A stretch of DNA of 64,000 nt from Fuerstiella marisgermanici (GTDB taxonomy: Bacteria > Planctomycetota > Planctomycetia > Planctomycetales > Planctomycetaceae), in contig NZ_CP017641.1 in NCBI RefSeq assembly GCF_001983935.1, positions 3,596,001 through 3,660,000 on the forward strand, given 5' to 3'. Below are positions 1 through 64,000 of this stretch, piece after piece; position 1 is the stretch's first letter, and the number at the start of each line of letters is the position of its first letter. Position numbers and translations under genes: made by a program. Below the pieces are notes generated by a model that made no database searches, was not told the origin of the DNA, and worked only from the letters and a program-made list of their open reading frames with translations.

Positions 1-1
1 C

Positions 2-289
2 TTCTGGCGCAACAAGAAGACGCTGGTTCCTGATGAAGACCAGTTCGCTCGCCTGGACAAGACTTTCAATATCGGAATGTCGCGGGATGAGTATCTTAAA
101 ATGGTCGTGGAAGAAGAGAAGAAAGCGATTGAGTTGCTGAATGGCGTGATCGCCGAACATCCAGGCACGCCATGGGCCTTCCGAGCATCCCGTGAAATCA
201 GCGACGGTTTCGGCTACATCGTCACAGACCGTCTCTGGGACCCCAGCGGTCGCCGCGAAGAAATTGCTCGAACGCTGCCGAAGCTGTAG
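2..289 (+). CDS. C-terminal end of an unknown protein (5' end outside window)
   Basis: The frame is open from base 2, so the gene starts upstream of the window; the first internal ATG is at 77. The visible 95 residues are rich in charged helix, with a run of Glu/Lys (EEEKKAIELL) followed by EHPGTPWAF and a final RRE-rich segment. That resembles the tail of long planctomycete helical-repeat or TPR-like proteins, but I do not recognise the family. The next gene starts 142 bp downstream on the same strand. Confidence 0.6.
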   Translation, partial: FWRNKKTLVPDEDQFARLDKTFNIGMSRDEYLKMVVEEEKKAIELLNGVIAEHPGTPWAFRASREISDGFGYIVTDRLWDPSGRREEIARTLPKL

Positions 290-431
290 GTCATTGCTCG
301 CATTGTAAACTTCCTAATCCCGGCCGGGTGGTCAAGTCAGAAGCAGGGCCATTCCAGTCGGCAGGACGGCACACCGCCGACGCATCAAACCTTGTCAGAC
401 ACGTTCGCGACGCCAGGAGTGCAGCGGGTTA

Positions 432-1925
432 ATGAAGATTTTCATCGCTATTGCTGCACTCTTGCTGGCTGCAGTGATCTACGGATTCACTCGCTCAAGT
501 TCTGGTCAAAGGAATTCGTTCTGGGATGTCCTTCGTAATCCGGGCTCAATGCCTGACCTCGAACGGATGCATGCCGAAGTCGACGAGGCCGCCACTTTGT
601 TGTCGGGGTCTCCAGCAGACATCGCCGCGCTGGTGGACTCCTTTGTGTTTAAGACCGCGTCAGATTATTCGGCGTGGACGAAGGAACGCGTACTGGCCAA
701 ACTGGGCACAGAGGCTTATCCGCGAGCACTGGAGATTCTCCGCGACAGTTCGTTGACCAAAAAGCTGACGACAATGTCCACGGGCGAGTTTCACCTTCCC
801 GAAGGTCCCATCAACCGCCTTTGCAAGATTGTTGATCAGGATGCTCCACCACCGGTAGAGGCTGCTAACCTGCTGTCTCCATTTATAGAATCCGAACAGA
901 ACGAGATCCGAAAGAGTGTCGCGCTCATTCTTGGTTCAATTGGTGCCAGTGATTCCATCCCCCAACTGCGTCAAGCTCTAAGCGATCCCGACGAGTATGT
1001 CCAAAGCTACGCTCTGATGGGCATCCAGCGGGCCATTTCAGGAGATCGAATCGAATCGTCTTCGAAGGACGATTTTTTCAAGCTGGTTTCCGACATGTGG
1101 CCCGACAACACAAGTTTCAGTCCCGCATCCGACGTAGCAGCGGTGCTGTTGGGGCTGGATCGTGATCGAGCCGTTAAATACCTGCTCAGCGACGAACTGT
1201 TCACCGTTCACTTCGAACCATCATGGCGCATTCTGCAGACGTTCAGCGAAGAGTCCGTTGAGGTTCCTCGATCGAAACTGCTGACGCTCATCAATGACGC
1301 AAACCAGGATCCACTTGAACACCCAATGGGCAATGTCTTGCAGTACGCATTGCCTCTCCTCGGAGCACATCGCAATGACGAAGACCTTGCGATGTTCGAG
1401 CAGTTTTTAGATCACGAGGAGCAGGACGTCGTGCAAGGTGCATCTGAGGCGATGTATCGCTTCTACCAGTATTCCGAGCTGATTCGAGATCCGTGGGACG
1501 TCGTTGAGAACCACGGATGGGGTGCACTTACCGCAGCAGAGAAGCATATCTGCGCGATTGACACACTTGATGGTGAGGTCAGCAACGGCGGATTTGCTCA
1601 GTACTATTTCAACTCTTCCAGCAACCACTGGCAGGATGCGCAGGCTGGTTTGGAGGCCATCGGTGCCGGCCGCCGACTTCGCGTCCTGAACGCCACACTT
1701 GAACGCTTCGGCGACTCTGGCCCTTCGGTCGACCGTGACGTCAGAACAAATCAGTTGGCAAAACTTGTACGAGCTCAGGAAGACCCATTCCGCGAACAGT
1801 GTGACGCCTGGTATGAAATTAAAGATGAAGTCCTCGCCCAATTGAAGCTCAAATACAACCTCGCCAATATGCAGGGACGCGAGAAGTCGCAGCAATCGGA
1901 CGAAGCGGAAAGCGGTCCACAATAA
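432..1925 (+). CDS. HEAT-repeat protein with C-terminal DMP19/DUF4375-like domain
   Basis: The 497-residue protein begins with a hydrophobic segment (residues 2-20) that could be a membrane anchor or signal peptide. Residues about 145-205 show HEAT-type helical pairs (IRKSVALILGSIG, VQSYALMGIQRA), and a further HEAT-like helix lies near residue 335. From about residue 360 the protein has the DMP19/DUF4375 pattern: WGALTAAEK, then DGEVSNGGFAQYYFNSS, then LEAIGA. DMP19-type domains are small alpha-helical modules linked to protein or DNA mimicry in other bacteria; their role here is unknown. An AGGAG-like site ends 13 bp before the ATG, slightly far. It is probably a protein-interaction scaffold; no enzymatic motif is visible. 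Confidence 0.75.
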   Translation: MKIFIAIAALLLAAVIYGFTRSSSGQRNSFWDVLRNPGSMPDLERMHAEVDEAATLLSGSPADIAALVDSFVFKTASDYSAWTKERVLAKLGTEAYPRALEILRDSSLTKKLTTMSTGEFHLPEGPINRLCKIVDQDAPPPVEAANLLSPFIESEQNEIRKSVALILGSIGASDSIPQLRQALSDPDEYVQSYALMGIQRAISGDRIESSSKDDFFKLVSDMWPDNTSFSPASDVAAVLLGLDRDRAVKYLLSDELFTVHFEPSWRILQTFSEESVEVPRSKLLTLINDANQDPLEHPMGNVLQYALPLLGAHRNDEDLAMFEQFLDHEEQDVVQGASEAMYRFYQYSELIRDPWDVVENHGWGALTAAEKHICAIDTLDGEVSNGGFAQYYFNSSSNHWQDAQAGLEAIGAGRRLRVLNATLERFGDSGPSVDRDVRTNQLAKLVRAQEDPFREQCDAWYEIKDEVLAQLKLKYNLANMQGREKSQQSDEAESGPQ

Positions 1926-1973
1926 CACCGAAGTTCGCAGCCAGGTCTGATACCAAGCTGCGTTTCCCAGCCG

Positions 1974-2711
1974 TCACTTCGCAGAAGACGAGCGAATGGA
2001 AGCGGCCGTCAGCCGGCCGTCATGCAACGCCGAAGCCACAAGCGCCGCATCCACACCGGCCGCTTTGATGGGTGTTAAATCCTCAACCGATCGCACGCCG
2101 CCGCCGGTGATGATCTGCACGTCGGCGAATTTGCTTCGCAATTGCCGACACAAATCCAGCGTGGGCGTTCCTTCTGACATGCCGACGGCGGCGAGGTCCA
2201 GCACGATCAGTTTTTCAAAGCCGACGGAGAGCAATTCAGCCGCAACTTCTTCGGCCGGTCGGTCTGCGAACGCGGCGTTTTCCGACAGCACGGAGCCATT
2301 CATTAGGTCCAGACTCAGCACCAGCCGCTCGCTGCCGAACTGCTGCAGCAGACGTCTGGCCGTTTCAGCGTCTGGCAGGGTTTCCAGCGCCACGACAACT
2401 TCGGCGGCACCCAAATCGAGCAGTTCTTCGACATCGTCGGCGCATCGCACGCCGCGGTCGACGAGCAGCAAAGTGTTGGTTTGAGCCAGCTCCGCAATCG
2501 TGCAGCGGTTCAACTGGCCTCGCTGAATCGCATCGAGGTCGGCGATGTACGCGCGAGTGAACCCGAAGTCGGTGGCGAACAGGTTTAATATCACAGACGG
2601 ATCGCAGGATTCCGTCAGCGTGCTGCGAATGCGGCGATAGGAATCGCGATTTCCCGCCACTCCGCGCACCACAATTCCGTTTTTCAGGTCAATCACGGGA
2701 ATGATTTGCAT
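1974..2711 (-). CDS. HisA/HisF-related TIM-barrel protein
   Basis: This 245-residue beta/alpha barrel starts with IPVIDLKNG, the HisA-type first strand whose Asp is catalytic in HisA. It has a second acidic strand (LSLDLMNGS, about residue 133) and a glycine-rich phosphate-binding strand (IITGGGVRS, about residue 198). The length fits HisA, ProFAR isomerase of histidine synthesis. The sequence is more like the hisA/hisF-related family of methanogens, methylotrophs and planctomycetes, which sits near tetrahydromethanopterin-linked C1 genes and whose reaction is uncertain. No other his genes are nearby, which also argues against true HisA. A GGAG site lies 5 bp before the ATG. It converges with the upstream DMP19-type gene. 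Confidence 0.8.
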   Translation of the reverse strand: MQIIPVIDLKNGIVVRGVAGNRDSYRRIRSTLTESCDPSVILNLFATDFGFTRAYIADLDAIQRGQLNRCTIAELAQTNTLLLVDRGVRCADDVEELLDLGAAEVVVALETLPDAETARRLLQQFGSERLVLSLDLMNGSVLSENAAFADRPAEEVAAELLSVGFEKLIVLDLAAVGMSEGTPTLDLCRQLRSKFADVQIITGGGVRSVEDLTPIKAAGVDAALVASALHDGRLTAASIRSSSAK

Positions 2712-2790
2712 GGAACTCCGTTCGCTTGTGTTCCGCTGGATCGCGCAGACAATACCGTCGGCGTCGACAGCCCAATGGTACTCAAATTTT

Positions 2791-2869
2791 CACGTAGGTC
2801 AGGCTCTCAAAGACTGACACCGCGACAAAGTTGCTGCTTTCGCGAGTCTCTGAGAGATTCGCCTACGTG
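2791..2869. repeat. imperfect inverted repeat between divergent genes
   Basis: CACGTAGG at 2791 is answered by CCTACGTG at 2862-2869, with inner arms CTCTCAAAGACT and AGTCTCTGAGAG. The element lies between the divergent hisA-like gene and the sugar isomerase gene. Its core (taggtcag..tctc..gactga) resembles the hairpin at 6295-6315, so it looks like a member of a dispersed intergenic hairpin family. It could be transcribed into either leader. Confidence 0.5.
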
Positions 2870-2951
2870 AACGCAGCACAGATCGACTGCCTTGGGGCGA
2901 CTCCCCTCAATCCACATTACACGAATTCATCCATCTGGAGACTCATCTGCT

Positions 2952-3971
2952 ATGGCCAGCCAGCCATCTGTAATCATCAGTGCCTTCGCCGACGAAGCCG
3001 CCAACCACCGCACCGCTCTGGAACAAATGACGGCTCTGGCCGCCATCGGCATCCGTAACTACAGCCCTCGCTTTATCGACGTCGCGGGCGACGGAACCGT
3101 TGAACACGTAGTCGATCTTAGCGCTGAAAAGCTGAATCGGCTGAAGGAATACCACGCCGAATACGGAGTCAGCGTCACCAGCGTGGGGGCTCGAGTCGGA
3201 AAGATCAAACTGCTGGATGTCGACGACGGCAGCCACAACAAGTACATCCCCATCGCGGAATATCTCAACGGCGAAGTCGCCGCCACCATCAAAGCGGCCA
3301 AAGCGCTGGACACGAAACTCATTCGTGGCTTTTCGTTCTACCATCCGCGAGGCACAAAGCCGGAAGATCATCTGGACCAGGCTGCCGATCAGATTCGTCA
3401 GATCGCAGACGCTTGTGCGAAAGAAGGCCTTGTCTACGGTTTGGAAATCGAACCCAATCTTGTGGGCGAAACCGGTCCGCTGCTGGCAGAATTGGCTAAG
3501 CGAGTCGACCATCCCAACATGGTGCTGATCTTCGACGGCGGCAACGTGGCCTGCCAAAACAAGAACCCGGTTCAGGTTTACGAAGAATATAAAGCGACGG
3601 TACCTTATCTGGGCTGGATGCACGTCAAAGATTACCGGATCGACCCGTCGATGACGTGGACCGGAGCCGTCGACGAAGAACGCCTCAAGAACTTCGTGCC
3701 GGCCAACGAAGGCGACGCGGGACACGAATTAGTATTCCGCGACCTGCGTGAACAACTGCCAGCCATCGAAGAACGTCTGGCCAAACTTGGAATTCCAGGC
3801 TTCTATCTGGAAACCGAACCGCACCTGAAGGGCGGCGGTCAGTTCGGCGGCTTCAGTGGACCGGACGGCATGGGCGTTGCCGTGCGAGCCCTCTGTTCGT
3901 GCCTGGACTACGCTGGAATCGGTTACAACCTGCGGACGTTTGCAGACATTCGTAAGCTGCGTGGATTTTAG
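2952..3971 (+). CDS. sugar phosphate isomerase/epimerase (xylose isomerase-like TIM barrel)
   Basis: The start at 2952 (MASQPSVII) is chosen because CTGGAG lies about 10 bp upstream. An earlier in-frame ATG at 2892 would add 20 residues unlike the family. The 339-residue product has the AP-endonuclease-2/xylose isomerase-like barrel. Metal-type acidic and His strands are visible as YGLEIEPNL (about residue 164), LIFDGGN (about 196), WMHVKDYR (about 224) and YLETEPHL (about 283). Planctomycetes carry many paralogues acting in sugar or inositol catabolism; substrate cannot be told. It stands alone, followed by a hairpin and then a short secreted protein. Confidence 0.85.
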   Translation: MASQPSVIISAFADEAANHRTALEQMTALAAIGIRNYSPRFIDVAGDGTVEHVVDLSAEKLNRLKEYHAEYGVSVTSVGARVGKIKLLDVDDGSHNKYIPIAEYLNGEVAATIKAAKALDTKLIRGFSFYHPRGTKPEDHLDQAADQIRQIADACAKEGLVYGLEIEPNLVGETGPLLAELAKRVDHPNMVLIFDGGNVACQNKNPVQVYEEYKATVPYLGWMHVKDYRIDPSMTWTGAVDEERLKNFVPANEGDAGHELVFRDLREQLPAIEERLAKLGIPGFYLETEPHLKGGGQFGGFSGPDGMGVAVRALCSCLDYAGIGYNLRTFADIRKLRGF

Positions 3972-3989
3972 CGAGGCATTCTGCCGCGA

Positions 3990-4054
3990 CTGACAGAAGA
4001 AATCGCTGGGTGCCGAATGCAACCCGCTCGCACCCCAGCGATTGCCTTCGTCAG
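3990..4054 (+). terminator. long hairpin after the sugar isomerase gene
   Basis: CTGACAGAAG with AATCGCTGGGTGC pairs with GCACCCCAGCGATT and CTTCGTCAG, giving a stem of over 20 pairs with small bulges starting 19 bp after the stop codon at 3971. There is no clean T run, so it may be a 3'-end stabiliser rather than an intrinsic terminator. Confidence 0.5.
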
Positions 4055-4263
4055 ACGCAAATCCGTGGTCAAAGTTCGGTATTTCAGCTTGAGGCACCAT
4101 TCACTGCCCGCGACTATCTACCCATTCCCCTCATCTGCCGCATTTTCCTTCTGGACACAAGTTCGCCCCCGGCTAATATGAGGTCTGATTCGCGACGATG
4201 GAGGCGATTGGGATCAGGGAGGCACATTTCGAAATCCTGCCTTTTCGTTCTTCGGAGACGACC

Positions 4264-4587
4264 ATGTTCCGCAAATCAGCCCTACTAAAACTGGCGCTGC
4301 TATGCGTGCTGACCTTTGCCACTTCCAGCACCGCTTCGGCTCAGTTCGGCTACTCCCATTCCAGCTACGCGTATCATCATCACTACTCACGACCCGCGTA
4401 CCGCGCGTCGACCGGGTACCGAGTCGTTCCGGTTTACTACCGAATACCGATTTACATCGTTCCAGCGAAACCAGCCTGCGGCTGCGATGCGGCTCCCGCG
4501 CACGCTCGTCCTGCGTCGCCTTTCGCTCAGCCACCTTCGCTGTACGCGCCGCCGGCCAAAGGCCCACGCCTGGCTCCCGTTCGCTGA
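4264..4587 (+). CDS. small secreted His/Tyr- and Pro-rich protein
   Basis: The ATG at 4264 is preceded by GGAGA at a good distance and opens a clear signal peptide (KSALLKLALLCVLTF, cleavage likely after ASA at about residue 26). The mature part is about 80 residues: a His/Tyr-rich stretch (YSHSSYAYHHHYS), YRVVPVYYRIPIYIV, one CGC pair and a Pro/Ala-rich tail. It belongs to no family I recognise. Such short Tyr/His-rich secreted proteins are common in planctomycetes; surface or metal-related roles are only speculation. An in-frame ATG at 4198 is rejected because it would bury the signal peptide. A strong terminator follows. Confidence 0.75.
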   Translation: MFRKSALLKLALLCVLTFATSSTASAQFGYSHSSYAYHHHYSRPAYRASTGYRVVPVYYRIPIYIVPAKPACGCDAAPAHARPASPFAQPPSLYAPPAKGPRLAPVR

Positions 4588-4622
4588 TCGGAACACTGCT
4601 GGAAGTGAATGACGACCACGAT

Positions 4623-4654
4623 GCCCGCCTTTCTCAAAGGCCGGGCTTTTTTTT
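4623..4654 (+). terminator. intrinsic terminator
   Basis: GCCCG-CCTTT-CTC-AAAGG-C-CGGGC forms a GC-rich stem and is followed by eight T residues. It ends the small secreted protein gene and lies before the convergent endonuclease-like gene. Confidence 0.85.
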
Positions 4655-4687
4655 GCGTGCAGCGAACCGCTCGCGCCGCACGGCGGT

Positions 4688-5890
4688 TTACGAACGCTCC
4701 TCACCGACGCCGAACGATCGAATCGTGGTCGTGATCGGGAAGTGGTCGCTGTATCCGGCACGCAACTCCGGCCTGAATTCCTGAGGCCTCAACTTCCGAG
4801 TACACAACTCATCCGGTCGATAGATCTGCACGTCAGGGATTCCGTCGTCCGACGTCTCCAACTGCAGGCCATTCAGCCCCAAATACAAGCCACGCGACAG
4901 CAGAAACTGGTCGACCAGTTCCATCTTCGCATTCGCGCCATGCCCCTGCCTCGTTCCCGTATCCGGTTGCGTTAACAGCGACCACATCGGGTTGAACAGT
5001 CTTGCCGTGCGAGACTGATACGACTTGAACGAAGGCAGCGTGTCGCCTGTGAAACGCAACGGGTCTTCCAATAGATCGCGTGAGTACACCGCTCCTAAGA
5101 CGTCCGCAATGCTGCGGTCCCACGGTTCGTCGTTGAAGTCGCCCATCAGCAGCACGTTCTGGTTCCATGCCGCGTTCAGAGCCAGCAGTGACAGTTCATT
5201 GTCCGTCAGGTTCAGATAATCTTTGCGGCTAAGCTTCAGGTTTTCGTCCACCAACCGGCGACAATGCTGTGCCGCCGTCAACCGCGATGCTTCTGATTGC
5301 TGGCATCCGTTTTTCCGTGATGGCCAGTGATTGACCAGAACCACAAGGTCCGCATTGTTGCTTTTGACGGTCAGATGGAATTCCGAAATATCCGAAGTGG
5401 CATACGTTAAATCAACCGCATGCCCCTTCGACGCCTCTTCGTTAATCGTAAACACGTCCGTCGAGTAAATTAACGCGGTGTCCAGTCCTTGAGCGTTGTG
5501 CACGGGCGCGTGAGCCAGTGCGTAGTCTTCGCGTCCGATCGCATCAATCAGGATATTGGCGATCCGAGCGTTTTCGATTTCACAAATGCCCAGCAGATCG
5601 GGGCCGTTGTCATCGAAGGTTGAACCGATCGTATCCGCAAGGTTACCAATGCGCACTTCGAGTGCTCGCCGATCCCACCCGCGAACCGGCGTGTATTCCA
5701 TGTCGGACGCGATGACGGAACCTTCCAGATCAAACAAATTCTGCAGGTTCCAAAACACCACGTCGAACGTTTCCAACACCTTGTTCGAACCGCCCTCATT
5801 GTCGACCGTCTGATCCGTCACGCCGCCTGCCTTTGTCTCTGCATTCCCACAAAATCCGTCCGGCCAGTATTTCAACAGATTGCTCCCCAA
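4688..5890 (-). CDS. endonuclease/exonuclease/phosphatase family protein
   Basis: The protein has the DNase I-like fold motifs in order: WNLQNLFD (Asn48), ICEIEN (catalytic-type Glu104), VNHWPS (His188), MGDFNDEP (Asp251, Asn253) and a C-terminal GYSDHFPI with the catalytic-type Asp-His pair. This is the two-metal phosphoesterase set found in extracellular nucleases and sphingomyelinase-like enzymes. Substrate, DNA or another phosphodiester, is unknown. The start is uncertain: the longest frame begins with TTG at 5890 and gives about 40 residues before the conserved core, and an in-frame GTG (about residue 24) is also possible. No clear signal peptide is seen. A repeat array lies directly upstream. 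Confidence 0.85.
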   Translation of the reverse strand: MGSNLLKYWPDGFCGNAETKAGGVTDQTVDNEGGSNKVLETFDVVFWNLQNLFDLEGSVIASDMEYTPVRGWDRRALEVRIGNLADTIGSTFDDNGPDLLGICEIENARIANILIDAIGREDYALAHAPVHNAQGLDTALIYSTDVFTINEEASKGHAVDLTYATSDISEFHLTVKSNNADLVVLVNHWPSRKNGCQQSEASRLTAAQHCRRLVDENLKLSRKDYLNLTDNELSLLALNAAWNQNVLLMGDFNDEPWDRSIADVLGAVYSRDLLEDPLRFTGDTLPSFKSYQSRTARLFNPMWSLLTQPDTGTRQGHGANAKMELVDQFLLSRGLYLGLNGLQLETSDDGIPDVQIYRPDELCTRKLRPQEFRPELRAGYSDHFPITTTIRSFGVGEERS

Positions 5891-5910
5891 AGAAGTAGAT
5901 CGATTGCCAG

Positions 5911-6246
5911 GCCGGTACGCACCGGCGGGCGATTGGCGTGGCGGACGGGTGACGGTGTGGGAGCTGAATCGCCGGCGTTGCTTCCGTTGGGCGCGGGAGG
6001 CCGGCGATGCTTCAGGCCGGTACGCACCGGCGGGCGGTTGGCGTGGTGGGCGGTTGGCGTGGTGGGCGGGTGACGGTGTGGGAGCTCAAGCGCCGGTGTT
6101 GCTTCCGTTGGGCGCGGGAGGGCGGCGATGCTTCAGGCCGGTACGCACCGGCGGGCGGTTGACGTGGTGGGCGGTTGACGTGGTGGGCGGGTGACAGTGT
6201 GGGAGTTCAAGCGCCGGCGTTGCTTCCGTTGGACGCGGGGAGGCGA
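5911..6246 (+). repeat. three tandem copies of a GC-rich dispersed repeat
   Basis: Units begin at 5911, 6016 and 6137 with GCCGGTACGCACCGG, itself a small hairpin (CCGGT/ACCGG), then carry TTGGCGTGGTGGGCGG, a GTGGGAG box, GCCGGCGTTGCTTCCG and a GCGCGGG tail. Spacing is 105 and 121 bp; the later units have a 16-bp internal duplication. Further copies lie at 58987 (+) and 56331-56412 (-). The spacing and the lack of unrelated spacers exclude CRISPR. It fills the gap between the endonuclease-like gene and the amidohydrolase; no gene is seen here. Confidence 0.8.
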
Positions 6247-6294
6247 GACGCGGTGTGCGGGGGCAGGAGACCGGCACACGCTGACCTCGCGTAG

Positions 6295-6315
6295 ATCAGT
6301 CTCTCCGAGACTGAT
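6295..6315. repeat. perfect 9-bp inverted repeat (hairpin)
   Basis: ATCAGTCTC-TCC-GAGACTGAT is a perfect palindrome with a 3-base loop. It sits upstream of the amidohydrolase gene and resembles the element at 2791-2869. It might lie in the 5' leader of the amidohydrolase transcript. Confidence 0.55.
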
Positions 6316-6531
6316 ACCGCCGCAACTCCGCTGCGGTTTTAGCGGGTCTCAGGGGGACTCACCGGCATGAAGGTGACTGTGCGGGCGGCCGCGACACAAT
6401 CCGAGTGAATTCGTCCCGGATCGTGGGCTGGCGCTGGCAATATGGGATGTTTGGCCGGTATTTTGGCATGTGGAATTCGTCAGAGAACTGTTCATCGCTT
6501 CGTTTCCGAAGCAGCTTCGTCGGAGTGTTTC

Positions 6532-9500
6532 ATGCTATTGATAACTCGAACCGCCGCCATTCTTCTGCTGACGGCTGTCGGCTTCGCGGCGGACGGTGAC
6601 CGATCGTCGGAACACAATGTCGGGCTGCGACAGAACCCGCCCAATGTGTGGGCATTGCAGCACGCAAAAGTCATCAGCGGCCAGCAAACGTTGAAGGACG
6701 CGACGATTGTTGTGCGCAACGGCCGGATTGAATCGGTTGAAAAGGGCGGCGAGGTTCCGGCTGACGCTCGTGTCATTGATGCCAGCGGTAAGACAATCTA
6801 TCCCGGCTTCATCGATGCGTACTCCGAAGTGAGTCTATCAACCGATCGTGTGAACCAGGCAGCGAAGTACTGGAATGTTAACGTTGTTCCTCAGCTGTCC
6901 GTGGCCGACCAGTTTGTCGCCAATTCGAAGAATAAGGATCTGCGGCAACAGGGTTTTGTGGCTCAACTACAAGCTCCCTCCGGCAAGATCATTCGAGGCC
7001 GCAGCGCGTTGGTGTCGACGGGATCTTCGGATCCAAACGTCGCCGTGTTGGCCGCCGATGTCGCTCAGCATCTGGAACTAACGCCTGCAACACGCGACCG
7101 GAAAGTTTATCCCAATTCGCCCATGGGAGCCGTCGCGTTAAGTCGGCAGGCCATTTATGACGCTCAATGGTACCGCGACGCATGGAAGGCGGCAGACGCG
7201 GATCCCACGCTGCCTCGTCCGGAACGCAACGACGCCTTGGCCGCGCTGCAGCCGGTCATCAGCGGCCGGCAACCGATGATGATTGAAACGTCAAACGAAC
7301 TGTACGTGCTGCGAGCCGATCGGTTTGCCGGTGAATTCGGTTTGAATCTGATCATCAAAGGCAGCGGTTACGAATATCGCCGTCTGAAGGACATTGCTGC
7401 GACAGAACGGACTCTGATCCTGCCCCTGAATTTCGGCAAGGCCCCTAACGTCAGCACGGCCGAGATCGCTCAGAACGTCACCCTCACGTCGATGATGCAC
7501 TGGGACATCGGCCCGGAAAACCCGGCTCGAGTTGACGAAGCAGGAATCCGGTTCGCCTTCTGCACGGATAAGCTGTCGTCGCCTGGCGATTTTCTGAAGT
7601 CGTTGCGGCAAGCTGTCAAGCGCGGCCTGTCGAAGAAGTCGGCGTTGAAGGCACTGACCGAAACACCAGCGCAGCTGTACAACGTCCTGGATCAACTGGG
7701 CGCAGTCCAGCCGGGTAAACTGGCCAGCTTTGTAATCACGGACGGCGACATCTTCGACGACGAGACGAAGGTCGAAGAAACATGGGTCAGCGGCGAACGC
7801 TTCGAACATTCGCCCAAACCAGAACACGATCTAACCGGGCAACTGGAAGTTGCACTCCAGAAGACAAAGGGCTTTCCTGCAAAGCTGTTCGTGGAATTCA
7901 CTCGCGACGGAAAGAAAGTTTCAGGGCGAGTCGCCGTAGTTCCGTTTGATGAGCTGAAAAAAGACGACGATGCCGACGACAAGAAATCCGAGGAGGAGGA
8001 AGAAGACGAAGAGGAGGACGAAGAAGAAGATGATGAAGACAAAGAAAAGAAGCCTGCAGCCGTAGCGATGAAGGAAGTGAGTCTGTTGGACTTCACGGCG
8101 GCCGGACAATTCGACGCCAAATCTTTCGGCGGCAAAGGCAAGGCTCGACTAACGCTGGTCTTCAGTCAGTCAGATGCAAAAAAAACGCCCGCTGCGTTTG
8201 GGCAGGTCGTCTGGCCCAATGGTCAGACCGCGTTGGCGACAGCCGAACCACTTCAAAACAGCGACAAAACCGACGACGATAAAAAGGACAAGAAGAAGAC
8301 CGACAAGCCTCAGTCTGCATCCTTCGCTGTCAACTATCCATTGGGTGCTTACGGAGTCGAACAGCCCGTGCCGTCGGACGGGGCCTTTGCCTTCGTCAAT
8401 GCAACCATCTGGACATGCGGACCTCAGGGCATTATCGAGCGTGGCACAATCTACTTCGATAAGGGGCGGATCGTTGAGGTCGGCGAAAAAGTAAATGTTC
8501 CGGACGGCATCACAAAGTTCAATGTGCGTGGAATGCACATCACGCCGGGCATTATCGACTGTCATTCGCATGTCGCGACTGACGGCGGCGTGAATGAATC
8601 AGCTCAGGCCATCACCTGCGAAGTTCGCATCGGCGACTTCATCGACTGCGACGACATTTCGATCTACCGACAGCTTGCTGGCGGAGTGACGACGTCCAAC
8701 ATTCTGCACGGATCGGCCAACCCAATCGGTGGCCAAAACCAGGTGCTAAAGTTCCGTTGGGGGCGCACCGGTGACGAAATGAAATTCGAACAAGCTCCGC
8801 CCGGTGTAAAGTTCGCTCTTGGCGAAAACGTCAAGCAAAGCAACTGGGGCGATGACAACACAACTCGATATCCGCAAACGCGGATGGGAGTCGAACAAAC
8901 CTTCCGCGACGCCTTTACGGCGGCCAACGAATACGCGGATCGCATGGACAGCTACGCGAAAAACCGCCGCGGTCTGCCGCCTCGGCGAGATCTGGAACTC
9001 GACGCACTGCGAGAAATCGTCGAGCAGAAACGGTGGATCCATTGTCACAGCTATCGGCAGGACGAAATCCTGGCGTTGATCCGAGTGCTCGACGATTTCG
9101 ACATCACCATCGGCACGTTCCAGCACATTCTGGAAGGCTATAAAGTGGCCGACGCGATGGCAAAACACGGAGCGATGGCTTCCGCATTTTCCGACTGGTG
9201 GGCGTACAAGTTTGAGGTGTACGACGCCATTCCCTACGCCGGGGCTTTGATGCACGAAGCCGGTGTGGTCGTGTCGTTTAATTCTGACGATGGCGAACTG
9301 GCCACTCATCTAAATCAGGAAGCTGCCAAGGCCGTAAAGTATGGCGGCGTGTCGGAAGAAGAGGCGTTAAAGTTTGTCACGTTAAATCCGGCGAAGCAGC
9401 TTCGTATTGAACAGTACGTCGGTTCGCTGGAAGTCGGCAAGCATGCCGATCTTGTCGTCTGGAATCATTCGCCGCTCAGCAATTACGCTCGCTGCGAACA

Positions 9501-9711
9501 AACGTGGATCGACGGCACATTGTACTTTAGTCGCGAACAGGACGCGGCGGCTCGCAAAACAAACGCCGAGATGCGGAACACGCTAATCCAGAAGATTCTG
9601 ACGTCTGGCGAAAAGATGGCGGGCGAAGACGAAAAAGAAGACGACCCGTCTACTCAATGGCTACGGTACGACGAATTTTGCCGTGCGAGTGGCCATCAGC
9701 ACAAGAAATGA
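6532..9711 (+). CDS. secreted tandem-domain amidohydrolase
   Basis: Start 6532 is chosen because it opens a signal peptide (LLITRTAAILLLTAVGFAA); the frame is open back to an ATG at 6442. The 1059-residue protein has two imidazolonepropionase-like amidohydrolase domains. The C-terminal one is complete: HSH at His678/His680, IHCHSY (about 837), FQHILEG (about 864) and NSDDGE (about 921), the expected metal ligands. The N-terminal one (about residues 35-450) keeps the fold pattern (IYPGFIDAYSE) but lacks HxH, so it is probably not catalytic. The two are joined by a linker at about 479-508 that is almost all Glu/Asp. Probably an exported hydrolase of cyclic amides or dipeptides; substrate unknown. 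Confidence 0.85.
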   Translation: MLLITRTAAILLLTAVGFAADGDRSSEHNVGLRQNPPNVWALQHAKVISGQQTLKDATIVVRNGRIESVEKGGEVPADARVIDASGKTIYPGFIDAYSEVSLSTDRVNQAAKYWNVNVVPQLSVADQFVANSKNKDLRQQGFVAQLQAPSGKIIRGRSALVSTGSSDPNVAVLAADVAQHLELTPATRDRKVYPNSPMGAVALSRQAIYDAQWYRDAWKAADADPTLPRPERNDALAALQPVISGRQPMMIETSNELYVLRADRFAGEFGLNLIIKGSGYEYRRLKDIAATERTLILPLNFGKAPNVSTAEIAQNVTLTSMMHWDIGPENPARVDEAGIRFAFCTDKLSSPGDFLKSLRQAVKRGLSKKSALKALTETPAQLYNVLDQLGAVQPGKLASFVITDGDIFDDETKVEETWVSGERFEHSPKPEHDLTGQLEVALQKTKGFPAKLFVEFTRDGKKVSGRVAVVPFDELKKDDDADDKKSEEEEEDEEEDEEEDDEDKEKKPAAVAMKEVSLLDFTAAGQFDAKSFGGKGKARLTLVFSQSDAKKTPAAFGQVVWPNGQTALATAEPLQNSDKTDDDKKDKKKTDKPQSASFAVNYPLGAYGVEQPVPSDGAFAFVNATIWTCGPQGIIERGTIYFDKGRIVEVGEKVNVPDGITKFNVRGMHITPGIIDCHSHVATDGGVNESAQAITCEVRIGDFIDCDDISIYRQLAGGVTTSNILHGSANPIGGQNQVLKFRWGRTGDEMKFEQAPPGVKFALGENVKQSNWGDDNTTRYPQTRMGVEQTFRDAFTAANEYADRMDSYAKNRRGLPPRRDLELDALREIVEQKRWIHCHSYRQDEILALIRVLDDFDITIGTFQHILEGYKVADAMAKHGAMASAFSDWWAYKFEVYDAIPYAGALMHEAGVVVSFNSDDGELATHLNQEAAKAVKYGGVSEEEALKFVTLNPAKQLRIEQYVGSLEVGKHADLVVWNHSPLSNYARCEQTWIDGTLYFSREQDAAARKTNAEMRNTLIQKILTSGEKMAGEDEKEDDPSTQWLRYDEFCRASGHQHKK

Positions 9712-9798
9712 TTCCGACGAACCAGACATTGCTTTCCTTCGGAATTCGTCGGCCGTCGGCTACACGATTCGGGCGAACGCGGTATGGTGGAGGACCAA

Positions 9799-10449
9799 AT
9801 GACGTCGACTTTGATCCTCATCCCGACTATCGGTGAGCGGCAGATTCTCGCTCCTCGATTTGCTCCATTGCTGGAACGAGACATCAGCGTTCAGCTATGC
9901 GGCTTCGGCCCAGTAGCGGCGGGGGCAAAGACGTCTCAACTGATTGCGTCACTGCAACCGAAGCAGATTATTCTGGTGGGGATCGCTGGAGCTCTTACGG
10001 ACGACCTCGCTGTCGGGCAGGCTGAAGTTTTTGAGCACGTCGCAATGTACGGTATCGGAGCCGGTACGGGAGACACGTTTCGCAATGCCGGACAACTGGG
10101 CTGGCTGCATTGGACGGAATGCCTTTCGGAGGGAACGCCGGTCGGTATCGGCGACGCGATTTCATTGCAGCGAAAGGACGAGCCATCCGAAGATCACCGA
10201 CAACTGCTTACCGTCTGTGCCGCTGCTGGATGTAAGCGGGATGCACGCGATCGGAAAGCCATCTTTCCGAATGCCGTTGCCGAAGACATGGAAGGCTATG
10301 CGGTTGCGATGGCCGGAGCGTTTGCTGGTGTTCCGGTCAGCATCGTGCGTGGAATTTCAAACCTCGCGGGCGATCGCGAAAAAATTCGCTGGCGGATTCC
10401 CGAAGCGTTACACGCCGCAGCTGACCTCGTGCTGAAAGGACTTTCATGA
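9799..10449 (+). CDS. mqnB: futalosine hydrolase (menaquinone synthesis)
   Basis: The 216-residue protein has the nucleoside phosphorylase/hydrolase fold: LIPTIGER at the N-terminus, ILVGIAGAL (about residue 55) and the base-binding AEDMEGYAVA (about 161), followed by VRGISNLAGD. MqnB removes the base from futalosine (hypoxanthine) or the aminofutalosine analogue (adenine) in the futalosine route to menaquinone. The ATG at 9799 is preferred over 9784 because GGAGG ends 6 bp before it. The last codons overlap the mqnD start by 4 bp (ATGA), so the two are translationally coupled, and the partner supports the call strongly. Neither mqnA nor mqnC is in this window. Confidence 0.9.
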   Translation: MTSTLILIPTIGERQILAPRFAPLLERDISVQLCGFGPVAAGAKTSQLIASLQPKQIILVGIAGALTDDLAVGQAEVFEHVAMYGIGAGTGDTFRNAGQLGWLHWTECLSEGTPVGIGDAISLQRKDEPSEDHRQLLTVCAAAGCKRDARDRKAIFPNAVAEDMEGYAVAMAGAFAGVPVSIVRGISNLAGDREKIRWRIPEALHAAADLVLKGLS

Positions 10450-11294
10450 GTCAAACAATTCATCTTGGCATTTCTACATGCCCCAACGACACGTTTGCGT
10501 TTCACGGGCTGATGAACAAGCTCGTCGACTGGCGTGGTCTTGATTTTCAGGTTGAACTACTCGACATCCAGCAACTCAACGATCGACTTTTCGCAGGCGA
10601 CTTTCACGCGGCCAAGACCAGCTTTCATGCCGCTTTGTTACTTGCCGAATCCACAATGGTGCTCCCGTCAGGATCGGCTCTGGGGCATGGCGTCGGACCG
10701 TTGCTGCTGGCAGCGAAGTCAGACGACGTTCCCCAAAATGACTCGCAAGTCACACTTTGCCCGGGCCAGCACACGACGGCAACTCTGTTATTTCGCCTGT
10801 TCTATCCTCAGACAACTCAGGTGCAACACGTTGTGTTTTCTGACATCATGCCGAAGCTGCAACAACAAGCGGCCGACTTTGGTGTGTGCATTCACGAAGG
10901 TCGATTCACATGGCAGCAGGAAGGTCTGCATCTGGTGACGGATCTGGGCGAACTGTGGGAAAATGAAACCGCTTCTCCGCTACCGCTGGGCGGCATTGTA
11001 GCTCGGCGCAGCCTGCCAGCGGAAACCATGGTTGACGTGCAGGCCGTGATACACGATTCACTGCAGCTCGCCCTGGCCGACCCGGATTCTGCACTGCCGA
11101 CGATGCGCCAGTACGCTCAGGAGTTCAGCGACGACGTCTTGATGCAACATGTGAAGCTGTACGTCAATGACTGGACAGTCGACCTCGGCGCTGTCGGCCG
11201 AAGTGCGTTACAGCAGCTCTCTGATCGCGCCCAAGCCATCGGGCTGGTGGCACCCGGCACGGCTGGCCTGGAAGTCTATCCCAACGCGCGCTGA
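10446..11294 (+). CDS. mqnD: 1,4-dihydroxy-6-naphthoate synthase
   Basis: This 282-residue protein has the periplasmic-binding-protein-like fold typical of MqnA/MqnD. The signature STCPNDTFAFHG is at residues 10-21, then KTSFHAALLL around residue 58 and a GHGVGPLLLA stretch around 81. MqnD converts cyclic dehypoxanthine futalosine to 1,4-dihydroxy-6-naphthoate. It begins inside the mqnB stop region, so the two form one operon. Its length and motifs are normal for the family. Confidence 0.93.
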   Translation: MSQTIHLGISTCPNDTFAFHGLMNKLVDWRGLDFQVELLDIQQLNDRLFAGDFHAAKTSFHAALLLAESTMVLPSGSALGHGVGPLLLAAKSDDVPQNDSQVTLCPGQHTTATLLFRLFYPQTTQVQHVVFSDIMPKLQQQAADFGVCIHEGRFTWQQEGLHLVTDLGELWENETASPLPLGGIVARRSLPAETMVDVQAVIHDSLQLALADPDSALPTMRQYAQEFSDDVLMQHVKLYVNDWTVDLGAVGRSALQQLSDRAQAIGLVAPGTAGLEVYPNAR

Positions 11295-11528
11295 CGATGT
11301 CGGCGGTGCGGGAAGGTTTTAGATCGCCGTAGGTCCGGCCTGCCAGGCTGGATTCCCAGCTTTGCCGAACCCGCACGCGGCGAAGTCCCCCTCGGCAAGC
11401 AGCACCGACCGCCACCAACAACGGCTGGTTGCGAACCGGGGCGACATTGTGCAAGATGCCGTTCCCGCCCTGGCTGCTGCCGCCAGACGAAGCAAACCTT
11501 CCCACCACGGCCACATCCGGTTCCACTG

Positions 11529-14500
11529 ATGCTCCAACCTGCTCGCTCGCTGTTCACGCTTTGTATCGCCATCTGTTTTCCTGCTGCTGCGTTCGGACAA
11601 TCTGCCGAAGACTTCCGGAAGCCGTATGCGGGCGACGATGCCACTGGCCAACATGTGTTGGGGCTTTGGCAATTTGCGGACGGCCATGAACTGGAAGATT
11701 CGTCGGGCAACGGCCACGACCTTTCACTGCAGGGAGCCACCGTTGTTGCAGACGGTCTGTTCGGAAAAGCGTTGAAGTCGGCCGCCGGGTGGCCTCGCGA
11801 AGACTCGCGGCACTCTGCGGTTGCCAAAGACCACGACTCATTGTCGCCTTCTGGGCCGTTCACTGCAGAGATGTGGGTGCGGCCGTCAGCGGAAATGAAG
11901 GATTATCCAGAAGCGTTTCTGCTGGACAAAAAGTATGTCGCTCACGACGACTACCAATGGACGTTGATGAAGGCCGATGGCAAGGGACATCGGCGAATGA
12001 AAGTTCTGCTGGGGTTTGGAGAAGAATCCGCGACGTTCTGGTCTGTGCAGGCAGCGCCGTTGGCGACGGATGAGTGGATCCATTTGGCATTCACTTACGA
12101 TGCGGCCGGGACGGTAACGTTTTGGGCCGACGGCCAGAATCTTGGGTCGTCTCAACAGCCGGGTTTGGGCGCCATCCATCCTGGGCGTCACGTGCTGTCG
12201 ATTGGCGACCGAGTCGGAAGCCTGTACCACGGGTTCCCCGGCTTGATCGACCAGGTGCGGCTGTGCTCCGGTGTTCGCGAATTCCGTCCTGTCACCATTG
12301 AGCCAATCGCTGCGCGGCGAGCCTACCTGCGGATGGAAAAGGTGTCGCCGTTGAAGTTTCGAGTTCGCAATTTGCAGAAGTCAGCGCTGAAGGATGCAAC
12401 CGTGCAGATTTCGGTCGACGGGATTGCAGCGAAAGACTTTCAGTTGCCGGAGATTGCGGCTGGCGCAAGTCACGATGTGGAATATCTGCTGGATACGTCG
12501 CTGCGGCCGGGCGAGTATTCAGTGGTGACCACTCTGCAATTGCACCAAGGTGAAACTAAATATCGCAGTTCCGAACAGTTGCCCATCACGATCGTGCCAC
12601 GCAGTTTGCCGGGGCGGATGCCAGTGGTGATGTGGGGTGGTTTCGGCACTGAGACATTGCCAAAGGTGAAGGACCTGGGGTTCACGCATTTTCTGGGCCT
12701 TCACCCCGACTATGCTGGTGTCTGGAAGGCAAAGAAGCCAATCGTTGCCGAAGAATCGAAACGAAGCAGTGACCGCAACCTGCTGGATGCCGCGTTGGAA
12801 CAGGATCTCCGCGTCCTTGCTCAGATGGCTCCTGGCCGCTGGTTGGAAAGCCAGGAAGATCTGCTGCGGATCGATCGCGACGGTGGCCACTATTCGCGTG
12901 AGAACATTTCGGCGTCGGCGCCGGGCATTAAAGAATTCGGCTACAACGTCGGAGCGTCGATGGCTCAGACATGGCACGATCATCCGGCGTTTGCTGGAGC
13001 ACTGATCAACACAGAAATCCGTGACGGAACTCAGGTTTCGTTTCATCCGCACGAAACGGAAGCATTCAAACAGGCGTCAGGGTTCGATGTTCCGGACGTC
13101 GTTCAGCACAAGGCTGGCGTGTCGTGGATAAAGCTGGAGAATTTTCCCAAAGACCGAATTATTCCCGACGACGATCCGGTGCGCGTGTTTTATGAATGGT
13201 TCTGGAAGCAGGGTGATGGCTGGAACGATTTCAATTCGGCGATCAGTGACGGCGTGAAGTCGACCGACCGCAAAGATGTTTGGACGTTTTTCGATCCGGC
13301 CGTTCGAGTGCCCAGCATCTGGGGCAGCGGCGGCGTGGTGGACTACATTTCGCACTGGACGTATTCGTACCCGGATCCCATTCGGATTGGCCTGACCACC
13401 GACGAACTGTTCGCAATGGCAGCCGGATCACGATCGCCGCAGCAGGTCATGAAGATGACTCAAGTCATCTGGTACCGATCTCAAACCGCACCTCCGGAAA
13501 AACCAGCAGCCGCAGACAATGCCGCAGCGGCGGAAAAAGAACAGGCACCGTGGGAGGACTTCGATCCGGGAGCTCAGTACATCACAATTGCGCCCATGCA
13601 TTTGCGGGAAGCCTTCTGGACCAAGATCTCTCGCCCCATTCAGGGAATCATGTATCACGGCTGGGGCTCGCTAACCGAAACCGACGGCACCAGCGTCTAT
13701 CGGTTCACTCATCCGGAAACGCAAAATGAGCTACGGCGCCTTGTCCACGACGTTGTCGAACCACTCGGCCCGGCGTTAAAACAGATTGGTGCAGACCAAA
13801 CCGACGTCGCGCTTCTGGAAAGCTTCACGTCGCAGATGTTTGCGACTCGTGGCACGTGGGGCTGGGGACATCGGTGGACGGGCGACGCGTGGCACATCGC
13901 CAAGTACGCTCAACTGCAGCCGCAGATCGTGTACGAAGAAACCGTCAACCGCGACGGGCTTGACGATTTCAAAGTGCTGATCATGCCCAGTTGCGACGTG
14001 CTGCCGGAATCAGTCGCAGCAAAGGTGATGGCGTTTCAGCAGCGAGGGGGGATTATCGTCGCGGACGAACGACTGGCGCCAGGCATCAAAGCAGACATCG
14101 TGATCCCGGTCTATCTTCGCACAAAGAAGGCCGACGTCGACAAGGCGGCCCTTCAAAGACTGGCCGCTGACTTACGCACGAAACTGGATTCTCGCTATCA
14201 GCGTAGAGTCGACAGTTCCAGTCCAGAAGTGCTGACACACACGCGACGGCATGGCAGCACGGACTACGTTTTTGTGATGAACGATCACCGCGAGTTCGGC
14301 GACTATGTGGGCCATCATGGTCGCGTGATGGAACGGGGACTGCCGTCGGAATCGACGATCACGCTGGGGCGAAAGGCTCGTTATGCGTACGACCTCGTTA
14401 GCCATCGCACGGTACGCGCGGACACAAAGGGGGGCGGGCAAACGTCATGGAATGTGGCGCTCGGACCGGCTGACGGCGGGATCTATATGCTGACCGACAA

Positions 14501-14801
14501 GGCAGTGAAGGACATCGCTCTGAAACTTCCGGAGGACGCGAAATCCGGCACTACTGCTACGATTTCTTTGTCCGTAACTGACGACTCAGGCAAGCCAGTC
14601 GACGCAGTTGTCCCCGTGCAGGTAACGATCAGCGATCCGGACGGTCGGCCAGCAGAATTCAGCGGTTATTACGCTGCGGTGGATGGTCAACGTACGATTC
14701 AACTGGACCTGGCCACCAACGAAACGCGAGGCGTGTGGGAAGTCACGGTTCGAGAATTGGCGTCAGGACTCGTGAAATCCGGGTGGTTTCGCGTTCGCTA
14801 A
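11529..14801 (+). CDS. large secreted LamG-domain protein, possible glycosidase-like core
   Basis: The 1090-residue product starts with a signal peptide (LFTLCIAICFPAAAFG). A LamG/concanavalin-like lectin domain covers about residues 40-245 (VLGLWQFADG, FTAEMWVRP, IHLAFTYDAAGTVTFWADG, GLIDQVRL). A long middle part (about 350-780) resembles a TIM-barrel glycoside hydrolase in feel (GFGTETLPKVKDLGFTHFLG, MYHGWGSL), but I cannot name a family or active-site pair. Residues about 810-870 look like a GATase1/beta-galactosidase trimerisation-type fold (VLIMPSCDVLP, RGGIIVADERLAPG), and the tail is Ig-like. It is probably a polysaccharide-binding or degrading exoprotein. It lies 234 bp after mqnD and is likely its own unit. 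Confidence 0.75.
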   Translation: MLQPARSLFTLCIAICFPAAAFGQSAEDFRKPYAGDDATGQHVLGLWQFADGHELEDSSGNGHDLSLQGATVVADGLFGKALKSAAGWPREDSRHSAVAKDHDSLSPSGPFTAEMWVRPSAEMKDYPEAFLLDKKYVAHDDYQWTLMKADGKGHRRMKVLLGFGEESATFWSVQAAPLATDEWIHLAFTYDAAGTVTFWADGQNLGSSQQPGLGAIHPGRHVLSIGDRVGSLYHGFPGLIDQVRLCSGVREFRPVTIEPIAARRAYLRMEKVSPLKFRVRNLQKSALKDATVQISVDGIAAKDFQLPEIAAGASHDVEYLLDTSLRPGEYSVVTTLQLHQGETKYRSSEQLPITIVPRSLPGRMPVVMWGGFGTETLPKVKDLGFTHFLGLHPDYAGVWKAKKPIVAEESKRSSDRNLLDAALEQDLRVLAQMAPGRWLESQEDLLRIDRDGGHYSRENISASAPGIKEFGYNVGASMAQTWHDHPAFAGALINTEIRDGTQVSFHPHETEAFKQASGFDVPDVVQHKAGVSWIKLENFPKDRIIPDDDPVRVFYEWFWKQGDGWNDFNSAISDGVKSTDRKDVWTFFDPAVRVPSIWGSGGVVDYISHWTYSYPDPIRIGLTTDELFAMAAGSRSPQQVMKMTQVIWYRSQTAPPEKPAAADNAAAAEKEQAPWEDFDPGAQYITIAPMHLREAFWTKISRPIQGIMYHGWGSLTETDGTSVYRFTHPETQNELRRLVHDVVEPLGPALKQIGADQTDVALLESFTSQMFATRGTWGWGHRWTGDAWHIAKYAQLQPQIVYEETVNRDGLDDFKVLIMPSCDVLPESVAAKVMAFQQRGGIIVADERLAPGIKADIVIPVYLRTKKADVDKAALQRLAADLRTKLDSRYQRRVDSSSPEVLTHTRRHGSTDYVFVMNDHREFGDYVGHHGRVMERGLPSESTITLGRKARYAYDLVSHRTVRADTKGGGQTSWNVALGPADGGIYMLTDKAVKDIALKLPEDAKSGTTATISLSVTDDSGKPVDAVVPVQVTISDPDGRPAEFSGYYAAVDGQRTIQLDLATNETRGVWEVTVRELASGLVKSGWFRVR

Positions 14802-15040
14802 CATGCAATTGCGGCCTCAGGGATGTCGTGGATTTTTCCAGAAATCCTGCGCTGTGATCGAAACGCAGGAACTCTGGCGAGTTCCACGACAGTGCGTTGC
14901 GTTCCAGTTTTTTTCATTCCAGAACATAAACGCTGCTCCCGCGAAATATTGAGTGAGGTGTCTTTGCATCCTTTCCGCTATACTGATTGAAGCGGGCCGA
15001 ATGGTCCGTTTCGAATTTGTGAGCGGAAGCAGAGAGCGTG

Positions 15041-15430
15041 ATGTCAGAATCATTAGAGACGTTGTTCGATCGAATTGGCGGTCAGCCGGCCGTAAACGAC
15101 ATGGTTGACGAATTCTACGGACGGGTACTCGCAGACCCCGAGCTGCGGCCGTTCTTCGACGAAACGTCTGTCGACAAGCTGAAACACATGCAGACGGAAT
15201 TCTTCGCGGCTGCCTTGGACGGACCGATGTCGGCCGGTGATCGCGATCTCGCCAAAGTACATCAGGGACGCGGGATTACGAGGGCTCACGTGACACGGTT
15301 TGTCGATCATCTGATTTCCGTGCTGGATGAACGAAACGCAATTACACGACGCGACGCGATGGATATCGTTTTTCGTATTGCGACTTATTCCGATCAGGTA
15401 ATCGGCGAATGCGGTGGCGCAGACGGGTAG
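15041..15430 (+). CDS. truncated haemoglobin (group I-like)
   Basis: The 129-residue product fits the 2-on-2 globin family. It has LFDRIGG at the N-terminus, Tyr26 in the B-helix region (FYGRVL), PFF near residue 38, an FFAAALDGP segment and His74 in KVHQGRGI at the proximal haem-ligand position. Truncated globins bind O2 or NO and often detoxify NO. A GTG one codon earlier (15038) is possible, but the ATG is preferred. The following DUF1501 gene starts 4 bp after the stop, suggesting one transcript, although the functional link is unclear. Confidence 0.92.
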
Positions 15431-15434
15431 CCTT

Positions 15435-16847
15435 ATGAAACAGATCCCAGCTCCCAATCGACGTTCGTTTCTGAACACGTCCGGCATTGGGCTCGGCGGA
15501 ATCGCGCTGGCTCAACTGCTGCAACAGAACGCCGTCGCGGATTCTGAAAACGCGCTGCGAGCTCGGCAGCCGCACTTTGCTCCCAAAGCAAAGCATGTGA
15601 TCTATTTGCACATGATCGGAGCTCCGTCGCAGCTGGACATGTTTGACGATAAGCCGGAGTTGCGGAAGCGTCACAACGAACCGTGTCCGCCGGAAGTGAC
15701 AAAGGATCGTGACTTCGCCTTCATTGGGAAGACCTCCACGCTGGGTGGTTCGCCATGGAAGTTTTCGCAGCACGGCGACAGCGGTCAGTCGATGTCCGAA
15801 CTACTGCCGCACCTGGGTTCGGTGGCCGACGAACTGGCTGTCATTCGTTCGCTGCACAACGACGAAATCAACCACGCTCCGGCGCAGATGTTTCTGCATT
15901 CGGGCTTCGGTCGCGGCGGAAGGCCCAGCTTCGGTTCGTGGGTGACTTATGGCCTGGGATCAGATAACACAGATCTTCCCGCGTATGTGGTTCTGGTGAC
16001 GGGGCCGAAAGGTGGAGCAGGCACCAGCCTGTGGTCGACCGGATTTTTGCCGAGCGTCTATCAGGGAATTCAGTTTCGTTCGACGGGCGACCCGGTGCTG
16101 TTTCTGTCCAGCCCGGAAGGCCACACTCGCGGCGATCGACGGCGAGTACTGAACGCGTTGCGCGAATTGAACCGACAACGATTAGAAGCCACCGGCGACC
16201 CGGAAATTGCCACTCGTATCAGCCAGTACGAAATGTCGTTTCGCATGCAGGCGTCGGTGCCAGACCTAATGGACATTCAGGACGAGACTCAACACACGCT
16301 GCAGGAATACGGTGCGGAACCCGGCAAGTCGTCCTTCGCCAATAGTTGCCTGCTGGCTCGACGACTGGTCGAACGCGGCGTGAGATTGATTGAACTGTAC
16401 GACGCGGACTGGGACCATCACGGCGGCATCGAAACTCGACTGCCGCAAAAATGCAAACAAATCGACCGTCCCATCGCGGCCCTCATTCGCGACCTTAAAC
16501 AACGAGGCCTGCTGAAGGACACGTTGATTGTGTGGGGTTCTGAATTCGGCCGCACGCCGCTAAATCAAGGCGCGGCGAAGGGCAACGGGCTGGCAGGACG
16601 CGACCACCACAAAGACGCTTACACCATGTGGTTAGCCGGCGGCGGTGTGAAGGGCGGCGTTAGTCACGGGCAGACAGATGATTTCGGCATGGACATCGCA
16701 GAAGATCCGGTCCATGTCCATGACTTGAACGCCACAATTCTGCACCTGCTGGGTTTGGATCACGAACGATTAACGTACCGCTACCAGGGCCGCGAATTCC
16801 GTCTGACGGACGTGCATGGGCGCGTGGTGGACGAGATCTTGGCGTAA
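15435..16847 (+). CDS. Tat-exported DUF1501 family protein
   Basis: The ATG at 15435 gives a Tat signal with [10 protein letters not shown] (Arg9-Arg10) followed by a Gly/Ala/Leu hydrophobic stretch. The 470-residue body has the DUF1501 marks: [47 protein letters not shown] and [21 protein letters not shown]. This family has an alkaline-phosphatase/sulfatase-like fold and is expanded in planctomycetes, usually beside a DUF1549/DUF1553 cytochrome-type partner. That partner is absent here; the upstream neighbour is a truncated globin instead. Its reaction is unknown. Confidence 0.92.
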
Positions 16848-16922
16848 GACAACGGCGCGGAAAGGCTGCCGTCCAGCCGCTTTAGACAGATGGGACAAAG
16901 GAAGCACCGGACGGTATCCTGT

Positions 16923-16953
16923 GAAGCCCGACTTTTTCGAAAAGCGGGGCTTC
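16923..16953 (+). terminator. hairpin downstream of the DUF1501 gene
   Basis: GAAGCCCGACTTTTTCG pairs with CGAAAAGCGGGGCTTC, almost perfectly, 75 bp after the stop at 16847. It has no T run and may act as a 3'-end structure. Confidence 0.5.
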
Positions 16954-17099
16954 TGCCACACTTTCCCAAGTGAGAACAAGGTTTTCAATTGAATAACCCG
17001 TTTCAGCCTTCCGTAAATGGGGCCGACGCAACGCTATCGAAAAAGTCGGTGCGTTGGTAGTGGCCAATTCTCGCTGGAATAGCGTTTACGCCCATCGCA

Positions 17100-17381
17100 A
17101 TGTACTGCGCTGTCCTCTCCCACGGCTTCGGTCACGGTGATGGCTCCGGCGACGACATACTGTTTCCGTTGCATCGTCCGCTGCGAATTGCACTTAATTC
17201 AGAGGTCACAGCCGAATACATCATCTACTTCACGCAGTACGCCCTTTATGGTCTGTTCCTGGCCGTGGCGAATCGTAGGGGCTGGCTGGGCTTAGGCTGC
17301 CTTGTAATGGTCGCGTTTCATGTTTCGTGCTATGCCGGTCGTTACATAGTGGCTGACATTCTGCAGCAAGCCGGATTCTGA
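17100..17381 (+). CDS. small hypothetical membrane protein
   Basis: This is a 93-residue frame with two hydrophobic stretches (AEYIIYFTQYALYGLFLAVA and LGLGCLVMVAFHVSCYAG), which could be two membrane helices. I recognise no family. An in-frame GTG at 17061 would add 13 residues. No strong ribosome-binding site is seen for either start. A perfect terminator hairpin 54 bp after the stop and the lack of any competing gene support that something ends here. It could also be a chance frame. Confidence 0.45.
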   Translation: MYCAVLSHGFGHGDGSGDDILFPLHRPLRIALNSEVTAEYIIYFTQYALYGLFLAVANRRGWLGLGCLVMVAFHVSCYAGRYIVADILQQAGF

Positions 17382-17434
17382 CGTCGCTGTCGTGACATGG
17401 TCTTGCCGACGAGGCTTTCGACACTCAAAACGAG

Positions 17435-17468
17435 AAGAGCCCGCTGCGGTGAAGCAGCGGGCTCTTTC
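17435..17468 (+). terminator. intrinsic terminator (perfect 11-bp GC-rich stem)
   Basis: GAGCCCGCTGC, loop GGTGAA, GCAGCGGGCTC, then TTTCGTT. It ends the small membrane-protein frame and may work in both directions, because AA flanks the left arm. Confidence 0.8.
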
Positions 17469-17614
17469 GTTGATACGCAGGACTGTCTTGTTGATGCGTC
17501 CCCTCACGGCACCATCTCGATCCTGAAACCCCTTCCGATTCAGAATCAAGACTACATTCGATTTTAAGCGAATGCCAATTCCGTGCAATCACAGAACTGC
17601 GTATCTAGTTTTAT

Positions 17615-17753
17615 GTGTGGCTCGACTCTCCGAGGCGAGTTGCCTGGCCTTGTTGGCCATTTCGTTTCGTTCTGTTATCGACGCTGCACAGCAGAGCCGA
17701 ATGTTTGGTTGTTGGCAGCAGATATTTTTTCTCGACTCGGAGAGTCGAGCCAC
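17615..17753. repeat. pair of TCGACTC/GAGTCGA hairpin repeats
   Basis: GTGGCTCGACTCTCCGAGGCGAG (about 17617) and CTCGACTCGGAGAGTCGAG with a GCCAC tail (17731-17753) are two opposite-facing copies of one motif about 115 bp apart. The same motif occurs three times at 56107-56303. The stretch 17382-17773 otherwise holds the terminator above and no gene I can support. Confidence 0.65.
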
Positions 17754-17773
17754 AATGGTCGAACGACGTATGG

Positions 17774-19513
17774 TTACCTCACAACAGCTTCGAACGTAAT
17801 CGTTCCGGTCTGGCCACCTTGTAGCGGTTCGTCCAGTTCGAACACGAGTGTCTGACTGCCTTCTTTGTTCGGTGCCGCCGTTAGCGAACCACCGCTTTGA
17901 TTGGCGATCTGAATTTGCCCGCTGCCATCGGTGTAAATCAGTCGAGGCGTCAGGTTATCGATGATCCGAACGTCGTGAACGTTCAGGTCACCCGTGTTGC
18001 GGAAGTGAATTCGAAAGGTGATGGTATCGCCAGGCTTTGCCACCTGTGGCGACGCTTCCTTCATGATGTGAACTTTGCCCGGTCGACCGCTGTTGTCGCT
18101 GCCCGAGACAGCTTCAAGTCGAAAGGTGGAATACGTTTGAGTCGCCTGGGATGTGGAGGCACTGATTCCTGGCGAAGTCTCGGAGACATCTGCGAGCAAG
18201 CCCACAATTTGAATATTCAACTCAGCCACATCAGACAACGCAATCTGGCCCAGACCTGCGGTCATCTTCGATTCCAGCCCCTGATCCACCTTCGCCGTTT
18301 CGACAATACTGTCGGTCTTGGCGGACTGGTGAGCGGGTATCATGGTTTCGATTCCGCTGGCACTGCGGCGAGTTCCTACACCGGCGGCCCCGCTGTGGCT
18401 GCCGCTGAATCCGACGCCGTCTCGTTTTTCCAACGCTCCAAATCCGGACACGTCACGAGCTCCCGCAGCTTTGTCGATCTTCACGTCGACCCCAAGGCTG
18501 GTGACCGTTTGCACGGCTCCAAACCGAGGCGCGTAAATGCAAACTCGATTGCTGGGGTTCACATGATTCTGACCTTCGTGATCCTTGAATTCGGCCACCG
18601 TATCTTCAGTATCCAGTCCCTGCATCTGACCGCCGTAGTAGTGGACCGGGAAGTCTCGGTCACCGCCATCGCAGATGTATTCATCGGGATACGCCTGCAC
18701 AACAGCCGGAATTCCGTCGCCGCACGCTGCTTCGATCGGACAGCCCGGCTGGCCGGATGGAAGTCGCGGTACGGAGGGATGAAAGGTGGTCGCGTTCTGT
18801 GATGCTGCGTTGATTGACGCACCTGCAAAGCTGGCCGGTGTGGCCATTGCCGCAGCTTCCGCAGATGTTTGTCGGATCAGACCTGTTCGAAGACGCTGCT
18901 TCTTAGGCTGCTGTTTCTGTGGTTCCGCTGCTGGTGTGGTGAAAGCCGTGTGTGTTGGTGAATCCACTTGGATTTCTACGACCTCATCAACGACGGGAAC
19001 AACTTCCTGTACTTGCGGGTCAGGCTGCGAATCGGCGGCCGCTTCGGCCAGAGCGAACGGGTTGACTGGTGTGGTGTCTTCGTTCGCGGGAAACGGCGAC
19101 GGCGGTTCAGCGGCCGCTTCGGCAACGGCAAATGGGTTGCCCGGCGTTGTCGTCGACGTCGATGGTTCTGAGCTGTTCAGTCCCGTCAACGCTGCAGTCG
19201 GGCGAAGTCTCGGCACATCCTCGACAGTCTGCGCCGCGGCTTGCTCAGGCAGTTGCCGAGGCGTTTCCTGCGGCAACGACAGTTGCGGCTTCACGGGTTC
19301 AAGAATCGGCGTGGCACCGGCGTCGAATTCCGGCTGTGCCATAGTCACCGTGGCCGCCTGGTCAGCCGGTTCGGCGACGGTGGCACGACCTTCTGTCGGC
19401 AACGACGAATACGTTGTCTTTAACGGCACGTATGGTCCGAACAGTGATGCACAGCCACTGAAGGCCAGCATTGATGACATAGCAAATATTTGCGAGCCGA
19501 CTTTAAAACGCAT
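17774..19513 (-). CDS. DUF11-domain lipoprotein
   Basis: Start 19513 (MRFKVGS) is chosen because it follows the previous gene's stop by only 4 bp, has GGA upstream and opens a lipoprotein signal with lipobox LAFSGC (Cys near residue 21). The longest frame goes back to 19543. Residues about 50-220 are a low-complexity linker rich in Pro, Ala, Glu and Val. A middle region (about 245-350) includes YICDGGDRDFP and RVCIYAPRFG. The C-terminal 100 residues form a DUF11 Ig-like repeat (PGDTITFRIHFRNTGDLNVHDVRIIDNL) ending in FEAVVR. Probably a surface or periplasmic structural protein, coded with the two paralogous secreted proteins just upstream on the same strand. Confidence 0.75.
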   Translation of the reverse strand: MRFKVGSQIFAMSSMLAFSGCASLFGPYVPLKTTYSSLPTEGRATVAEPADQAATVTMAQPEFDAGATPILEPVKPQLSLPQETPRQLPEQAAAQTVEDVPRLRPTAALTGLNSSEPSTSTTTPGNPFAVAEAAAEPPSPFPANEDTTPVNPFALAEAAADSQPDPQVQEVVPVVDEVVEIQVDSPTHTAFTTPAAEPQKQQPKKQRLRTGLIRQTSAEAAAMATPASFAGASINAASQNATTFHPSVPRLPSGQPGCPIEAACGDGIPAVVQAYPDEYICDGGDRDFPVHYYGGQMQGLDTEDTVAEFKDHEGQNHVNPSNRVCIYAPRFGAVQTVTSLGVDVKIDKAAGARDVSGFGALEKRDGVGFSGSHSGAAGVGTRRSASGIETMIPAHQSAKTDSIVETAKVDQGLESKMTAGLGQIALSDVAELNIQIVGLLADVSETSPGISASTSQATQTYSTFRLEAVSGSDNSGRPGKVHIMKEASPQVAKPGDTITFRIHFRNTGDLNVHDVRIIDNLTPRLIYTDGSGQIQIANQSGGSLTAAPNKEGSQTLVFELDEPLQGGQTGTITFEAVVR

Positions 19514-19517
19514 GAAA

Positions 19518-20336
19518 TTATTCCGTGACGGTGTGAGAAACACGTTGAATTTGGCCGGCGCTTTTCATGCGCACAACGGCCGCGTCAGAATTTGGCTTTG
19601 CATGCTCAGGGATAGCTCGAAACTGAGCGGCTCCGCCCGTGCCGTAAAACGACATCGGTGAACCGGCGGTCGGTTGTCGGCCGCCAATGCGGATGATGGC
19701 CATCGGACGGCCCATGCGATCGGCTTCTTTGAGAGCGTTTTCAGTAGGAAGCACTCGTTGAGGAATCTCACGACGCAGCGGGTCCAGCACCTGAGCGAGC
19801 TGCGGCTGTTCGAGATAGATGACTCGGGTCACCAATTCGCCACGGCTGGCCATTCGAACATCGTCGGCCGTCAGCAACACTGGAATTGGATACTGATCTT
19901 CCGTGCCTGCAGGTGGGTGCAGGCGGTCGAGTAGTTCGACTGTCGGGTACAACTGCACACCGGGAAATTCCGGGATATTTGAGATCCTCAAGCGATAGAC
20001 GTGACCGGCGTTCACGGCCACCAACGCAGGCGACATCGCGGCTCCCACAGGCACGTCAGAACCGGAGAACAGTTCCACGGTTCCGCCGCCTGGCGATTCG
20101 ATAGACAGCGGTTGCAGCCATGCGGCGTCGTATTGTCGAAGGTGATTCAGCCACGCGGCCGCCATTCCCGGCGGCACTTTTTCGCTAAGCGGATGATGGT
20201 TTTCCGCGCCGCGATCGACGGACATCGGTTGAGCGTTTGCCGACTGCGACAACAGCATGGCCATGCCGATGGCGACACAGATCGGGACGGCTGACAACCG
20301 TTGGTGAGTGGCGTGTCCTGTCATGTTTGACGTCAT
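19518..20336 (-). CDS. secreted protein, paralogue of the 20538-21779 product
   Basis: The likely start is the ATG at 20336 (MTSNMTGH), giving a signal peptide (VPICVAIGMAMLLSQSANA) in a 272-residue protein; the frame is open to 20453 but that part overlaps a terminator hairpin. The core RLRISNIPEFPGVQLYPTVELLDR, then PIPVLLTADDVRMAS, then LVTRVIYLEQPQ matches the upstream neighbour's product (YPTLEVRDG, IPVEITEEDLEHVAS, MVTKVIYLPDP). The two are therefore paralogues. It ends 4 bp before the DUF11 lipoprotein start, so the two are probably co-translated. Function unknown; envelope context. Confidence 0.72.
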   Translation of the reverse strand: MTSNMTGHATHQRLSAVPICVAIGMAMLLSQSANAQPMSVDRGAENHHPLSEKVPPGMAAAWLNHLRQYDAAWLQPLSIESPGGGTVELFSGSDVPVGAAMSPALVAVNAGHVYRLRISNIPEFPGVQLYPTVELLDRLHPPAGTEDQYPIPVLLTADDVRMASRGELVTRVIYLEQPQLAQVLDPLRREIPQRVLPTENALKEADRMGRPMAIIRIGGRQPTAGSPMSFYGTGGAAQFRAIPEHAKPNSDAAVVRMKSAGQIQRVSHTVTE

Positions 20337-20360
20337 GTCGAGTTCACAGTCCTGAAATAC

Positions 20361-20401
20361 AAAAAGGGCGCTCAGAAGTGTCAAACACTTCTGAGTCGCC
20401 C
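20361..20401 (-). terminator. intrinsic terminator inside the envelope gene series
   Basis: On the minus strand GGGCGA-CTCAGAAGTGT-TTG-ACACTTCTGAG-CGCCC is followed by TTTTT. It lies between the first gene (20538-21779) and the second (start 20336), ending 25 bp before that start. It could end the first transcript or act as a partial terminator that lowers expression of the downstream pair. Confidence 0.8.
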
Positions 20402-20483
20402 CCCGATGACTCAAAGCACTTTGGCGGGATGGCCCGCCGGCCGTTTGGAGCAAACGCTCCGATTGGTAGTTGTCGGTCCCGTT

Positions 20484-20512
20484 GGTCGCTTACGTTTTGC
20501 TCGTAAGCGACC
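20484..20512. repeat. perfect 11-bp hairpin
   Basis: GGTCGCTTACG, loop TTTTGCT, CGTAAGCGACC, 26 bp after the stop at 20538 of the minus-strand gene. It is preceded by small hairpins (GGCGGGATGGCCCGCC, GGAGCAAACGCTCC). A similar CCGTTGGTCacTTACG sequence is seen next to the IS256 end at 55892. Confidence 0.6.
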
Positions 20513-20537
20513 GATGCTACGACTGGTCCTGATGCCG

Positions 20538-21779
20538 TTAAAATCCGCCGCGTGAGATTGGCTGAGCGACTTCGCCTGGTCCGAATACCGGATGGCTTTC
20601 CGTCAGCTGCACGTGTCGCACAGGTTCCGGAACGCTGTAGCCCGGATTGTGTTTCACGTCGATCAGCATGTCGCGAGTCGGTTCTGGAATGCGGTTATCC
20701 GACAGGTTGCGAACAGTGTGTGATCGCAGTCCGGCAGGACCGCCCAGTGGAAGATGCGGAGGACCAGGCAGACCAATCGGCGTGCCAGTGATTGGCATTC
20801 CCCATGGTGGAGTTGATCCCATGCCAGCGATTGGCATCACGGGCTGTCCCGGAACACCGCCACCGGCGGCAATGATGTCACCAGGAATTCCACCGCCGTT
20901 TTGGCTGAGGTAACCGATTGGCTGTGGTGGAGCAACCTGCCCCTGCAAGCCGTCAAGACTGTTGTAAGAAACCGGAGTCACTCCGCCATCCGCCGTCATG
21001 ATTGACGTGGCTGGTTGAAGGTCTTTGTTTCCGAATCGCAGAATCAGCATGATAGTTCCCATCTGCTCTGCCTGCTGAACCGGGTCGATGCCTGGATCAA
21101 GTCGTGTGGAAACCAGAGTTTCAACACCAGCGATGGCTCGTGCCTGAAATTCGGGATCCGGCAGGTAGATAACCTTCGTCACCATGTTGCTGCTGGCGAC
21201 GTGTTCAAGATCCTCTTCGGTGATCTCAACAGGAATCGCGTTGTGCTGCAGGTAAGCCATGGTGGCCGGAGCACCGTCTCGCACTTCCAGCGTTGGGTAC
21301 AGCGATCGTGCTGGTGTTCCCGGCAAAGAAACGCCGTCGAAGACCAACTGATAGATGGCTGACTGCTGGAAGTCGTAGTACTGGCCAGACATCAGCTGAT
21401 TGTTGGCAAATCCGTTGCCGACCTGCCAGCCGACAGCCATTGTTTCGGGCCCGATAAACCGGACCTGGCTGTACATTGGTGGACCCGGCATTCCGCCGCC
21501 CATTCCACCACCCATACCGCCGCCGGGCATACAACCGGCCATTCCGGGTGGCATTCCGCCCGGCATGCCCATTTGCATCCCGCCGCCCATACCGCCTTCG
21601 CCCAGCATCGGCAGAACGCCTGGGCCAGGGCCATCAACCATGGGGCCCGGGCGACTCAGCATGCTGGCTGGTGGAGCCACATGCTCGCGATTGCTGAGAA
21701 CGCTGCCCCCGCTGTGCAGGCCCGCACATCCTGTGCAGACCGCCACAAGGGCTCCAAGGGCCAGAAAATAGTATCTCAT
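20538..21779 (-). CDS. Gly/Met/Pro-rich lipoprotein
   Basis: The ATG at 21779 (MRYYFLALG) has GGAAGGGA upstream and opens a lipoprotein signal with lipobox AVCTGC. Residues about 55-105 are extreme in composition (GEGGMGGGMQMGMPGGMPPG). The conserved core (about 110-270) includes QVRFIGPETMAVGW, SLYPTLEVRDG, IPVEITEEDLEHVAS and VTKVIYLPDPEFQ and is paralogous to the next gene. The tail is again Pro/Gly-rich. 413 residues. Such repeats suggest a surface-exposed, flexible protein. It is the first gene of a three-gene minus-strand series and diverges from the LolA-like gene. Confidence 0.75.
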   Translation of the reverse strand: MRYYFLALGALVAVCTGCAGLHSGGSVLSNREHVAPPASMLSRPGPMVDGPGPGVLPMLGEGGMGGGMQMGMPGGMPPGMAGCMPGGGMGGGMGGGMPGPPMYSQVRFIGPETMAVGWQVGNGFANNQLMSGQYYDFQQSAIYQLVFDGVSLPGTPARSLYPTLEVRDGAPATMAYLQHNAIPVEITEEDLEHVASSNMVTKVIYLPDPEFQARAIAGVETLVSTRLDPGIDPVQQAEQMGTIMLILRFGNKDLQPATSIMTADGGVTPVSYNSLDGLQGQVAPPQPIGYLSQNGGGIPGDIIAAGGGVPGQPVMPIAGMGSTPPWGMPITGTPIGLPGPPHLPLGGPAGLRSHTVRNLSDNRIPEPTRDMLIDVKHNPGYSVPEPVRHVQLTESHPVFGPGEVAQPISRGGF

Positions 21780-22026
21780 TGCAATCCCTTCCGTGTGCCG
21801 TGGAAACTTGACCAACGGCGTCGTGTCGAATCACCGTATGTGTGTCTGTGGAAACGAAGAACCGAGCTTTTGCGGTCGACCGCAGCCGGTCCTCCGCCTT
21901 AGAATCACCGAGTAACAGTTTCAATCCGCCCAGTTGTTTGCCCGGGAAGCATGAAAGATCGGTTCTTCTTTCATTCTTTCGGGATCGGACGGCTGGAATC
22001 TTTGGCAAATCCGTCACATTCCGAAC

Positions 22027-23124
22027 ATGAAGCACAAACCGCACAGTTTGACATCCGGTACCGTCGCCATTCTTCTGGCAGTTACTGCCGTTGGCCTTGG
22101 TATTGGCCACTCGTTCCCGATTTCCGCGTTCGCTCAGCAGGCGGACCCTGCGAAAGGCGACGGTGCCGAAAACGGACCTGACAACAACGGGGCCGAAGAA
22201 AAGAAAGCCCCCGCGCTGAAACGGTCTCACCTTTCAGCCGCACAGGTTTTCGATGGCGTGGCGAAGAAACTCAACGACGCTCAATCGCTGTCCTGCACGC
22301 TGCACCAAAACGTTGTGATGTCCGGCCAGACGTTCCAGGCCGTGGGACAATACGTGCAGGCGTCCGGCAACCGCATGCGGCTGGAATATCAGATCTTCCC
22401 CATTCGCGCTGCTAAAGCGTCCGACAAAGAAGCTCTTGCAATCGGCGGCGAGCCTGAGGACGCCAGCGAGCTGAAGCCAACCGGGTCATTACAACAGGTC
22501 AGCGACGGCAGCGTGTTGTGGTCCTACTGGATTAACGGAGCTCAAAAACAACTTTCGCGGCGCAACATTCAGGAAATCACGACGGCCGTCAACGACATCG
22601 CAAACTACAGCACCGCCAGTAGCCTACAGGATCTGGGCGTCGGCGGACTGCAGGCACTGATGACTCGGCTGCAGACAGGGATGGATTTCGGAGCTGTTCA
22701 GGAACAACAGGTCGGCGACACAAAGTTGCTGGTGTTGTACGGTCGCTGGAGTGACAAAACGCTGAAGGACGTGTTTGGTGCCGAAGATCCCAAAACGGCC
22801 GTGATGCAGGACTTTGTGCCGGACTACGTGCGAGTGTACGTTGACGAAGCAACAATGCTGCCTCGACGGATTCAGTACCTGAAAAAGCATCCCGATCCAG
22901 AAGCCAAACAGGTCCGTCCGCTGGCGACGCTCGATCTGCGAAAGCTGAAGCTGAACGAAACTGTTCCGGATTCCACGTTTGAATTCGAACGTCCGAACGG
23001 CGAAGATTTGAAGGAAGAGGACCTGACAGGGCAGGTGATCGACACCATCAAGCAAATTGCGAAAGCAAAGGATGAGCCTGCCGATGGCGATGCCGAGACG
23101 GACGACAATGACAAGCCGGAGTAA
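22027..23124 (+). CDS. LolA-like outer-membrane lipoprotein-sorting-type protein
   Basis: The 365-residue product has a signal peptide (VAILLAVTAVGLGIGHSFPISAFA) and an acidic linker. A LolA/LolB/LppX-like half-barrel follows (about residues 75-330): AAQVFDGVAKKLNDAQSLSC, a TFQAVGQYVQASGNRMRLEY hydrophobic strand set, and DLRKLKLNETVPDSTFEFERP close to the end, a typical final-strand pattern. Planctomycetes have many such proteins, sometimes called DUF1571 or LolA-related. The role is probably lipid or hydrophobic ligand handling in the periplasm. Its end overlaps the next gene by 17 bp, so they are co-transcribed. Confidence 0.75.
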   Translation: MKHKPHSLTSGTVAILLAVTAVGLGIGHSFPISAFAQQADPAKGDGAENGPDNNGAEEKKAPALKRSHLSAAQVFDGVAKKLNDAQSLSCTLHQNVVMSGQTFQAVGQYVQASGNRMRLEYQIFPIRAAKASDKEALAIGGEPEDASELKPTGSLQQVSDGSVLWSYWINGAQKQLSRRNIQEITTAVNDIANYSTASSLQDLGVGGLQALMTRLQTGMDFGAVQEQQVGDTKLLVLYGRWSDKTLKDVFGAEDPKTAVMQDFVPDYVRVYVDEATMLPRRIQYLKKHPDPEAKQVRPLATLDLRKLKLNETVPDSTFEFERPNGEDLKEEDLTGQVIDTIKQIAKAKDEPADGDAETDDNDKPE

Positions 23125-24268
23125 CAATTCAGGCGTACGGCTGATCGCCATCGTGGCCTGCGCGGCTTTCGCATTTACCGGCTGCGGCGGAAGCTCACCA
23201 CCTCCAACTCAACCGGCCGATCCGTCAAGCGTCGCTGCCCCGATGGTCAACAACGCAACTGCTGCGAACGCACCAGCAACGACCGCCACAAACGGCACCA
23301 GCAGCCAATCGCACCGGCAAAACGAACTGTGGAAGGATTCTTCCGGCCGAGAATACCTTGGCGACGTGCCGCTTGACGTCTTCTACGATCAGCCGCTCAC
23401 AGTCGCCGCAAATTCGACTCCGTTGGCCGGTTCCGACATGGCCAGTGGTCCGGGCAACACCACCGGCGGCCAAATGACGTCAGTCGCCGACACGAACAAC
23501 AGCAACGTTCCGTCGCCCAACGCGACCACCGAACCGGCAACAAGCGAAGCCCCCGGTGCCGCAAACGGAGACGGCGGTTGGGAAGCGACGCTGCCGATTG
23601 AGGTGCTGGATTCAGAAGTCACGTCCATCCGCAATTTCCTGAACGCCAAACTTCAGGCAGTCGGCACTTACAACTCATCAATGTTGATGCTGCCGCAAAA
23701 GGCCGCAGCCATGGCCGTGCTGGCGCAAATCGCGATCAAACATCCAGGCGATTTGGCGTGGAAGGAAGACGCCAATTACATTCGAGACCTCGCAAAACAC
23801 ATGAACGAAGGCACGCTGCGACGTGGGAAGAAGGATCAGGACCGTCTGCTGATTCTTTTCGAAAACATGGCCGCCACGTTCAATCGTTCGCGGCCCGCCG
23901 GACTGGAAGAACCTCCGGCTGACGACAGTTTTTCGGACGTCGCCGAAATGCGGTTTCTCATGATGCGAATGGCTGAATCTGAACAACGCATGAAAACAGA
24001 AGCGGGCAGCGAGAGTGCTTTCGACACAAAGAAGGACCTGATCCGGCACGAAGCCGCTCTACTGGCCACGCTGACAAAAGTGATTGCTCGCGAAGAATAC
24101 GGCTACGGTGACGACCAGGAATTCGTCGGCTACGCCAACAAGGTAATCGACGCTGCCAACGCCATTCGCAACTCAACGGACGCCAACGACTTCGACACAT
24201 ACCAGGTCTCACTGTCGAAGGTCAGCACCAGTTGCCAGGAATGCCATTCGGTCTTTAAGAACAATTAG
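23108..24268 (+). CDS. lipoprotein with C-terminal haem c motif (cytochrome c'-like)
   Basis: Start 23108 (MTSRSNNSG) overlaps the upstream stop and gives a lipoprotein signal with lipobox FTGC; an earlier start at 23057 is less likely. A Pro/Ala/Thr/Asn-rich linker follows. From about residue 165 a helical domain is predicted by eye (IRNFLNAKLQAVGTYN, AMAVLAQIAIKH, IRDLAKHMNEG, MMRMAESEQRMKTEAG). The last residues hold CQECH (Cys376, Cys379, His380). A four-helix bundle with CxxCH near the C-terminus is the class II cytochrome c (cytochrome c') pattern. This is probably a membrane-anchored haem protein. 386 residues. Confidence 0.75.
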   Translation: MTSRSNNSGVRLIAIVACAAFAFTGCGGSSPPPTQPADPSSVAAPMVNNATAANAPATTATNGTSSQSHRQNELWKDSSGREYLGDVPLDVFYDQPLTVAANSTPLAGSDMASGPGNTTGGQMTSVADTNNSNVPSPNATTEPATSEAPGAANGDGGWEATLPIEVLDSEVTSIRNFLNAKLQAVGTYNSSMLMLPQKAAAMAVLAQIAIKHPGDLAWKEDANYIRDLAKHMNEGTLRRGKKDQDRLLILFENMAATFNRSRPAGLEEPPADDSFSDVAEMRFLMMRMAESEQRMKTEAGSESAFDTKKDLIRHEAALLATLTKVIAREEYGYGDDQEFVGYANKVIDAANAIRNSTDANDFDTYQVSLSKVSTSCQECHSVFKNN

Positions 24269-24387
24269 ACAGCCGATTTGCTCGAGCCTATGCGAGCGAC
24301 TGCTCGGTAACGCTCTCCCTGGCTGCTCCACCGAATTGGCCTGACGAATCAAGCCTCCCTCCAAGCTGGAAGTCCAACCGACACGGA

Positions 24388-25572
24388 ATGTCCGCCTACC
24401 CTAAAGATACGGATCTCGGCTGGAGACGCCGCGTCCGCTCGCGCGTGTTACGCTGGTACGACCAAAATGGCCGCAAACTTCCCTGGCGAGAATCAGCCGA
24501 TCCGTATCGCATTTGGGTCAGCGAGATCATGCTACAGCAGACAACAGTTGCCGCCGTCGTGCCGTACTTCGATCGCTTTATCGATCGCTTTCCCGACGTC
24601 CAGGCGCTAGCCAATGCCAGGCAGGAACAAGTGCTGAAGTTGTGGGAAGGGCTGGGCTACTACAGTCGAGCTCGAAACCTGCACAAAGCGGCGGGCATCG
24701 TTGCGACGGAATTTGATGGACAGTTTCCTCAAACGGCTGACGAATTAAAACAACTGCCGGGCATCGGTCCGTACACGGCGGGAGCCATCGCATCGTTTGC
24801 ATTCAACCAACCCGCGCCGATTGTGGAAGCGAATACGCTGCGACTTTATTCGCGCCTGATTGAACTGGATATCGACCCGCGGGGCACGCAGGGCCAGAAG
24901 AAGCTGTGGAAGTTTGCCGCCTGGATCGTGTCGCGCAAACGAGCGGCGGATTTCAATCAAGCAGTCATGGACATTGGTTCGCAGGTGTGTCGCCCGGTCG
25001 ATCCGCAGTGCCCCAAGTGCCCGCTAATGCCTTCCTGCAAAGCTTTGGAAGCCGGGCGACAGGCAGAGATTCCATTAGAAAAGAAGAAGCCCGTTATCAC
25101 GGATGTGATTGAAGTTTCAATCGCCGTCCGCAAAGGAAACACCTACCTGCTGCGGCAGCGAACAGAAACCGAACGGTGGGCCGGCCTGTGGGATTTTGTC
25201 CGGTTTGAGATCTCCGAACAGGAGGCGGCAAAAATCAAAATGCCCGCTGCCTCGCGGAAAACGGCAAAGGTGTTGAAAGGGCAGCGAAGCCTTTTTGACC
25301 ACGACAACCGGTCTCCTAAACCGCTGGCCAACGCGTTGGTTCAGCAAGTCGAAACATCGACAGGACTGATCGTGTCAGGCTACGAGCCCGTCACCGAAAT
25401 CCGCCACGCTGTTACTCGCTACCGCATCCATTTGTTGTGCCTGGTGGCCGAGGTGGATGGCGGTCGAGTTCAGTCGGGGTCCGGCTTTCAATGGTGTACA
25501 GCGAAGCAACTTAACGAATTGCCGCTGTCGACAACCGGTCGACAGTTTGCAGAACTGCTGCAACAGCGATGA
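24388..25572 (+). CDS. mutY: A/G-specific adenine glycosylase
   Basis: MutY removes adenine mispaired with 8-oxoguanine. The 394-residue product has PWRESADPYRIWVSEIMLQQT with catalytic-type Glu46, the HhH motif LPGIGPYTAGA (residues 123-133) and the 4Fe-4S cysteines Cys201-x6-Cys208-x2-Cys211-x5-Cys217. A C-terminal NUDIX-like 8-oxoG reader domain (about 235-394) follows. Odd point: the usual catalytic Asp in LDGNV is replaced, the sequence reading VEANT with Glu147. The gene stands alone and converges with the PhoD-like gene. Confidence 0.93.
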   Translation: MSAYPKDTDLGWRRRVRSRVLRWYDQNGRKLPWRESADPYRIWVSEIMLQQTTVAAVVPYFDRFIDRFPDVQALANARQEQVLKLWEGLGYYSRARNLHKAAGIVATEFDGQFPQTADELKQLPGIGPYTAGAIASFAFNQPAPIVEANTLRLYSRLIELDIDPRGTQGQKKLWKFAAWIVSRKRAADFNQAVMDIGSQVCRPVDPQCPKCPLMPSCKALEAGRQAEIPLEKKKPVITDVIEVSIAVRKGNTYLLRQRTETERWAGLWDFVRFEISEQEAAKIKMPAASRKTAKVLKGQRSLFDHDNRSPKPLANALVQQVETSTGLIVSGYEPVTEIRHAVTRYRIHLLCLVAEVDGGRVQSGSGFQWCTAKQLNELPLSTTGRQFAELLQQR

Positions 25573-25638
25573 CGGTTGTGGCCACTGGCAACAAATGAAT
25601 GCTGCCCGTCGCGGCTCACTCAGATTTTCTTCCGGCGC

Positions 25639-27510
25639 TTACTTCACTTCGAGCGTTTCACTGTTCTCTCGTGTTGCCGTCACGTGTTCGAGACTCTGTT
25701 TATCGTCGCCATCGATGACATGGATCGTATAGTCTGCATCACGAAACACCTTCGGCTGGAATGTGGACAAAGGAACTCGCAGCGTGTACACGATATCACC
25801 GTAGGTTTCGTCCACGACTTGAATCACGGGCCGCTTGCCGTCGGCAAATTTTAGCGTCGGCAGATACGCGGTTGCGTTGCGGCCGTAGTTGTCCACCTGG
25901 TCGATTGTGATCGGCCATCCGGGATACTGTTCCGCATCTGCTGCCGTCACATCGACGCCTCGAGGCCAGCATTCCATGGTAATCTTACGCGTACCCGTGT
26001 CGAATCGCACAAGCCCATAACCGGCCGCTCGTTCGCCCCATTCGCCGCCGTATTTATTGCGGCGAGCTTCATCTGGATTGGCGTACGCGTACATCGTCAT
26101 CTTGTTACCGAAGCCATCGTAGTAGTCGCCCAGATCTGGAAGAGGGCCTTCGATTTTGTGTTCCGGTCCTTCCAGCGGCTCCCACCAGCGGTTGTAGTAG
26201 TTCACAACAGACGGAACACAAAACGAGTATCCCGAATCGCCAAACTGGTTAATTCCGTGATGCACGACGGTCGCCAAATGCTGGTCACCCGCCAACATGA
26301 ATCCGTACGCTTTGCGAATTTCCACCAACGCCTTGTTGCGCCCGTGTTGTGGCCAGCCATTGGAATCCAAATCGGCCAGTAGGCGGTTCGGATACTTGCC
26401 GTGACGATGAGCCGCGTTGGCCAGCACTGTTTGAGACAGCGTGGCTTTGAAATCAACACCGTCCCATTGCGTCGCCCAGTCCCTCAAAAACTTTAGCTGA
26501 CGTTCGCCATACAGCCGTGCGTCCGGCAGGTCGACTGCCTGACGGTCGTACGACGGATCGTTGATGTGGTCGGGACGCGGCCCCAGTTGAGGAATCACGC
26601 CATTGGGACCCGTCTTAAATTTACGGTCTTCAATGATGGCGAAACTGACTCGACCAATCTTTATGTCGGTGTAGTACACGCCGATGCCACGTTGAGCGGG
26701 CGTCGGATCGTAAGGATCGGGCATGTGCCAGGTTTGAGCGTCCTGGACAGAATTCACGTATTGTGTCGAGTAAAAATAGCCACCATCGTTCCCGGTCGGA
26801 TCTGGCGCCTTCACACCGTTTTCGCCCCACACGTTCCCCTGACCGATGTCGTGGTCGTCGGGCAGGCACACGATCGGCCGATCTTTAATGATGTCACCAA
26901 ACTGTAGTCCGAACAGCAGCCAGGCCTGAAAATGCAGCTTGTGGTCGTAAGACTGGTCTCCGGAAAAGAACAGCAGGTCCGGATCCTGAGCTTTAATATT
27001 GGCAATAATGTCTGGCTTCAGCCGCCGGTCACGATTGGAATTTCCTGTGAACGCGGCGATAACAATTTCCTTCTTGTCGATCGGATCGCGACGGATCGTA
27101 CCTTCGTAGCTCGACTTGCCGCCCGCCGCCGTTACTCGATAAGCGTAATCCTGACTACTGTCCCAATCTTCCGTTCGGAAGTGAGCGTTCCAGCGTTTGA
27201 GCTCTCCCTGAGGATCGCCCATCAGCTCTTCGCTCACTTTTTCACGACCGATCTCCTTCCATTCGCCGCCTTCCTTAATCGACAGCACGACATCGCGGTC
27301 GGCGTCATCGGGCAGCGGAAACAACTGCACGGTCATTTTCATCACGCCGTTGTGGACCGTGTACGGTGCGAAGACGATCGAATCTTCGATGGCCACCTGA
27401 TGAATATCAAACGGCCACTTGGCGTTCATGTTGCGATTACGTTGCTGACCCGATGCGGGCGACGGCAACAGCAAACACGGCAGCAGAGCGAGGAAAATAT
27501 ATCGAGTCAT
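25639..27510 (-). CDS. PhoD-like alkaline phosphatase
   Basis: The ATG at 27510 has AAGG upstream and opens a signal peptide (IFLALLPCLLLPSPASG); the frame is open to 27570. The 623-residue product shows metallophosphatase marks: FTGNSNRD, FFSGDQSYDH, LPDDHDIGQGN and a LAGDQHLATVVHHG stretch, the expected metal-binding Asp/His set. PhoD enzymes are secreted phosphodiesterases/monoesterases that release phosphate. No phosphate regulon box was identified. The substrate range is not predictable. Confidence 0.85.
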   Translation of the reverse strand: MTRYIFLALLPCLLLPSPASGQQRNRNMNAKWPFDIHQVAIEDSIVFAPYTVHNGVMKMTVQLFPLPDDADRDVVLSIKEGGEWKEIGREKVSEELMGDPQGELKRWNAHFRTEDWDSSQDYAYRVTAAGGKSSYEGTIRRDPIDKKEIVIAAFTGNSNRDRRLKPDIIANIKAQDPDLLFFSGDQSYDHKLHFQAWLLFGLQFGDIIKDRPIVCLPDDHDIGQGNVWGENGVKAPDPTGNDGGYFYSTQYVNSVQDAQTWHMPDPYDPTPAQRGIGVYYTDIKIGRVSFAIIEDRKFKTGPNGVIPQLGPRPDHINDPSYDRQAVDLPDARLYGERQLKFLRDWATQWDGVDFKATLSQTVLANAAHRHGKYPNRLLADLDSNGWPQHGRNKALVEIRKAYGFMLAGDQHLATVVHHGINQFGDSGYSFCVPSVVNYYNRWWEPLEGPEHKIEGPLPDLGDYYDGFGNKMTMYAYANPDEARRNKYGGEWGERAAGYGLVRFDTGTRKITMECWPRGVDVTAADAEQYPGWPITIDQVDNYGRNATAYLPTLKFADGKRPVIQVVDETYGDIVYTLRVPLSTFQPKVFRDADYTIHVIDGDDKQSLEHVTATRENSETLEVK

Positions 27511-27932
27511 CGATCGACCTTCGGTGGCGTGGAAATTCCTGTGAGCGAACCGCCCCGATACAAACGCCAACTCTGTTTCATCGGCGCGGATGCATTCGGT
27601 TCAGAGCGTGTACTTTGAGGACCAACGCGACGTTGTTCAAGCGAGTCGCCATTCAACTGCGTGGCGAATGGACGCTGAACACAGATAAATCCGCAGGAAT
27701 GTTGATCATTCGTGGATCACCAAACTCGCTCGTTGCCACCGATGACCGGACGGCCACGCGTCGTTGTCACCTTGCGGAATTGGCAGCGCGGTGTGTGGCC
27801 GGGCTTGGAACGAGGGACGAGTGAATCCGCGGGGTTTCCTTCGCTTCGCTAAGTCCAACCCCGGCCACACCGCCCCCGAAACGCCTTGCGGGAGCGGTGA
27901 AGTTGGCGCAATTAGTGTCAATGCAGCTTGGT
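27511..27932. other. intergenic region with 17-bp inverted repeat
   Basis: No convincing gene lies here. GTGTGGCCGGGCTTGGA (27793-27809) and TCCAACCCCGGCCACAC (27854-27870) are inverted copies with one mismatch enclosing 44 bp. It is 62 bp beyond the end of the ceramidase-like gene and may be a dispersed hairpin of the same kind as others in the window. Confidence 0.6.
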
Positions 27933-29378
27933 CTATTTCTGCTTCAACTTCTTCTGCAGTTCCAGCAACGTTGCAGTGATCTTGCGAGACGCTTCGAATT
28001 CGACATTGTTCGTGCCCAACCATGTTTCGTATCCGCCCAGCTCATGCTGTTCGGGGGTGGGCAGGTAGCCGAACGATCCGTTGGCCAGTTCGATTGTGAA
28101 TGTCTTTTCGAATGGCGTCGCGTCTTTCAGTTCGAGGCCGATCTCGACAAACGTTTCGAACGGAATGGCCGAAATCGCCAGATCGCCAATCCGCAACACC
28201 TGCATTGTCGCGTCAATGGAATCGGGAGCTTCCGTCAGGTTTTGCAAGCGAGTGGCGTAGATCGCTTCTCGGCGATACTTCTTTGGGGCGGCTTCGATTT
28301 TGTCTTTGAGGCTTTCAAAGTAGGCCAGCGTTTCCGGTGTTGGTTTGCGGACCTCTAATGTCAATTCTTTCGCGGCGCCGGCGACCGGAACCCAATCCTG
28401 AAATTTCACGCTGCCGTGAGCTTCATACACTTTGGTAGCCACCTTTTCGGCCACTTCCTGCATTTTGTCGTAGCGCTCACGACTCGCCGATCGTTCGCGA
28501 AAGTTAATGTTGTTGATATCGCCGCTGGTGCCATTAGACATGATGCCAACGAACGGGATGGTCTGATCGGACGCGCCCAGTTTCTGTTCGATGTACTTCG
28601 CAAAGTAGCCAAAGTAGTCGGCGGAAATATCACCGCTCTTCACGCCGCCGACATAGTGCAGCGAATAGTTCGCCAGCAACGCAATCGGACGGCCGTCCAC
28701 ACTTTGCACAGAAACAAACGCAACCTCAGGATCGATCGGCCCCGCCGGTTTTACCAGACTTCCGCTGCCACGCGATGGATTCATGCGGACTTTGTCGACG
28801 CCGCCAAACGGGTTCTTCAGTTGATTCGGATCGGTCGTAAACCAGCGTCGGTTGAAGACTTCGGTTTCTTCCGTGGCTGATCCCCAGCCGATTTTGGCCG
28901 GTTCCAGGTTATTGATGGCTCGTCGAACGCCGTCAGAAATTCGGTTAGCCACAAACTTCTGGTAATCGTTTAACTCCTGATCTCGCTTCACCTTGCTGGC
29001 ACCGCGAGCCGTGGTGGCAGAATGCGTATGAGTGGACGCCAGCAGCAGGTTCTGTTTGGGAATTTCGGTGGCGGCGTGGATTTGATCCTTCGCCGCATCG
29101 AATACTTCGCGAGGAATGCCAACATTGTCGCACAGCACAATCGCAATTTTGTCGCTGCCGTCATCCAGCACCAGGCAGCGCGCGTGAAGTTCGTCGTGAA
29201 CGTGCGTGGCCGGAATTGGCACCCACCCGCCCACGATCATTTCTCCCAGCGGTGGAGTGATGTTACTGGTCGCGGCTCCGGCCTGGAACACTTTTCTCGC
29301 GTCCTGAGCCACCGCGGATGGGCCAGCGATCAGGGCGACGGACAGAAAACCAAAACATAACAGGGCAGGCAAACGCAT
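27933..29378 (-). CDS. secreted neutral/alkaline ceramidase-like protein
   Basis: Start 29378 (MRLPALLCFG) has GGAAG upstream and opens a signal peptide (FGFLSVALIAGPSAVAQ); the frame extends to 29486 without a better start. The 481-residue protein begins with AGAATSNITPPLGE, then HVHDELHARCLVLDDG and LLASTHTHSA, the zinc-type His segment found in the neutral ceramidase N-terminal domain. A GAAKELTLEVRKP region and a FGYLPTPEQHELGGYE region follow, common in the planctomycete members. True ceramidase activity is not proven; most planctomycete members are uncharacterised. It is divergent from the giant gene. Confidence 0.82.
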   Translation of the reverse strand: MRLPALLCFGFLSVALIAGPSAVAQDARKVFQAGAATSNITPPLGEMIVGGWVPIPATHVHDELHARCLVLDDGSDKIAIVLCDNVGIPREVFDAAKDQIHAATEIPKQNLLLASTHTHSATTARGASKVKRDQELNDYQKFVANRISDGVRRAINNLEPAKIGWGSATEETEVFNRRWFTTDPNQLKNPFGGVDKVRMNPSRGSGSLVKPAGPIDPEVAFVSVQSVDGRPIALLANYSLHYVGGVKSGDISADYFGYFAKYIEQKLGASDQTIPFVGIMSNGTSGDINNINFRERSASRERYDKMQEVAEKVATKVYEAHGSVKFQDWVPVAGAAKELTLEVRKPTPETLAYFESLKDKIEAAPKKYRREAIYATRLQNLTEAPDSIDATMQVLRIGDLAISAIPFETFVEIGLELKDATPFEKTFTIELANGSFGYLPTPEQHELGGYETWLGTNNVEFEASRKITATLLELQKKLKQK

Positions 29379-29732
29379 GAAGGACTTCCTTCGGAGGGGG
29401 AAAGCGGCGAGAGAACGAAGAAGTGTCGTTAGTTCGGATTCTGACAAATAAACGGGCACAGATGCAACCGAACGGAGTGTTCGCAATTAACGACGACGCG
29501 GGTGAACGCGAGCCCCCGACACACGGCCTGTCTGTTCGCGAAGGGACGCCCGAACGCAGTTTCTGCGGTCCCGAAAAAAAGTTTTCAAAATCGCTGTCCG
29601 ATCTCTGCGCGGATTTCGTTGATCTCCCCTGGAAGGAGTCTCATGATGGTTGGCCGCGCCGGCCAATCGGTCGTCTGAGCAGTATTGGCTGCTGGCGATG
29701 CCGACGCACTTCTGATCACTTAAGGGCTAGCG
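29379..29732. other. intergenic region between divergent genes
   Basis: This 354-bp stretch must hold the promoters of the ceramidase-like gene (-) and the giant gene (+). The only structure I see is a short hairpin TTGGCCGCGCCGGCCAA near 29653 and an A-rich stretch at 29574. AAGGG lies 9 bp before the giant gene's ATG. I cannot identify promoter boxes with confidence. Confidence 0.4.
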
Positions 29733-30720
29733 ATGAATTTACGCTTCTGGTTGACGAAAACGCGGATCTGGCTGCGAAACCTGCTGACGGCACGAGTTCG
29801 AAATCACCGCAGAAACCGAGCGTTCACGCAGGCTCGTTCTCCGTTTGCGGAGTTTCTGGAGCCGCGTTTGCTGCTGACCGGCGGACACACGGGGTCCACC
29901 AGCGACCCAGGCGAATTCTACTACAGCCTCGCGAGTGCAAGCTACGTTTACGACAGCGACTATTCGCGAACGTGGGTTGACGATTCCGACATCATGAAGC
30001 TCACGATCGAGCCAAACGGATCGTGGCAGCATGAATTTTTCTTTGATGGAAGCGACGTCGGCCTGACGACCGGCGAAGAGGACATCGATGCGTTCGCCAT
30101 TCGCGACGACGGCACGATTCTGATTTCCACATCGGGCTGCGTGAATGTCGCTGGCGTCAGCCACGCAGCGGGCGGTGATCTGCTGCGGTTTACCCCGACG
30201 TCGACGGGCCGCCACACAGCAGGCACATGGGAAATGTATGTCGACGGAAGTGACGTGGGCATCAGTCACTGGGAAAACATTGATGCCGTCTCTGAGCTGC
30301 CAGATGGTCGGCTGGTGATTTCCACGCAGAACAATGCGAAACTTAACGGGCTTAACAGTGTTCGGGCGCAGGATCTTTCTGTGCTGACGCTAAGCCGAAC
30401 GGGCAATTACACGCAAGGGACATGGCAACGTTACCTCGACGGCAGTGACATCGGGCTGACAAGTTCGTCTGAGGACATCGATGCCGTGTCAGTCGGTGGC
30501 GATGGTTCAACCATTCACCTCTCGACATTAGGCACCGCCTACGTTTCCGGTCCTCGCGCGTACGATGAAGACGTATTCACGTTCGAAGCCAGCCATTTGG
30601 GCAGCTACACCTCCGGCAGCTATCGCAACAAGCTCACGCTAAACGCCAGCCATGCCGGGATTCCGTCGTCAAATGACATCGACGCCTTCCACGCGGCGGC
30701 CGCTGATCCGAGTAATCCGC
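29733..30720 (+). other. LEPR signal region and DGSDVG/EDIDA repeat domain
   Basis: After the LEPR motif, residues about 60-325 contain four copies of a 70-90-residue pattern built around FDGSDVGLTTGEEDIDAF, VDGSDVGISHWENIDAV, LDGSDIGLTSSSEDIDAV and HAGIPSSNDIDAF. Strand-rich sequence such as DDGTILISTSG lies between copies. This could be a small beta-propeller or a calcium-binding solenoid; I do not recognise a named family. Confidence 0.6.
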
Positions 30721-33700
30721 AGTCACCTGTGATTGAAGACATCGGCAACAAGACGATCGATGAACTGATGGAGTTGTCGTTCACGCCAACGGCCACAGAT
30801 CCGGACACACCCGTCGGCGATCTGGAATGGTCGCTGACGTCCGGCCCATCGGCGGCTTCGGTGAATGCCTCGACAGGCCGTTTCTCATGGACGCCGACAG
30901 AAGCCGACGGCCCGGGCTCATTTGACGTCACGTTGACCGTTTCCGATGGAGGCCGCAGTGACTCCGAAACGTTTACGATCACCGTTGCAGAAGTAAACAC
31001 GGCACCAGAACTGTCCGCGATCGGCAACCAGATCATTAATGAAGGAGCGACGGTCTCCTTTGACGCGAACGCCACGGATGTCGATCTTCCCGCAAACACA
31101 CTCACGTATTCCATCAGCGGCGACGTGCCGACGGGATCAACGTTCAACTCAACGACGGGGCAGTTTTCGTGGGACACCACGACGGCCCACGGCGGCAATT
31201 CTTACGACGTCACGGTGACAGTCAGCGACGGCCAACTTTCTGACAGCGAATCTTTCACCATCACCGTGAACAATGTCGGCGACGGCCTGGCAATCGAGCC
31301 CATTGATGATCAGTCAATCGACGAACTGGTGCCGTTTAGCTACCAGGTGGTCGCGACAGGTTCCAGCAGTGATGGATTGTTAAACCTTGACTTTGAAACT
31401 GCAGCCGACGGCGCCACGTTAAGCAGCGGAGATGTCATTGCTGAGCAGTTCGCAGCGATGGGGATTCACATTACATCGCATGATCCTGCGAATCATCCGC
31501 CGATGATCTTCGATTCCTCAAACCCCACTGGAGGCGATCGCGACCTGGGCACTCCGAATTCCAGGTTCGGCGGCCCGGGAATTGGAAACGGCGGCAAGTC
31601 AGGACGATGGAAAAATGATGTCGCTCGCGAAAACATTCTGATTATTTCGGAAGACGGTGATTCGCAGGATCCCGATGACCGAGCTCGCGGAGGCAGGCTG
31701 ATTCTGACCTTCGATACACCAACGGCGATCGACGAAATCGGCCTGTTGGATGTCGATTCGGGACGAAATACAATTTACCTTTACGATGCCGCCGGACGTC
31801 GGATTTCGAAAGTCAATATTCCGCGGCGCGGTGACAACAGCCACCAGGTACTGGCGCTGAATGCAGAAGGTGTCAGTCGACTGGAACTGGTGCTGTGCGG
31901 TAGCGGAGCGATCACCGATCTGATTTTCGACCGTGACGGCACCCCGCCCACTGGCGGCGGACCGCTCACGTACGCTTTAGCCCCTGGTGCTCCAGCCGGC
32001 ATGACGATCAGCGACACCGGCCTGATTGAATGGACTCCCACGGAAGCGCAAGGGCCAAGCGTTTACGATGTGACGGTTGAAGTCTCCGACGGTGCCAGCA
32101 CGGTGACGGAAACATTTACGGTCACCGTCGCGGAAGTGAACGTTGCGCCTGTCATCACGCCGATCAACGATCAGACGATCGATGAATTAGCGGACTTCAG
32201 CTACCAGGTCGTTGCGAGCGATGCTGACCTGCCGGAAAACACGCTCACCTACTCACTGGCAACCGGTGCGCCGGACGGCATGACGATCAGCAATACCGGT
32301 CTGATCGAATGGACGCCCACCGAATTGCAGGGGCCTGGAATCTACCCGGTCACGGTCGAAGTTTCTGACGGTACTGTGACTGTGGCCGAAGATTTCCAGA
32401 TGACGGTCGGCGAAGTCAACCTTGCGCCTGTCATCACGCCGATCAACGATCAGGCGATCGATGAATTAGCGGACTTCGGCTACCAGGTCGTTGCGAGCGA
32501 TGCTGACCTGCCGGAAAACACGCTCACCTACTCACTGGCAACCGGTGCGCCCACCGGCATGACAATCAGTGATACCGGTCTGATCGAATGGACACCCACG
32601 GAAGCGCAGGGGCCAGGCGCTTACGAAGTGACGGTGGAAGTCTCCGACGGCACAGCCACCGTGACGGAGGCGTTTACAGTGACGGTCGATGAGGTGAACG
32701 CAGCGCCTGTCATCACGCCGATCAACGACCAGACCATCGATGAACTAGCGGACTTCAGCTACCAGGTCGTTGCGAGCGATGCTGACCTGCCGGAAAACAC
32801 GCTCACTTACTCACTGGCAACCGGTGCGCCCACCGGCATGACAATCAGTGATACCGGTCTGATCGAATGGATGCCAACGGAAGCGCAGGGGCCAGGCGTT
32901 TACGATGTCACGGTGGAAGTTTCTGACGGCACGGCCACTGTGACGGAAGCGTTTACCGTGACCGTCGGCGAGGTGAATGTTGCGCCGGTCATCACTCCGA
33001 TTGATGACGTGACCATCGATGAACTCTCAGACTTTAGCTACCAGGTCGTGGCGAGTGACGCGGACCTTCCGGCAAACACGCTCACCTACTCACTGGCAAC
33101 CGGTGCGCCCACCGGCATGAACATCAGCGACACCGGGCTGATCACATGGACGCCAACCGAAGCTCAGGGACCGGACAATTTTGACATCACGGTAGAAGTT
33201 TCTGACGGCACAGTCACGTCGACTGAGCCCTTCCGAATTACCGTTGGTGAAGTCAACGTTGCTCCGGTGATCACGCCGATCGCTGACCAGACAATTGATG
33301 AATTATCGCCGTTCAGCCTGCCGGTTCAGGTTACGGACGTCGATCTGCCGACCAACGCCCTGGACTTCTCACTCGCCAGTGGTGCCCCGGCGGGCATGAC
33401 GATCAGCGCATCGGGTGTGATTGAATGGACGCCGACGGAAGAACAGGGACTGGACGATTACCCGGTCACAGTGGAAGTGTCTGATGGGCAAGTCACGGTC
33501 ACCGAGTCGTTCGTGCTTACTGTTGCCGAAGTGAATGTTGCTCCGGTGTTAGCGGAAATCGCCAATCAAGACGTGGATGAAGAAGCAGAATTCAGTCTGC
33601 AAACCATCGCTACAGACTCAGACATTCCCGCCAACACTCTGACTTACAGCCTCACCGGCACTCCACCCTCCGGTATCGCCATCGACAGCAACGGCCTGCT

Positions 33701-36700
33701 GACATGGACGCCTACAGAAACTCAAGGGCCTGGCACATACGCAATTACTGTTGAAGTGTCGGACGGCGAATTGACGGACTCGAAGACGTTCCAGATTGAA
33801 GTTGCGGAAGTGAATCAACCTCCGGTCATCGAAGAAATTCTGGATATCGCCTTCAACGAACATTCCGCATGGACTCTGCAGGTGGAAGCCAACGATCCGG
33901 ACCTGCCCGTCAACGACCTGACATACGATCTGGTCGGCACTGTTCCGGCCGGAATGGGTATCGACACTGACGGCTTGATTTCGTGGACACCCACGGAAGC
34001 TCAGGGGCCTGCGTCGTACACCGTTAACGTCGAAGTATCCGACGGCAGCCTCACCGATGTTGAAACCTTCAACATCATGGTCAACGAACTGAACCAGGAT
34101 CCGGCGCTGGCTCCAATCGGAAACCGAACAGTCGTTGCAGGCGAATCGCTAACGTTCACCGCTGCTGCAACCGACGGCGACATCCCGGTGAACAACCTGG
34201 TGTACTCCATCACCGGCGATGTTCCTGCGGCAGCCACCTTCAACTCGGTCACCGGTGAATTCGTTTGGAATTCTTCAACAACAGACACACCCGGCGATCT
34301 GGCCATGACGGTTACCGTGGACGATCAGGCGGGCGGCACTGATTCGGAAACTTTCACGATCACCGTTCAGCCTCCGGCCACATCGTCGATCACACTGACA
34401 GAAGACGACCGCTTCCAGACGACCGCGACGCAGTCCATCACCGTTCCCGCCGAAGCATCGTACTTCGAATTCGAAATCCTCAACCTTTCGTTCGACACCG
34501 ATGCCACCGGGAAAATTAGCGACGCCTTCGAAGTCGCACTGCTGGACGCGGACGGAAACTCTCTGGTTCACACCGTCTCCGCCGATCGGGATTCCTACTT
34601 CAATATTTCCGAACCAGGAACCGAAGCTGCGGCTGCAAATACGATCGTGAGCGGAGCGATCGTCCGAGTCGACCTGTCGCACATACCGCCCGGCACAGCG
34701 GCGACGGTCGTCTATCGGTTGGTGAATAACGACAACGCGGCCGGCAACGACACAGCGACTACAGTCACCGTGTCAGAAGGCACGGTCATCGCGGGAGACC
34801 TGAACACGTCCGCCGGTGCAGCGGCCCTTCAGCAAAACGAAGCCACTGGCCCCGTGGACCTGACCACACTCACCGACGTGACAGGCAGCTTCAGTATTGA
34901 GTACGCTCAAACATCCTTTAACAACGACACCAGCACTTTGTTTGCGGACGTGTGGCTGACCAACAACGCCAATCAGCCGATCGATGGCCCGTTCATCATC
35001 GTCGTCGAAAACCTTACTGATCCACTTGTCGCCGCCACAGACTTTGATGGCCGGACAAACGACGGCAATCCGTACTACATCGTGGAAGATCTGTCCGATT
35101 CCGGATCGATTCAGCCGCACGCGACCACGCTTGCTCAAACGCTGACCTTCTTTAACCCGAACAATACCCCGTTCGACTACGAGCTGACCGTGCTGGCCGC
35201 TCCCAACGAAGCCCCAATCTTCACCAGCACGCCGATCACGCTGGTCGAAGCCGGTCGACCATACAGCTACGACTCCAACGCCGACGATCCGGATGGCGAC
35301 ACGCTGACGTATGAATTGCTGGCCGGTCCCGAAGGAATGACGATCGACTCTGCCACCGGTGAAATCACCTGGTCACCGGAAACGGGGGACGAGGGCAACC
35401 ATTCTGTGGTCATCAAAGCGTCCGACGGCCGAGGCGCCTTCGACGAGCAGCAGTTCACCGTCGAGGTGCGCGATCTTGTTCCGAACCGTCCACCGGTAAT
35501 TATTTCATCGCCGGTGACGCAGACGACGCTGTTTGGTGCGACACCGCAGGTCAACATTCCAACTACGATTGGCGTGTGGAATGCCACTCGCGCCGGGATA
35601 GACCTCAACTTCGACACGGGAACGGAGCTGGAAGATCTGCGTGACGACCTTTCCGCCAGCTTTCCAAACGGAACGCTGATCGGCACAAGCAGGCTGGGCG
35701 ACGAATTCTTGTCTGGTGTCGATGTTCTCGCATTGCATGCCGCCGCAAGCGGATTCACAGAGATCAGTCCATTGACGGCTGCTGAACAAACGGCGTTGTT
35801 CAATTTCGTCAGGGACGGAGGCTCGGCAATTCTGCTTCCGGACAACGATGGTGATTTTGCCGCGTTCAGCGATTCGATCCTGGCACCTTTCGGCATGGAT
35901 ACGTCAGGCGTGATTAGCTTCCTCAATCGAGCTGACATCACAGCACCAGAGCACCCGATTTTCAAAGGGCCATTTGGTGAGGTGACCGGGTTTGACACAT
36001 GGTTCCCGTCTCAGATTGTCAATTTCGGCGCCTACGCGACTTCCGTGGCGGCCCTTTCGGGGAATCGTTCTGTCGGTGCTGTGATTGAACCCGGTGCAAT
36101 CGCAGAAGGAAGTGGTGGAGTCGTTGTCTTCTCCGACACGATTAGCGGCTATCCGGATGTCCCCGGTGACCAGGCTGAACGCACGCGGCTGTTCAAGAAC
36201 TCGCTCGCGTGGCTGGGAGGAAGTAATCTCACACGCGAAGTGACTCCGGTCACCATCGCCGAATACGTCGAACTCACGCCGTCTGATTTGGGCTCCACAT
36301 CGACCACCACCTTCAGCACTTTGCCGTCCGACGATGCGTCTGTCTTCGGGGCAGAATTTGCAAACGCCCAAAGCGTCAACTTCGACGTCGATCCGTTCGG
36401 TAACCCGATCCCCAGCGGCACGTTCATCACAACTCAGTACGAAAGTCTGGGACTGGTGATGAACAATTTTCAGGTCAGCAACAGTGTTTACGGTGGCCCG
36501 GCCTCCTCACCCAATGCTACCACGACACCCGCGGTCCCCGGCGAAACACTGGAATTCCAGTTTGTCGTGCCCGTTGTTGCAGTTGGCTTCATAAATACTT
36601 CGCCGGATCAGGATGAAATTGAATTTCTGGACTCTAAAGGCGAGATCATTTTCTCAACTCGCGATCAGAACGCAGAAGTTGGGCCGGATTTCGACACTGA

Positions 36701-39700
36701 TCGTTTCGTTGGCGCAGTGGCGGACCCCAGTCGGCCGATCCATGCTGTTCGCGTGATCAACGCCGATCCGAACGGGTCCGGAAGGCTGGAACTGGACGAG
36801 TTGCTTTTTGTGCCAGCGCAAGCAACCTACGAATACCAGGTCGAAGCTCTCGATCCGGACTTTGACCCGATTCGCTATCAACTGGACGAAGCTCCGTCCG
36901 GGATGATCGTCAACGCAGCGACCGGCCTGATTTCGTGGGCCCCCGGTGCGGACGATGTGGGCACACATACTGTGCGCGTGACGGCCGCAGACGGCCGCGG
37001 CGGCACGGCGACTCAGGAGTATCAGCTGGTAGTTCTGGCTGACCCAACCAATACGGCACCTGTAATCATCAGCGATCCCGTCGACAGCTTTTTCATCCCC
37101 GGCTTCTCAAATCCGGCGAGCGGCGACGTCACACCGCAGCGAATCAGTCTGGACCTCGGCAACGGTGAAACCTTCGACGGCACGGTTTCGATCACGCTGC
37201 CAGCAGAAGCGGGGCGATTTGCTGACATCGTATTGGCTGTGGACGAATCGGGCTCAATGGGCGGCGATCAGGCATGGGTCGCAGACATGATTCCTTTGCT
37301 GGACAATGCGCTGAAGGCTCAGGGAATCGGCGATACGGTGCAGAACCCCAACCGCTTTGCGATCGTAGGCTTCGGTGGAGGGCGCGACGGGATCACGGTT
37401 GGTCACTTCCTGAATCAGGACAAGCCGACTAAGTACACACTGTACGGTCCCAGCAGCGAAGTGGTTGCAACGGGTTCGTACAACCAGGTTGTACCGGAAG
37501 AACTGCTGAACCTGTTGCTGCCGGATGACGGCCGCTATGTGCTCATCGTGGAAGCAGCCGACAATGCAGATCTTCTCGAAGGCATCGACATTGGAATTGA
37601 AGGCCAGGTTGTCGACGGCGTTCGCAAAGAAACTCTCACTCTGAACGAGATCATTGATGATCGACTGTTTCCCGGACAGCCGGTTGAGTATTCGTTTACA
37701 CTAACTTCGCCCGCGCTTTTGAACTTTGATTCTTTAGAGAAAGATTCCCGGCTGCGGTGGACGCTGGATGGCCCGGCTGGCACGATCGCGAACGCTCTGC
37801 ACTTCGACCTGTCCACCAATTCCGTATCTAATCAGATTTTTGATCTCACACCGGGGAACTACAAGCTGACGATCGATTCGATTGACGATGTCGCTGCCGA
37901 CTATCGGTTCCAAATGCTGAACTTGCTGGACGCACCGCAGATCAGTTCCGGCGAAACGATGACCGGAGAGTTTGTGGAAGGCAACGAAACGTTTGTCTAT
38001 CGATTCGATGTCGCGGAAAATCAGAGGTTTCAGTTCACGAACTCGATCACGGCGGTCAACGCCCTAAGCCAGTGGCGTTTAATCCGTCCGGATGGAAGCG
38101 ATGTGACGTTGCCAGCCAGCGTGGGGCTGCCCACGGCCGGCAGTCGACCACTGGGAACAAATCAGCCGGAATTCTCGCTGCCTGACGCTGGTGAATATTT
38201 TCTGCTGATGGAAGCCGGGCACAGTCCTCACGAAGGTAACCAGGAAGTTCGTGTCCCGTCGATCTTTGAATTCACCGTCACAGTAGCCGACGCAGTCCCA
38301 CCAACGTCTATCGCGCTGGGTGAGACGGTAAACGGTTCCATCGACTTCGTCGGCGATGCCGAAGTCTATACCTTCACGCTTAGTGAACGCACAAATCTGT
38401 ATGTCGACGCTCTGACAGTGACGGGCTCTACGTGGACGCTGACGGGACCGGCCGGAACGCAGTCTCCCGTTCGATTTGACACCACAGACTCAATGCACAA
38501 CGCAGATCCGGTGCTGAACCTTGCGTCTGGTGATTACAGCATACGAATCGACAGCAACTCATCTACCGGTCCGTTCGCTTTCCGGATTCTGGACATCAGT
38601 AATTCCGCTGCTGTGACTCCTGGAACGCCGTTCAGCGGGGAACTTACCTTGCCCAACGAGACCGATGTCTACAGCTTTGCCGCGAGCGCTGGCGACAAAG
38701 TTTTCGTCGATGTCGTCACCGGCAGCGATACCTCTAACACGAGATACCGACTCTATACGGAATACGGGCAGGAGGTATACGAATCGATTCGTCTGGAAGA
38801 TTCCGGGGTGATTACTATCCCTGCAGACGGTACTTACACGTTGCTGGTTGAAGGTCAGATCCGCAATGAGGAACAGGATACCTACACAATCAATTTGGTT
38901 CCTGTCGTCTCGACCACTCAATCTCTGACTCTCGGGAGCCGCACCAACGGCACGCTGACGACGCCCGGGGAATCCGCCATTTACACCTTTAATCTCGGAG
39001 ACGACACACAGCTTTACTTTGATGTCCTCACGAACGACTCGAATATTCTGTGGTCGTTGGAAGGACCTCGCGGCGAAGAGATCGATCGGCTGCGATTCGA
39101 CCGAACGGATTCGTATGATCGCGTCGATGCATCCATTGACGCACGAGCGGGCGACTATCGATTAACGATTGAGGCCAGTGGTGATCATGTCGGCAATTAC
39201 AGCTTCGCGCTGCTTGACCTGCTGAATCCAGCTCACACCACGACAGTGTCGCCGAATCCAGGAACTGCAAACCCTTCGGTCTCGATCACGCCAACTCCCG
39301 GACTCGATGCACTGCAATCACAGGTGTTCCGCTTTACCGCAGCTGCAGGTGATGAACTTTCCTTCGTGACCAGCGTGACTGGGTCAATCAACAGTTACTA
39401 TCGAGTAATCGATGCCAACGGTATTGTGCATGTCCCCACTACGTATCTCACGACTGACCGACTGAACCAAACACTCACAGCCGGCGGTACCTACTTCCTG
39501 CTGGTGGAACCGCGGTTTAACAATGGCGACGTTGACGACTGGTCGATGGATATCGACTTTGTACAAAACAATGCTCCAGCGACTCTAACTGGCACAGCGC
39601 TGACAGTTGGGGCAACCACCAGCGGCAATTTGAATACCGCTTCGCAGGTTGACGAATACAAATTCACTGTGACAGAGCGTGGGAACTATTACTTTGACAC

Positions 39701-39908
39701 GCTGACTAACAATAGCAGTATCCGCTGGGATCTCATTGGTCCAACGGGAACTCTTGTATCAAACCGTACGTTTACCAGTACCGATGCTCACAATCAGACC
39801 AACGTCGCTCTTGATCTCGTCCCTGGCGACTACCAGATTCAGATCGAAGCCAGCAGCGGAACCCCTGGCGCCTCAGGGCCAGCGCATACTAAGTTGTTTT
39901 GCCGGTAA
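29733..39908 (+). CDS. giant surface protein, 5' part truncated by the IS
   Basis: The ATG at 29733 follows AAGGG. Residues 1-40 are Arg-rich (WLTKTRIWLRNLL, RVRNHRRNR) and lead to FAEFLEPRLLLTG, with LEPRLLL at residues 42-48. This is the LEPR-xLL N-terminal signature of planctomycete giant extracellular proteins. As the sequence stands the frame gives 3391 residues and runs about 11 codons into the IS (SGPAHTKLFCR). The natural protein would continue through PPC repeats to an RHS core. If translated, this fragment would lack vWA's second half, the SdrD_B region and the RHS tip. Confidence 0.9.
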   Translation: MNLRFWLTKTRIWLRNLLTARVRNHRRNRAFTQARSPFAEFLEPRLLLTGGHTGSTSDPGEFYYSLASASYVYDSDYSRTWVDDSDIMKLTIEPNGSWQHEFFFDGSDVGLTTGEEDIDAFAIRDDGTILISTSGCVNVAGVSHAAGGDLLRFTPTSTGRHTAGTWEMYVDGSDVGISHWENIDAVSELPDGRLVISTQNNAKLNGLNSVRAQDLSVLTLSRTGNYTQGTWQRYLDGSDIGLTSSSEDIDAVSVGGDGSTIHLSTLGTAYVSGPRAYDEDVFTFEASHLGSYTSGSYRNKLTLNASHAGIPSSNDIDAFHAAAADPSNPQSPVIEDIGNKTIDELMELSFTPTATDPDTPVGDLEWSLTSGPSAASVNASTGRFSWTPTEADGPGSFDVTLTVSDGGRSDSETFTITVAEVNTAPELSAIGNQIINEGATVSFDANATDVDLPANTLTYSISGDVPTGSTFNSTTGQFSWDTTTAHGGNSYDVTVTVSDGQLSDSESFTITVNNVGDGLAIEPIDDQSIDELVPFSYQVVATGSSSDGLLNLDFETAADGATLSSGDVIAEQFAAMGIHITSHDPANHPPMIFDSSNPTGGDRDLGTPNSRFGGPGIGNGGKSGRWKNDVARENILIISEDGDSQDPDDRARGGRLILTFDTPTAIDEIGLLDVDSGRNTIYLYDAAGRRISKVNIPRRGDNSHQVLALNAEGVSRLELVLCGSGAITDLIFDRDGTPPTGGGPLTYALAPGAPAGMTISDTGLIEWTPTEAQGPSVYDVTVEVSDGASTVTETFTVTVAEVNVAPVITPINDQTIDELADFSYQVVASDADLPENTLTYSLATGAPDGMTISNTGLIEWTPTELQGPGIYPVTVEVSDGTVTVAEDFQMTVGEVNLAPVITPINDQAIDELADFGYQVVASDADLPENTLTYSLATGAPTGMTISDTGLIEWTPTEAQGPGAYEVTVEVSDGTATVTEAFTVTVDEVNAAPVITPINDQTIDELADFSYQVVASDADLPENTLTYSLATGAPTGMTISDTGLIEWMPTEAQGPGVYDVTVEVSDGTATVTEAFTVTVGEVNVAPVITPIDDVTIDELSDFSYQVVASDADLPANTLTYSLATGAPTGMNISDTGLITWTPTEAQGPDNFDITVEVSDGTVTSTEPFRITVGEVNVAPVITPIADQTIDELSPFSLPVQVTDVDLPTNALDFSLASGAPAGMTISASGVIEWTPTEEQGLDDYPVTVEVSDGQVTVTESFVLTVAEVNVAPVLAEIANQDVDEEAEFSLQTIATDSDIPANTLTYSLTGTPPSGIAIDSNGLLTWTPTETQGPGTYAITVEVSDGELTDSKTFQIEVAEVNQPPVIEEILDIAFNEHSAWTLQVEANDPDLPVNDLTYDLVGTVPAGMGIDTDGLISWTPTEAQGPASYTVNVEVSDGSLTDVETFNIMVNELNQDPALAPIGNRTVVAGESLTFTAAATDGDIPVNNLVYSITGDVPAAATFNSVTGEFVWNSSTTDTPGDLAMTVTVDDQAGGTDSETFTITVQPPATSSITLTEDDRFQTTATQSITVPAEASYFEFEILNLSFDTDATGKISDAFEVALLDADGNSLVHTVSADRDSYFNISEPGTEAAAANTIVSGAIVRVDLSHIPPGTAATVVYRLVNNDNAAGNDTATTVTVSEGTVIAGDLNTSAGAAALQQNEATGPVDLTTLTDVTGSFSIEYAQTSFNNDTSTLFADVWLTNNANQPIDGPFIIVVENLTDPLVAATDFDGRTNDGNPYYIVEDLSDSGSIQPHATTLAQTLTFFNPNNTPFDYELTVLAAPNEAPIFTSTPITLVEAGRPYSYDSNADDPDGDTLTYELLAGPEGMTIDSATGEITWSPETGDEGNHSVVIKASDGRGAFDEQQFTVEVRDLVPNRPPVIISSPVTQTTLFGATPQVNIPTTIGVWNATRAGIDLNFDTGTELEDLRDDLSASFPNGTLIGTSRLGDEFLSGVDVLALHAAASGFTEISPLTAAEQTALFNFVRDGGSAILLPDNDGDFAAFSDSILAPFGMDTSGVISFLNRADITAPEHPIFKGPFGEVTGFDTWFPSQIVNFGAYATSVAALSGNRSVGAVIEPGAIAEGSGGVVVFSDTISGYPDVPGDQAERTRLFKNSLAWLGGSNLTREVTPVTIAEYVELTPSDLGSTSTTTFSTLPSDDASVFGAEFANAQSVNFDVDPFGNPIPSGTFITTQYESLGLVMNNFQVSNSVYGGPASSPNATTTPAVPGETLEFQFVVPVVAVGFINTSPDQDEIEFLDSKGEIIFSTRDQNAEVGPDFDTDRFVGAVADPSRPIHAVRVINADPNGSGRLELDELLFVPAQATYEYQVEALDPDFDPIRYQLDEAPSGMIVNAATGLISWAPGADDVGTHTVRVTAADGRGGTATQEYQLVVLADPTNTAPVIISDPVDSFFIPGFSNPASGDVTPQRISLDLGNGETFDGTVSITLPAEAGRFADIVLAVDESGSMGGDQAWVADMIPLLDNALKAQGIGDTVQNPNRFAIVGFGGGRDGITVGHFLNQDKPTKYTLYGPSSEVVATGSYNQVVPEELLNLLLPDDGRYVLIVEAADNADLLEGIDIGIEGQVVDGVRKETLTLNEIIDDRLFPGQPVEYSFTLTSPALLNFDSLEKDSRLRWTLDGPAGTIANALHFDLSTNSVSNQIFDLTPGNYKLTIDSIDDVAADYRFQMLNLLDAPQISSGETMTGEFVEGNETFVYRFDVAENQRFQFTNSITAVNALSQWRLIRPDGSDVTLPASVGLPTAGSRPLGTNQPEFSLPDAGEYFLLMEAGHSPHEGNQEVRVPSIFEFTVTVADAVPPTSIALGETVNGSIDFVGDAEVYTFTLSERTNLYVDALTVTGSTWTLTGPAGTQSPVRFDTTDSMHNADPVLNLASGDYSIRIDSNSSTGPFAFRILDISNSAAVTPGTPFSGELTLPNETDVYSFAASAGDKVFVDVVTGSDTSNTRYRLYTEYGQEVYESIRLEDSGVITIPADGTYTLLVEGQIRNEEQDTYTINLVPVVSTTQSLTLGSRTNGTLTTPGESAIYTFNLGDDTQLYFDVLTNDSNILWSLEGPRGEEIDRLRFDRTDSYDRVDASIDARAGDYRLTIEASGDHVGNYSFALLDLLNPAHTTTVSPNPGTANPSVSITPTPGLDALQSQVFRFTAAAGDELSFVTSVTGSINSYYRVIDANGIVHVPTTYLTTDRLNQTLTAGGTYFLLVEPRFNNGDVDDWSMDIDFVQNNAPATLTGTALTVGATTSGNLNTASQVDEYKFTVTERGNYYFDTLTNNSSIRWDLIGPTGTLVSNRTFTSTDAHNQTNVALDLVPGDYQIQIEASSGTPGASGPAHTKLFCR
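30720..34375 (+). repeat. He_PIG/cadherin-like repeat block, eight copies with exact 279-bp period
   Basis: Repeats follow the pattern PVI-x-I-x-DQ-IDEL, DADLPENTLTYSL, GMTISDTGLIEWTPTEAQGP, VTVEVSDG. From 32145 the repeat boundary recurs at 32145, 32424, 32703, 32982, 33261, 33540, 33819 and 34098, every 279 bp (93 residues). DNA in 32145-33000 is nearly identical between copies, pointing to recent duplication or gene conversion. Two earlier and less similar copies lie at 30720-31290. One copy is interrupted at 31357-31950 by another domain. Related to putative-Ig/cadherin-like adhesion modules. Confidence 0.85.
31357..31950 (+). other. beta-domain inserted inside a He_PIG repeat
   Basis: The repeat opens with IDDQSIDELVPFSYQVVAT, is broken by about 195 residues (LNLDFETAADG, IAEQFAAMGIHI, LILTFDTPTAIDEIGLLDVD, LELVLCGSGAITDLIF), and resumes with GGGPLTYALAPGAPAGM. 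A similar domain recurs at about 36380-36815 (IPSGTFITTQYESLGLVM, FVVPVVAVGFINTS, LELDELLFVP). It resembles a carbohydrate-binding jelly-roll module, by eye only. Confidence 0.6.
34380..35205 (+). other. beta-rich domain between He_PIG blocks
   Basis: About 275 residues start at SSITLTEDDRFQTTATQSI, run through YFEFEILNLSFDTDATGK and FADVWLTNNANQPIDGPF and end with LTFFNPNNTPFDYELTVLAAP. Similar segments appear in other giant planctomycete adhesins before vWA or SdrD_B modules. No catalytic motif; the family is not named here. Confidence 0.5.
35530..36825 (+). other. GATase1-like plus beta-domain insertion inside a He_PIG repeat
   Basis: The repeat starts PVIISSPVTQTTLFG, then about 430 residues intervene before ATYEYQVEALDPDFDPIRYQ resumes it. 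The insert begins with a GATase1-like fold segment (IGVWNATRAGIDLNF, GVDVLALHAAASG, FVRDGGSAILLPDNDGDF, GGVVVFSDTISG). It ends with the beta-domain also seen at 31357-31950. Confidence 0.6.
37200..37420 (+). other. first half of a von Willebrand A domain
   Basis: IVLAVDESGSMGG carries the MIDAS DxSxS motif (Asp2504), followed by NRFAIVGFGGG, the second strand. The fold then stops after about 70 residues and PPC repeats begin. The missing half appears at 45830-46330 (restored residue Asp4976 in IVVTDEDRD). Confidence 0.65.
39864..39873 (+). repeat. left target-site duplication of the ISAs1 element
   Basis: CCTGGCGCCT, identical to 41165-41174. Ten-base duplications fit the 8-10 bp made by ISAs1-family elements. 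Confidence 0.9.
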
Positions 39909-41164
39909 GGATTTGCATCAAATAGTCAATGTTCCATCCGGCCATTCTTCTTTTCATGACGTTGCTTTGTTTGCCAGGATGTTTCTTGATGAGGCTGAGT
40001 GTGAGTCGTCTGAGCCATGACAAATTGTTCGCGAAGATTCGGTTTCGGACTCGACTCTCATCCTCGCGGTAGGTCATGTCGAGACTCCAGTGCAGCGTGT
40101 TTTCTATGGCCCAGTGACCACGAACCGTTGTTGCGAACAGCTCGCCTTTGCGACGCAGACTGCTGATGTAGTAGCGAACGTCAGAATGATGAATGCCGTC
40201 CTGCTCGTACATTCGGATCGCCGTTCCGATGGTCTTGAGTCCGGCCCATTTGTGGCCCACGTCAAAATCGACAGGCACGGTCGCCTGATAGTAGATTCTC
40301 TGTTCCTGCCGACCGTGTCCCTTCTCTGTTTCTTCATAGCGACTGACGGGACAGCGAGCGAAGTCATCCTCCAGGTGATCGAGAAAAAACTTCTGCACGA
40401 CCTCATAGAGTTTCGGTTGGTTGCCTTTCAGGGCTAACACATAGTCTGCATTGCCAGACACGATCTGCTGCGCAATGTTTTTTTGACAACCCGCTGCGTC
40501 AATCGTAATGATCGCCTCATCGATATTGATTTCGTTCAGTAATTTCGGGATCGCGGTGATCTCGTTCGACTTCTCTTCCGTCGCCACCTGTCCCAGAGAA
40601 ATCCCCTGATCAGAAGCCCACGCACTCACGATGAACAACGCACCCAGCCCATTCTTTTTGTCATGTGATCGACGGAGTGCTTTGCCATCAATCGCAATCT
40701 GTTTTCTGTAGCCTTCTTTCTGTTCGTCGGAAAGTCCTTCCAGCGATTCAATCCATTGCACGAAGCACGCTTGAAAGTCGTTCGGCTTCAGGAGAGAAAG
40801 GACGCGCCGGTACGTATCTTTTTTCGGAATGCCATGCGGAAGTGCCAGGTGTTTCTGCAGGCCATCGGCATTCAGTCGCGCCCATTCCGCAATCGCACTG
40901 GGGCCGTCGGCGTTGGCCAGCACTCCGCAAATGGCGATCACAATCACATCACCAAGCAGATGCAGACGATTGATGTTGGAACGCGGGTCTTTCAGTTGAT
41001 CAAAGTAATGAACAATGTTTCCTGTCAGCTCCTGGGTGACCGCCAGTTCAACTGTCGACATCTCTTGTCCTCTCCTCGTGAAGTCCGATGTTACGACACG
41101 AAAAGACTAACCAATACTCACTTGTCGCGCCAGCCTAAATTGCCCAAAGTGCGCGCTGGCCCTA
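39874..41164. mobile_element. complete ISAs1-family insertion sequence (1291 bp)
   Basis: Ends carry imperfect inverted repeats: CAGGGCCAGCGC at the left and, read inward from the right, TAGGGCCAGCGC, sharing 11 contiguous bases. A 10-bp direct repeat flanks it. It holds a single intact transposase on the minus strand, against the direction of the host gene. Because target duplication, inverted repeats and transposase are all intact, the copy is likely recent and possibly active. Confidence 0.93.
39889..41061 (-). CDS. ISAs1-family transposase
   Basis: The 390-residue protein is full length. The family marks are an N-terminal FDQLKDPRSNINRLHLLGDV helix region, then IAIDGKALRRS, IITIDAAGCQKNIAQQI and the final HWAIENTLHWSLDMTYREDE with WLRRLTLSLI. 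These carry the DDE catalytic acids. GAGG lies upstream of the ATG at 41061. The stop codon (TAG) lies within the left inverted repeat region. Nothing suggests inactivation. Confidence 0.95.
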   Translation of the reverse strand: MSTVELAVTQELTGNIVHYFDQLKDPRSNINRLHLLGDVIVIAICGVLANADGPSAIAEWARLNADGLQKHLALPHGIPKKDTYRRVLSLLKPNDFQACFVQWIESLEGLSDEQKEGYRKQIAIDGKALRRSHDKKNGLGALFIVSAWASDQGISLGQVATEEKSNEITAIPKLLNEINIDEAIITIDAAGCQKNIAQQIVSGNADYVLALKGNQPKLYEVVQKFFLDHLEDDFARCPVSRYEETEKGHGRQEQRIYYQATVPVDFDVGHKWAGLKTIGTAIRMYEQDGIHHSDVRYYISSLRRKGELFATTVRGHWAIENTLHWSLDMTYREDESRVRNRIFANNLSWLRRLTLSLIKKHPGKQSNVMKRRMAGWNIDYLMQILTGKTT

Positions 41165-41174
41165 CCTGGCGCCT
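41165..41174 (+). repeat. right target-site duplication of the ISAs1 element
   Basis: CCTGGCGCCT, a perfect copy of 39864-39873. The giant gene resumes immediately in the frame TAC AGC TTC CGA. Confidence 0.9.
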
Positions 41175-41185
41175 ACAGCTTCCGA

Positions 41186-44100
41186 TTGCAGGATCTAAGC
41201 ACAGCCACACCCATTTCGTTCGGCACAGCCTTTGGCGGTGACCTTACACCCGCAAACGAAACGGACCTATATGAATTCGACGTGGTTGCAGGTGACACAT
41301 TCTACTTCGATGTCGAAGCCGCCAGCGATATCAACAATTCGCTGTACCGAGTCATCGATCCTTTCGGCCGTACGGTATTCACGGCGAACGATCTGCGAAA
41401 CTACGGCCCAACCACACTATCCCTTGATGGCACCTACACGCTGTTGGTCGAAGGCTGGCGAGGTAATACTGATGCCGACACTTACAGCATTAACGTCCAC
41501 AAATTCGCCGACACGGCCGCAATACCACTGACCCTCGGTGAGATGGTGACCGGATCATTTGTCACTCCGGGTGAAGTGATTGTCTACGAATTTGACGCGA
41601 CTGACTACACACAGGTTCATTTCGATTCGTTGACCTATAGTTCCAGCTTCACCTGGAATCTTGCCAATTCGCTGGGAACGGTCGTCACGCCTCGCGGGTT
41701 TCACGCGAGTGACTCATTGTTCGTCAACAACGCAGTTCTAGACCTTCCACCGGACACCTATCGACTGACAGTGGATGCCAGTACAAACGTGACTGGCGAC
41801 TTCGCGTTTCGTTTGCTGGATCTATCCAGTGCCACCCCGATCGGCTTTGACACCGTTATTGCAGACCAATTCGACTACCTCGGTGGCGGAGACGCTGTGT
41901 GGACGACCGGTGTTCCTCTGACCGGCAGTGCTATCAACGGATCGATCGATCTTTCCAAGCCCACCGATTCGCTCAATCTTCCTGCCGAAGTGCTTGACGG
42001 CGTTTCCGATTTCACTGTCGAGTTCTGGTACAAGACCACAAAGACTGGCCTGCAAGGTCTGGTCAGCGCTGCGAATGGCTCGGATGCCAACGAACTGTTG
42101 ATTGAATTAATCTCCGATACTGAGTTCGCCGTTTCGGGTGCCGCTTCCTGGGACATCGCCTCAGTTGCTGATGGCCAGTGGCATCACTACGCAGTCACTC
42201 AGGAAATCGGCGCTGGAACCACCTTCTACCTGGACGGTGTGAGTCAAGGGACACAGGCAGGCACGCGCGGAACGCTTACAGTCGACCCACGCGGCTTGAT
42301 TGTCGGCCAGGAACAGGACGCTGTTGGTTTCAACCTGGATTTGACGCAAACGGCGGACGGTCAATTGGACGAGCTGCGAATTTGGGAAACCGTTCGCACT
42401 GATACAGACATCAGTGACAACAAAGACCAGGTTGTTGCGCCAGGTTCGTCCGGACTTCGAGCCTACTATCGGTTCGACGAAACCAGTGGCGACATCGCAG
42501 CAGATCAGACAGCGAACGACTTCGCCGCGCAGTACACGCGTCTGACTCAGTCGAATTCGACGAAAATGTATCAGTTCACCGCTCAACCCGGCGATATCGC
42601 ACTGTTTGAATCGTTTGGGTCTGACGTCAAGTTCTCGCACAACCCCTATTGGCGACTTGTGGACGAGTATGGAAAGCAGATTTTCAATAGTAACTTCAAT
42701 ACGGCGACCGCTCCCTACACACTTGACGGCGGCACGTACACGCTGTTGGTTGAAGGAGATACGCGAGATGTCGAATTCGACGGCGGCTATTCGTTTCAGG
42801 TCACCTCACTAGGGAATGAGAACACCCCGCTCCCTCCCGTTGCGCTTACGCTTGGTGACGTGGTCGAAAGCAGCATAGATAAGCCTTACGACACTGACCG
42901 CTATTCTTTTAATCTCGCACTCAATTCGCTGGTCTACTTTGATTCGCTTACTAACGACTCAACACTGACATGGTCGCTGGAAACCTCGTCAGGCCGATCC
43001 ATCGTCAGCAATCGTCGGTTCGATCAGTCCGATTCCAGCGGTAACTCATCACCGGTCTTAAGCCTCAGAGCGGGTGAATATAGGCTGAGCATCACGTCCA
43101 ACGCCGTGGAGCCGTACAGTTTCCGTCTGCAGGAATTGACCAACGCGACTCCGATCACGACCGGAGTTTCATTCACGGGTGAATACACCACGCCGAATGA
43201 AACGGATATCTACCGATTTGAAGGCAGCGAAGGCGAACAAATCTACCTGGATGTCATTTCAGACACACCCGCCAGTATCGCCTACATGCGCATTGTTAAC
43301 AGGTTCGGAACCATCGTCAGCACTCAGACACAGATGTTCGATCAGGACGTGATCACCTTGCCGGTCGACGGGACCTACTATTTGTTGTTGGAATCCCGCG
43401 TCAACAATACGGTGAACAACACTTACGAAGTCAATGTAATTTCGGCGACAACGACTCAAGCGGCGCTGACCCTGGGCGCAACGACGTCCGGGAGCATCCC
43501 GGGAATTGGTGATACAACTGAGTACAACTTCACATTGTCAGGTCAGGCGAATCTGTACTTTGATTCGCTCACAGATTCAGCCACCACAACGTGGACATTG
43601 ACTGGTCCGCGCGGAGCCGTCGTCACAAATCGGGCGTTTAGCAGCAGTGATTCCTTCAATCAGGAAGTCCCGGTGCTGCAGTCACTTCCCGCCGGGGACT
43701 ATACGCTGAAGGTTGACGGCACTGGAGAAGCAGTTGGTAACTTCTCGTTCCGTCTGCTGGAGCTTGCAGCACACGCAACTCCGATTGCTCTAGGCACGCC
43801 GGTCAGTGGCGAGCTGACAATTCCCAACGAAACGGATGTCTATACATTTGATGCAGTCGCTGGCCAGCAAATCCTGGTCGACTTCCTTGCCGCCAGCGAC
43901 ACAGACAATTCGCTCTATCGCGTTTTTGACCAGCTCAACAATGAGGTCTTTGAAGTCCGCGACCTGATTGATGGCGATATGCCAGTACTTCCGATAACCG
44001 GCACATATACGTTGCTGATCGAAGGCGGGCGAGGAAACACGGATCAGGACACCTATCAGTTCAATCTGGTCAACACCTCTACGCGGACCACTGCGATCGC

Positions 44101-47100
44101 GATAGGCGACGCTGTCACTGATTCGATTGCCACACCTGGCGAAAAAATTGCTTACACATTCACGGTCAGCAGCGACAGCTTCCTGTATCTGGACTCACTG
44201 ACAGACAATTCGCAATTGAACTGGTCTCTGACAGGACCGACCGGTGAGATTGTCACCGCAAGACGATTCGATCGCACCGACTCCTTCGACTTTGCAACTC
44301 CCGTGTTTGAAACTCGCGCCGGCGATTACACCCTCACGGTCGATGGCCTGCTGGATACCACAGAGGGCTTTGAATTCCGTCTGGTTGACGTCGCCAATGG
44401 TGTTCCGTTCACTCTTCCCGCGACTGTCGGCGATTCCGTCAGCCTGACGGGAACACTTAATCCGGGGGACGTCACAGACGTCTATCGCTTCGTGGCTAAC
44501 GCAGGTGACAATGTCACGTTTGATTCGATACCAGTCCCCAACACCAATCCCAATTACCCGACCAACACCAACGCCTTTTATCGAGTTGTCGATCCGTTCG
44601 GTCGCACTGTGACTACGCGCGTGCTGACCTCCGACCAACCCGATGTCGACCTGCCAATCGACGGCACATACACACTGCTGATTGAAGGCCGCCGCCTCGG
44701 TGCCGTCCCCAACCCCTACGAACTGAACGTCATCTTCAACGGCAATACTGCCCCGCCGGCCATCGCGGGCACTGCAATTAATCTGAGCGATGAGCAGTCC
44801 GGAAATTTGAGCACAACAGGGCAAGTAGATTCGTATCAGTTTACGCTGACGGAACGCTCTCTCGTTCACATGGACACGCTCACCAACAGCAGCGCGTTCC
44901 GCTGGTCTCTGCGGGGTCCACGTGGCGAAGAGGTCACCAACAGGTCATTCACCTCCACAGATTCGCTTGATTCCAGTACCTCCAGCATGGAACTGGTTGC
45001 CGGTACCTATCAGCTGGACATCTTTGCCAGCAGCGGTACTCCGGGAGCGTACGGATTCACGCTACATGACTTTGCGGATGCCACACGCGTCACTGCTGGT
45101 ACTGCATTCCCAGGCACTCCTAACAACACCTTCGAACGTGAAACGGATCTTTACCAATTCGATGCGTTGGCTGGCGAACGATATCTGATTGATGTCGTGT
45201 CTACCAACGACGTCAACAATGGCGAGTTCAAGCTCATCGACGAACATGGAAAGGTGATCGCAACTTCCAATCGAGTTCGCGATCTGGATCAGATTACCAT
45301 CCCGCACGATGGAACGTATACGCTGTTGCTTGAAGGCTATCGAGCGAACACGACTGCGGATGCTTATGAACTGAACATTCTCCCGGTGGTCACCACGAAT
45401 CAGATCCTCGCGCCGGGTGCGTCCAACACAGACAGCATCAGTGCAGGTAGCGAAATCCGATACTCGTTTGATGTCACCACGCCGTCGCTGCTTCTGTTCA
45501 CTCCGCAAACAGACACAAATCAGCTGCACTGGACCCTGTCCAGCGATGTCGGCACCTTTGTCGATTCGCGAGACTTCGATGATGGCATTCTACCAGTCGA
45601 CATCTTACCGGGAACTTATGTGCTGCATGTCGACGGAGTGAATGACTACACAGGCCCCGCCAACTTCACGACCGTCATTGCTGATGCAGCAAACGTCCTG
45701 ATCAATGGCGAGATCGTCAATACTCAGCTGGCAACATCCAATGCTGCGGCAGTCTACCAGTTTAACGCTGTCGCCGGTCAGCATTTTGCTTTGCTGCCGG
45801 ATTACAATCTGCAGTTCGCAGATGCAGCGACGTCGGCAATCACCGCCGAAAACTACATCGCGTTCGCAGAACCGGAAGATGGCTGGTCGGGCATCGACGT
45901 AGTGCGTCGAGCGGACGTGTTCCGTGATGGAGCGGCTATCAACTACATCGTCGTGACCGACGAGGACCGGGACATTCAAGACGACAACCTGTCGTTTGAG
46001 TTCCTGTTCGGCGAACTTTCTGCCGACAGCGCGCTGCTGAATATGGTGGTCCAAAGTCAGTTCCGTGATGAGAACGGTGATCGCGTCATCGGCGTGGATA
46101 GCAAAGGCAACGCCTACCTGGCTGACGGATCCGGTGGGTTTACCGTGACCAACGGCGGTTTCGCGTTGAATCCACAGATCTCCGTCGAGCAGGACTACAT
46201 GAACCTGGCGTGGGCGCTGGACGGTGCGGCATGGGACCTGGGACTTCTGCGAGCCGGAGGACTGTCGGCTGAGTCGTTTACTAAAGCGTTTGTCGACGTG
46301 AAAGTCTCTGAGATTCTGGAGCAAACATCGCTTCGATTGCGGGCCTCCGATCCGAACGCAGAACTGACGCTGATTGATCCGGTCACAGGCGTGTACAGCG
46401 ATGTCGTCGGTGGCCAGACCTACGACTTCGATATCGAAATCGGCAACGACGGCAACCCGAGATCCTTCGACCTGCTGTTCACGCAGGGACAAACGGTTGG
46501 CTCAATCCCCGTCTACATCGTGGCACCGTACGGCTACAACGCGATGGCGGTGGATGCCGATGGCGACACGTTGACCTGGTCGATCACAGAAGGGCCGGAC
46601 GGTTTGGTCGTTGATCCGGCCACTGGAGTTCTCGCCTGGCCCGCTGACAGCGTTGTTTACGGTGTGCATCCGGTGACTCTGCGAGTCGAAGACGGTCGCG
46701 GTGGGTTTGATGAACAAACATTCGAACTGGACGTCAACGGTGGTGAAGCGGCGAGCATAAGTGGGGTGAAGTTCCACGATGAGAATGAAGACGGACTGTA
46801 CCAGACGCTGGTCGACGTGATTGTACCGGGCGATGCTGACCCATACCTCGCCGGAATGCCGGATGGATCGACAGCCAGCGGTGGCGATGTTGCACCCGAC
46901 CAAAGCCCAATTTTCGTCGAAGGCCTGGAACTCATTCCCGGTACTGTGCTGACCTTCGCTGCGGCAGGGCAGGTATCGTTCTCCGGTGCTCCAAACGTGA
47001 ACGAAACGCCGGACGGCAAACTGAGTGGGTATGGGAGTCACGCCGCCGGTGCGGAGAACGGGATCTCCAACATTACCACCAACTGGAATTCGCTGGTCGG

Positions 47101-50100
47101 AATCTTTCTCTCGGATGATCAGCCAGACAGCAACCCGGCTCCAGCGGCGCTCGATTTCATCAATGCGACCGGTGTGCCGGGCGGCATCAACTACGCGTCG
47201 CTCGCTCCGGAATTGCAGCAGGTGTTCTTCATTGGCGACGGAGTTACAGACGACGGAACGATTCAGGCAATCACCGTCCCCGAAGGAGCGACCCGACTGT
47301 TTCTGGGAACGCAAGATGGCACTGGTTGGTACAACAATGCGGGTGAGTTCTTTGTGACAATCAGCGGTCCGCAGGAACCAACCATCCCGGACTGGACCAT
47401 CTACCTCGACCAGAACCGCAACGGCATCCTTGACGATGGCGAACGCTCAACAACCACTGATGCCAACGGCAACTACACGTTCGATAACCTGGAGCCGGGT
47501 AGCTATGTCGTGGCCGAAGAGCTTCAGCCTGGCTGGGAGCAAACTGCTCCCAACACCGGCACCTTCGAAATCACGGTCGCACCAGGCGAAGCCGCCACCG
47601 GCCTGAGCTTCGGCAATAAGCAGGTTCCGCTTGTTAACTCTGATCCACTGATCACCAGCACGCCGCTGAAGACGATTGTGGCTCGCGAAGATTATCGCTA
47701 TCAACCGACAGTCACGGAACTCGACGGCGACGATCTGGCCTTTGATCTGCCGTTGGCTCCCACCGGCATGGCCGTCAATCCGGACAACGGGACGATCTCG
47801 TGGACTCCGCGGCTTGATCAAATCGGACCTCAGAACGTGCTGCTGCGAGTTCGCGACGGAAATGGCGGTTTTGATCTGCAGTACTTCACTATCGACGTGC
47901 AGAAACCGAATACCGCGCCGGTGATCACGTCAACTCCACCAGCCGGGCCTTCAGGAGTCGGCCTGCCGTTTACGTACAACGCCGACGCGGTTGATGCAGA
48001 CGGCGATACGCTGACCTGGTCTTTGACGACAGCTCCCGAAGGAGCCACTATCAATTCAGCAACCGGAGTCATCAACTGGACACCGGCTTCTGATCAGCAG
48101 GGAACGCAGTCGTTTGAAGTGGCCGTCGATGACGGTCGAGGTCTCACTGCAACTCAGGCGTTCGACATGAACGTGCAGGTTGATCCGCCGAATGCCGCTC
48201 CAGCTATCACTTCGCAGCCTCCGCTGGAAGCTCACCTGGGCAACACGTATCTGTATCGAGTGATCGCTACGGATGACAATGGTGACCCGCTGACGATTTC
48301 TCTGGCGACAGCTCCGGCCGGAATGACGATCGACGCGGATGGACTTGTCGAATGGACGCCAACTCCGCTGCAGATCGGCGACAACGCCGTCAGCATCAGC
48401 GTGGCCGATGGTCGCGGTGGCGTGGTGACTCAGGACTTTGATATCAACGTGGCCACTCAGCCGGTCAATCAGGCACCGCAGATTACATCACCGCCGAAGA
48501 CCAGCGCGGTGGCCGGCCAGACCTACACCTTCCAGCCAACCGCCGTTGATGCCAACAACGACACGCTGGTTTGGGAACTGGTGACCGGTCCGAACGGAAT
48601 GTCGATCAATCCGTCAACAGGCGAATTAACTTGGAGCCCGACTGCCGACGACATCGGCAGCGAGCAGGTTGTGATTCGAGTCTTCGACACGTCAGCCGCG
48701 TACTCAGAATTGGGCTACACGCTGAACGTGCGAGCCGTCAATACGCCGCCTGTCATCGGTTCGACTCCGCTGACATCAGCCGCTGTCGGAGCAACCTACT
48801 TTTACGGCGTGGCGGCCACGGATGCGGACGGCGATCTGCTGACGTATTCACTGTCGTCCGCTCCAACCGGCATGGCCATCGATCCAGCCACCGGCGTGAT
48901 CGTGTGGACTCCGGTTGCCGGTCAGGAAGGCACGAATGCAGTCGTCGTGAGTGTTACGGACGGCAACGGTGGAAACGTCAGCCAATCGTTTGACGTCGTC
49001 ACGGCAGCAGGCGTCAGCAACCTGGCACCGACAATCACGTCAACGCCCGGCTTCTTCGCCAGCGTCGGCGAATTGTACAGCTACGATGCGGACGCCACCG
49101 ATCCGGAAAGTGCAGCTCTGACCTACGAACTGCTGCAGTCACCGACCGGCATGACGATTGACGCCAACAGTGGACTGATCGAATGGACTCCGGCCGCTGG
49201 TGACCTCGGCACATCCATCGTGCGCATCGTGGCTCGCGATCCGGCCGGTGCGGGCAGCATCCAGGAATTCAGCCTGACCGTACTGCCTGCCAACAACGCA
49301 CCAGTGATTAATTCTACGCCGCCCGCCACCGTGCCGTCCGGCGGAGTCTATCGTTACGACGTATTGGCCACCGATGCCGATGGTGAGTTCCTCACTTACG
49401 AGCTCACTACGGCACCCGCAGGCATGCTGATCGACGGCGTGGGCCGTATCTTCTGGGTACCAACAGACGGTCAGGTCGGCTCAAATTCTGTCGAAGTCCT
49501 CGTCCGTGACCCACGAGGTGGCGTGGCAACTCAGGCGTTCGATATCACAGTCGAAGTTGATTCCGTCGAACCGCAAGTGGCCGTGCTGCTGAGTACCAAC
49601 CCGGTCAACATCGGCGATTCGGTCGACATCCGAGTTTCCGCTATCGACAACGTCGGCGTGGAATCACTCTCGCTGACGCTTGACGGTGTTCCCGTCGCCC
49701 TGGATTCCACCGGCGTCGCCCGAGTGCCCATGAACAGCCTCGGCAGTATCACCGCCGTCGCCATCGCGACCGACGCCGCTGGTAACAGCGCAAGCGACAC
49801 GATCACGATCTTCGTCGCCGACCCGAACGACGTGGAAGGCCCTGTCCTAAACATCACATCACCATCCGACGGAGGCATCATCACAGCGGTCACTGACGTC
49901 ATCGGCACAGTAACAGACGACACGCTTGTTGAATATCGCCTGTATGTTGCTCCATTCGGCACGAATGACTTCCAGCAGATCGGCAGCGGCAACGCGAATA
50001 TTACAAACGATGTTCTCGGTAAGATCGACCCAACACTGCTGGCCAACGGCAGCTACATCCTGCGACTTGAAGCCTTCGATGCGGGTGGTCGTTCGAATGT

Positions 50101-53100
50101 GATTCTGCAAACCATTGAAGTCGCAAGTGAGAACAAGCTGGGCAACTTCCGAGTCGGTTTCACCGATCTGGTCGTTCCCGTGAATGGCATCGACGTTGTA
50201 TTGTCTCGTACCTACGACAGCCTTAATTCGACACAAAATGGTGACTTTGGCTTCGGCTGGAACATGGATTTCCGCGACGTCCAACTGCAGGTCAGCGTGG
50301 AAGAAGCTTCCGATTTCGACAAACAGTTTGGCTTCTATACGCCGTACCGCGACGGCACGCGTGTGTACATTACGCTGCCAGGCGGTGAACGTCAGGGCTT
50401 TACATTCACGCCGATTGCGAAGGGCGTACTCAGCCTTGTCTACTTCAATCCACGATTTACACCAGACGAAGGCGTCACCAGCACACTGACCGTTTCCAAC
50501 GCCAATCTGTCGAACAGCTTTGGCGAATACTACGCCTTTGCTGGCGGACAACCGTACAACCCGGCCGCGTTTGAATTCGGTGGCCACTTCACGTTAACCA
50601 CGAAGGAAGGCCTCGTATATCGCATCAACGCCGACACGGGTCAGGTAACTCGCATCAGCGATCCGAACGGCAACCGCCTCGACTTCAGTGATGCCGGAGT
50701 GACCAGCAACAGCGGCATCGCAGTTACATTTGAACGTGACGCGGCCGGTCGAATCACGGCAGCTGTCGACCCGGACGGCGATCGTATCCAGTACGCCTAC
50801 AACACGGCCGGCGATCTGGTTTCAGTGACCGACCGAAACGGCAACGTATCAACCTACAAGTACGAATCAGCACAGCCACACTATCTCACTGAAGTCGTTG
50901 ATCCACTCGGCAACACCGGCATCCGCGGCGAATACGATGACGACGGTCGCTTGACCTCACTCACCGACGCCGATGGCAACAGTGTCACCGTCGCAACCAA
51001 CCTAAATGATAATTCGCAACTCTTGGTCGATTCACTCGGCAATGAGTCTTTTCTTACGTTTGATGCCCGCGGCAACACAATCTTCGAACGCGACGCAAAT
51101 GGCAATGAGACTCAGCGAACGTACGATTCGAATAACAACGTGCTTTCGGAAACTGACGCACTGGGACACACGACATCGTGGACATACGACAGTTTCGGAA
51201 ATGTGATCACTGAGACGAGGCCGGGCGGTCAGCTAACCCGCTTCACTTACGTAAATCCTGCTCGAGGATTGATCGCAACCGTTACTGCCCCGTCGGGACA
51301 CACCGAGACCAACACTTATGACACTGCCGGGAATCTGTTATCGGTGTCCGGGGAAGGTATCGACCGCACAAGTTATACCTATGACCAGCGTGGCAACATC
51401 GCGTCAGTAATCGAAAACGAGCTTGTCGTCCAGTCGTACTTGTACGACGCCAGCGGGAACCTGATTCAAGAAACCGACGCTGAAGGAAACGTTTCTGAAT
51501 TCACATTCGATTCAGATGGCAATCAACTGACATCAACGCAGATTTTGCAGACAGATTCAGGAGTTGAAAGACTCACTACTCAATACGAATATGACAATGA
51601 AGGACGTCTGGTCCGCATCACCGATGCGTTGGGTGCACTCACGCAATATGAGTTCGATGCAGCAGGACGCCGCATTGCAGAAATCGACGCACTCGGTCGT
51701 AGAACACAGTTTATCTATGATCCGAGAGGATTACTTACAGCGACGATTTTTCCAGACTCCACTACCGATCTCAGTGACAATCCTCGGGAATTTACGGAAT
51801 ACGACGCCAATGGACGGAAGATTGCGGATGTGGACCGCAACGGGCGTCGCACGAGCTATGTCCTTGATTCTGTAGGAAATTTGCTCGTGACTGTGTTTCC
51901 AGACGCGACGCCAGGTGATAACACAGATAACCCACGTGTACGCCATGAATACGACGAGTTGAACCGACCTGTTGCGCTCGTCAATGAACGAGGACACCGG
52001 ACAACATATCAATACGACGCCGTCGGCAATCTCATTTCGGTGACAGACGCATTATCGAATGTGTCACTTAATCGGTTTGGTCCTGACGGCCAGCAAATCG
52101 CAACTGTCGATGCACTGGGCAATGAAACAAAGTACGAGTATGACGATCTTGGTCGCGTGATTCGAACCACTCTAACTGACAGCACGTTCGCATCAGTCGA
52201 GTACGATGCACGAGGTCAAAGGATTGCCGAGATTGACGAGCTAGGCAAGCGAATTGAATATGCTTACAACGCCGCGCGCGAACTCATAGCTGTCATTGAT
52301 CCCACTGGAGCGGAGACGTCTTACGTTTACGACTCACTTGGCAACGTTGTTCGACAGACTGACGCGAATGGTCATGAAACCAAGTACGAATACGATGTTT
52401 TAAGCCGTTTGGTCAGCACACAGCGGCCGTTAGGGCAAATTGCAACCAGAACGTTCGACGCGGTTGGAAACGTTGTGTCGGAAACAGATTTCGATGGAGA
52501 GACAGTCCGATTTGTCTATGACGCCCTTGATCGGCCGATTCTCAAAGAGCTGCCAGACGGAACCAATATCGCTTATTCTTATGATGCTGTTGGGAACTTA
52601 CTTACCGTTCAGGATTCACGAGGTGTGACGGCCTTTAGCTACGATTCGCAGGATCGTTTAGTATCGCAGACGAATCCCGATGGGACGTTTTTACGATACA
52701 GCTACGACGCTTCGGGCAACCGCACAAGTTTGGAAACTCCGTCTGGTGAGGTACAGTACGACTACGATGCGTTGAACAGGTTGACGTCGGTCATCGACGT
52801 CGACGGAGACCAAACGTCGTACACGTACGACTCGTTGGGACGCCTTACGCTGACGCAGCATGCAAATGGCACCAGCGAAGTTCGTGTTTACGATGCAGTT
52901 GGGAACCTTCTATCGCTCGATAATCTCTCGCCGTCGGGCACGATTATTGAGTATGACTACACTTACAACGCTAAGAGCTTCCTGACATCGGCCATCGACA
53001 ACTACGGCAGAGAAGTGGCCTACCAATACAGCGCGAACGACCGGCTGATCTCCGAAATTGTAATAGATCCGGTCAATGGCAACAGGACGACAACATACAC

Positions 53101-54388
53101 GTACGATTCGGTGGGAAATCGGCTGTCGCGGCAAGATTCAATCGATGGGAATACGTCATACGTTTACGATTCAAATGACCGGTTGATCTCAGAGTCTGAG
53201 AACGGAGTAACTACAACACGTTCGTACGACGCTGCGGGGAATTTGCTTACGGTCTCGGTGAACGGCACACTGACAGCAAGCTACCAATGGGATGCAGAGG
53301 GACGCCTGATTGCCGCCGACACCGATGGTGACGGCGCAATTGACGTTGAGTACCAATACGACGACTTTGGAAATCTCGTCACCCGCACGGTAGCAGGTGA
53401 CGTACAGAAGCTATTGGTTGACAACAATTTGCCATACGCGCAGCTCGTTGAAGAATACACAACTGGCGGTGTAGTCGAAGCTCACTACGTCTTTGGGGTT
53501 CAGCGGATTTCTCAAACCTCCATTTCAGGAGAGATCACCTACCACTTTGATCGCTTGGGAAGCACAACGGCATTGAGTGATAGCGCTGGTGTGGTCACGG
53601 ACACGTACGTATACGACGCATTCGGTCGCAGGATGGCAACTACAGGGAATACAGCGAACTCGTTCCTCTTCACGGGGGAATTCCGCGATCCGATCACTGG
53701 ACTGGACTATCTGCGAGCTCGACATTTGAATACAGAAACCGGAAGGTTCGTTTCAACCGACCCATTCAGCGGCGTCTTTCGTGAACCGCGAACGTTGCAT
53801 CGCTACATTTACGCGAACAATAGCCCCCTGAATTTCACTGACCCTAGCGGCGAAATAGGCCTTATTGGACTCCTTAAGGCCACATCGTTCATAACGATTC
53901 CGTTTGCCATTGGCTTCGGGGTGAACGTAACGTCTCAAGCCATTACGAAAGGTAAGATCGATTGGTGGGAGGCAGCAAGGGCTGGGACGATTACTGCCGC
54001 AGCGGCTAATGGCGTTCCATTGCCGATTATTGCGGCCGTAAGTGCTGCCAATGAGTTGGAGTTAATCCACTGGGGCCGCGATGTAATTGGGAATGACGTC
54101 GCGACTCAAATTCTGGTTCAAGGACTCACCCTTGGATATGCATCGGGGGTCGGTGCTGCTGGAAGTCAGTTGTCGGCACAGAGTGGCGGCTTGATTTCCA
54201 CCAACGCCCTCGCATTGGCCGGTGCCATCGACCAACTAATTGGAGTTGCCACGAACCAGCAGGGCAACTTTAAGGACTTGCTGCAAGAACTCTCCCAAAA
54301 CAACGAACTCTTGCAAACTGTTGTCTGGAAGAAGCATACAAAGGACGGGGGTACTTTTCATCAGGGTGAAATTGCTCAGCTCTTTTAA
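41186..54388 (+). CDS. giant surface protein, 3' part downstream of the IS
   Basis: This frame is open for 4400 codons from a TTG at 41186 (the frame is already open at 41165). It contains the remaining PPC repeats, LamG, the second vWA half, an SdrD_B-like domain, seven He_PIG repeats, Ig-like domains and the RHS cage. No ribosome-binding site or signal peptide precedes it, so it is probably not made unless the IS excises or supplies a promoter and start. It is best read as the 3' part of the split gene, not as an independent gene. Confidence 0.85.
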   Translation: MQDLSTATPISFGTAFGGDLTPANETDLYEFDVVAGDTFYFDVEAASDINNSLYRVIDPFGRTVFTANDLRNYGPTTLSLDGTYTLLVEGWRGNTDADTYSINVHKFADTAAIPLTLGEMVTGSFVTPGEVIVYEFDATDYTQVHFDSLTYSSSFTWNLANSLGTVVTPRGFHASDSLFVNNAVLDLPPDTYRLTVDASTNVTGDFAFRLLDLSSATPIGFDTVIADQFDYLGGGDAVWTTGVPLTGSAINGSIDLSKPTDSLNLPAEVLDGVSDFTVEFWYKTTKTGLQGLVSAANGSDANELLIELISDTEFAVSGAASWDIASVADGQWHHYAVTQEIGAGTTFYLDGVSQGTQAGTRGTLTVDPRGLIVGQEQDAVGFNLDLTQTADGQLDELRIWETVRTDTDISDNKDQVVAPGSSGLRAYYRFDETSGDIAADQTANDFAAQYTRLTQSNSTKMYQFTAQPGDIALFESFGSDVKFSHNPYWRLVDEYGKQIFNSNFNTATAPYTLDGGTYTLLVEGDTRDVEFDGGYSFQVTSLGNENTPLPPVALTLGDVVESSIDKPYDTDRYSFNLALNSLVYFDSLTNDSTLTWSLETSSGRSIVSNRRFDQSDSSGNSSPVLSLRAGEYRLSITSNAVEPYSFRLQELTNATPITTGVSFTGEYTTPNETDIYRFEGSEGEQIYLDVISDTPASIAYMRIVNRFGTIVSTQTQMFDQDVITLPVDGTYYLLLESRVNNTVNNTYEVNVISATTTQAALTLGATTSGSIPGIGDTTEYNFTLSGQANLYFDSLTDSATTTWTLTGPRGAVVTNRAFSSSDSFNQEVPVLQSLPAGDYTLKVDGTGEAVGNFSFRLLELAAHATPIALGTPVSGELTIPNETDVYTFDAVAGQQILVDFLAASDTDNSLYRVFDQLNNEVFEVRDLIDGDMPVLPITGTYTLLIEGGRGNTDQDTYQFNLVNTSTRTTAIAIGDAVTDSIATPGEKIAYTFTVSSDSFLYLDSLTDNSQLNWSLTGPTGEIVTARRFDRTDSFDFATPVFETRAGDYTLTVDGLLDTTEGFEFRLVDVANGVPFTLPATVGDSVSLTGTLNPGDVTDVYRFVANAGDNVTFDSIPVPNTNPNYPTNTNAFYRVVDPFGRTVTTRVLTSDQPDVDLPIDGTYTLLIEGRRLGAVPNPYELNVIFNGNTAPPAIAGTAINLSDEQSGNLSTTGQVDSYQFTLTERSLVHMDTLTNSSAFRWSLRGPRGEEVTNRSFTSTDSLDSSTSSMELVAGTYQLDIFASSGTPGAYGFTLHDFADATRVTAGTAFPGTPNNTFERETDLYQFDALAGERYLIDVVSTNDVNNGEFKLIDEHGKVIATSNRVRDLDQITIPHDGTYTLLLEGYRANTTADAYELNILPVVTTNQILAPGASNTDSISAGSEIRYSFDVTTPSLLLFTPQTDTNQLHWTLSSDVGTFVDSRDFDDGILPVDILPGTYVLHVDGVNDYTGPANFTTVIADAANVLINGEIVNTQLATSNAAAVYQFNAVAGQHFALLPDYNLQFADAATSAITAENYIAFAEPEDGWSGIDVVRRADVFRDGAAINYIVVTDEDRDIQDDNLSFEFLFGELSADSALLNMVVQSQFRDENGDRVIGVDSKGNAYLADGSGGFTVTNGGFALNPQISVEQDYMNLAWALDGAAWDLGLLRAGGLSAESFTKAFVDVKVSEILEQTSLRLRASDPNAELTLIDPVTGVYSDVVGGQTYDFDIEIGNDGNPRSFDLLFTQGQTVGSIPVYIVAPYGYNAMAVDADGDTLTWSITEGPDGLVVDPATGVLAWPADSVVYGVHPVTLRVEDGRGGFDEQTFELDVNGGEAASISGVKFHDENEDGLYQTLVDVIVPGDADPYLAGMPDGSTASGGDVAPDQSPIFVEGLELIPGTVLTFAAAGQVSFSGAPNVNETPDGKLSGYGSHAAGAENGISNITTNWNSLVGIFLSDDQPDSNPAPAALDFINATGVPGGINYASLAPELQQVFFIGDGVTDDGTIQAITVPEGATRLFLGTQDGTGWYNNAGEFFVTISGPQEPTIPDWTIYLDQNRNGILDDGERSTTTDANGNYTFDNLEPGSYVVAEELQPGWEQTAPNTGTFEITVAPGEAATGLSFGNKQVPLVNSDPLITSTPLKTIVAREDYRYQPTVTELDGDDLAFDLPLAPTGMAVNPDNGTISWTPRLDQIGPQNVLLRVRDGNGGFDLQYFTIDVQKPNTAPVITSTPPAGPSGVGLPFTYNADAVDADGDTLTWSLTTAPEGATINSATGVINWTPASDQQGTQSFEVAVDDGRGLTATQAFDMNVQVDPPNAAPAITSQPPLEAHLGNTYLYRVIATDDNGDPLTISLATAPAGMTIDADGLVEWTPTPLQIGDNAVSISVADGRGGVVTQDFDINVATQPVNQAPQITSPPKTSAVAGQTYTFQPTAVDANNDTLVWELVTGPNGMSINPSTGELTWSPTADDIGSEQVVIRVFDTSAAYSELGYTLNVRAVNTPPVIGSTPLTSAAVGATYFYGVAATDADGDLLTYSLSSAPTGMAIDPATGVIVWTPVAGQEGTNAVVVSVTDGNGGNVSQSFDVVTAAGVSNLAPTITSTPGFFASVGELYSYDADATDPESAALTYELLQSPTGMTIDANSGLIEWTPAAGDLGTSIVRIVARDPAGAGSIQEFSLTVLPANNAPVINSTPPATVPSGGVYRYDVLATDADGEFLTYELTTAPAGMLIDGVGRIFWVPTDGQVGSNSVEVLVRDPRGGVATQAFDITVEVDSVEPQVAVLLSTNPVNIGDSVDIRVSAIDNVGVESLSLTLDGVPVALDSTGVARVPMNSLGSITAVAIATDAAGNSASDTITIFVADPNDVEGPVLNITSPSDGGIITAVTDVIGTVTDDTLVEYRLYVAPFGTNDFQQIGSGNANITNDVLGKIDPTLLANGSYILRLEAFDAGGRSNVILQTIEVASENKLGNFRVGFTDLVVPVNGIDVVLSRTYDSLNSTQNGDFGFGWNMDFRDVQLQVSVEEASDFDKQFGFYTPYRDGTRVYITLPGGERQGFTFTPIAKGVLSLVYFNPRFTPDEGVTSTLTVSNANLSNSFGEYYAFAGGQPYNPAAFEFGGHFTLTTKEGLVYRINADTGQVTRISDPNGNRLDFSDAGVTSNSGIAVTFERDAAGRITAAVDPDGDRIQYAYNTAGDLVSVTDRNGNVSTYKYESAQPHYLTEVVDPLGNTGIRGEYDDDGRLTSLTDADGNSVTVATNLNDNSQLLVDSLGNESFLTFDARGNTIFERDANGNETQRTYDSNNNVLSETDALGHTTSWTYDSFGNVITETRPGGQLTRFTYVNPARGLIATVTAPSGHTETNTYDTAGNLLSVSGEGIDRTSYTYDQRGNIASVIENELVVQSYLYDASGNLIQETDAEGNVSEFTFDSDGNQLTSTQILQTDSGVERLTTQYEYDNEGRLVRITDALGALTQYEFDAAGRRIAEIDALGRRTQFIYDPRGLLTATIFPDSTTDLSDNPREFTEYDANGRKIADVDRNGRRTSYVLDSVGNLLVTVFPDATPGDNTDNPRVRHEYDELNRPVALVNERGHRTTYQYDAVGNLISVTDALSNVSLNRFGPDGQQIATVDALGNETKYEYDDLGRVIRTTLTDSTFASVEYDARGQRIAEIDELGKRIEYAYNAARELIAVIDPTGAETSYVYDSLGNVVRQTDANGHETKYEYDVLSRLVSTQRPLGQIATRTFDAVGNVVSETDFDGETVRFVYDALDRPILKELPDGTNIAYSYDAVGNLLTVQDSRGVTAFSYDSQDRLVSQTNPDGTFLRYSYDASGNRTSLETPSGEVQYDYDALNRLTSVIDVDGDQTSYTYDSLGRLTLTQHANGTSEVRVYDAVGNLLSLDNLSPSGTIIEYDYTYNAKSFLTSAIDNYGREVAYQYSANDRLISEIVIDPVNGNRTTTYTYDSVGNRLSRQDSIDGNTSYVYDSNDRLISESENGVTTTRSYDAAGNLLTVSVNGTLTASYQWDAEGRLIAADTDGDGAIDVEYQYDDFGNLVTRTVAGDVQKLLVDNNLPYAQLVEEYTTGGVVEAHYVFGVQRISQTSISGEITYHFDRLGSTTALSDSAGVVTDTYVYDAFGRRMATTGNTANSFLFTGEFRDPITGLDYLRARHLNTETGRFVSTDPFSGVFREPRTLHRYIYANNSPLNFTDPSGEIGLIGLLKATSFITIPFAIGFGVNVTSQAITKGKIDWWEAARAGTITAAAANGVPLPIIAAVSAANELELIHWGRDVIGNDVATQILVQGLTLGYASGVGAAGSQLSAQSGGLISTNALALAGAIDQLIGVATNQQGNFKDLLQELSQNNELLQTVVWKKHTKDGGTFHQGEIAQLF
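41865..42535 (+). other. LamG domain inserted in a PPC repeat
   Basis: The PPC B part begins SSATPIGFDTVIADQF and is completed at LTQSNSTKMYQFTAQPGDI. Between them is a LamG fold: LNLPAEVLDGVSDFTVEFWY, GQWHHYAVTQEIGAGTTFYL, GQLDELRIWE and LRAYYRFDETSGD. LamG modules bind sugars or proteins. Confidence 0.75.
45830..46540 (+). other. second half of the vWA domain and return to a He_PIG repeat
   Basis: EDGWSGIDVVRRADVFRDGA and INYIVVTDEDRD match the back half of vWA domains, with the third MIDAS Asp. The 700-bp segment continues with LLNMVVQSQFRD and KAFVDVKVSEILEQ, then returns through IPVYIVAPYGYNAMAVDADG to the He_PIG pattern that was opened at PVIISDPVDSFF (about 37065). Confidence 0.6.
46755..47625 (+). 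other. SdrD_B-like domain split by an inserted module
   Basis: The domain opens with SISGVKFHDENEDGLYQ, is interrupted for about 190 residues (PGDADPYLAGMPDGSTASGG, FAAAGQVSFSGAPN, LFLGTQDGTGWYNNAGEFFV), then continues with IPDWTIYLDQNRNGILDDGE, NGNYTFDNLEPGSYVVAEE. The insert resembles a LecA/PA-I-like beta-sandwich lectin by the GTQDG..WYNN..G pattern. The SdrD_B type carries calcium-binding Asp/Asn loops. Confidence 0.65.
47635..49560 (+). repeat. second He_PIG-like repeat block (seven repeats)
   Basis: Seven repeats of about 90 residues follow the pattern PVITSTPP, YTYDVDATDADGDTLTYSL, GMTIDPATGLIEWTP, VSVTDGRGG. These are more diverged from one another than the 32-34 kb block and show no DNA-level identity by eye. 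Confidence 0.8.
49561..50125 (+). other. Ig-like domains before the RHS cage
   Basis: Two modules are visible: VAVLLSTNPVNIGDSVDIRV, AIDNVGVESLSLTLDGVPV, and PVLNITSPSDGGIITAVTDV with DTLVEYRLYVAPFG. The second is a bacterial Ig-like type common in front of RHS segments. Confidence 0.65.
50126..53854 (+). other. RHS/YD-repeat cage region
   Basis: The region starts with a conserved entry sequence (NFRVGFTDLVVPVNGIDVVL, RTYDSL), then many YD repeats of the form YDALGRLTS, YTYDSLGN and RYSYDASGN. It ends with the RHS core YLRARHLNTETGRFVSTDPF and RYIYANNSPLNFTDPSG, where the variable tip normally begins. The third half (from about 51500) looks less GC-rich than neighbours in two lines I counted: 30 of 60 GC at 52441 against 37 of 60 at 48841. 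Confidence 0.85.
53855..54388 (+). other. variable C-terminal tip (177 residues), possible toxin
   Basis: After the DPSG boundary the sequence is unrelated to the RHS repeats: GLIGLLKATSFITIPFAI, hydrophobic Gly/Ala-rich segments (TITAAAANGVPLPIIAAV), QGLTLGYASGVGAAGSQLSA, and a polar end WKKHTKDGGTFHQGEIAQ. The hydrophobic helices could be pretoxin-type linker sequence and the last 40 residues a very short effector, or the domain may be cut short. No nuclease motif is recognised. Confidence 0.55.
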
Positions 54389-54446
54389 AGTGCGAGCGTC
54401 CGGTCTTGTAAAGTTTTGAAGGTTGACCATCGGTTTGGCATTTGAC

Positions 54447-55889
54447 GAGTTATTGTCGAAAGTTGTGTTCTTGAGTGAATGAGAAAGGTGGCGCATCCTG
54501 TTGGAACTTCTCCTCTCCAACGGCCCGAAGTGGGCAAAGGAATACGCTATGAGCAAGACTAAAACAGACCGAACCAAAGTGCCAGTGGGTCAAGCGCTCG
54601 ATCCCGAAGTGATTTCCTTTCGGGCTCAGTTCGACGAGCGAAGTCCGCTCGACGAGATTGTCCGTGAGGGAGCCAGGCGGATGCTACAAACCGCAGTCGA
54701 TGCCGAGGTGGATGCGTTCGTCGCCATGCATGCGGATCGGACTGACGAGCACGGCCGGCGACTGGTCGTCAAGAACGGAAGCCTTCCGGAGCGGGACATC
54801 CTCACCGGTGCCGGAGCGATTCCGGTCACTCAGGGGCGTGTCCGCGACAACGATCCTGATCGCGAAAAACGGGTGGCTTTCTCGCCAAGCGTGCTTCCGA
54901 GCTATCTGCGAAAAACGAAGGCCATTGAAGAACTCATCCCCTGGCTTTACCTCAAAGGAATTTCCACGGGTGACTTCAACGAGGCGTTGCAGTCGCTCGT
55001 CGGCGAGCGGGCCGCCGGGCTGAGTCCCAACGTGGTTTGCCGGCTCAAGGATCAGTGGTGCAGCGAATACGATGACTGGAGCAAGCGGGATCTATCGAAC
55101 AAGCAGTACGTTTACATCTGGGCCGACGGCATTCACGCGAAGGTCCGACTGGAGGATGACGCCAATAAAAAGCAGTGTTTGCTGGTGCTGATGGGGGCTA
55201 CGCCGGAAGGCCAGAAAGAATTGATCGCGGTGCTGGACGGTTACCGCGAGAGCGAGCAGAGCTGGTGCGAGTTACTGGTCGACTTGAAGCAACGTGGCCT
55301 GCAATTGTCACCGAAGGTTGCCGTTGGCGATGGTGCGCTTGGCTTCTGGGCCGCGATCCGCAAAGTATTCCCCGAGACTCGTGAACAACGCTGTTGGGTT
55401 CACAAGACGGCCAATGTTCTCAACAAGATGCCTAAGAGCGTTCAACCCAAAGCGAAAGGCGACCTGCACGAAATCTGGCAGGCAGAAACGAAGGACGATG
55501 CGAACAAAGCGTTCGATAAATTCATTGAAAAGTACGGTGCGAAGTATGCAGCGGCTTGCGATTGCCTGAAGAAGGACCGCGACGAGCTGCTGACGTTCTA
55601 CGATTTCCCGGCCGAACACTGGAGCCACTTGCGGACAACCAACCCGATCGAATCCACCTTCGCGACGATCCGCCTTCGTCACCGCAAGACCAAAGGCAGC
55701 GGAACAAGACGGGCGAGCTTAGCGATGATGTTCAAGCTGGCTCAGTCAGCATCGAAGAAATGGAGACGACTCAACTGCCACGAAAAGATCACACTCGTCA
55801 TCGAAGGACGTTCCTTCAAAGACGGAATCATGCAGGATGATATCGCCGCCTAAATCAAAAACCCAAAACACAACATTTGACAATTGCTC
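54447..55889. mobile_element. IS256-family insertion sequence
   Basis: Imperfect terminal inverted repeats flank a transposase. GAGTTATTGTCGAAAGTTG (left, from 54447) and GAGCAATTGTCAAATGTTG (inward from 55889) match at about 21 of 27 bases over the first 27. No convincing target duplication was found beside these ends, so ends are approximate or flanks have changed. It begins 58 bp after the giant gene's stop codon. Confidence 0.8.
54549..55853 (+). CDS. IS256-family (Mutator-type) transposase
   Basis: The 434-residue product starts at 54549 (MSKTKTDRTK), where a GC-poor leader precedes; a longer frame from 54501 is less likely. Markers include LDEIVREGARRMLQTAVDAE, VDAFVAM, VYIWADGIHAKVR (first Asp), VAVGDGALGFW (second Asp) and TTNPIESTFATIRLR (Glu). 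HKTANVLNKMPK is typical of the group. Length and motifs look intact, so it may be active. Confidence 0.95.
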   Translation: MSKTKTDRTKVPVGQALDPEVISFRAQFDERSPLDEIVREGARRMLQTAVDAEVDAFVAMHADRTDEHGRRLVVKNGSLPERDILTGAGAIPVTQGRVRDNDPDREKRVAFSPSVLPSYLRKTKAIEELIPWLYLKGISTGDFNEALQSLVGERAAGLSPNVVCRLKDQWCSEYDDWSKRDLSNKQYVYIWADGIHAKVRLEDDANKKQCLLVLMGATPEGQKELIAVLDGYRESEQSWCELLVDLKQRGLQLSPKVAVGDGALGFWAAIRKVFPETREQRCWVHKTANVLNKMPKSVQPKAKGDLHEIWQAETKDDANKAFDKFIEKYGAKYAAACDCLKKDRDELLTFYDFPAEHWSHLRTTNPIESTFATIRLRHRKTKGSGTRRASLAMMFKLAQSASKKWRRLNCHEKITLVIEGRSFKDGIMQDDIAA

Positions 55890-56050
55890 TCCCGTTGGTC
55901 ACTTACGATTCACGACAGGCGACGTAGCCGTCATCGCTCCGCGTGACGAGCCGCGCGGGGATTGCATTTGGCCAATCACAACATGCCGTCCGGACGGTTG
56001 AGCGGCGTTGAAGCAGACGCTCCGAACCGTACACGTCGTTCCCGCTGGCT

Positions 56051-56310
56051 ACTACGGCGCGCTGCACTGGCGTGGTGATGTTAGTCGAGCAGATGGGAGT
56101 GGTCGGTTCTGTTGAGCGGGGCGTACTCGACTCGGAGAGTCGAGCCACATAGAGTTTCCCCTTGCTGTGGAATGATTGTGGGTCGACTCTCCGAGTCGAG
56201 AAGGTACTACGGCGCGCTGCACTGGCTTGGTGATGCATATAGGGCAAAAATGCGAGTGGTCGGTTTTGTTGAGCGGGACGTACTCGACTCGGAGAGTCGA
56301 GCCACAATGT
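56051..56310 (+). repeat. 155-bp tandem duplication with TCGACTC hairpins
   Basis: ACTACGGCGCGCTGCACTGG begins at 56051 and again at 56206, 155 bp apart, each copy running to GTACTCGACTCGGAGAGTCG and a GAGCCACA tail. A third, inverted hairpin (GGTCGACTCTCCGAGTCGAG) lies at about 56181. The stem CGACTCGGAGAGTCG is the same as at 17731. Nothing else is recognisable in 55890-56330; no gene is supported there. Confidence 0.7.
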
Positions 56311-56378
56311 TGGCGCATACTAAATCAACCTCCCAGCGCCCAACGGAAGCAGCGACGGCGATTCAGCCTTCGCCCTGT

Positions 56379-58829
<2,451 letters not shown>

Positions 58830-59646
58830 CGTCGGGGTTTAGATCCGAAAAGTGCGGTTTGAAGGGTTCTTCGTGAGAAGCGTAGCTCGACAGCCGACCC
58901 CTGCGGCGTTGACTTTCGGAAACATCGGGTGTTTGCCAATGCTCCTGATCCGCAGCCGTCCGGTTTTACGGACTTTGCCGCTCAGGGCCGGTACGCACCG
59001 GCGAGCGGTTGGCGTGGTGGATGGGTGAAGCAGGGTGAGGGCTGAAGCGCCGGCGTTGGTCGCGGGGGGAGCGCAGGCACGGGGACGAACGCGAAATCAC
59101 GTCAAATGCAAGCGGAATTCTCGATTGTGGGGCTGTTGATCTCAGACCAGATGCAGGCATTTCCGATTCTGCGCTCGCGAAAATTTTCGACGGGATCTCG
59201 GCGGCGGATGGTCGAATGTAACTGCGGATAGCAAAACAAGCCCCGTTTCTGCAGTCAGATCACTGGCCAACCGTTGGTGACAGCAAAGGCTGTCGGTCTG
59301 CGCGTTCTGCGCGAACGACGTAATCGGCGGTGAATCGCGGAGTTGAGCCGTCGGAAAACTGGCGGGTTCGTTGTCTGGTCGCATTTTTGTCTTTGTTTTT
59401 GGCCCTCTTCGTGGTTGAATACACGGCTTCGCAGCGGTTGCCAGAGGCGAGATTCAACGTTGGGGAACGGCGAATTTTGGCATTTCCACTGGTCTGGGCG
59501 GTTCGTGAAGCAATCATTCGCGACTGGCCACGCCGCATAAGAGTGTTGGGTCACTCATCTGTTCGTAGGTTCGCAATCTGTCGATACGACTCGGCCACGC
59601 TGGACCTCAACTTTCTGAATTCACTGAGACATCACCAGGGACAAAG
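58830..59646. other. intergenic region with one dispersed repeat copy
   Basis: Apart from the repeat at 58987-59065 (GCCGGTACGCACCGG, TTGGCGTGGTGG, GCGCCGGCGTTGGTC), no gene is supported in this 817-bp stretch. A frame at 59330-59662 with one hydrophobic segment overlaps the next gene's start and was rejected. No RNA gene was recognised. Confidence 0.6.
58987..59065 (+). repeat. single copy of the GC-rich dispersed repeat
   Basis: It has the same order of blocks as the array at 5911 and lies upstream of the minus-strand GGDEF gene, opposite to the copy at its 3' end. The two copies flank the gene in opposite orientation. Confidence 0.75.
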
Positions 59647-61134
59647 ATGTACACACTGTTGACCGGAGCTACCGGGCTGGTTGGGCGCTACCTTGTGCGA
59701 GACCTACTACTTAACGGCCACAATCTGGCTGTGGTCGTCCGAACGTCAAAGAAGTTCGGTGCGCGGGAGCGTATGGAGCAGATTCTGCGGCATTGGGAAG
59801 AAGAACTCGGCCGCTCGCTGCCTCGTCCAGTAGTCCTCACGGGCGACATTTCCGCCGAAGGTTTCGCGCTAAGTGACGAAGACCGCGACTGGGTTGCGAA
59901 CAACGTGGACACCATCATCCACAGCGCCGCGATTCTTGAATTCTATGGCGAAGACCGCAACGGCGAACCGTGGCGCACCAACCTCGGCGGTACCCGCAAC
60001 ATGATCAACCTGTGTCGTGAATTGAAGATTCACGACATTCACTACGTCTCCACTGCCTACGTCGCGGGAACTCAAACAACCACCGCGATGGAAGACGCTT
60101 TGGACGTCGGCCAGGGCTTCCGCAACGACTATGAAGAAAGCAAGTTTCTGGCGGAGAAGGAAGTTCGCGCGATTGACTTTGCGGATCACGTGACCGTCTA
60201 CCGTCCGGCCGTCATTTCGGGCGACTCCATCACCGGCTACACCAACACGTATCACGGAATTTATCTGTACCTGCGTCTGATGGCACTGATGATTCCTGCT
60301 CAACCAGTGGCCGAAGACGGCACTCGACACACGCCGATTCGTCTGAGTATGACGGGCGAAGAAACTCGCAACATCATTCCGGTCGAATGGATTTCTGCGG
60401 TCACCGTGCGTCTGTTTGAAACTCAGGAAGCTCGCGGCGGCACGTACCACATGGCTCCGGACAATCCGATGACGTCCGGCGACATGATTCGTTGGAGTGG
60501 CGAGTACTTCAATTCCACGGGCGTTGAATTCTGTGGTCACGATTTCGTACCGGAAGAAACCGACCGCGACGAAAACGAAGATCAGTGGATGTTCGAACGA
60601 CTCGCGAAAGAAAACATGGGCACGTATGAGCCCTACGAACGCACCGACAACGTGTTCGACATGACCAACCTGAAGAAGTTTGCGGGCGACATTGTTTGTC
60701 CGGAAATCGATCGCACGGTGATCCATCGGTATCTGGATTACGGCGAACAGGACAAGTGGGGCAAGCGACGGCCAAAGCCGCTGACCAACGAAAGCTGGGC
60801 CGACGAAGTTCTGGGCGAAACCAATGGTGCGTCCCTTCCGGCCGGCGACCATTCGACAGTCGGCGTGGACGTTTTGGGGCCTGGTGGCGGCCAGTTTTCT
60901 GTGAGCTATTCGTCAGACGGCATCGTGGGCGTCACAAGGGGCCTGCCCAATGACAACGTGCCACTGCTGCGATTGACGCTGGAAGATCTGGCGAAAATCC
61001 GTGAGCAACCGGAAGACGTCGCCGAGCAGTTTGTCAGCATGCTGGATCAGGTGCCTGCCGATTCCGCAGATTCCGTGGCTGCCGAATTGCTGGAAGTTCT
61101 GTCGAAGGACGGCCAACTGACGTCAGCGGGCTAA
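59647..61134 (+). CDS. thioester-reductase-like SDR family protein
   Basis: The 495-residue protein has an N-terminal Rossmann fold with TGATGLVG (Thr6-Gly13), a long helix KKFGARERMEQIL, the catalytic-type Ser in HYVSTAYVAG and YEESK with the Tyr/Lys pair. This is the male-sterility/thioester-reductase type of extended SDR, which reduces acyl thioesters or sugar nucleotides. Beyond about residue 340 it has a lid, and a further tail of about 100 residues with SADSVAAELLEVL. Possible role: fatty acyl reduction for surface lipids. It stands alone; a strong hairpin follows. Confidence 0.85.
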   Translation: MYTLLTGATGLVGRYLVRDLLLNGHNLAVVVRTSKKFGARERMEQILRHWEEELGRSLPRPVVLTGDISAEGFALSDEDRDWVANNVDTIIHSAAILEFYGEDRNGEPWRTNLGGTRNMINLCRELKIHDIHYVSTAYVAGTQTTTAMEDALDVGQGFRNDYEESKFLAEKEVRAIDFADHVTVYRPAVISGDSITGYTNTYHGIYLYLRLMALMIPAQPVAEDGTRHTPIRLSMTGEETRNIIPVEWISAVTVRLFETQEARGGTYHMAPDNPMTSGDMIRWSGEYFNSTGVEFCGHDFVPEETDRDENEDQWMFERLAKENMGTYEPYERTDNVFDMTNLKKFAGDIVCPEIDRTVIHRYLDYGEQDKWGKRRPKPLTNESWADEVLGETNGASLPAGDHSTVGVDVLGPGGGQFSVSYSSDGIVGVTRGLPNDNVPLLRLTLEDLAKIREQPEDVAEQFVSMLDQVPADSADSVAAELLEVLSKDGQLTSAG

Positions 61135-61154
61135 CGGTCTGCTACAGAAACAGA

Positions 61155-61189
61155 ACCGCAGGACGGGACCATGCGTCCCGCCCTGCGGT
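61155..61189. terminator. hairpin between convergent genes
   Basis: ACCGCAGGACGGGAC, loop CATGC, GTCCCGCCCTGCGGT, one mismatch, flanked by ACAGAAACAGA and TCTGTTTCTG which extend the stem. It serves as the end of both the SDR gene and the minus-strand ATPase gene; no clean T run follows. Confidence 0.7.
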
Positions 61190-61321
61190 AATCTGAATCT
61201 GTTTCTGGACACGCGTTACGCGAACCTTATGCCGCTGCCGTGCGGCTTGGCCTTCGCGACCAGCCAGCACCGCCAGCGATTCCGTTCTTCATGCCGCCCA
61301 TTCATCGGCTGCGGCAATCGT

Positions 61322-62089
61322 CTACCAGGCAGTCTCGGTCGACATAAGCGTTTCTTCGGTGAGAACTTCAACGACGTCGGCAGTAATACGCAGGTCCGGC
61401 GTTGTGGACACGGCAACCTTCAGCATTTCGCACAGCCGGGCAAGTCGAGCGGGCGAACCCTGTCCAAAGTCTGCGATGGAATCCAGCGCCTCGGAGGTAA
61501 TGCGAGTCGACGGGATTTGCTTTGACTGCAGCAGGCCGCTCGCAAACTGTTTGGATTCAGCATCGCTTAGCGGGTTCAATTCCACTCGCAGCGCCGACTG
61601 AGTGGTGCAAGTCATGGCGGGTGCTGGCTCGGCTGCTGCAACCACGCTGACCGCTCCTTCCGTTTGACCGTTCAGAGCCGACAGGAACTGGATTAGCGGA
61701 CTCAAGTCTTCAGCCGCACGGTGCAGGTCATCCAAAATGACGACCGTTTCGTGCTGGCATAGGGCTCGGCCCGCAATCTCGTCACGGATCGCGGCCAGCA
61801 TTTCGGTACGCGACTGTTCGCCCCGCAATGCGATGGAAAGTCCACCGCAAAGGTGCCACAAAAACGAAGCGTCGTCCAGCGCAGCGACGTTGATCAGCAC
61901 GGCAGAATGTCCGAAGCGGCTGCATTCTGACTGCACCTGTCGCAGCAAAGTGGTCTTGCCGGTGCCTCGATCGCCGACCAGCAGCACAAACGGTTCGCCC
62001 TGTTCGGCGACATACAACAGGCGGCTAAGTGCTTCGGTGTGGGCGGGGCTTTCGAAATTCCATGTCGCTCCCGGTGTCTGGCCGAACAT
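61322..62089 (-). CDS. ExeA-like AAA ATPase
   Basis: The 255-residue protein has a Walker A motif GDRGTGKTT (residues 39-47), Walker B VVILDDLH (about 115) and a C-terminal helical lid (IADFGQGSPARLARLCEML). It matches the general secretion pathway A (ExeA/GspA)-type ATPases, which also appear as orphan genes in planctomycetes. No peptidoglycan-binding domain or GspB partner is seen. A GGAGA lies upstream of the ATG. It is divergent from purM, with 228 bp between them. Confidence 0.82.
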   Translation of the reverse strand: MFGQTPGATWNFESPAHTEALSRLLYVAEQGEPFVLLVGDRGTGKTTLLRQVQSECSRFGHSAVLINVAALDDASFLWHLCGGLSIALRGEQSRTEMLAAIRDEIAGRALCQHETVVILDDLHRAAEDLSPLIQFLSALNGQTEGAVSVVAAAEPAPAMTCTTQSALRVELNPLSDAESKQFASGLLQSKQIPSTRITSEALDSIADFGQGSPARLARLCEMLKVAVSTTPDLRITADVVEVLTEETLMSTETAW

Positions 62090-62317
62090 TCCTGTCTCCG
62101 ATATCGTTGGTGGGCAAGTCGAGTCGATACAATCGGACTTATCGGCAGAGTAGGCAGATTTCGAACAGGGAATCGATCCGATTGTCCGCCGGAACCAAGA
62201 TCGAAAATAACCGTTGGCGGGACAGGGGCGTCGTTCGCTTCAGGAATCGGCAGAATCTGCGACAATGAATCGCCCGAAACCGCTATATAAATTCCAGTCC
62301 ATTGCCTTGAATCATCC

Positions 62318-63376
62318 ATGACTGAACTGAACTATCAATCTGCCGGCGTTGACCTGGAACTTTACGAAAAGGCCATGCAGAAACTGCCAGGCCTCATGCA
62401 GCGAACGCGGACTCCCGGCGTAATGGATCTGCCAGGCGGGTTCGCTGGACTGTTCCGACTTTCGGCAGAAAGAAAATGGACCGACCCCGTGCTGGTTTCA
62501 GGCACGGACGGCGTCGGTACGAAGATCAAACTCGCAATCATGATGCAGCAGTTTGACACCATCGGCATCGACCTGGTGGCAATGTGTGTCAACGACTGCC
62601 TGTGCCTGGGAGCGACGCCGCTGTTGTTTCTGGATTACATTGCGATGGGCAAGGACAACCCCATCCTGCTGGAGCAACTGGTCACCGGAGTCAGCGACGG
62701 TTGCGTACGAGCGGGCGCCGCGTTGCTGGGTGGCGAAACAGCCATCATGCCGGATCTGTACGCTGACGGCGATTTCGATATGGCTGGCTTCTGCGTGGGG
62801 GCTGCTGATCGAGCGGAACTTGTGAACGGCAAAGAACGCATCGTGGCGGGCGACGTGCTGATCGGCATTCCTTCGTCCGGTTTTCACAGCAACGGATACA
62901 GTCTTATCCGCAAGGCCGTGTTCGAACACGCGGGCCTTTCCGTCGAAGACAAGATTGCAGAACTGGACTGCACGGTCGGCGAAGCGTTGCTGCGGCCAAC
63001 TCGCATTTACGCAGAAACTCTAACAGCGCTGCAGACGTCTGTCGGCAACCAGGCGATGCATGGGATCGCTCATATTACCGGCGGCGGCCTGTGCGAGAAC
63101 TTCGAACGCATCATGCCGTCTGGTTTGACGGCGAAGTTTCAGCGTTCGGCTTTGAAAGTGCCCGCGCTGTTTTCGTGGCTGCAGGGGCTGGGCAACATTG
63201 TGGACGCCGAAATGTGGCGAGTGTTCAACATGGGCATCGGCATGGTTATCGCCGTACCGCCGGAACACGTCGATGCCGCCGTCAGTGCATGTTCAACGGA
63301 CGCCTATCCGGCAACGGTGATTGGCAGCGTCGAAGAAACCGATTCAGGCGACGCCGGAAGTGCGTCGCTGGTTTAA
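62318..63376 (+). CDS. purM: phosphoribosylformylglycinamidine cyclo-ligase
   Basis: PurM closes the five-membered ring to give aminoimidazole ribotide in purine synthesis. The 352-residue product shows YQSAGVDLELYEKAM near the N-terminus, LVSGTDGVGTKIKLA (about 60-74), VNDCLCLGATPLLFLDYIA and the loop GGETAIMPD. Later come SSGFHSNGYSLIR and HITGGGLCENFERI. Length is typical. A universal stress protein gene follows 18 bp later and may be in the same transcript. Confidence 0.96.
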   Translation: MTELNYQSAGVDLELYEKAMQKLPGLMQRTRTPGVMDLPGGFAGLFRLSAERKWTDPVLVSGTDGVGTKIKLAIMMQQFDTIGIDLVAMCVNDCLCLGATPLLFLDYIAMGKDNPILLEQLVTGVSDGCVRAGAALLGGETAIMPDLYADGDFDMAGFCVGAADRAELVNGKERIVAGDVLIGIPSSGFHSNGYSLIRKAVFEHAGLSVEDKIAELDCTVGEALLRPTRIYAETLTALQTSVGNQAMHGIAHITGGGLCENFERIMPSGLTAKFQRSALKVPALFSWLQGLGNIVDAEMWRVFNMGIGMVIAVPPEHVDAAVSACSTDAYPATVIGSVEETDSGDAGSASLV

Positions 63377-63394
63377 ATAAAGCGGGAGCTCATC

Positions 63395-63838
63395 ATGAGT
63401 TGGGAAACGACAAAGCCGGTCATCGTACCAATCGATTTTTCAGGCATGTCTGTGGACGCCATCAAAACGGCGCTGCGGCTGGCGGCTGATCCGAAGTCGG
63501 TGCACGTACTGCACGTCGTTCCGGTTCTGGACCAGATTGGTGCGGGCATGGTCGGCTGGGCGTTGCCAACCGATGAAGAACGCAATTCGTCGGTGCAGGA
63601 GCACTTCCGTGAATTTCTGGCAGAGCACGGCTTCACGCACCTTCGTGAGATCATTTTACAAGGCCAGCCCGGTGAGGAAATTGCTGAATATGCGGCAAAG
63701 GTTGAGGCTGGAGTGATTGTGATTCCGTCTCACGGCTATCATGGGGTCAAGCGGCTGCTGCTGGGGTCTGTGGCCGAAAAAGTGGTGCGGCTCGCCACGT
63801 GTCCCGTGTTCATTTTGCGTCGCGACGACGCTGAATAA
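63395..63838 (+). CDS. universal stress protein (UspA family)
   Basis: This 147-residue alpha/beta protein has VIVPIDFSG at the N-terminus and the nucleotide loop at the C-terminus, HGYHGVKRLLLGSVAEK, close to the G-x2-G-x9-GS consensus. One change is that the first Gly position reads Pro (IPSHG). GGGAG lies upstream of the ATG. It lies 18 bp after purM; Usp genes commonly sit beside unrelated housekeeping genes. Confidence 0.92.
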   Translation: MSWETTKPVIVPIDFSGMSVDAIKTALRLAADPKSVHVLHVVPVLDQIGAGMVGWALPTDEERNSSVQEHFREFLAEHGFTHLREIILQGQPGEEIAEYAAKVEAGVIVIPSHGYHGVKRLLLGSVAEKVVRLATCPVFILRRDDAE

Positions 63839-63958
63839 AGTTACTTGCACGATCCGCTTTTCTCACGCTGTCGTCCACGGTACATTGGAAGATCAATCTC
63901 GGTCAGCACGATCCCGCGGACTCACCTGCCTTCGAATCCTCCCACTGGAAAATCTCTG

Positions 63959-64000
63959 ATGTCAGACCACAACTTTTCGCGTCGCCGATTCATTCAGTAT
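63959..64000 (+). CDS. start of a Tat-signal protein (cut by window end)
   Basis: Fourteen residues are visible after an ATG at 63959, preceded by GGAAA. They read MSDHNFSRRRFIQY, with RRRFIQ being a Tat signal n-region. Many planctomycete Tat proteins such as Gfo/Idh-like oxidoreductases and DUF1501/DUF1552 proteins start this way; the family cannot be told. Confidence 0.65.
   Translation, partial: MSDHNFSRRRFIQY

What the first reader, a model, noticed from the sequence alone, without database searches (positions are those of the whole stretch)
31300..47625. Domains nested inside domains through the giant protein
By eye at least six domains are broken and later completed: a He_PIG repeat by a beta domain (31357-31950); another by a GATase1-like plus beta domain (35530-36825); a third by the whole vWA unit (about 37065 to 46510); vWA by about 2,400 residues of PPC repeats, its MIDAS Asp2504 and Asp4976 lying 2,472 residues apart; a PPC repeat by LamG (41865-42535); and SdrD_B by a lectin-like module (46806-47385). 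Such repeated nesting is rare and suggests that growth of this protein happens by insertion into surface loops.
Basis: partly seen in the sequence, partly recalled or inferred. Interest (0 to 1): 0.85.

Follow-up and report, generated by a model that had tools for sequence, protein, structure and literature searches.

The report
Nested domains in a giant adhesin
A huge surface-protein gene of an unnamed bacterium, probably a planctomycete and now cut by a jumping element, has at least seven protein modules that are each interrupted by another module and completed later, one of them with its two halves about 2,400 residues apart around a chain of repeats.

Summary
In detail: all six nests are supported (the leading piece of nest 5 only by motif), and there is a seventh layer. 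A profile of 35 intact relatives (243 positions) matches the first vWA part at 4-62 and the second at 69-242. In 77 measurable related loci the halves lie 22-42 residues apart in 72 and 837-1,809 apart in 5. A Calothrix relative with the same split is modelled as one vWA across about 840 residues. A paralogue lacks the vWA and SdrD_B inserts and has another guest in the nest-2 slot.

New here: (1) vWA sits in an integrin-hybrid-like beta domain inside He_PIG; (2) in 13 of 13 PPC arrays inside vWA the array starts with the second half of a PPC unit and ends with the first half, so the ends could pair and close it into a loop. The model does not show closure.

Corrections: the gene is two ORFs, cut by an ISAs1 element. 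Nesting is not rare: split domains are known in bacterial adhesins, and most length here is tandem repeats. Verdict: real; new variant of a known kind.

The parts
29733..39908 (+). first ORF of the giant gene (3,391 aa); its last residues are read from the insertion element
41186..54388 (+). second ORF (4,400 aa; open from 41111), ends in RHS/YD repeats and an Rhs_assc_core
39875..41163 (-). ISAs1-family insertion element (transposase 39889-41061), one of at least 30 full-length near-identical copies in the genome
39864..39873 (.). 10-bp target duplication, left copy
41165..41174 (.). 10-bp target duplication, right copy
31293..31358 (+). nest 1 host He_PIG, first part (profile 4-25 of 93)
31359..31964 (+). 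nest 1 guest, a domain without convincing Pfam match (beta by eye)
31965..32144 (+). nest 1 host He_PIG, second part (profile 34-93)
35490..35525 (+). nest 2 host He_PIG, strand A
35526..36815 (+). nest 2 guests: GATase1-like part (about 35565-36143, matches short frames in two other genomes; label from a weak DUF4350 match and by eye) and a second domain from about 36372
36816..37034 (+). nest 2 host He_PIG, second part (profile 14-86 of 87)
37056..37091 (+). nest 3 host He_PIG, strand A
37122..37208 (+). integrin-hybrid-like beta domain, first part (by homology to modelled relatives)
37209..37403 (+). vWA, first part with MIDAS DESGS (profile 4-62 of 243)
37413..37565 (+). second half of a PPC unit (profile 36-82 of 93), first element of the array
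37635..39869 (+). seven near-whole PPC units; the seventh ends at the insertion element
41213..45670 (+). twelve further near-whole PPC units, one of them split by LamG
41822..41866 (+). nest 5 host PPC unit, leading strand (motif only)
41963..42415 (+). LamG guest (PF13385), in the 10th of 19 PPC units
42539..42802 (+). nest 5 host PPC unit, rest (profile 10-91)
45707..45787 (+). first half of a PPC unit (profile 4-30 of 93), last element of the array
45806..46327 (+). vWA, second part with the Asp of TDEDRD (profile 69-242 of 243)
46328..46510 (+). integrin-hybrid-like beta domain, second part
46511..46738 (+). nest 3 host He_PIG, second part (profile 12-87 of 87)
46757..46804 (+). nest 6 host SdrD_B, first part (profile 1-16 of 97)
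46805..47371 (+). nest 6 guest, lectin-like (label by recalled resemblance only); a relative lies in a 258-codon frame of another genome
47372..47611 (+). nest 6 host SdrD_B, second part (profile 18-97 of 97)

Best explanation
The gene encodes (before the ISAs1 element cut it) a giant secreted surface protein built like a split-domain adhesin. Runs of He_PIG domains make a stalk. Candidate binding modules (an unnamed domain, a GATase1-like domain, a vWA with MIDAS, a LamG, a lectin-like module) are inserted into loops of stalk domains so that they stand out sideways. The deepest nest is He_PIG, in it an integrin-hybrid-like beta domain, in it vWA, in it a PPC array, and in one PPC unit a LamG. 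Shown by computation: the splits, their complementarity, and empty or differently filled slots in a paralogue and relatives. Inferred: adhesion, sideways projection, secretion and surface display. In the present genome the full protein cannot be made as one chain by plain translation, because the element ends the first ORF and shifts the frame.
For: Complementary profile halves for nests 1, 4 and 6, strand A for nests 2 and 3. vWA halves 22-42 residues apart in 72 of 77 measurable loci (80 loci, 3 without a first half), split in 5; split in this loop in 9 of 15 copies in frames of whole-genome relatives. Paralogue: vWA in one piece, SdrD_B unbroken by eye, TSP_C as guest in the nest-2 slot, no PPC hit. 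A Calothrix relative is modelled as one vWA across the insert (173 residues aligned, 2.7 A, model range 53..1105). Relatives of the nest-2 and nest-6 guests lie in short frames elsewhere. The one small vWA relative that I scanned carries a PEP-CTERM sorting signal. Terminal repeats and target duplication of the element.
Against: Binding, secretion and display were not tested. The strand A of nest 3 has low confidence in the L084 model (pLDDT 32-46 in residues 1-30). The leading piece of nest 5 is not found by profile. The guests of nests 1, 2 and 6 have no convincing Pfam match, nor nest 6 a PDB sequence match. No structure of the window's own nests was predicted. The alignment for the Calothrix model held 35 small intact vWAs, which helps the model to join the halves.
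Confidence: 0.78

Rival explanations
1. Closed-loop arm (an addition to the best explanation): the half PPC unit at the start of the array and the half at its end pair into one circularly permuted PPC domain at the base of vWA, so the array is a closed loop or ring (20 units in the window) with LamG opposite the base.
For: 13 of 13 arrays start with the second half (profile start 35-45) and end with the first half (end 30-41); 25 of 26 pieces beat all 200 shuffles, one is matched once. Searched without guidance at E 0.1 the start piece is found in 12 of 13 arrays and the end piece in 7 of 13. With mended type profiles the last piece scores as even-type in 10 of 10 arrays and the first in 9 of 10, as expected if both come from one even-type unit. 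LamG splits unit 10 of 19 (one case). Both halves occur in named Planctomycetota and Cyanobacteriota.
Against: In the Calothrix model the halves have block pLDDT of 43-67 and 50-67, against mostly 71-93 for whole units, and pTM is 0.45. No coordinates could be read. Plain identity of the halves to odd and even units is inconclusive. The type result fits the shifted-register reading too. Piece scores are low (6-28 bits).
Confidence: 0.53
2. Shifted register: in these arrays the folding unit is second half plus next first half, so no closure is needed and the array is an open chain of permuted PPC domains.
For: Sequence alone cannot tell register in a tandem array; the same half pattern and the same type pattern result.
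Against: The Pfam PPC model runs across the cut in the usual order within one unit (profile 2-69 of 70, though 16.8 bits is under its cut-off), and the two PPC hits found outside such nests start at position 1-3 and run to 60-61 (L132, L133).
Confidence: 0.25
3. Growth mostly by tandem duplication: the loops were filled few times, and most length comes from duplication of He_PIG, PPC pairs and RHS repeats. Compatible with the best explanation.
For: Repeat counts; same-parity PPC units are more alike than different-parity ones in 9 of 10 arrays.
Against: Does not by itself explain guests in loops and differing guests in one slot.
Confidence: 0.6
4. Chance look-alikes: fragments near unrelated domains only seem to complete each other.
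For: Short leading pieces in nests 2, 3 and 5; nest 5 has no profile support for its leading piece.
Against: Complementary profile cover and shuffles; conserved strand A in 18 nests (17 with at most 0.7% of null windows as high, L059 with 2%).
Confidence: 0.03

Closest known systems
AhLap, RTX adhesin of Aeromonas hydrophila (PMC12077191)
   Same: Split Ig-like domains project ligand-binding domains; a vWFA emerges from a split beta-roll and is itself interrupted before its fold is complete (passages).
   Different: There the vWFA insert is 9 kDa; here it is an array of about 2,400 residues with permuted ends. No RTX family among the Pfam matches up to E 1 of either ORF.
Integrin beta headpiece (hybrid domain holding the betaI domain)
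   Same: Foldseek's first 30 rows for the L084 model are integrin beta chains (best E 5e-12); VIA aligns 262-276 residues over the beta domain and vWA in 12 of its 50 rows, and 284 in the top row for the Calothrix model.
   Different: rmsd 6.6-11.2 A over both domains; for L084 the vWA alone matches TFIIH and alpha-I domains at least as well; Foldseek on the whole Calothrix model has no integrin in its first 50 rows; no integrin beta family in Pfam scans of the window.
Bacterial sequence like integrin beta (Trichodesmium; cited in PMC3192720)
   Same: A cyanobacterial sequence homologous to more than 450 residues of an integrin beta subunit is cited there (passage).
   Different: I did not compare that sequence; nesting and PPC arrays are not in the passages seen.
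SpaC pilus adhesin of Lactobacillus rhamnosus
   Same: Among the Foldseek matches of the L084 model (6m3y, E 1.2e-9).
   Different: Not compared in detail; no PPC array that I recall.
Cyanobacterial RNA polymerase beta-prime insert (PMC13114784)
   Same: Recursive nesting, six levels (passages).
   Different: Unrelated protein and domains.

Membership tests
vWA domain | one fold of about 240 residues covered end to end by the family profile | tested here: met
   positions 4-62 and 69-242 of 243, in two pieces; a relative with the same split is modelled as one vWA
vWA domain | MIDAS DxSxS and distal Asp | tested here: met
   DESGS at Asp2504 of the first ORF and TDEDRD in the second, by sequence; metal binding not testable; which residues make the site is recalled
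split-domain adhesin | a second domain inserted in a loop of an Ig-like or beta domain | tested here: met
   nests 1, 2, 3, 6 by sequence
split-domain adhesin | guest binds a ligand | not testable with these tools
   needs protein
RTX adhesin | RTX repeats | tested here: not met
   no RTX family among Pfam matches up to E 1 of either ORF
RTX adhesin | type I secretion signal and retention domain | not tested
   no search for them was made
integrin beta | hybrid-like domain holding a vWA | tested here: inconclusive
   seen in models of two relatives, with high rmsd over both domains; not modelled for the window
integrin beta | recognised integrin beta family by sequence | tested here: not met
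   no such Pfam match up to E 1 or up to E 10 in the pieces
Rhs/YD protein | RHS repeats and Rhs core | tested here: met
   25 RHS_repeat stretches, Rhs_assc_core E 1.6e-17
Rhs polymorphic toxin | C-terminal toxin domain | not tested
   no search of the tail by itself was made; whole-ORF scans named none
ISAs1 insertion element | transposase, terminal repeats, target duplication | tested here: met
   NF033564 E 5.6e-105; 16-nt repeats and 10-bp duplication

The most novel reading that the evidence does not exclude
A vWA whose fold is opened by a chain of up to 20 PPC domains closed on itself: the first and last half units make one circularly permuted domain at the base, giving a covalent polypeptide loop that hangs from a MIDAS domain and, in the window, carries a LamG at its far point. 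This would be a distinct way to build an adhesin arm, shared by Planctomycetota and Cyanobacteriota.
Probability: 0.47. Interest if true: 0.8.

Novelty: new variant of a known kind. Interest (0 to 1): 0.62.

Why it matters
It gives a natural series (no insert, two whole PPC-like domains, arrays of 4 to 19 near-whole units) for how a domain tolerates an insert about ten times its own size, and slots that are empty or differently filled in a paralogue, so growth of giant bacterial proteins by loop insertion can be tested. If the half units close the array, it is an unusual topology to look for in other surface proteins. It also warns that profile scans see only fragments of such domains: Pfam scored the first vWA part at E 0.073 and gave no vWA match for the second.

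Tried and rejected
Profile detection of the nest 5 leading piece failed. Profile of the vWA second half against PDB sequences: no match up to E 0.1; lectin-like guest: one match, E 0.84, to an unrelated transporter. LamG relatives in the 80 loci: none at E 1e-4, so nest 5 was not folded. Foldseek on the whole Calothrix model ranked CUB and other beta proteins first, with a collagenase collagen-binding domain pair at rank 8 (5iku) and no integrin in the 50 rows; the VIA second look put integrins first.

Typing of the half units: the first attempt was flawed, because a half piece of L065 had been counted as a whole unit and trained the odd-type profile; there the last piece scored even-type in 10 of 10 arrays and the first odd-type in 7, even-type in 2, with one tie. 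Mended (L065 half piece and L066 left out of training): last even-type in 10 of 10, first even-type in 9 of 10. Plain identity stays inconclusive.

The tree of 91 second-half sequences asks for 5 changes of the split state (at least 3 by starred branches; none of 500 shuffles as low), with 28 of 86 inner branches open, so one or several origins cannot be told. It counts G092 as split, although its insert is two whole PPC-like domains by eye (the PPC profile has no hit in it), and leaves out G471a, G471b, G032 and the second G070 copy, whose second halves are cut again.

Rows dropped: 3 of 80 loci had no first half in frame (L063, L125, L127). Giants not in the He_PIG count: G101a, G101b, L132, L133 and several long frames. 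Weak PPC hits outside the arrays (P0001 1561-1630, L138 3931-4015) were left out of the unit counts.

Papers: listings show nothing on PPC arrays inside vWA (only listings seen; of the nine paper searches only named the PPC domain); one search found no paper. That the permuted array is unpublished rests on these searches only.
Full report
What is there. The region is not one ORF. It is two long frames, 29733-39908 (3,391 aa) and 41186-54388 (4,400 aa; open from 41111), separated by an element with an ISAs1-family transposase on the minus strand. The element has 16-nt terminal inverted repeats (88% complementary) and a 10-bp target duplication 1,301 bases apart, and the genome holds at least 30 full-length, near-identical copies (40 of 59 candidates scored).

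Nest 4, vWA. The Pfam model sees only the first 47 of 174 positions in the first part (E 0.073) and nothing in the second. A profile that I built from 35 intact relatives (243 positions) matches residues 2493-2557 of the first ORF at positions 4-62 (53.5 bits) and residues 1541-1714 of the second ORF at positions 69-242 (185.4 bits): two parts, no overlap. In 80 related loci (best 80 of 106) both parts could be measured in 77: 72 have them 22-42 residues apart and 5 have 837-1,809 residues between them. Of 15 copies in frames of whole-genome relatives, the window included, 9 are split in this loop and 6 are not. Three of the nine look split a second time further on (G471a and G471b by about 430 residues, G032 by about 75), and one of the six (G070, second copy) is split only there.

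Other nests. Nest 1: host positions 4-25, then 34-93, 0 of 200 shuffles each. Nest 6: positions 1-16 (10.5 bits), then 18-97 (95.8 bits), 0 of 500 shuffles each. Nests 2 and 3: the second parts lack the first 13 and 11 positions of an 87-position He_PIG profile, and the missing strand stands before the guest (20.2 and 14.5 bits; 99% of 9,535 null windows are below 2.5). Against the earlier profiles the same leading pieces had been weak (3.1 and 1.5 bits; 1 and 4 of 200 shuffles as high). Sixteen further nests scored include fifteen with at most 0.7% of null windows as high and one (L059) with 2%. In a model of the L084 unit this strand has low confidence. Nest 5: LamG is complete (positions 4-151 of 151), the PPC unit continues after it from position 10, and the leading strand is recognised by motif only.

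A seventh layer. Between He_PIG strand A and vWA, and again after vWA, are the two parts of a further domain, which align by eye in the window and nine relatives. Models of two relatives match integrin beta chains over this domain plus vWA: 284 aligned residues for L062, and 262-276 in 12 of 50 rows for L084, where Foldseek's first 30 rows are integrin beta chains (best E 5e-12). The rmsd over both domains is high (6.6-11.2 A), the L084 vWA alone matches TFIIH and alpha-I domains at least as well, and Foldseek on the whole L062 model lists no integrin in its first 50 rows. So the topology is like that of an integrin hybrid domain holding a vWA; membership is not claimed.

The array. With a PPC profile of 93 positions, built from 99 near-whole copies in ten giant proteins, the array in the window has 19 near-whole units. 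It begins with positions 36-82 of a unit and ends with positions 4-30 of a unit. Of the 26 end pieces, cut out where whole units stop, 25 beat all 200 shuffles and one is matched once. Searched without such guidance at E 0.1, the start piece is found in 12 of 13 arrays and the end piece in 7 of 13. Two PPC copies outside such nests start at position 1-3. The one split vWA without this pattern, G092, has two whole PPC-like domains in the same loop by eye. The simplest structural reading is that the halves pair at the base of vWA and close the array. Type profiles support one origin of both halves (even-type in 10 of 10 last and 9 of 10 first pieces, after a flawed first try), but this fits a shifted register too. 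The model does not show closure: the half units have block pLDDT of 43-67 and 50-67. In the window the LamG splits unit 10 of 19, the middle one; this is one case only.

Insertion or duplication. A paralogue in the same genome (frame G000:C1:4066979-4080823, 4,615 codons) has much the same order of parts by eye, but its vWA is in one piece, its SdrD_B is unbroken, it has no PPC hit, and its nest-2 slot holds a TSP_C domain (E 7.2e-24) in place of the GATase1-like guest. The nest-2 guest matches frames of 311 and 266 codons in two genomes besides its own, of 118 searched, and the nest-6 guest a frame of 258 codons. So guests differ between copies of one slot. Yet most of the length is repeats: 13 + 8 He_PIG stretches, 25 RHS stretches and 19 PPC units, with same-parity units more alike in 9 of 10 arrays, against about 1,040 residues in the guests of nests 1, 2, 5 and 6.

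How it works. Most likely a surface adhesin: a He_PIG stalk, with guest modules projecting from split domains, as argued for RTX adhesins (PMC12077191 and PMC10865825, passages). Adhesion, projection and ligands are inferred. In the one small vWA relative that I scanned (Marinobacter nauticus) a PEP-CTERM sorting signal follows, which fits surface display.

Known or new. Domain insertion as such is common (20% of multidomain proteins; six-level nesting known; PMC13114784, abstract and passages). A vWA acting as a split domain is known with a 9-kDa insert (PMC12077191, passages). An integrin-beta-like sequence in a cyanobacterium was reported earlier (cited in PMC3192720, passage). What I have not seen in the listings of the searches made is a vWA opened by a PPC array with permuted ends.

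Noticed in passing
window 39875-41163: ISAs1-family element with at least 30 full-length near-identical copies in the genome, which suggests a recent burst; one copy cuts the giant gene.
   Followed up: yes
window 41186-54388, C-terminal third: RHS/YD repeats with an Rhs_assc_core before the last 180 or so residues; the tail was described only.
   Followed up: no
L011/L012, G000:C1:4066979-4080823: Uninterrupted 4,615-codon paralogue with much the same order of parts, a TSP_C guest and no PPC hit.
   Followed up: yes
L049, L053, L056, L030: In G471a, G471b and probably G032 vWA is split twice, and in one G070 copy only at the later loop (profile about 155-190); the G070 guest matches bacterial Ig families.
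   Followed up: partly
L020:19103-19630: A GH115_C-like domain (E 9e-13) sits within the first half PPC unit of a G025 array, by eye; G070 has a gap of similar size.
   Followed up: partly
L062, L065, L066: Three cyanobacteria share the He_PIG, vWA, PPC nest with planctomycetes; in the tree their second halves group with a planctomycete (L059), support 89/66.
   Followed up: partly
L093:9614-10540: Intact vWA relative as a small protein with a PEP-CTERM signal; many of the 80 loci are small frames of about 280-380 codons.
   Followed up: partly
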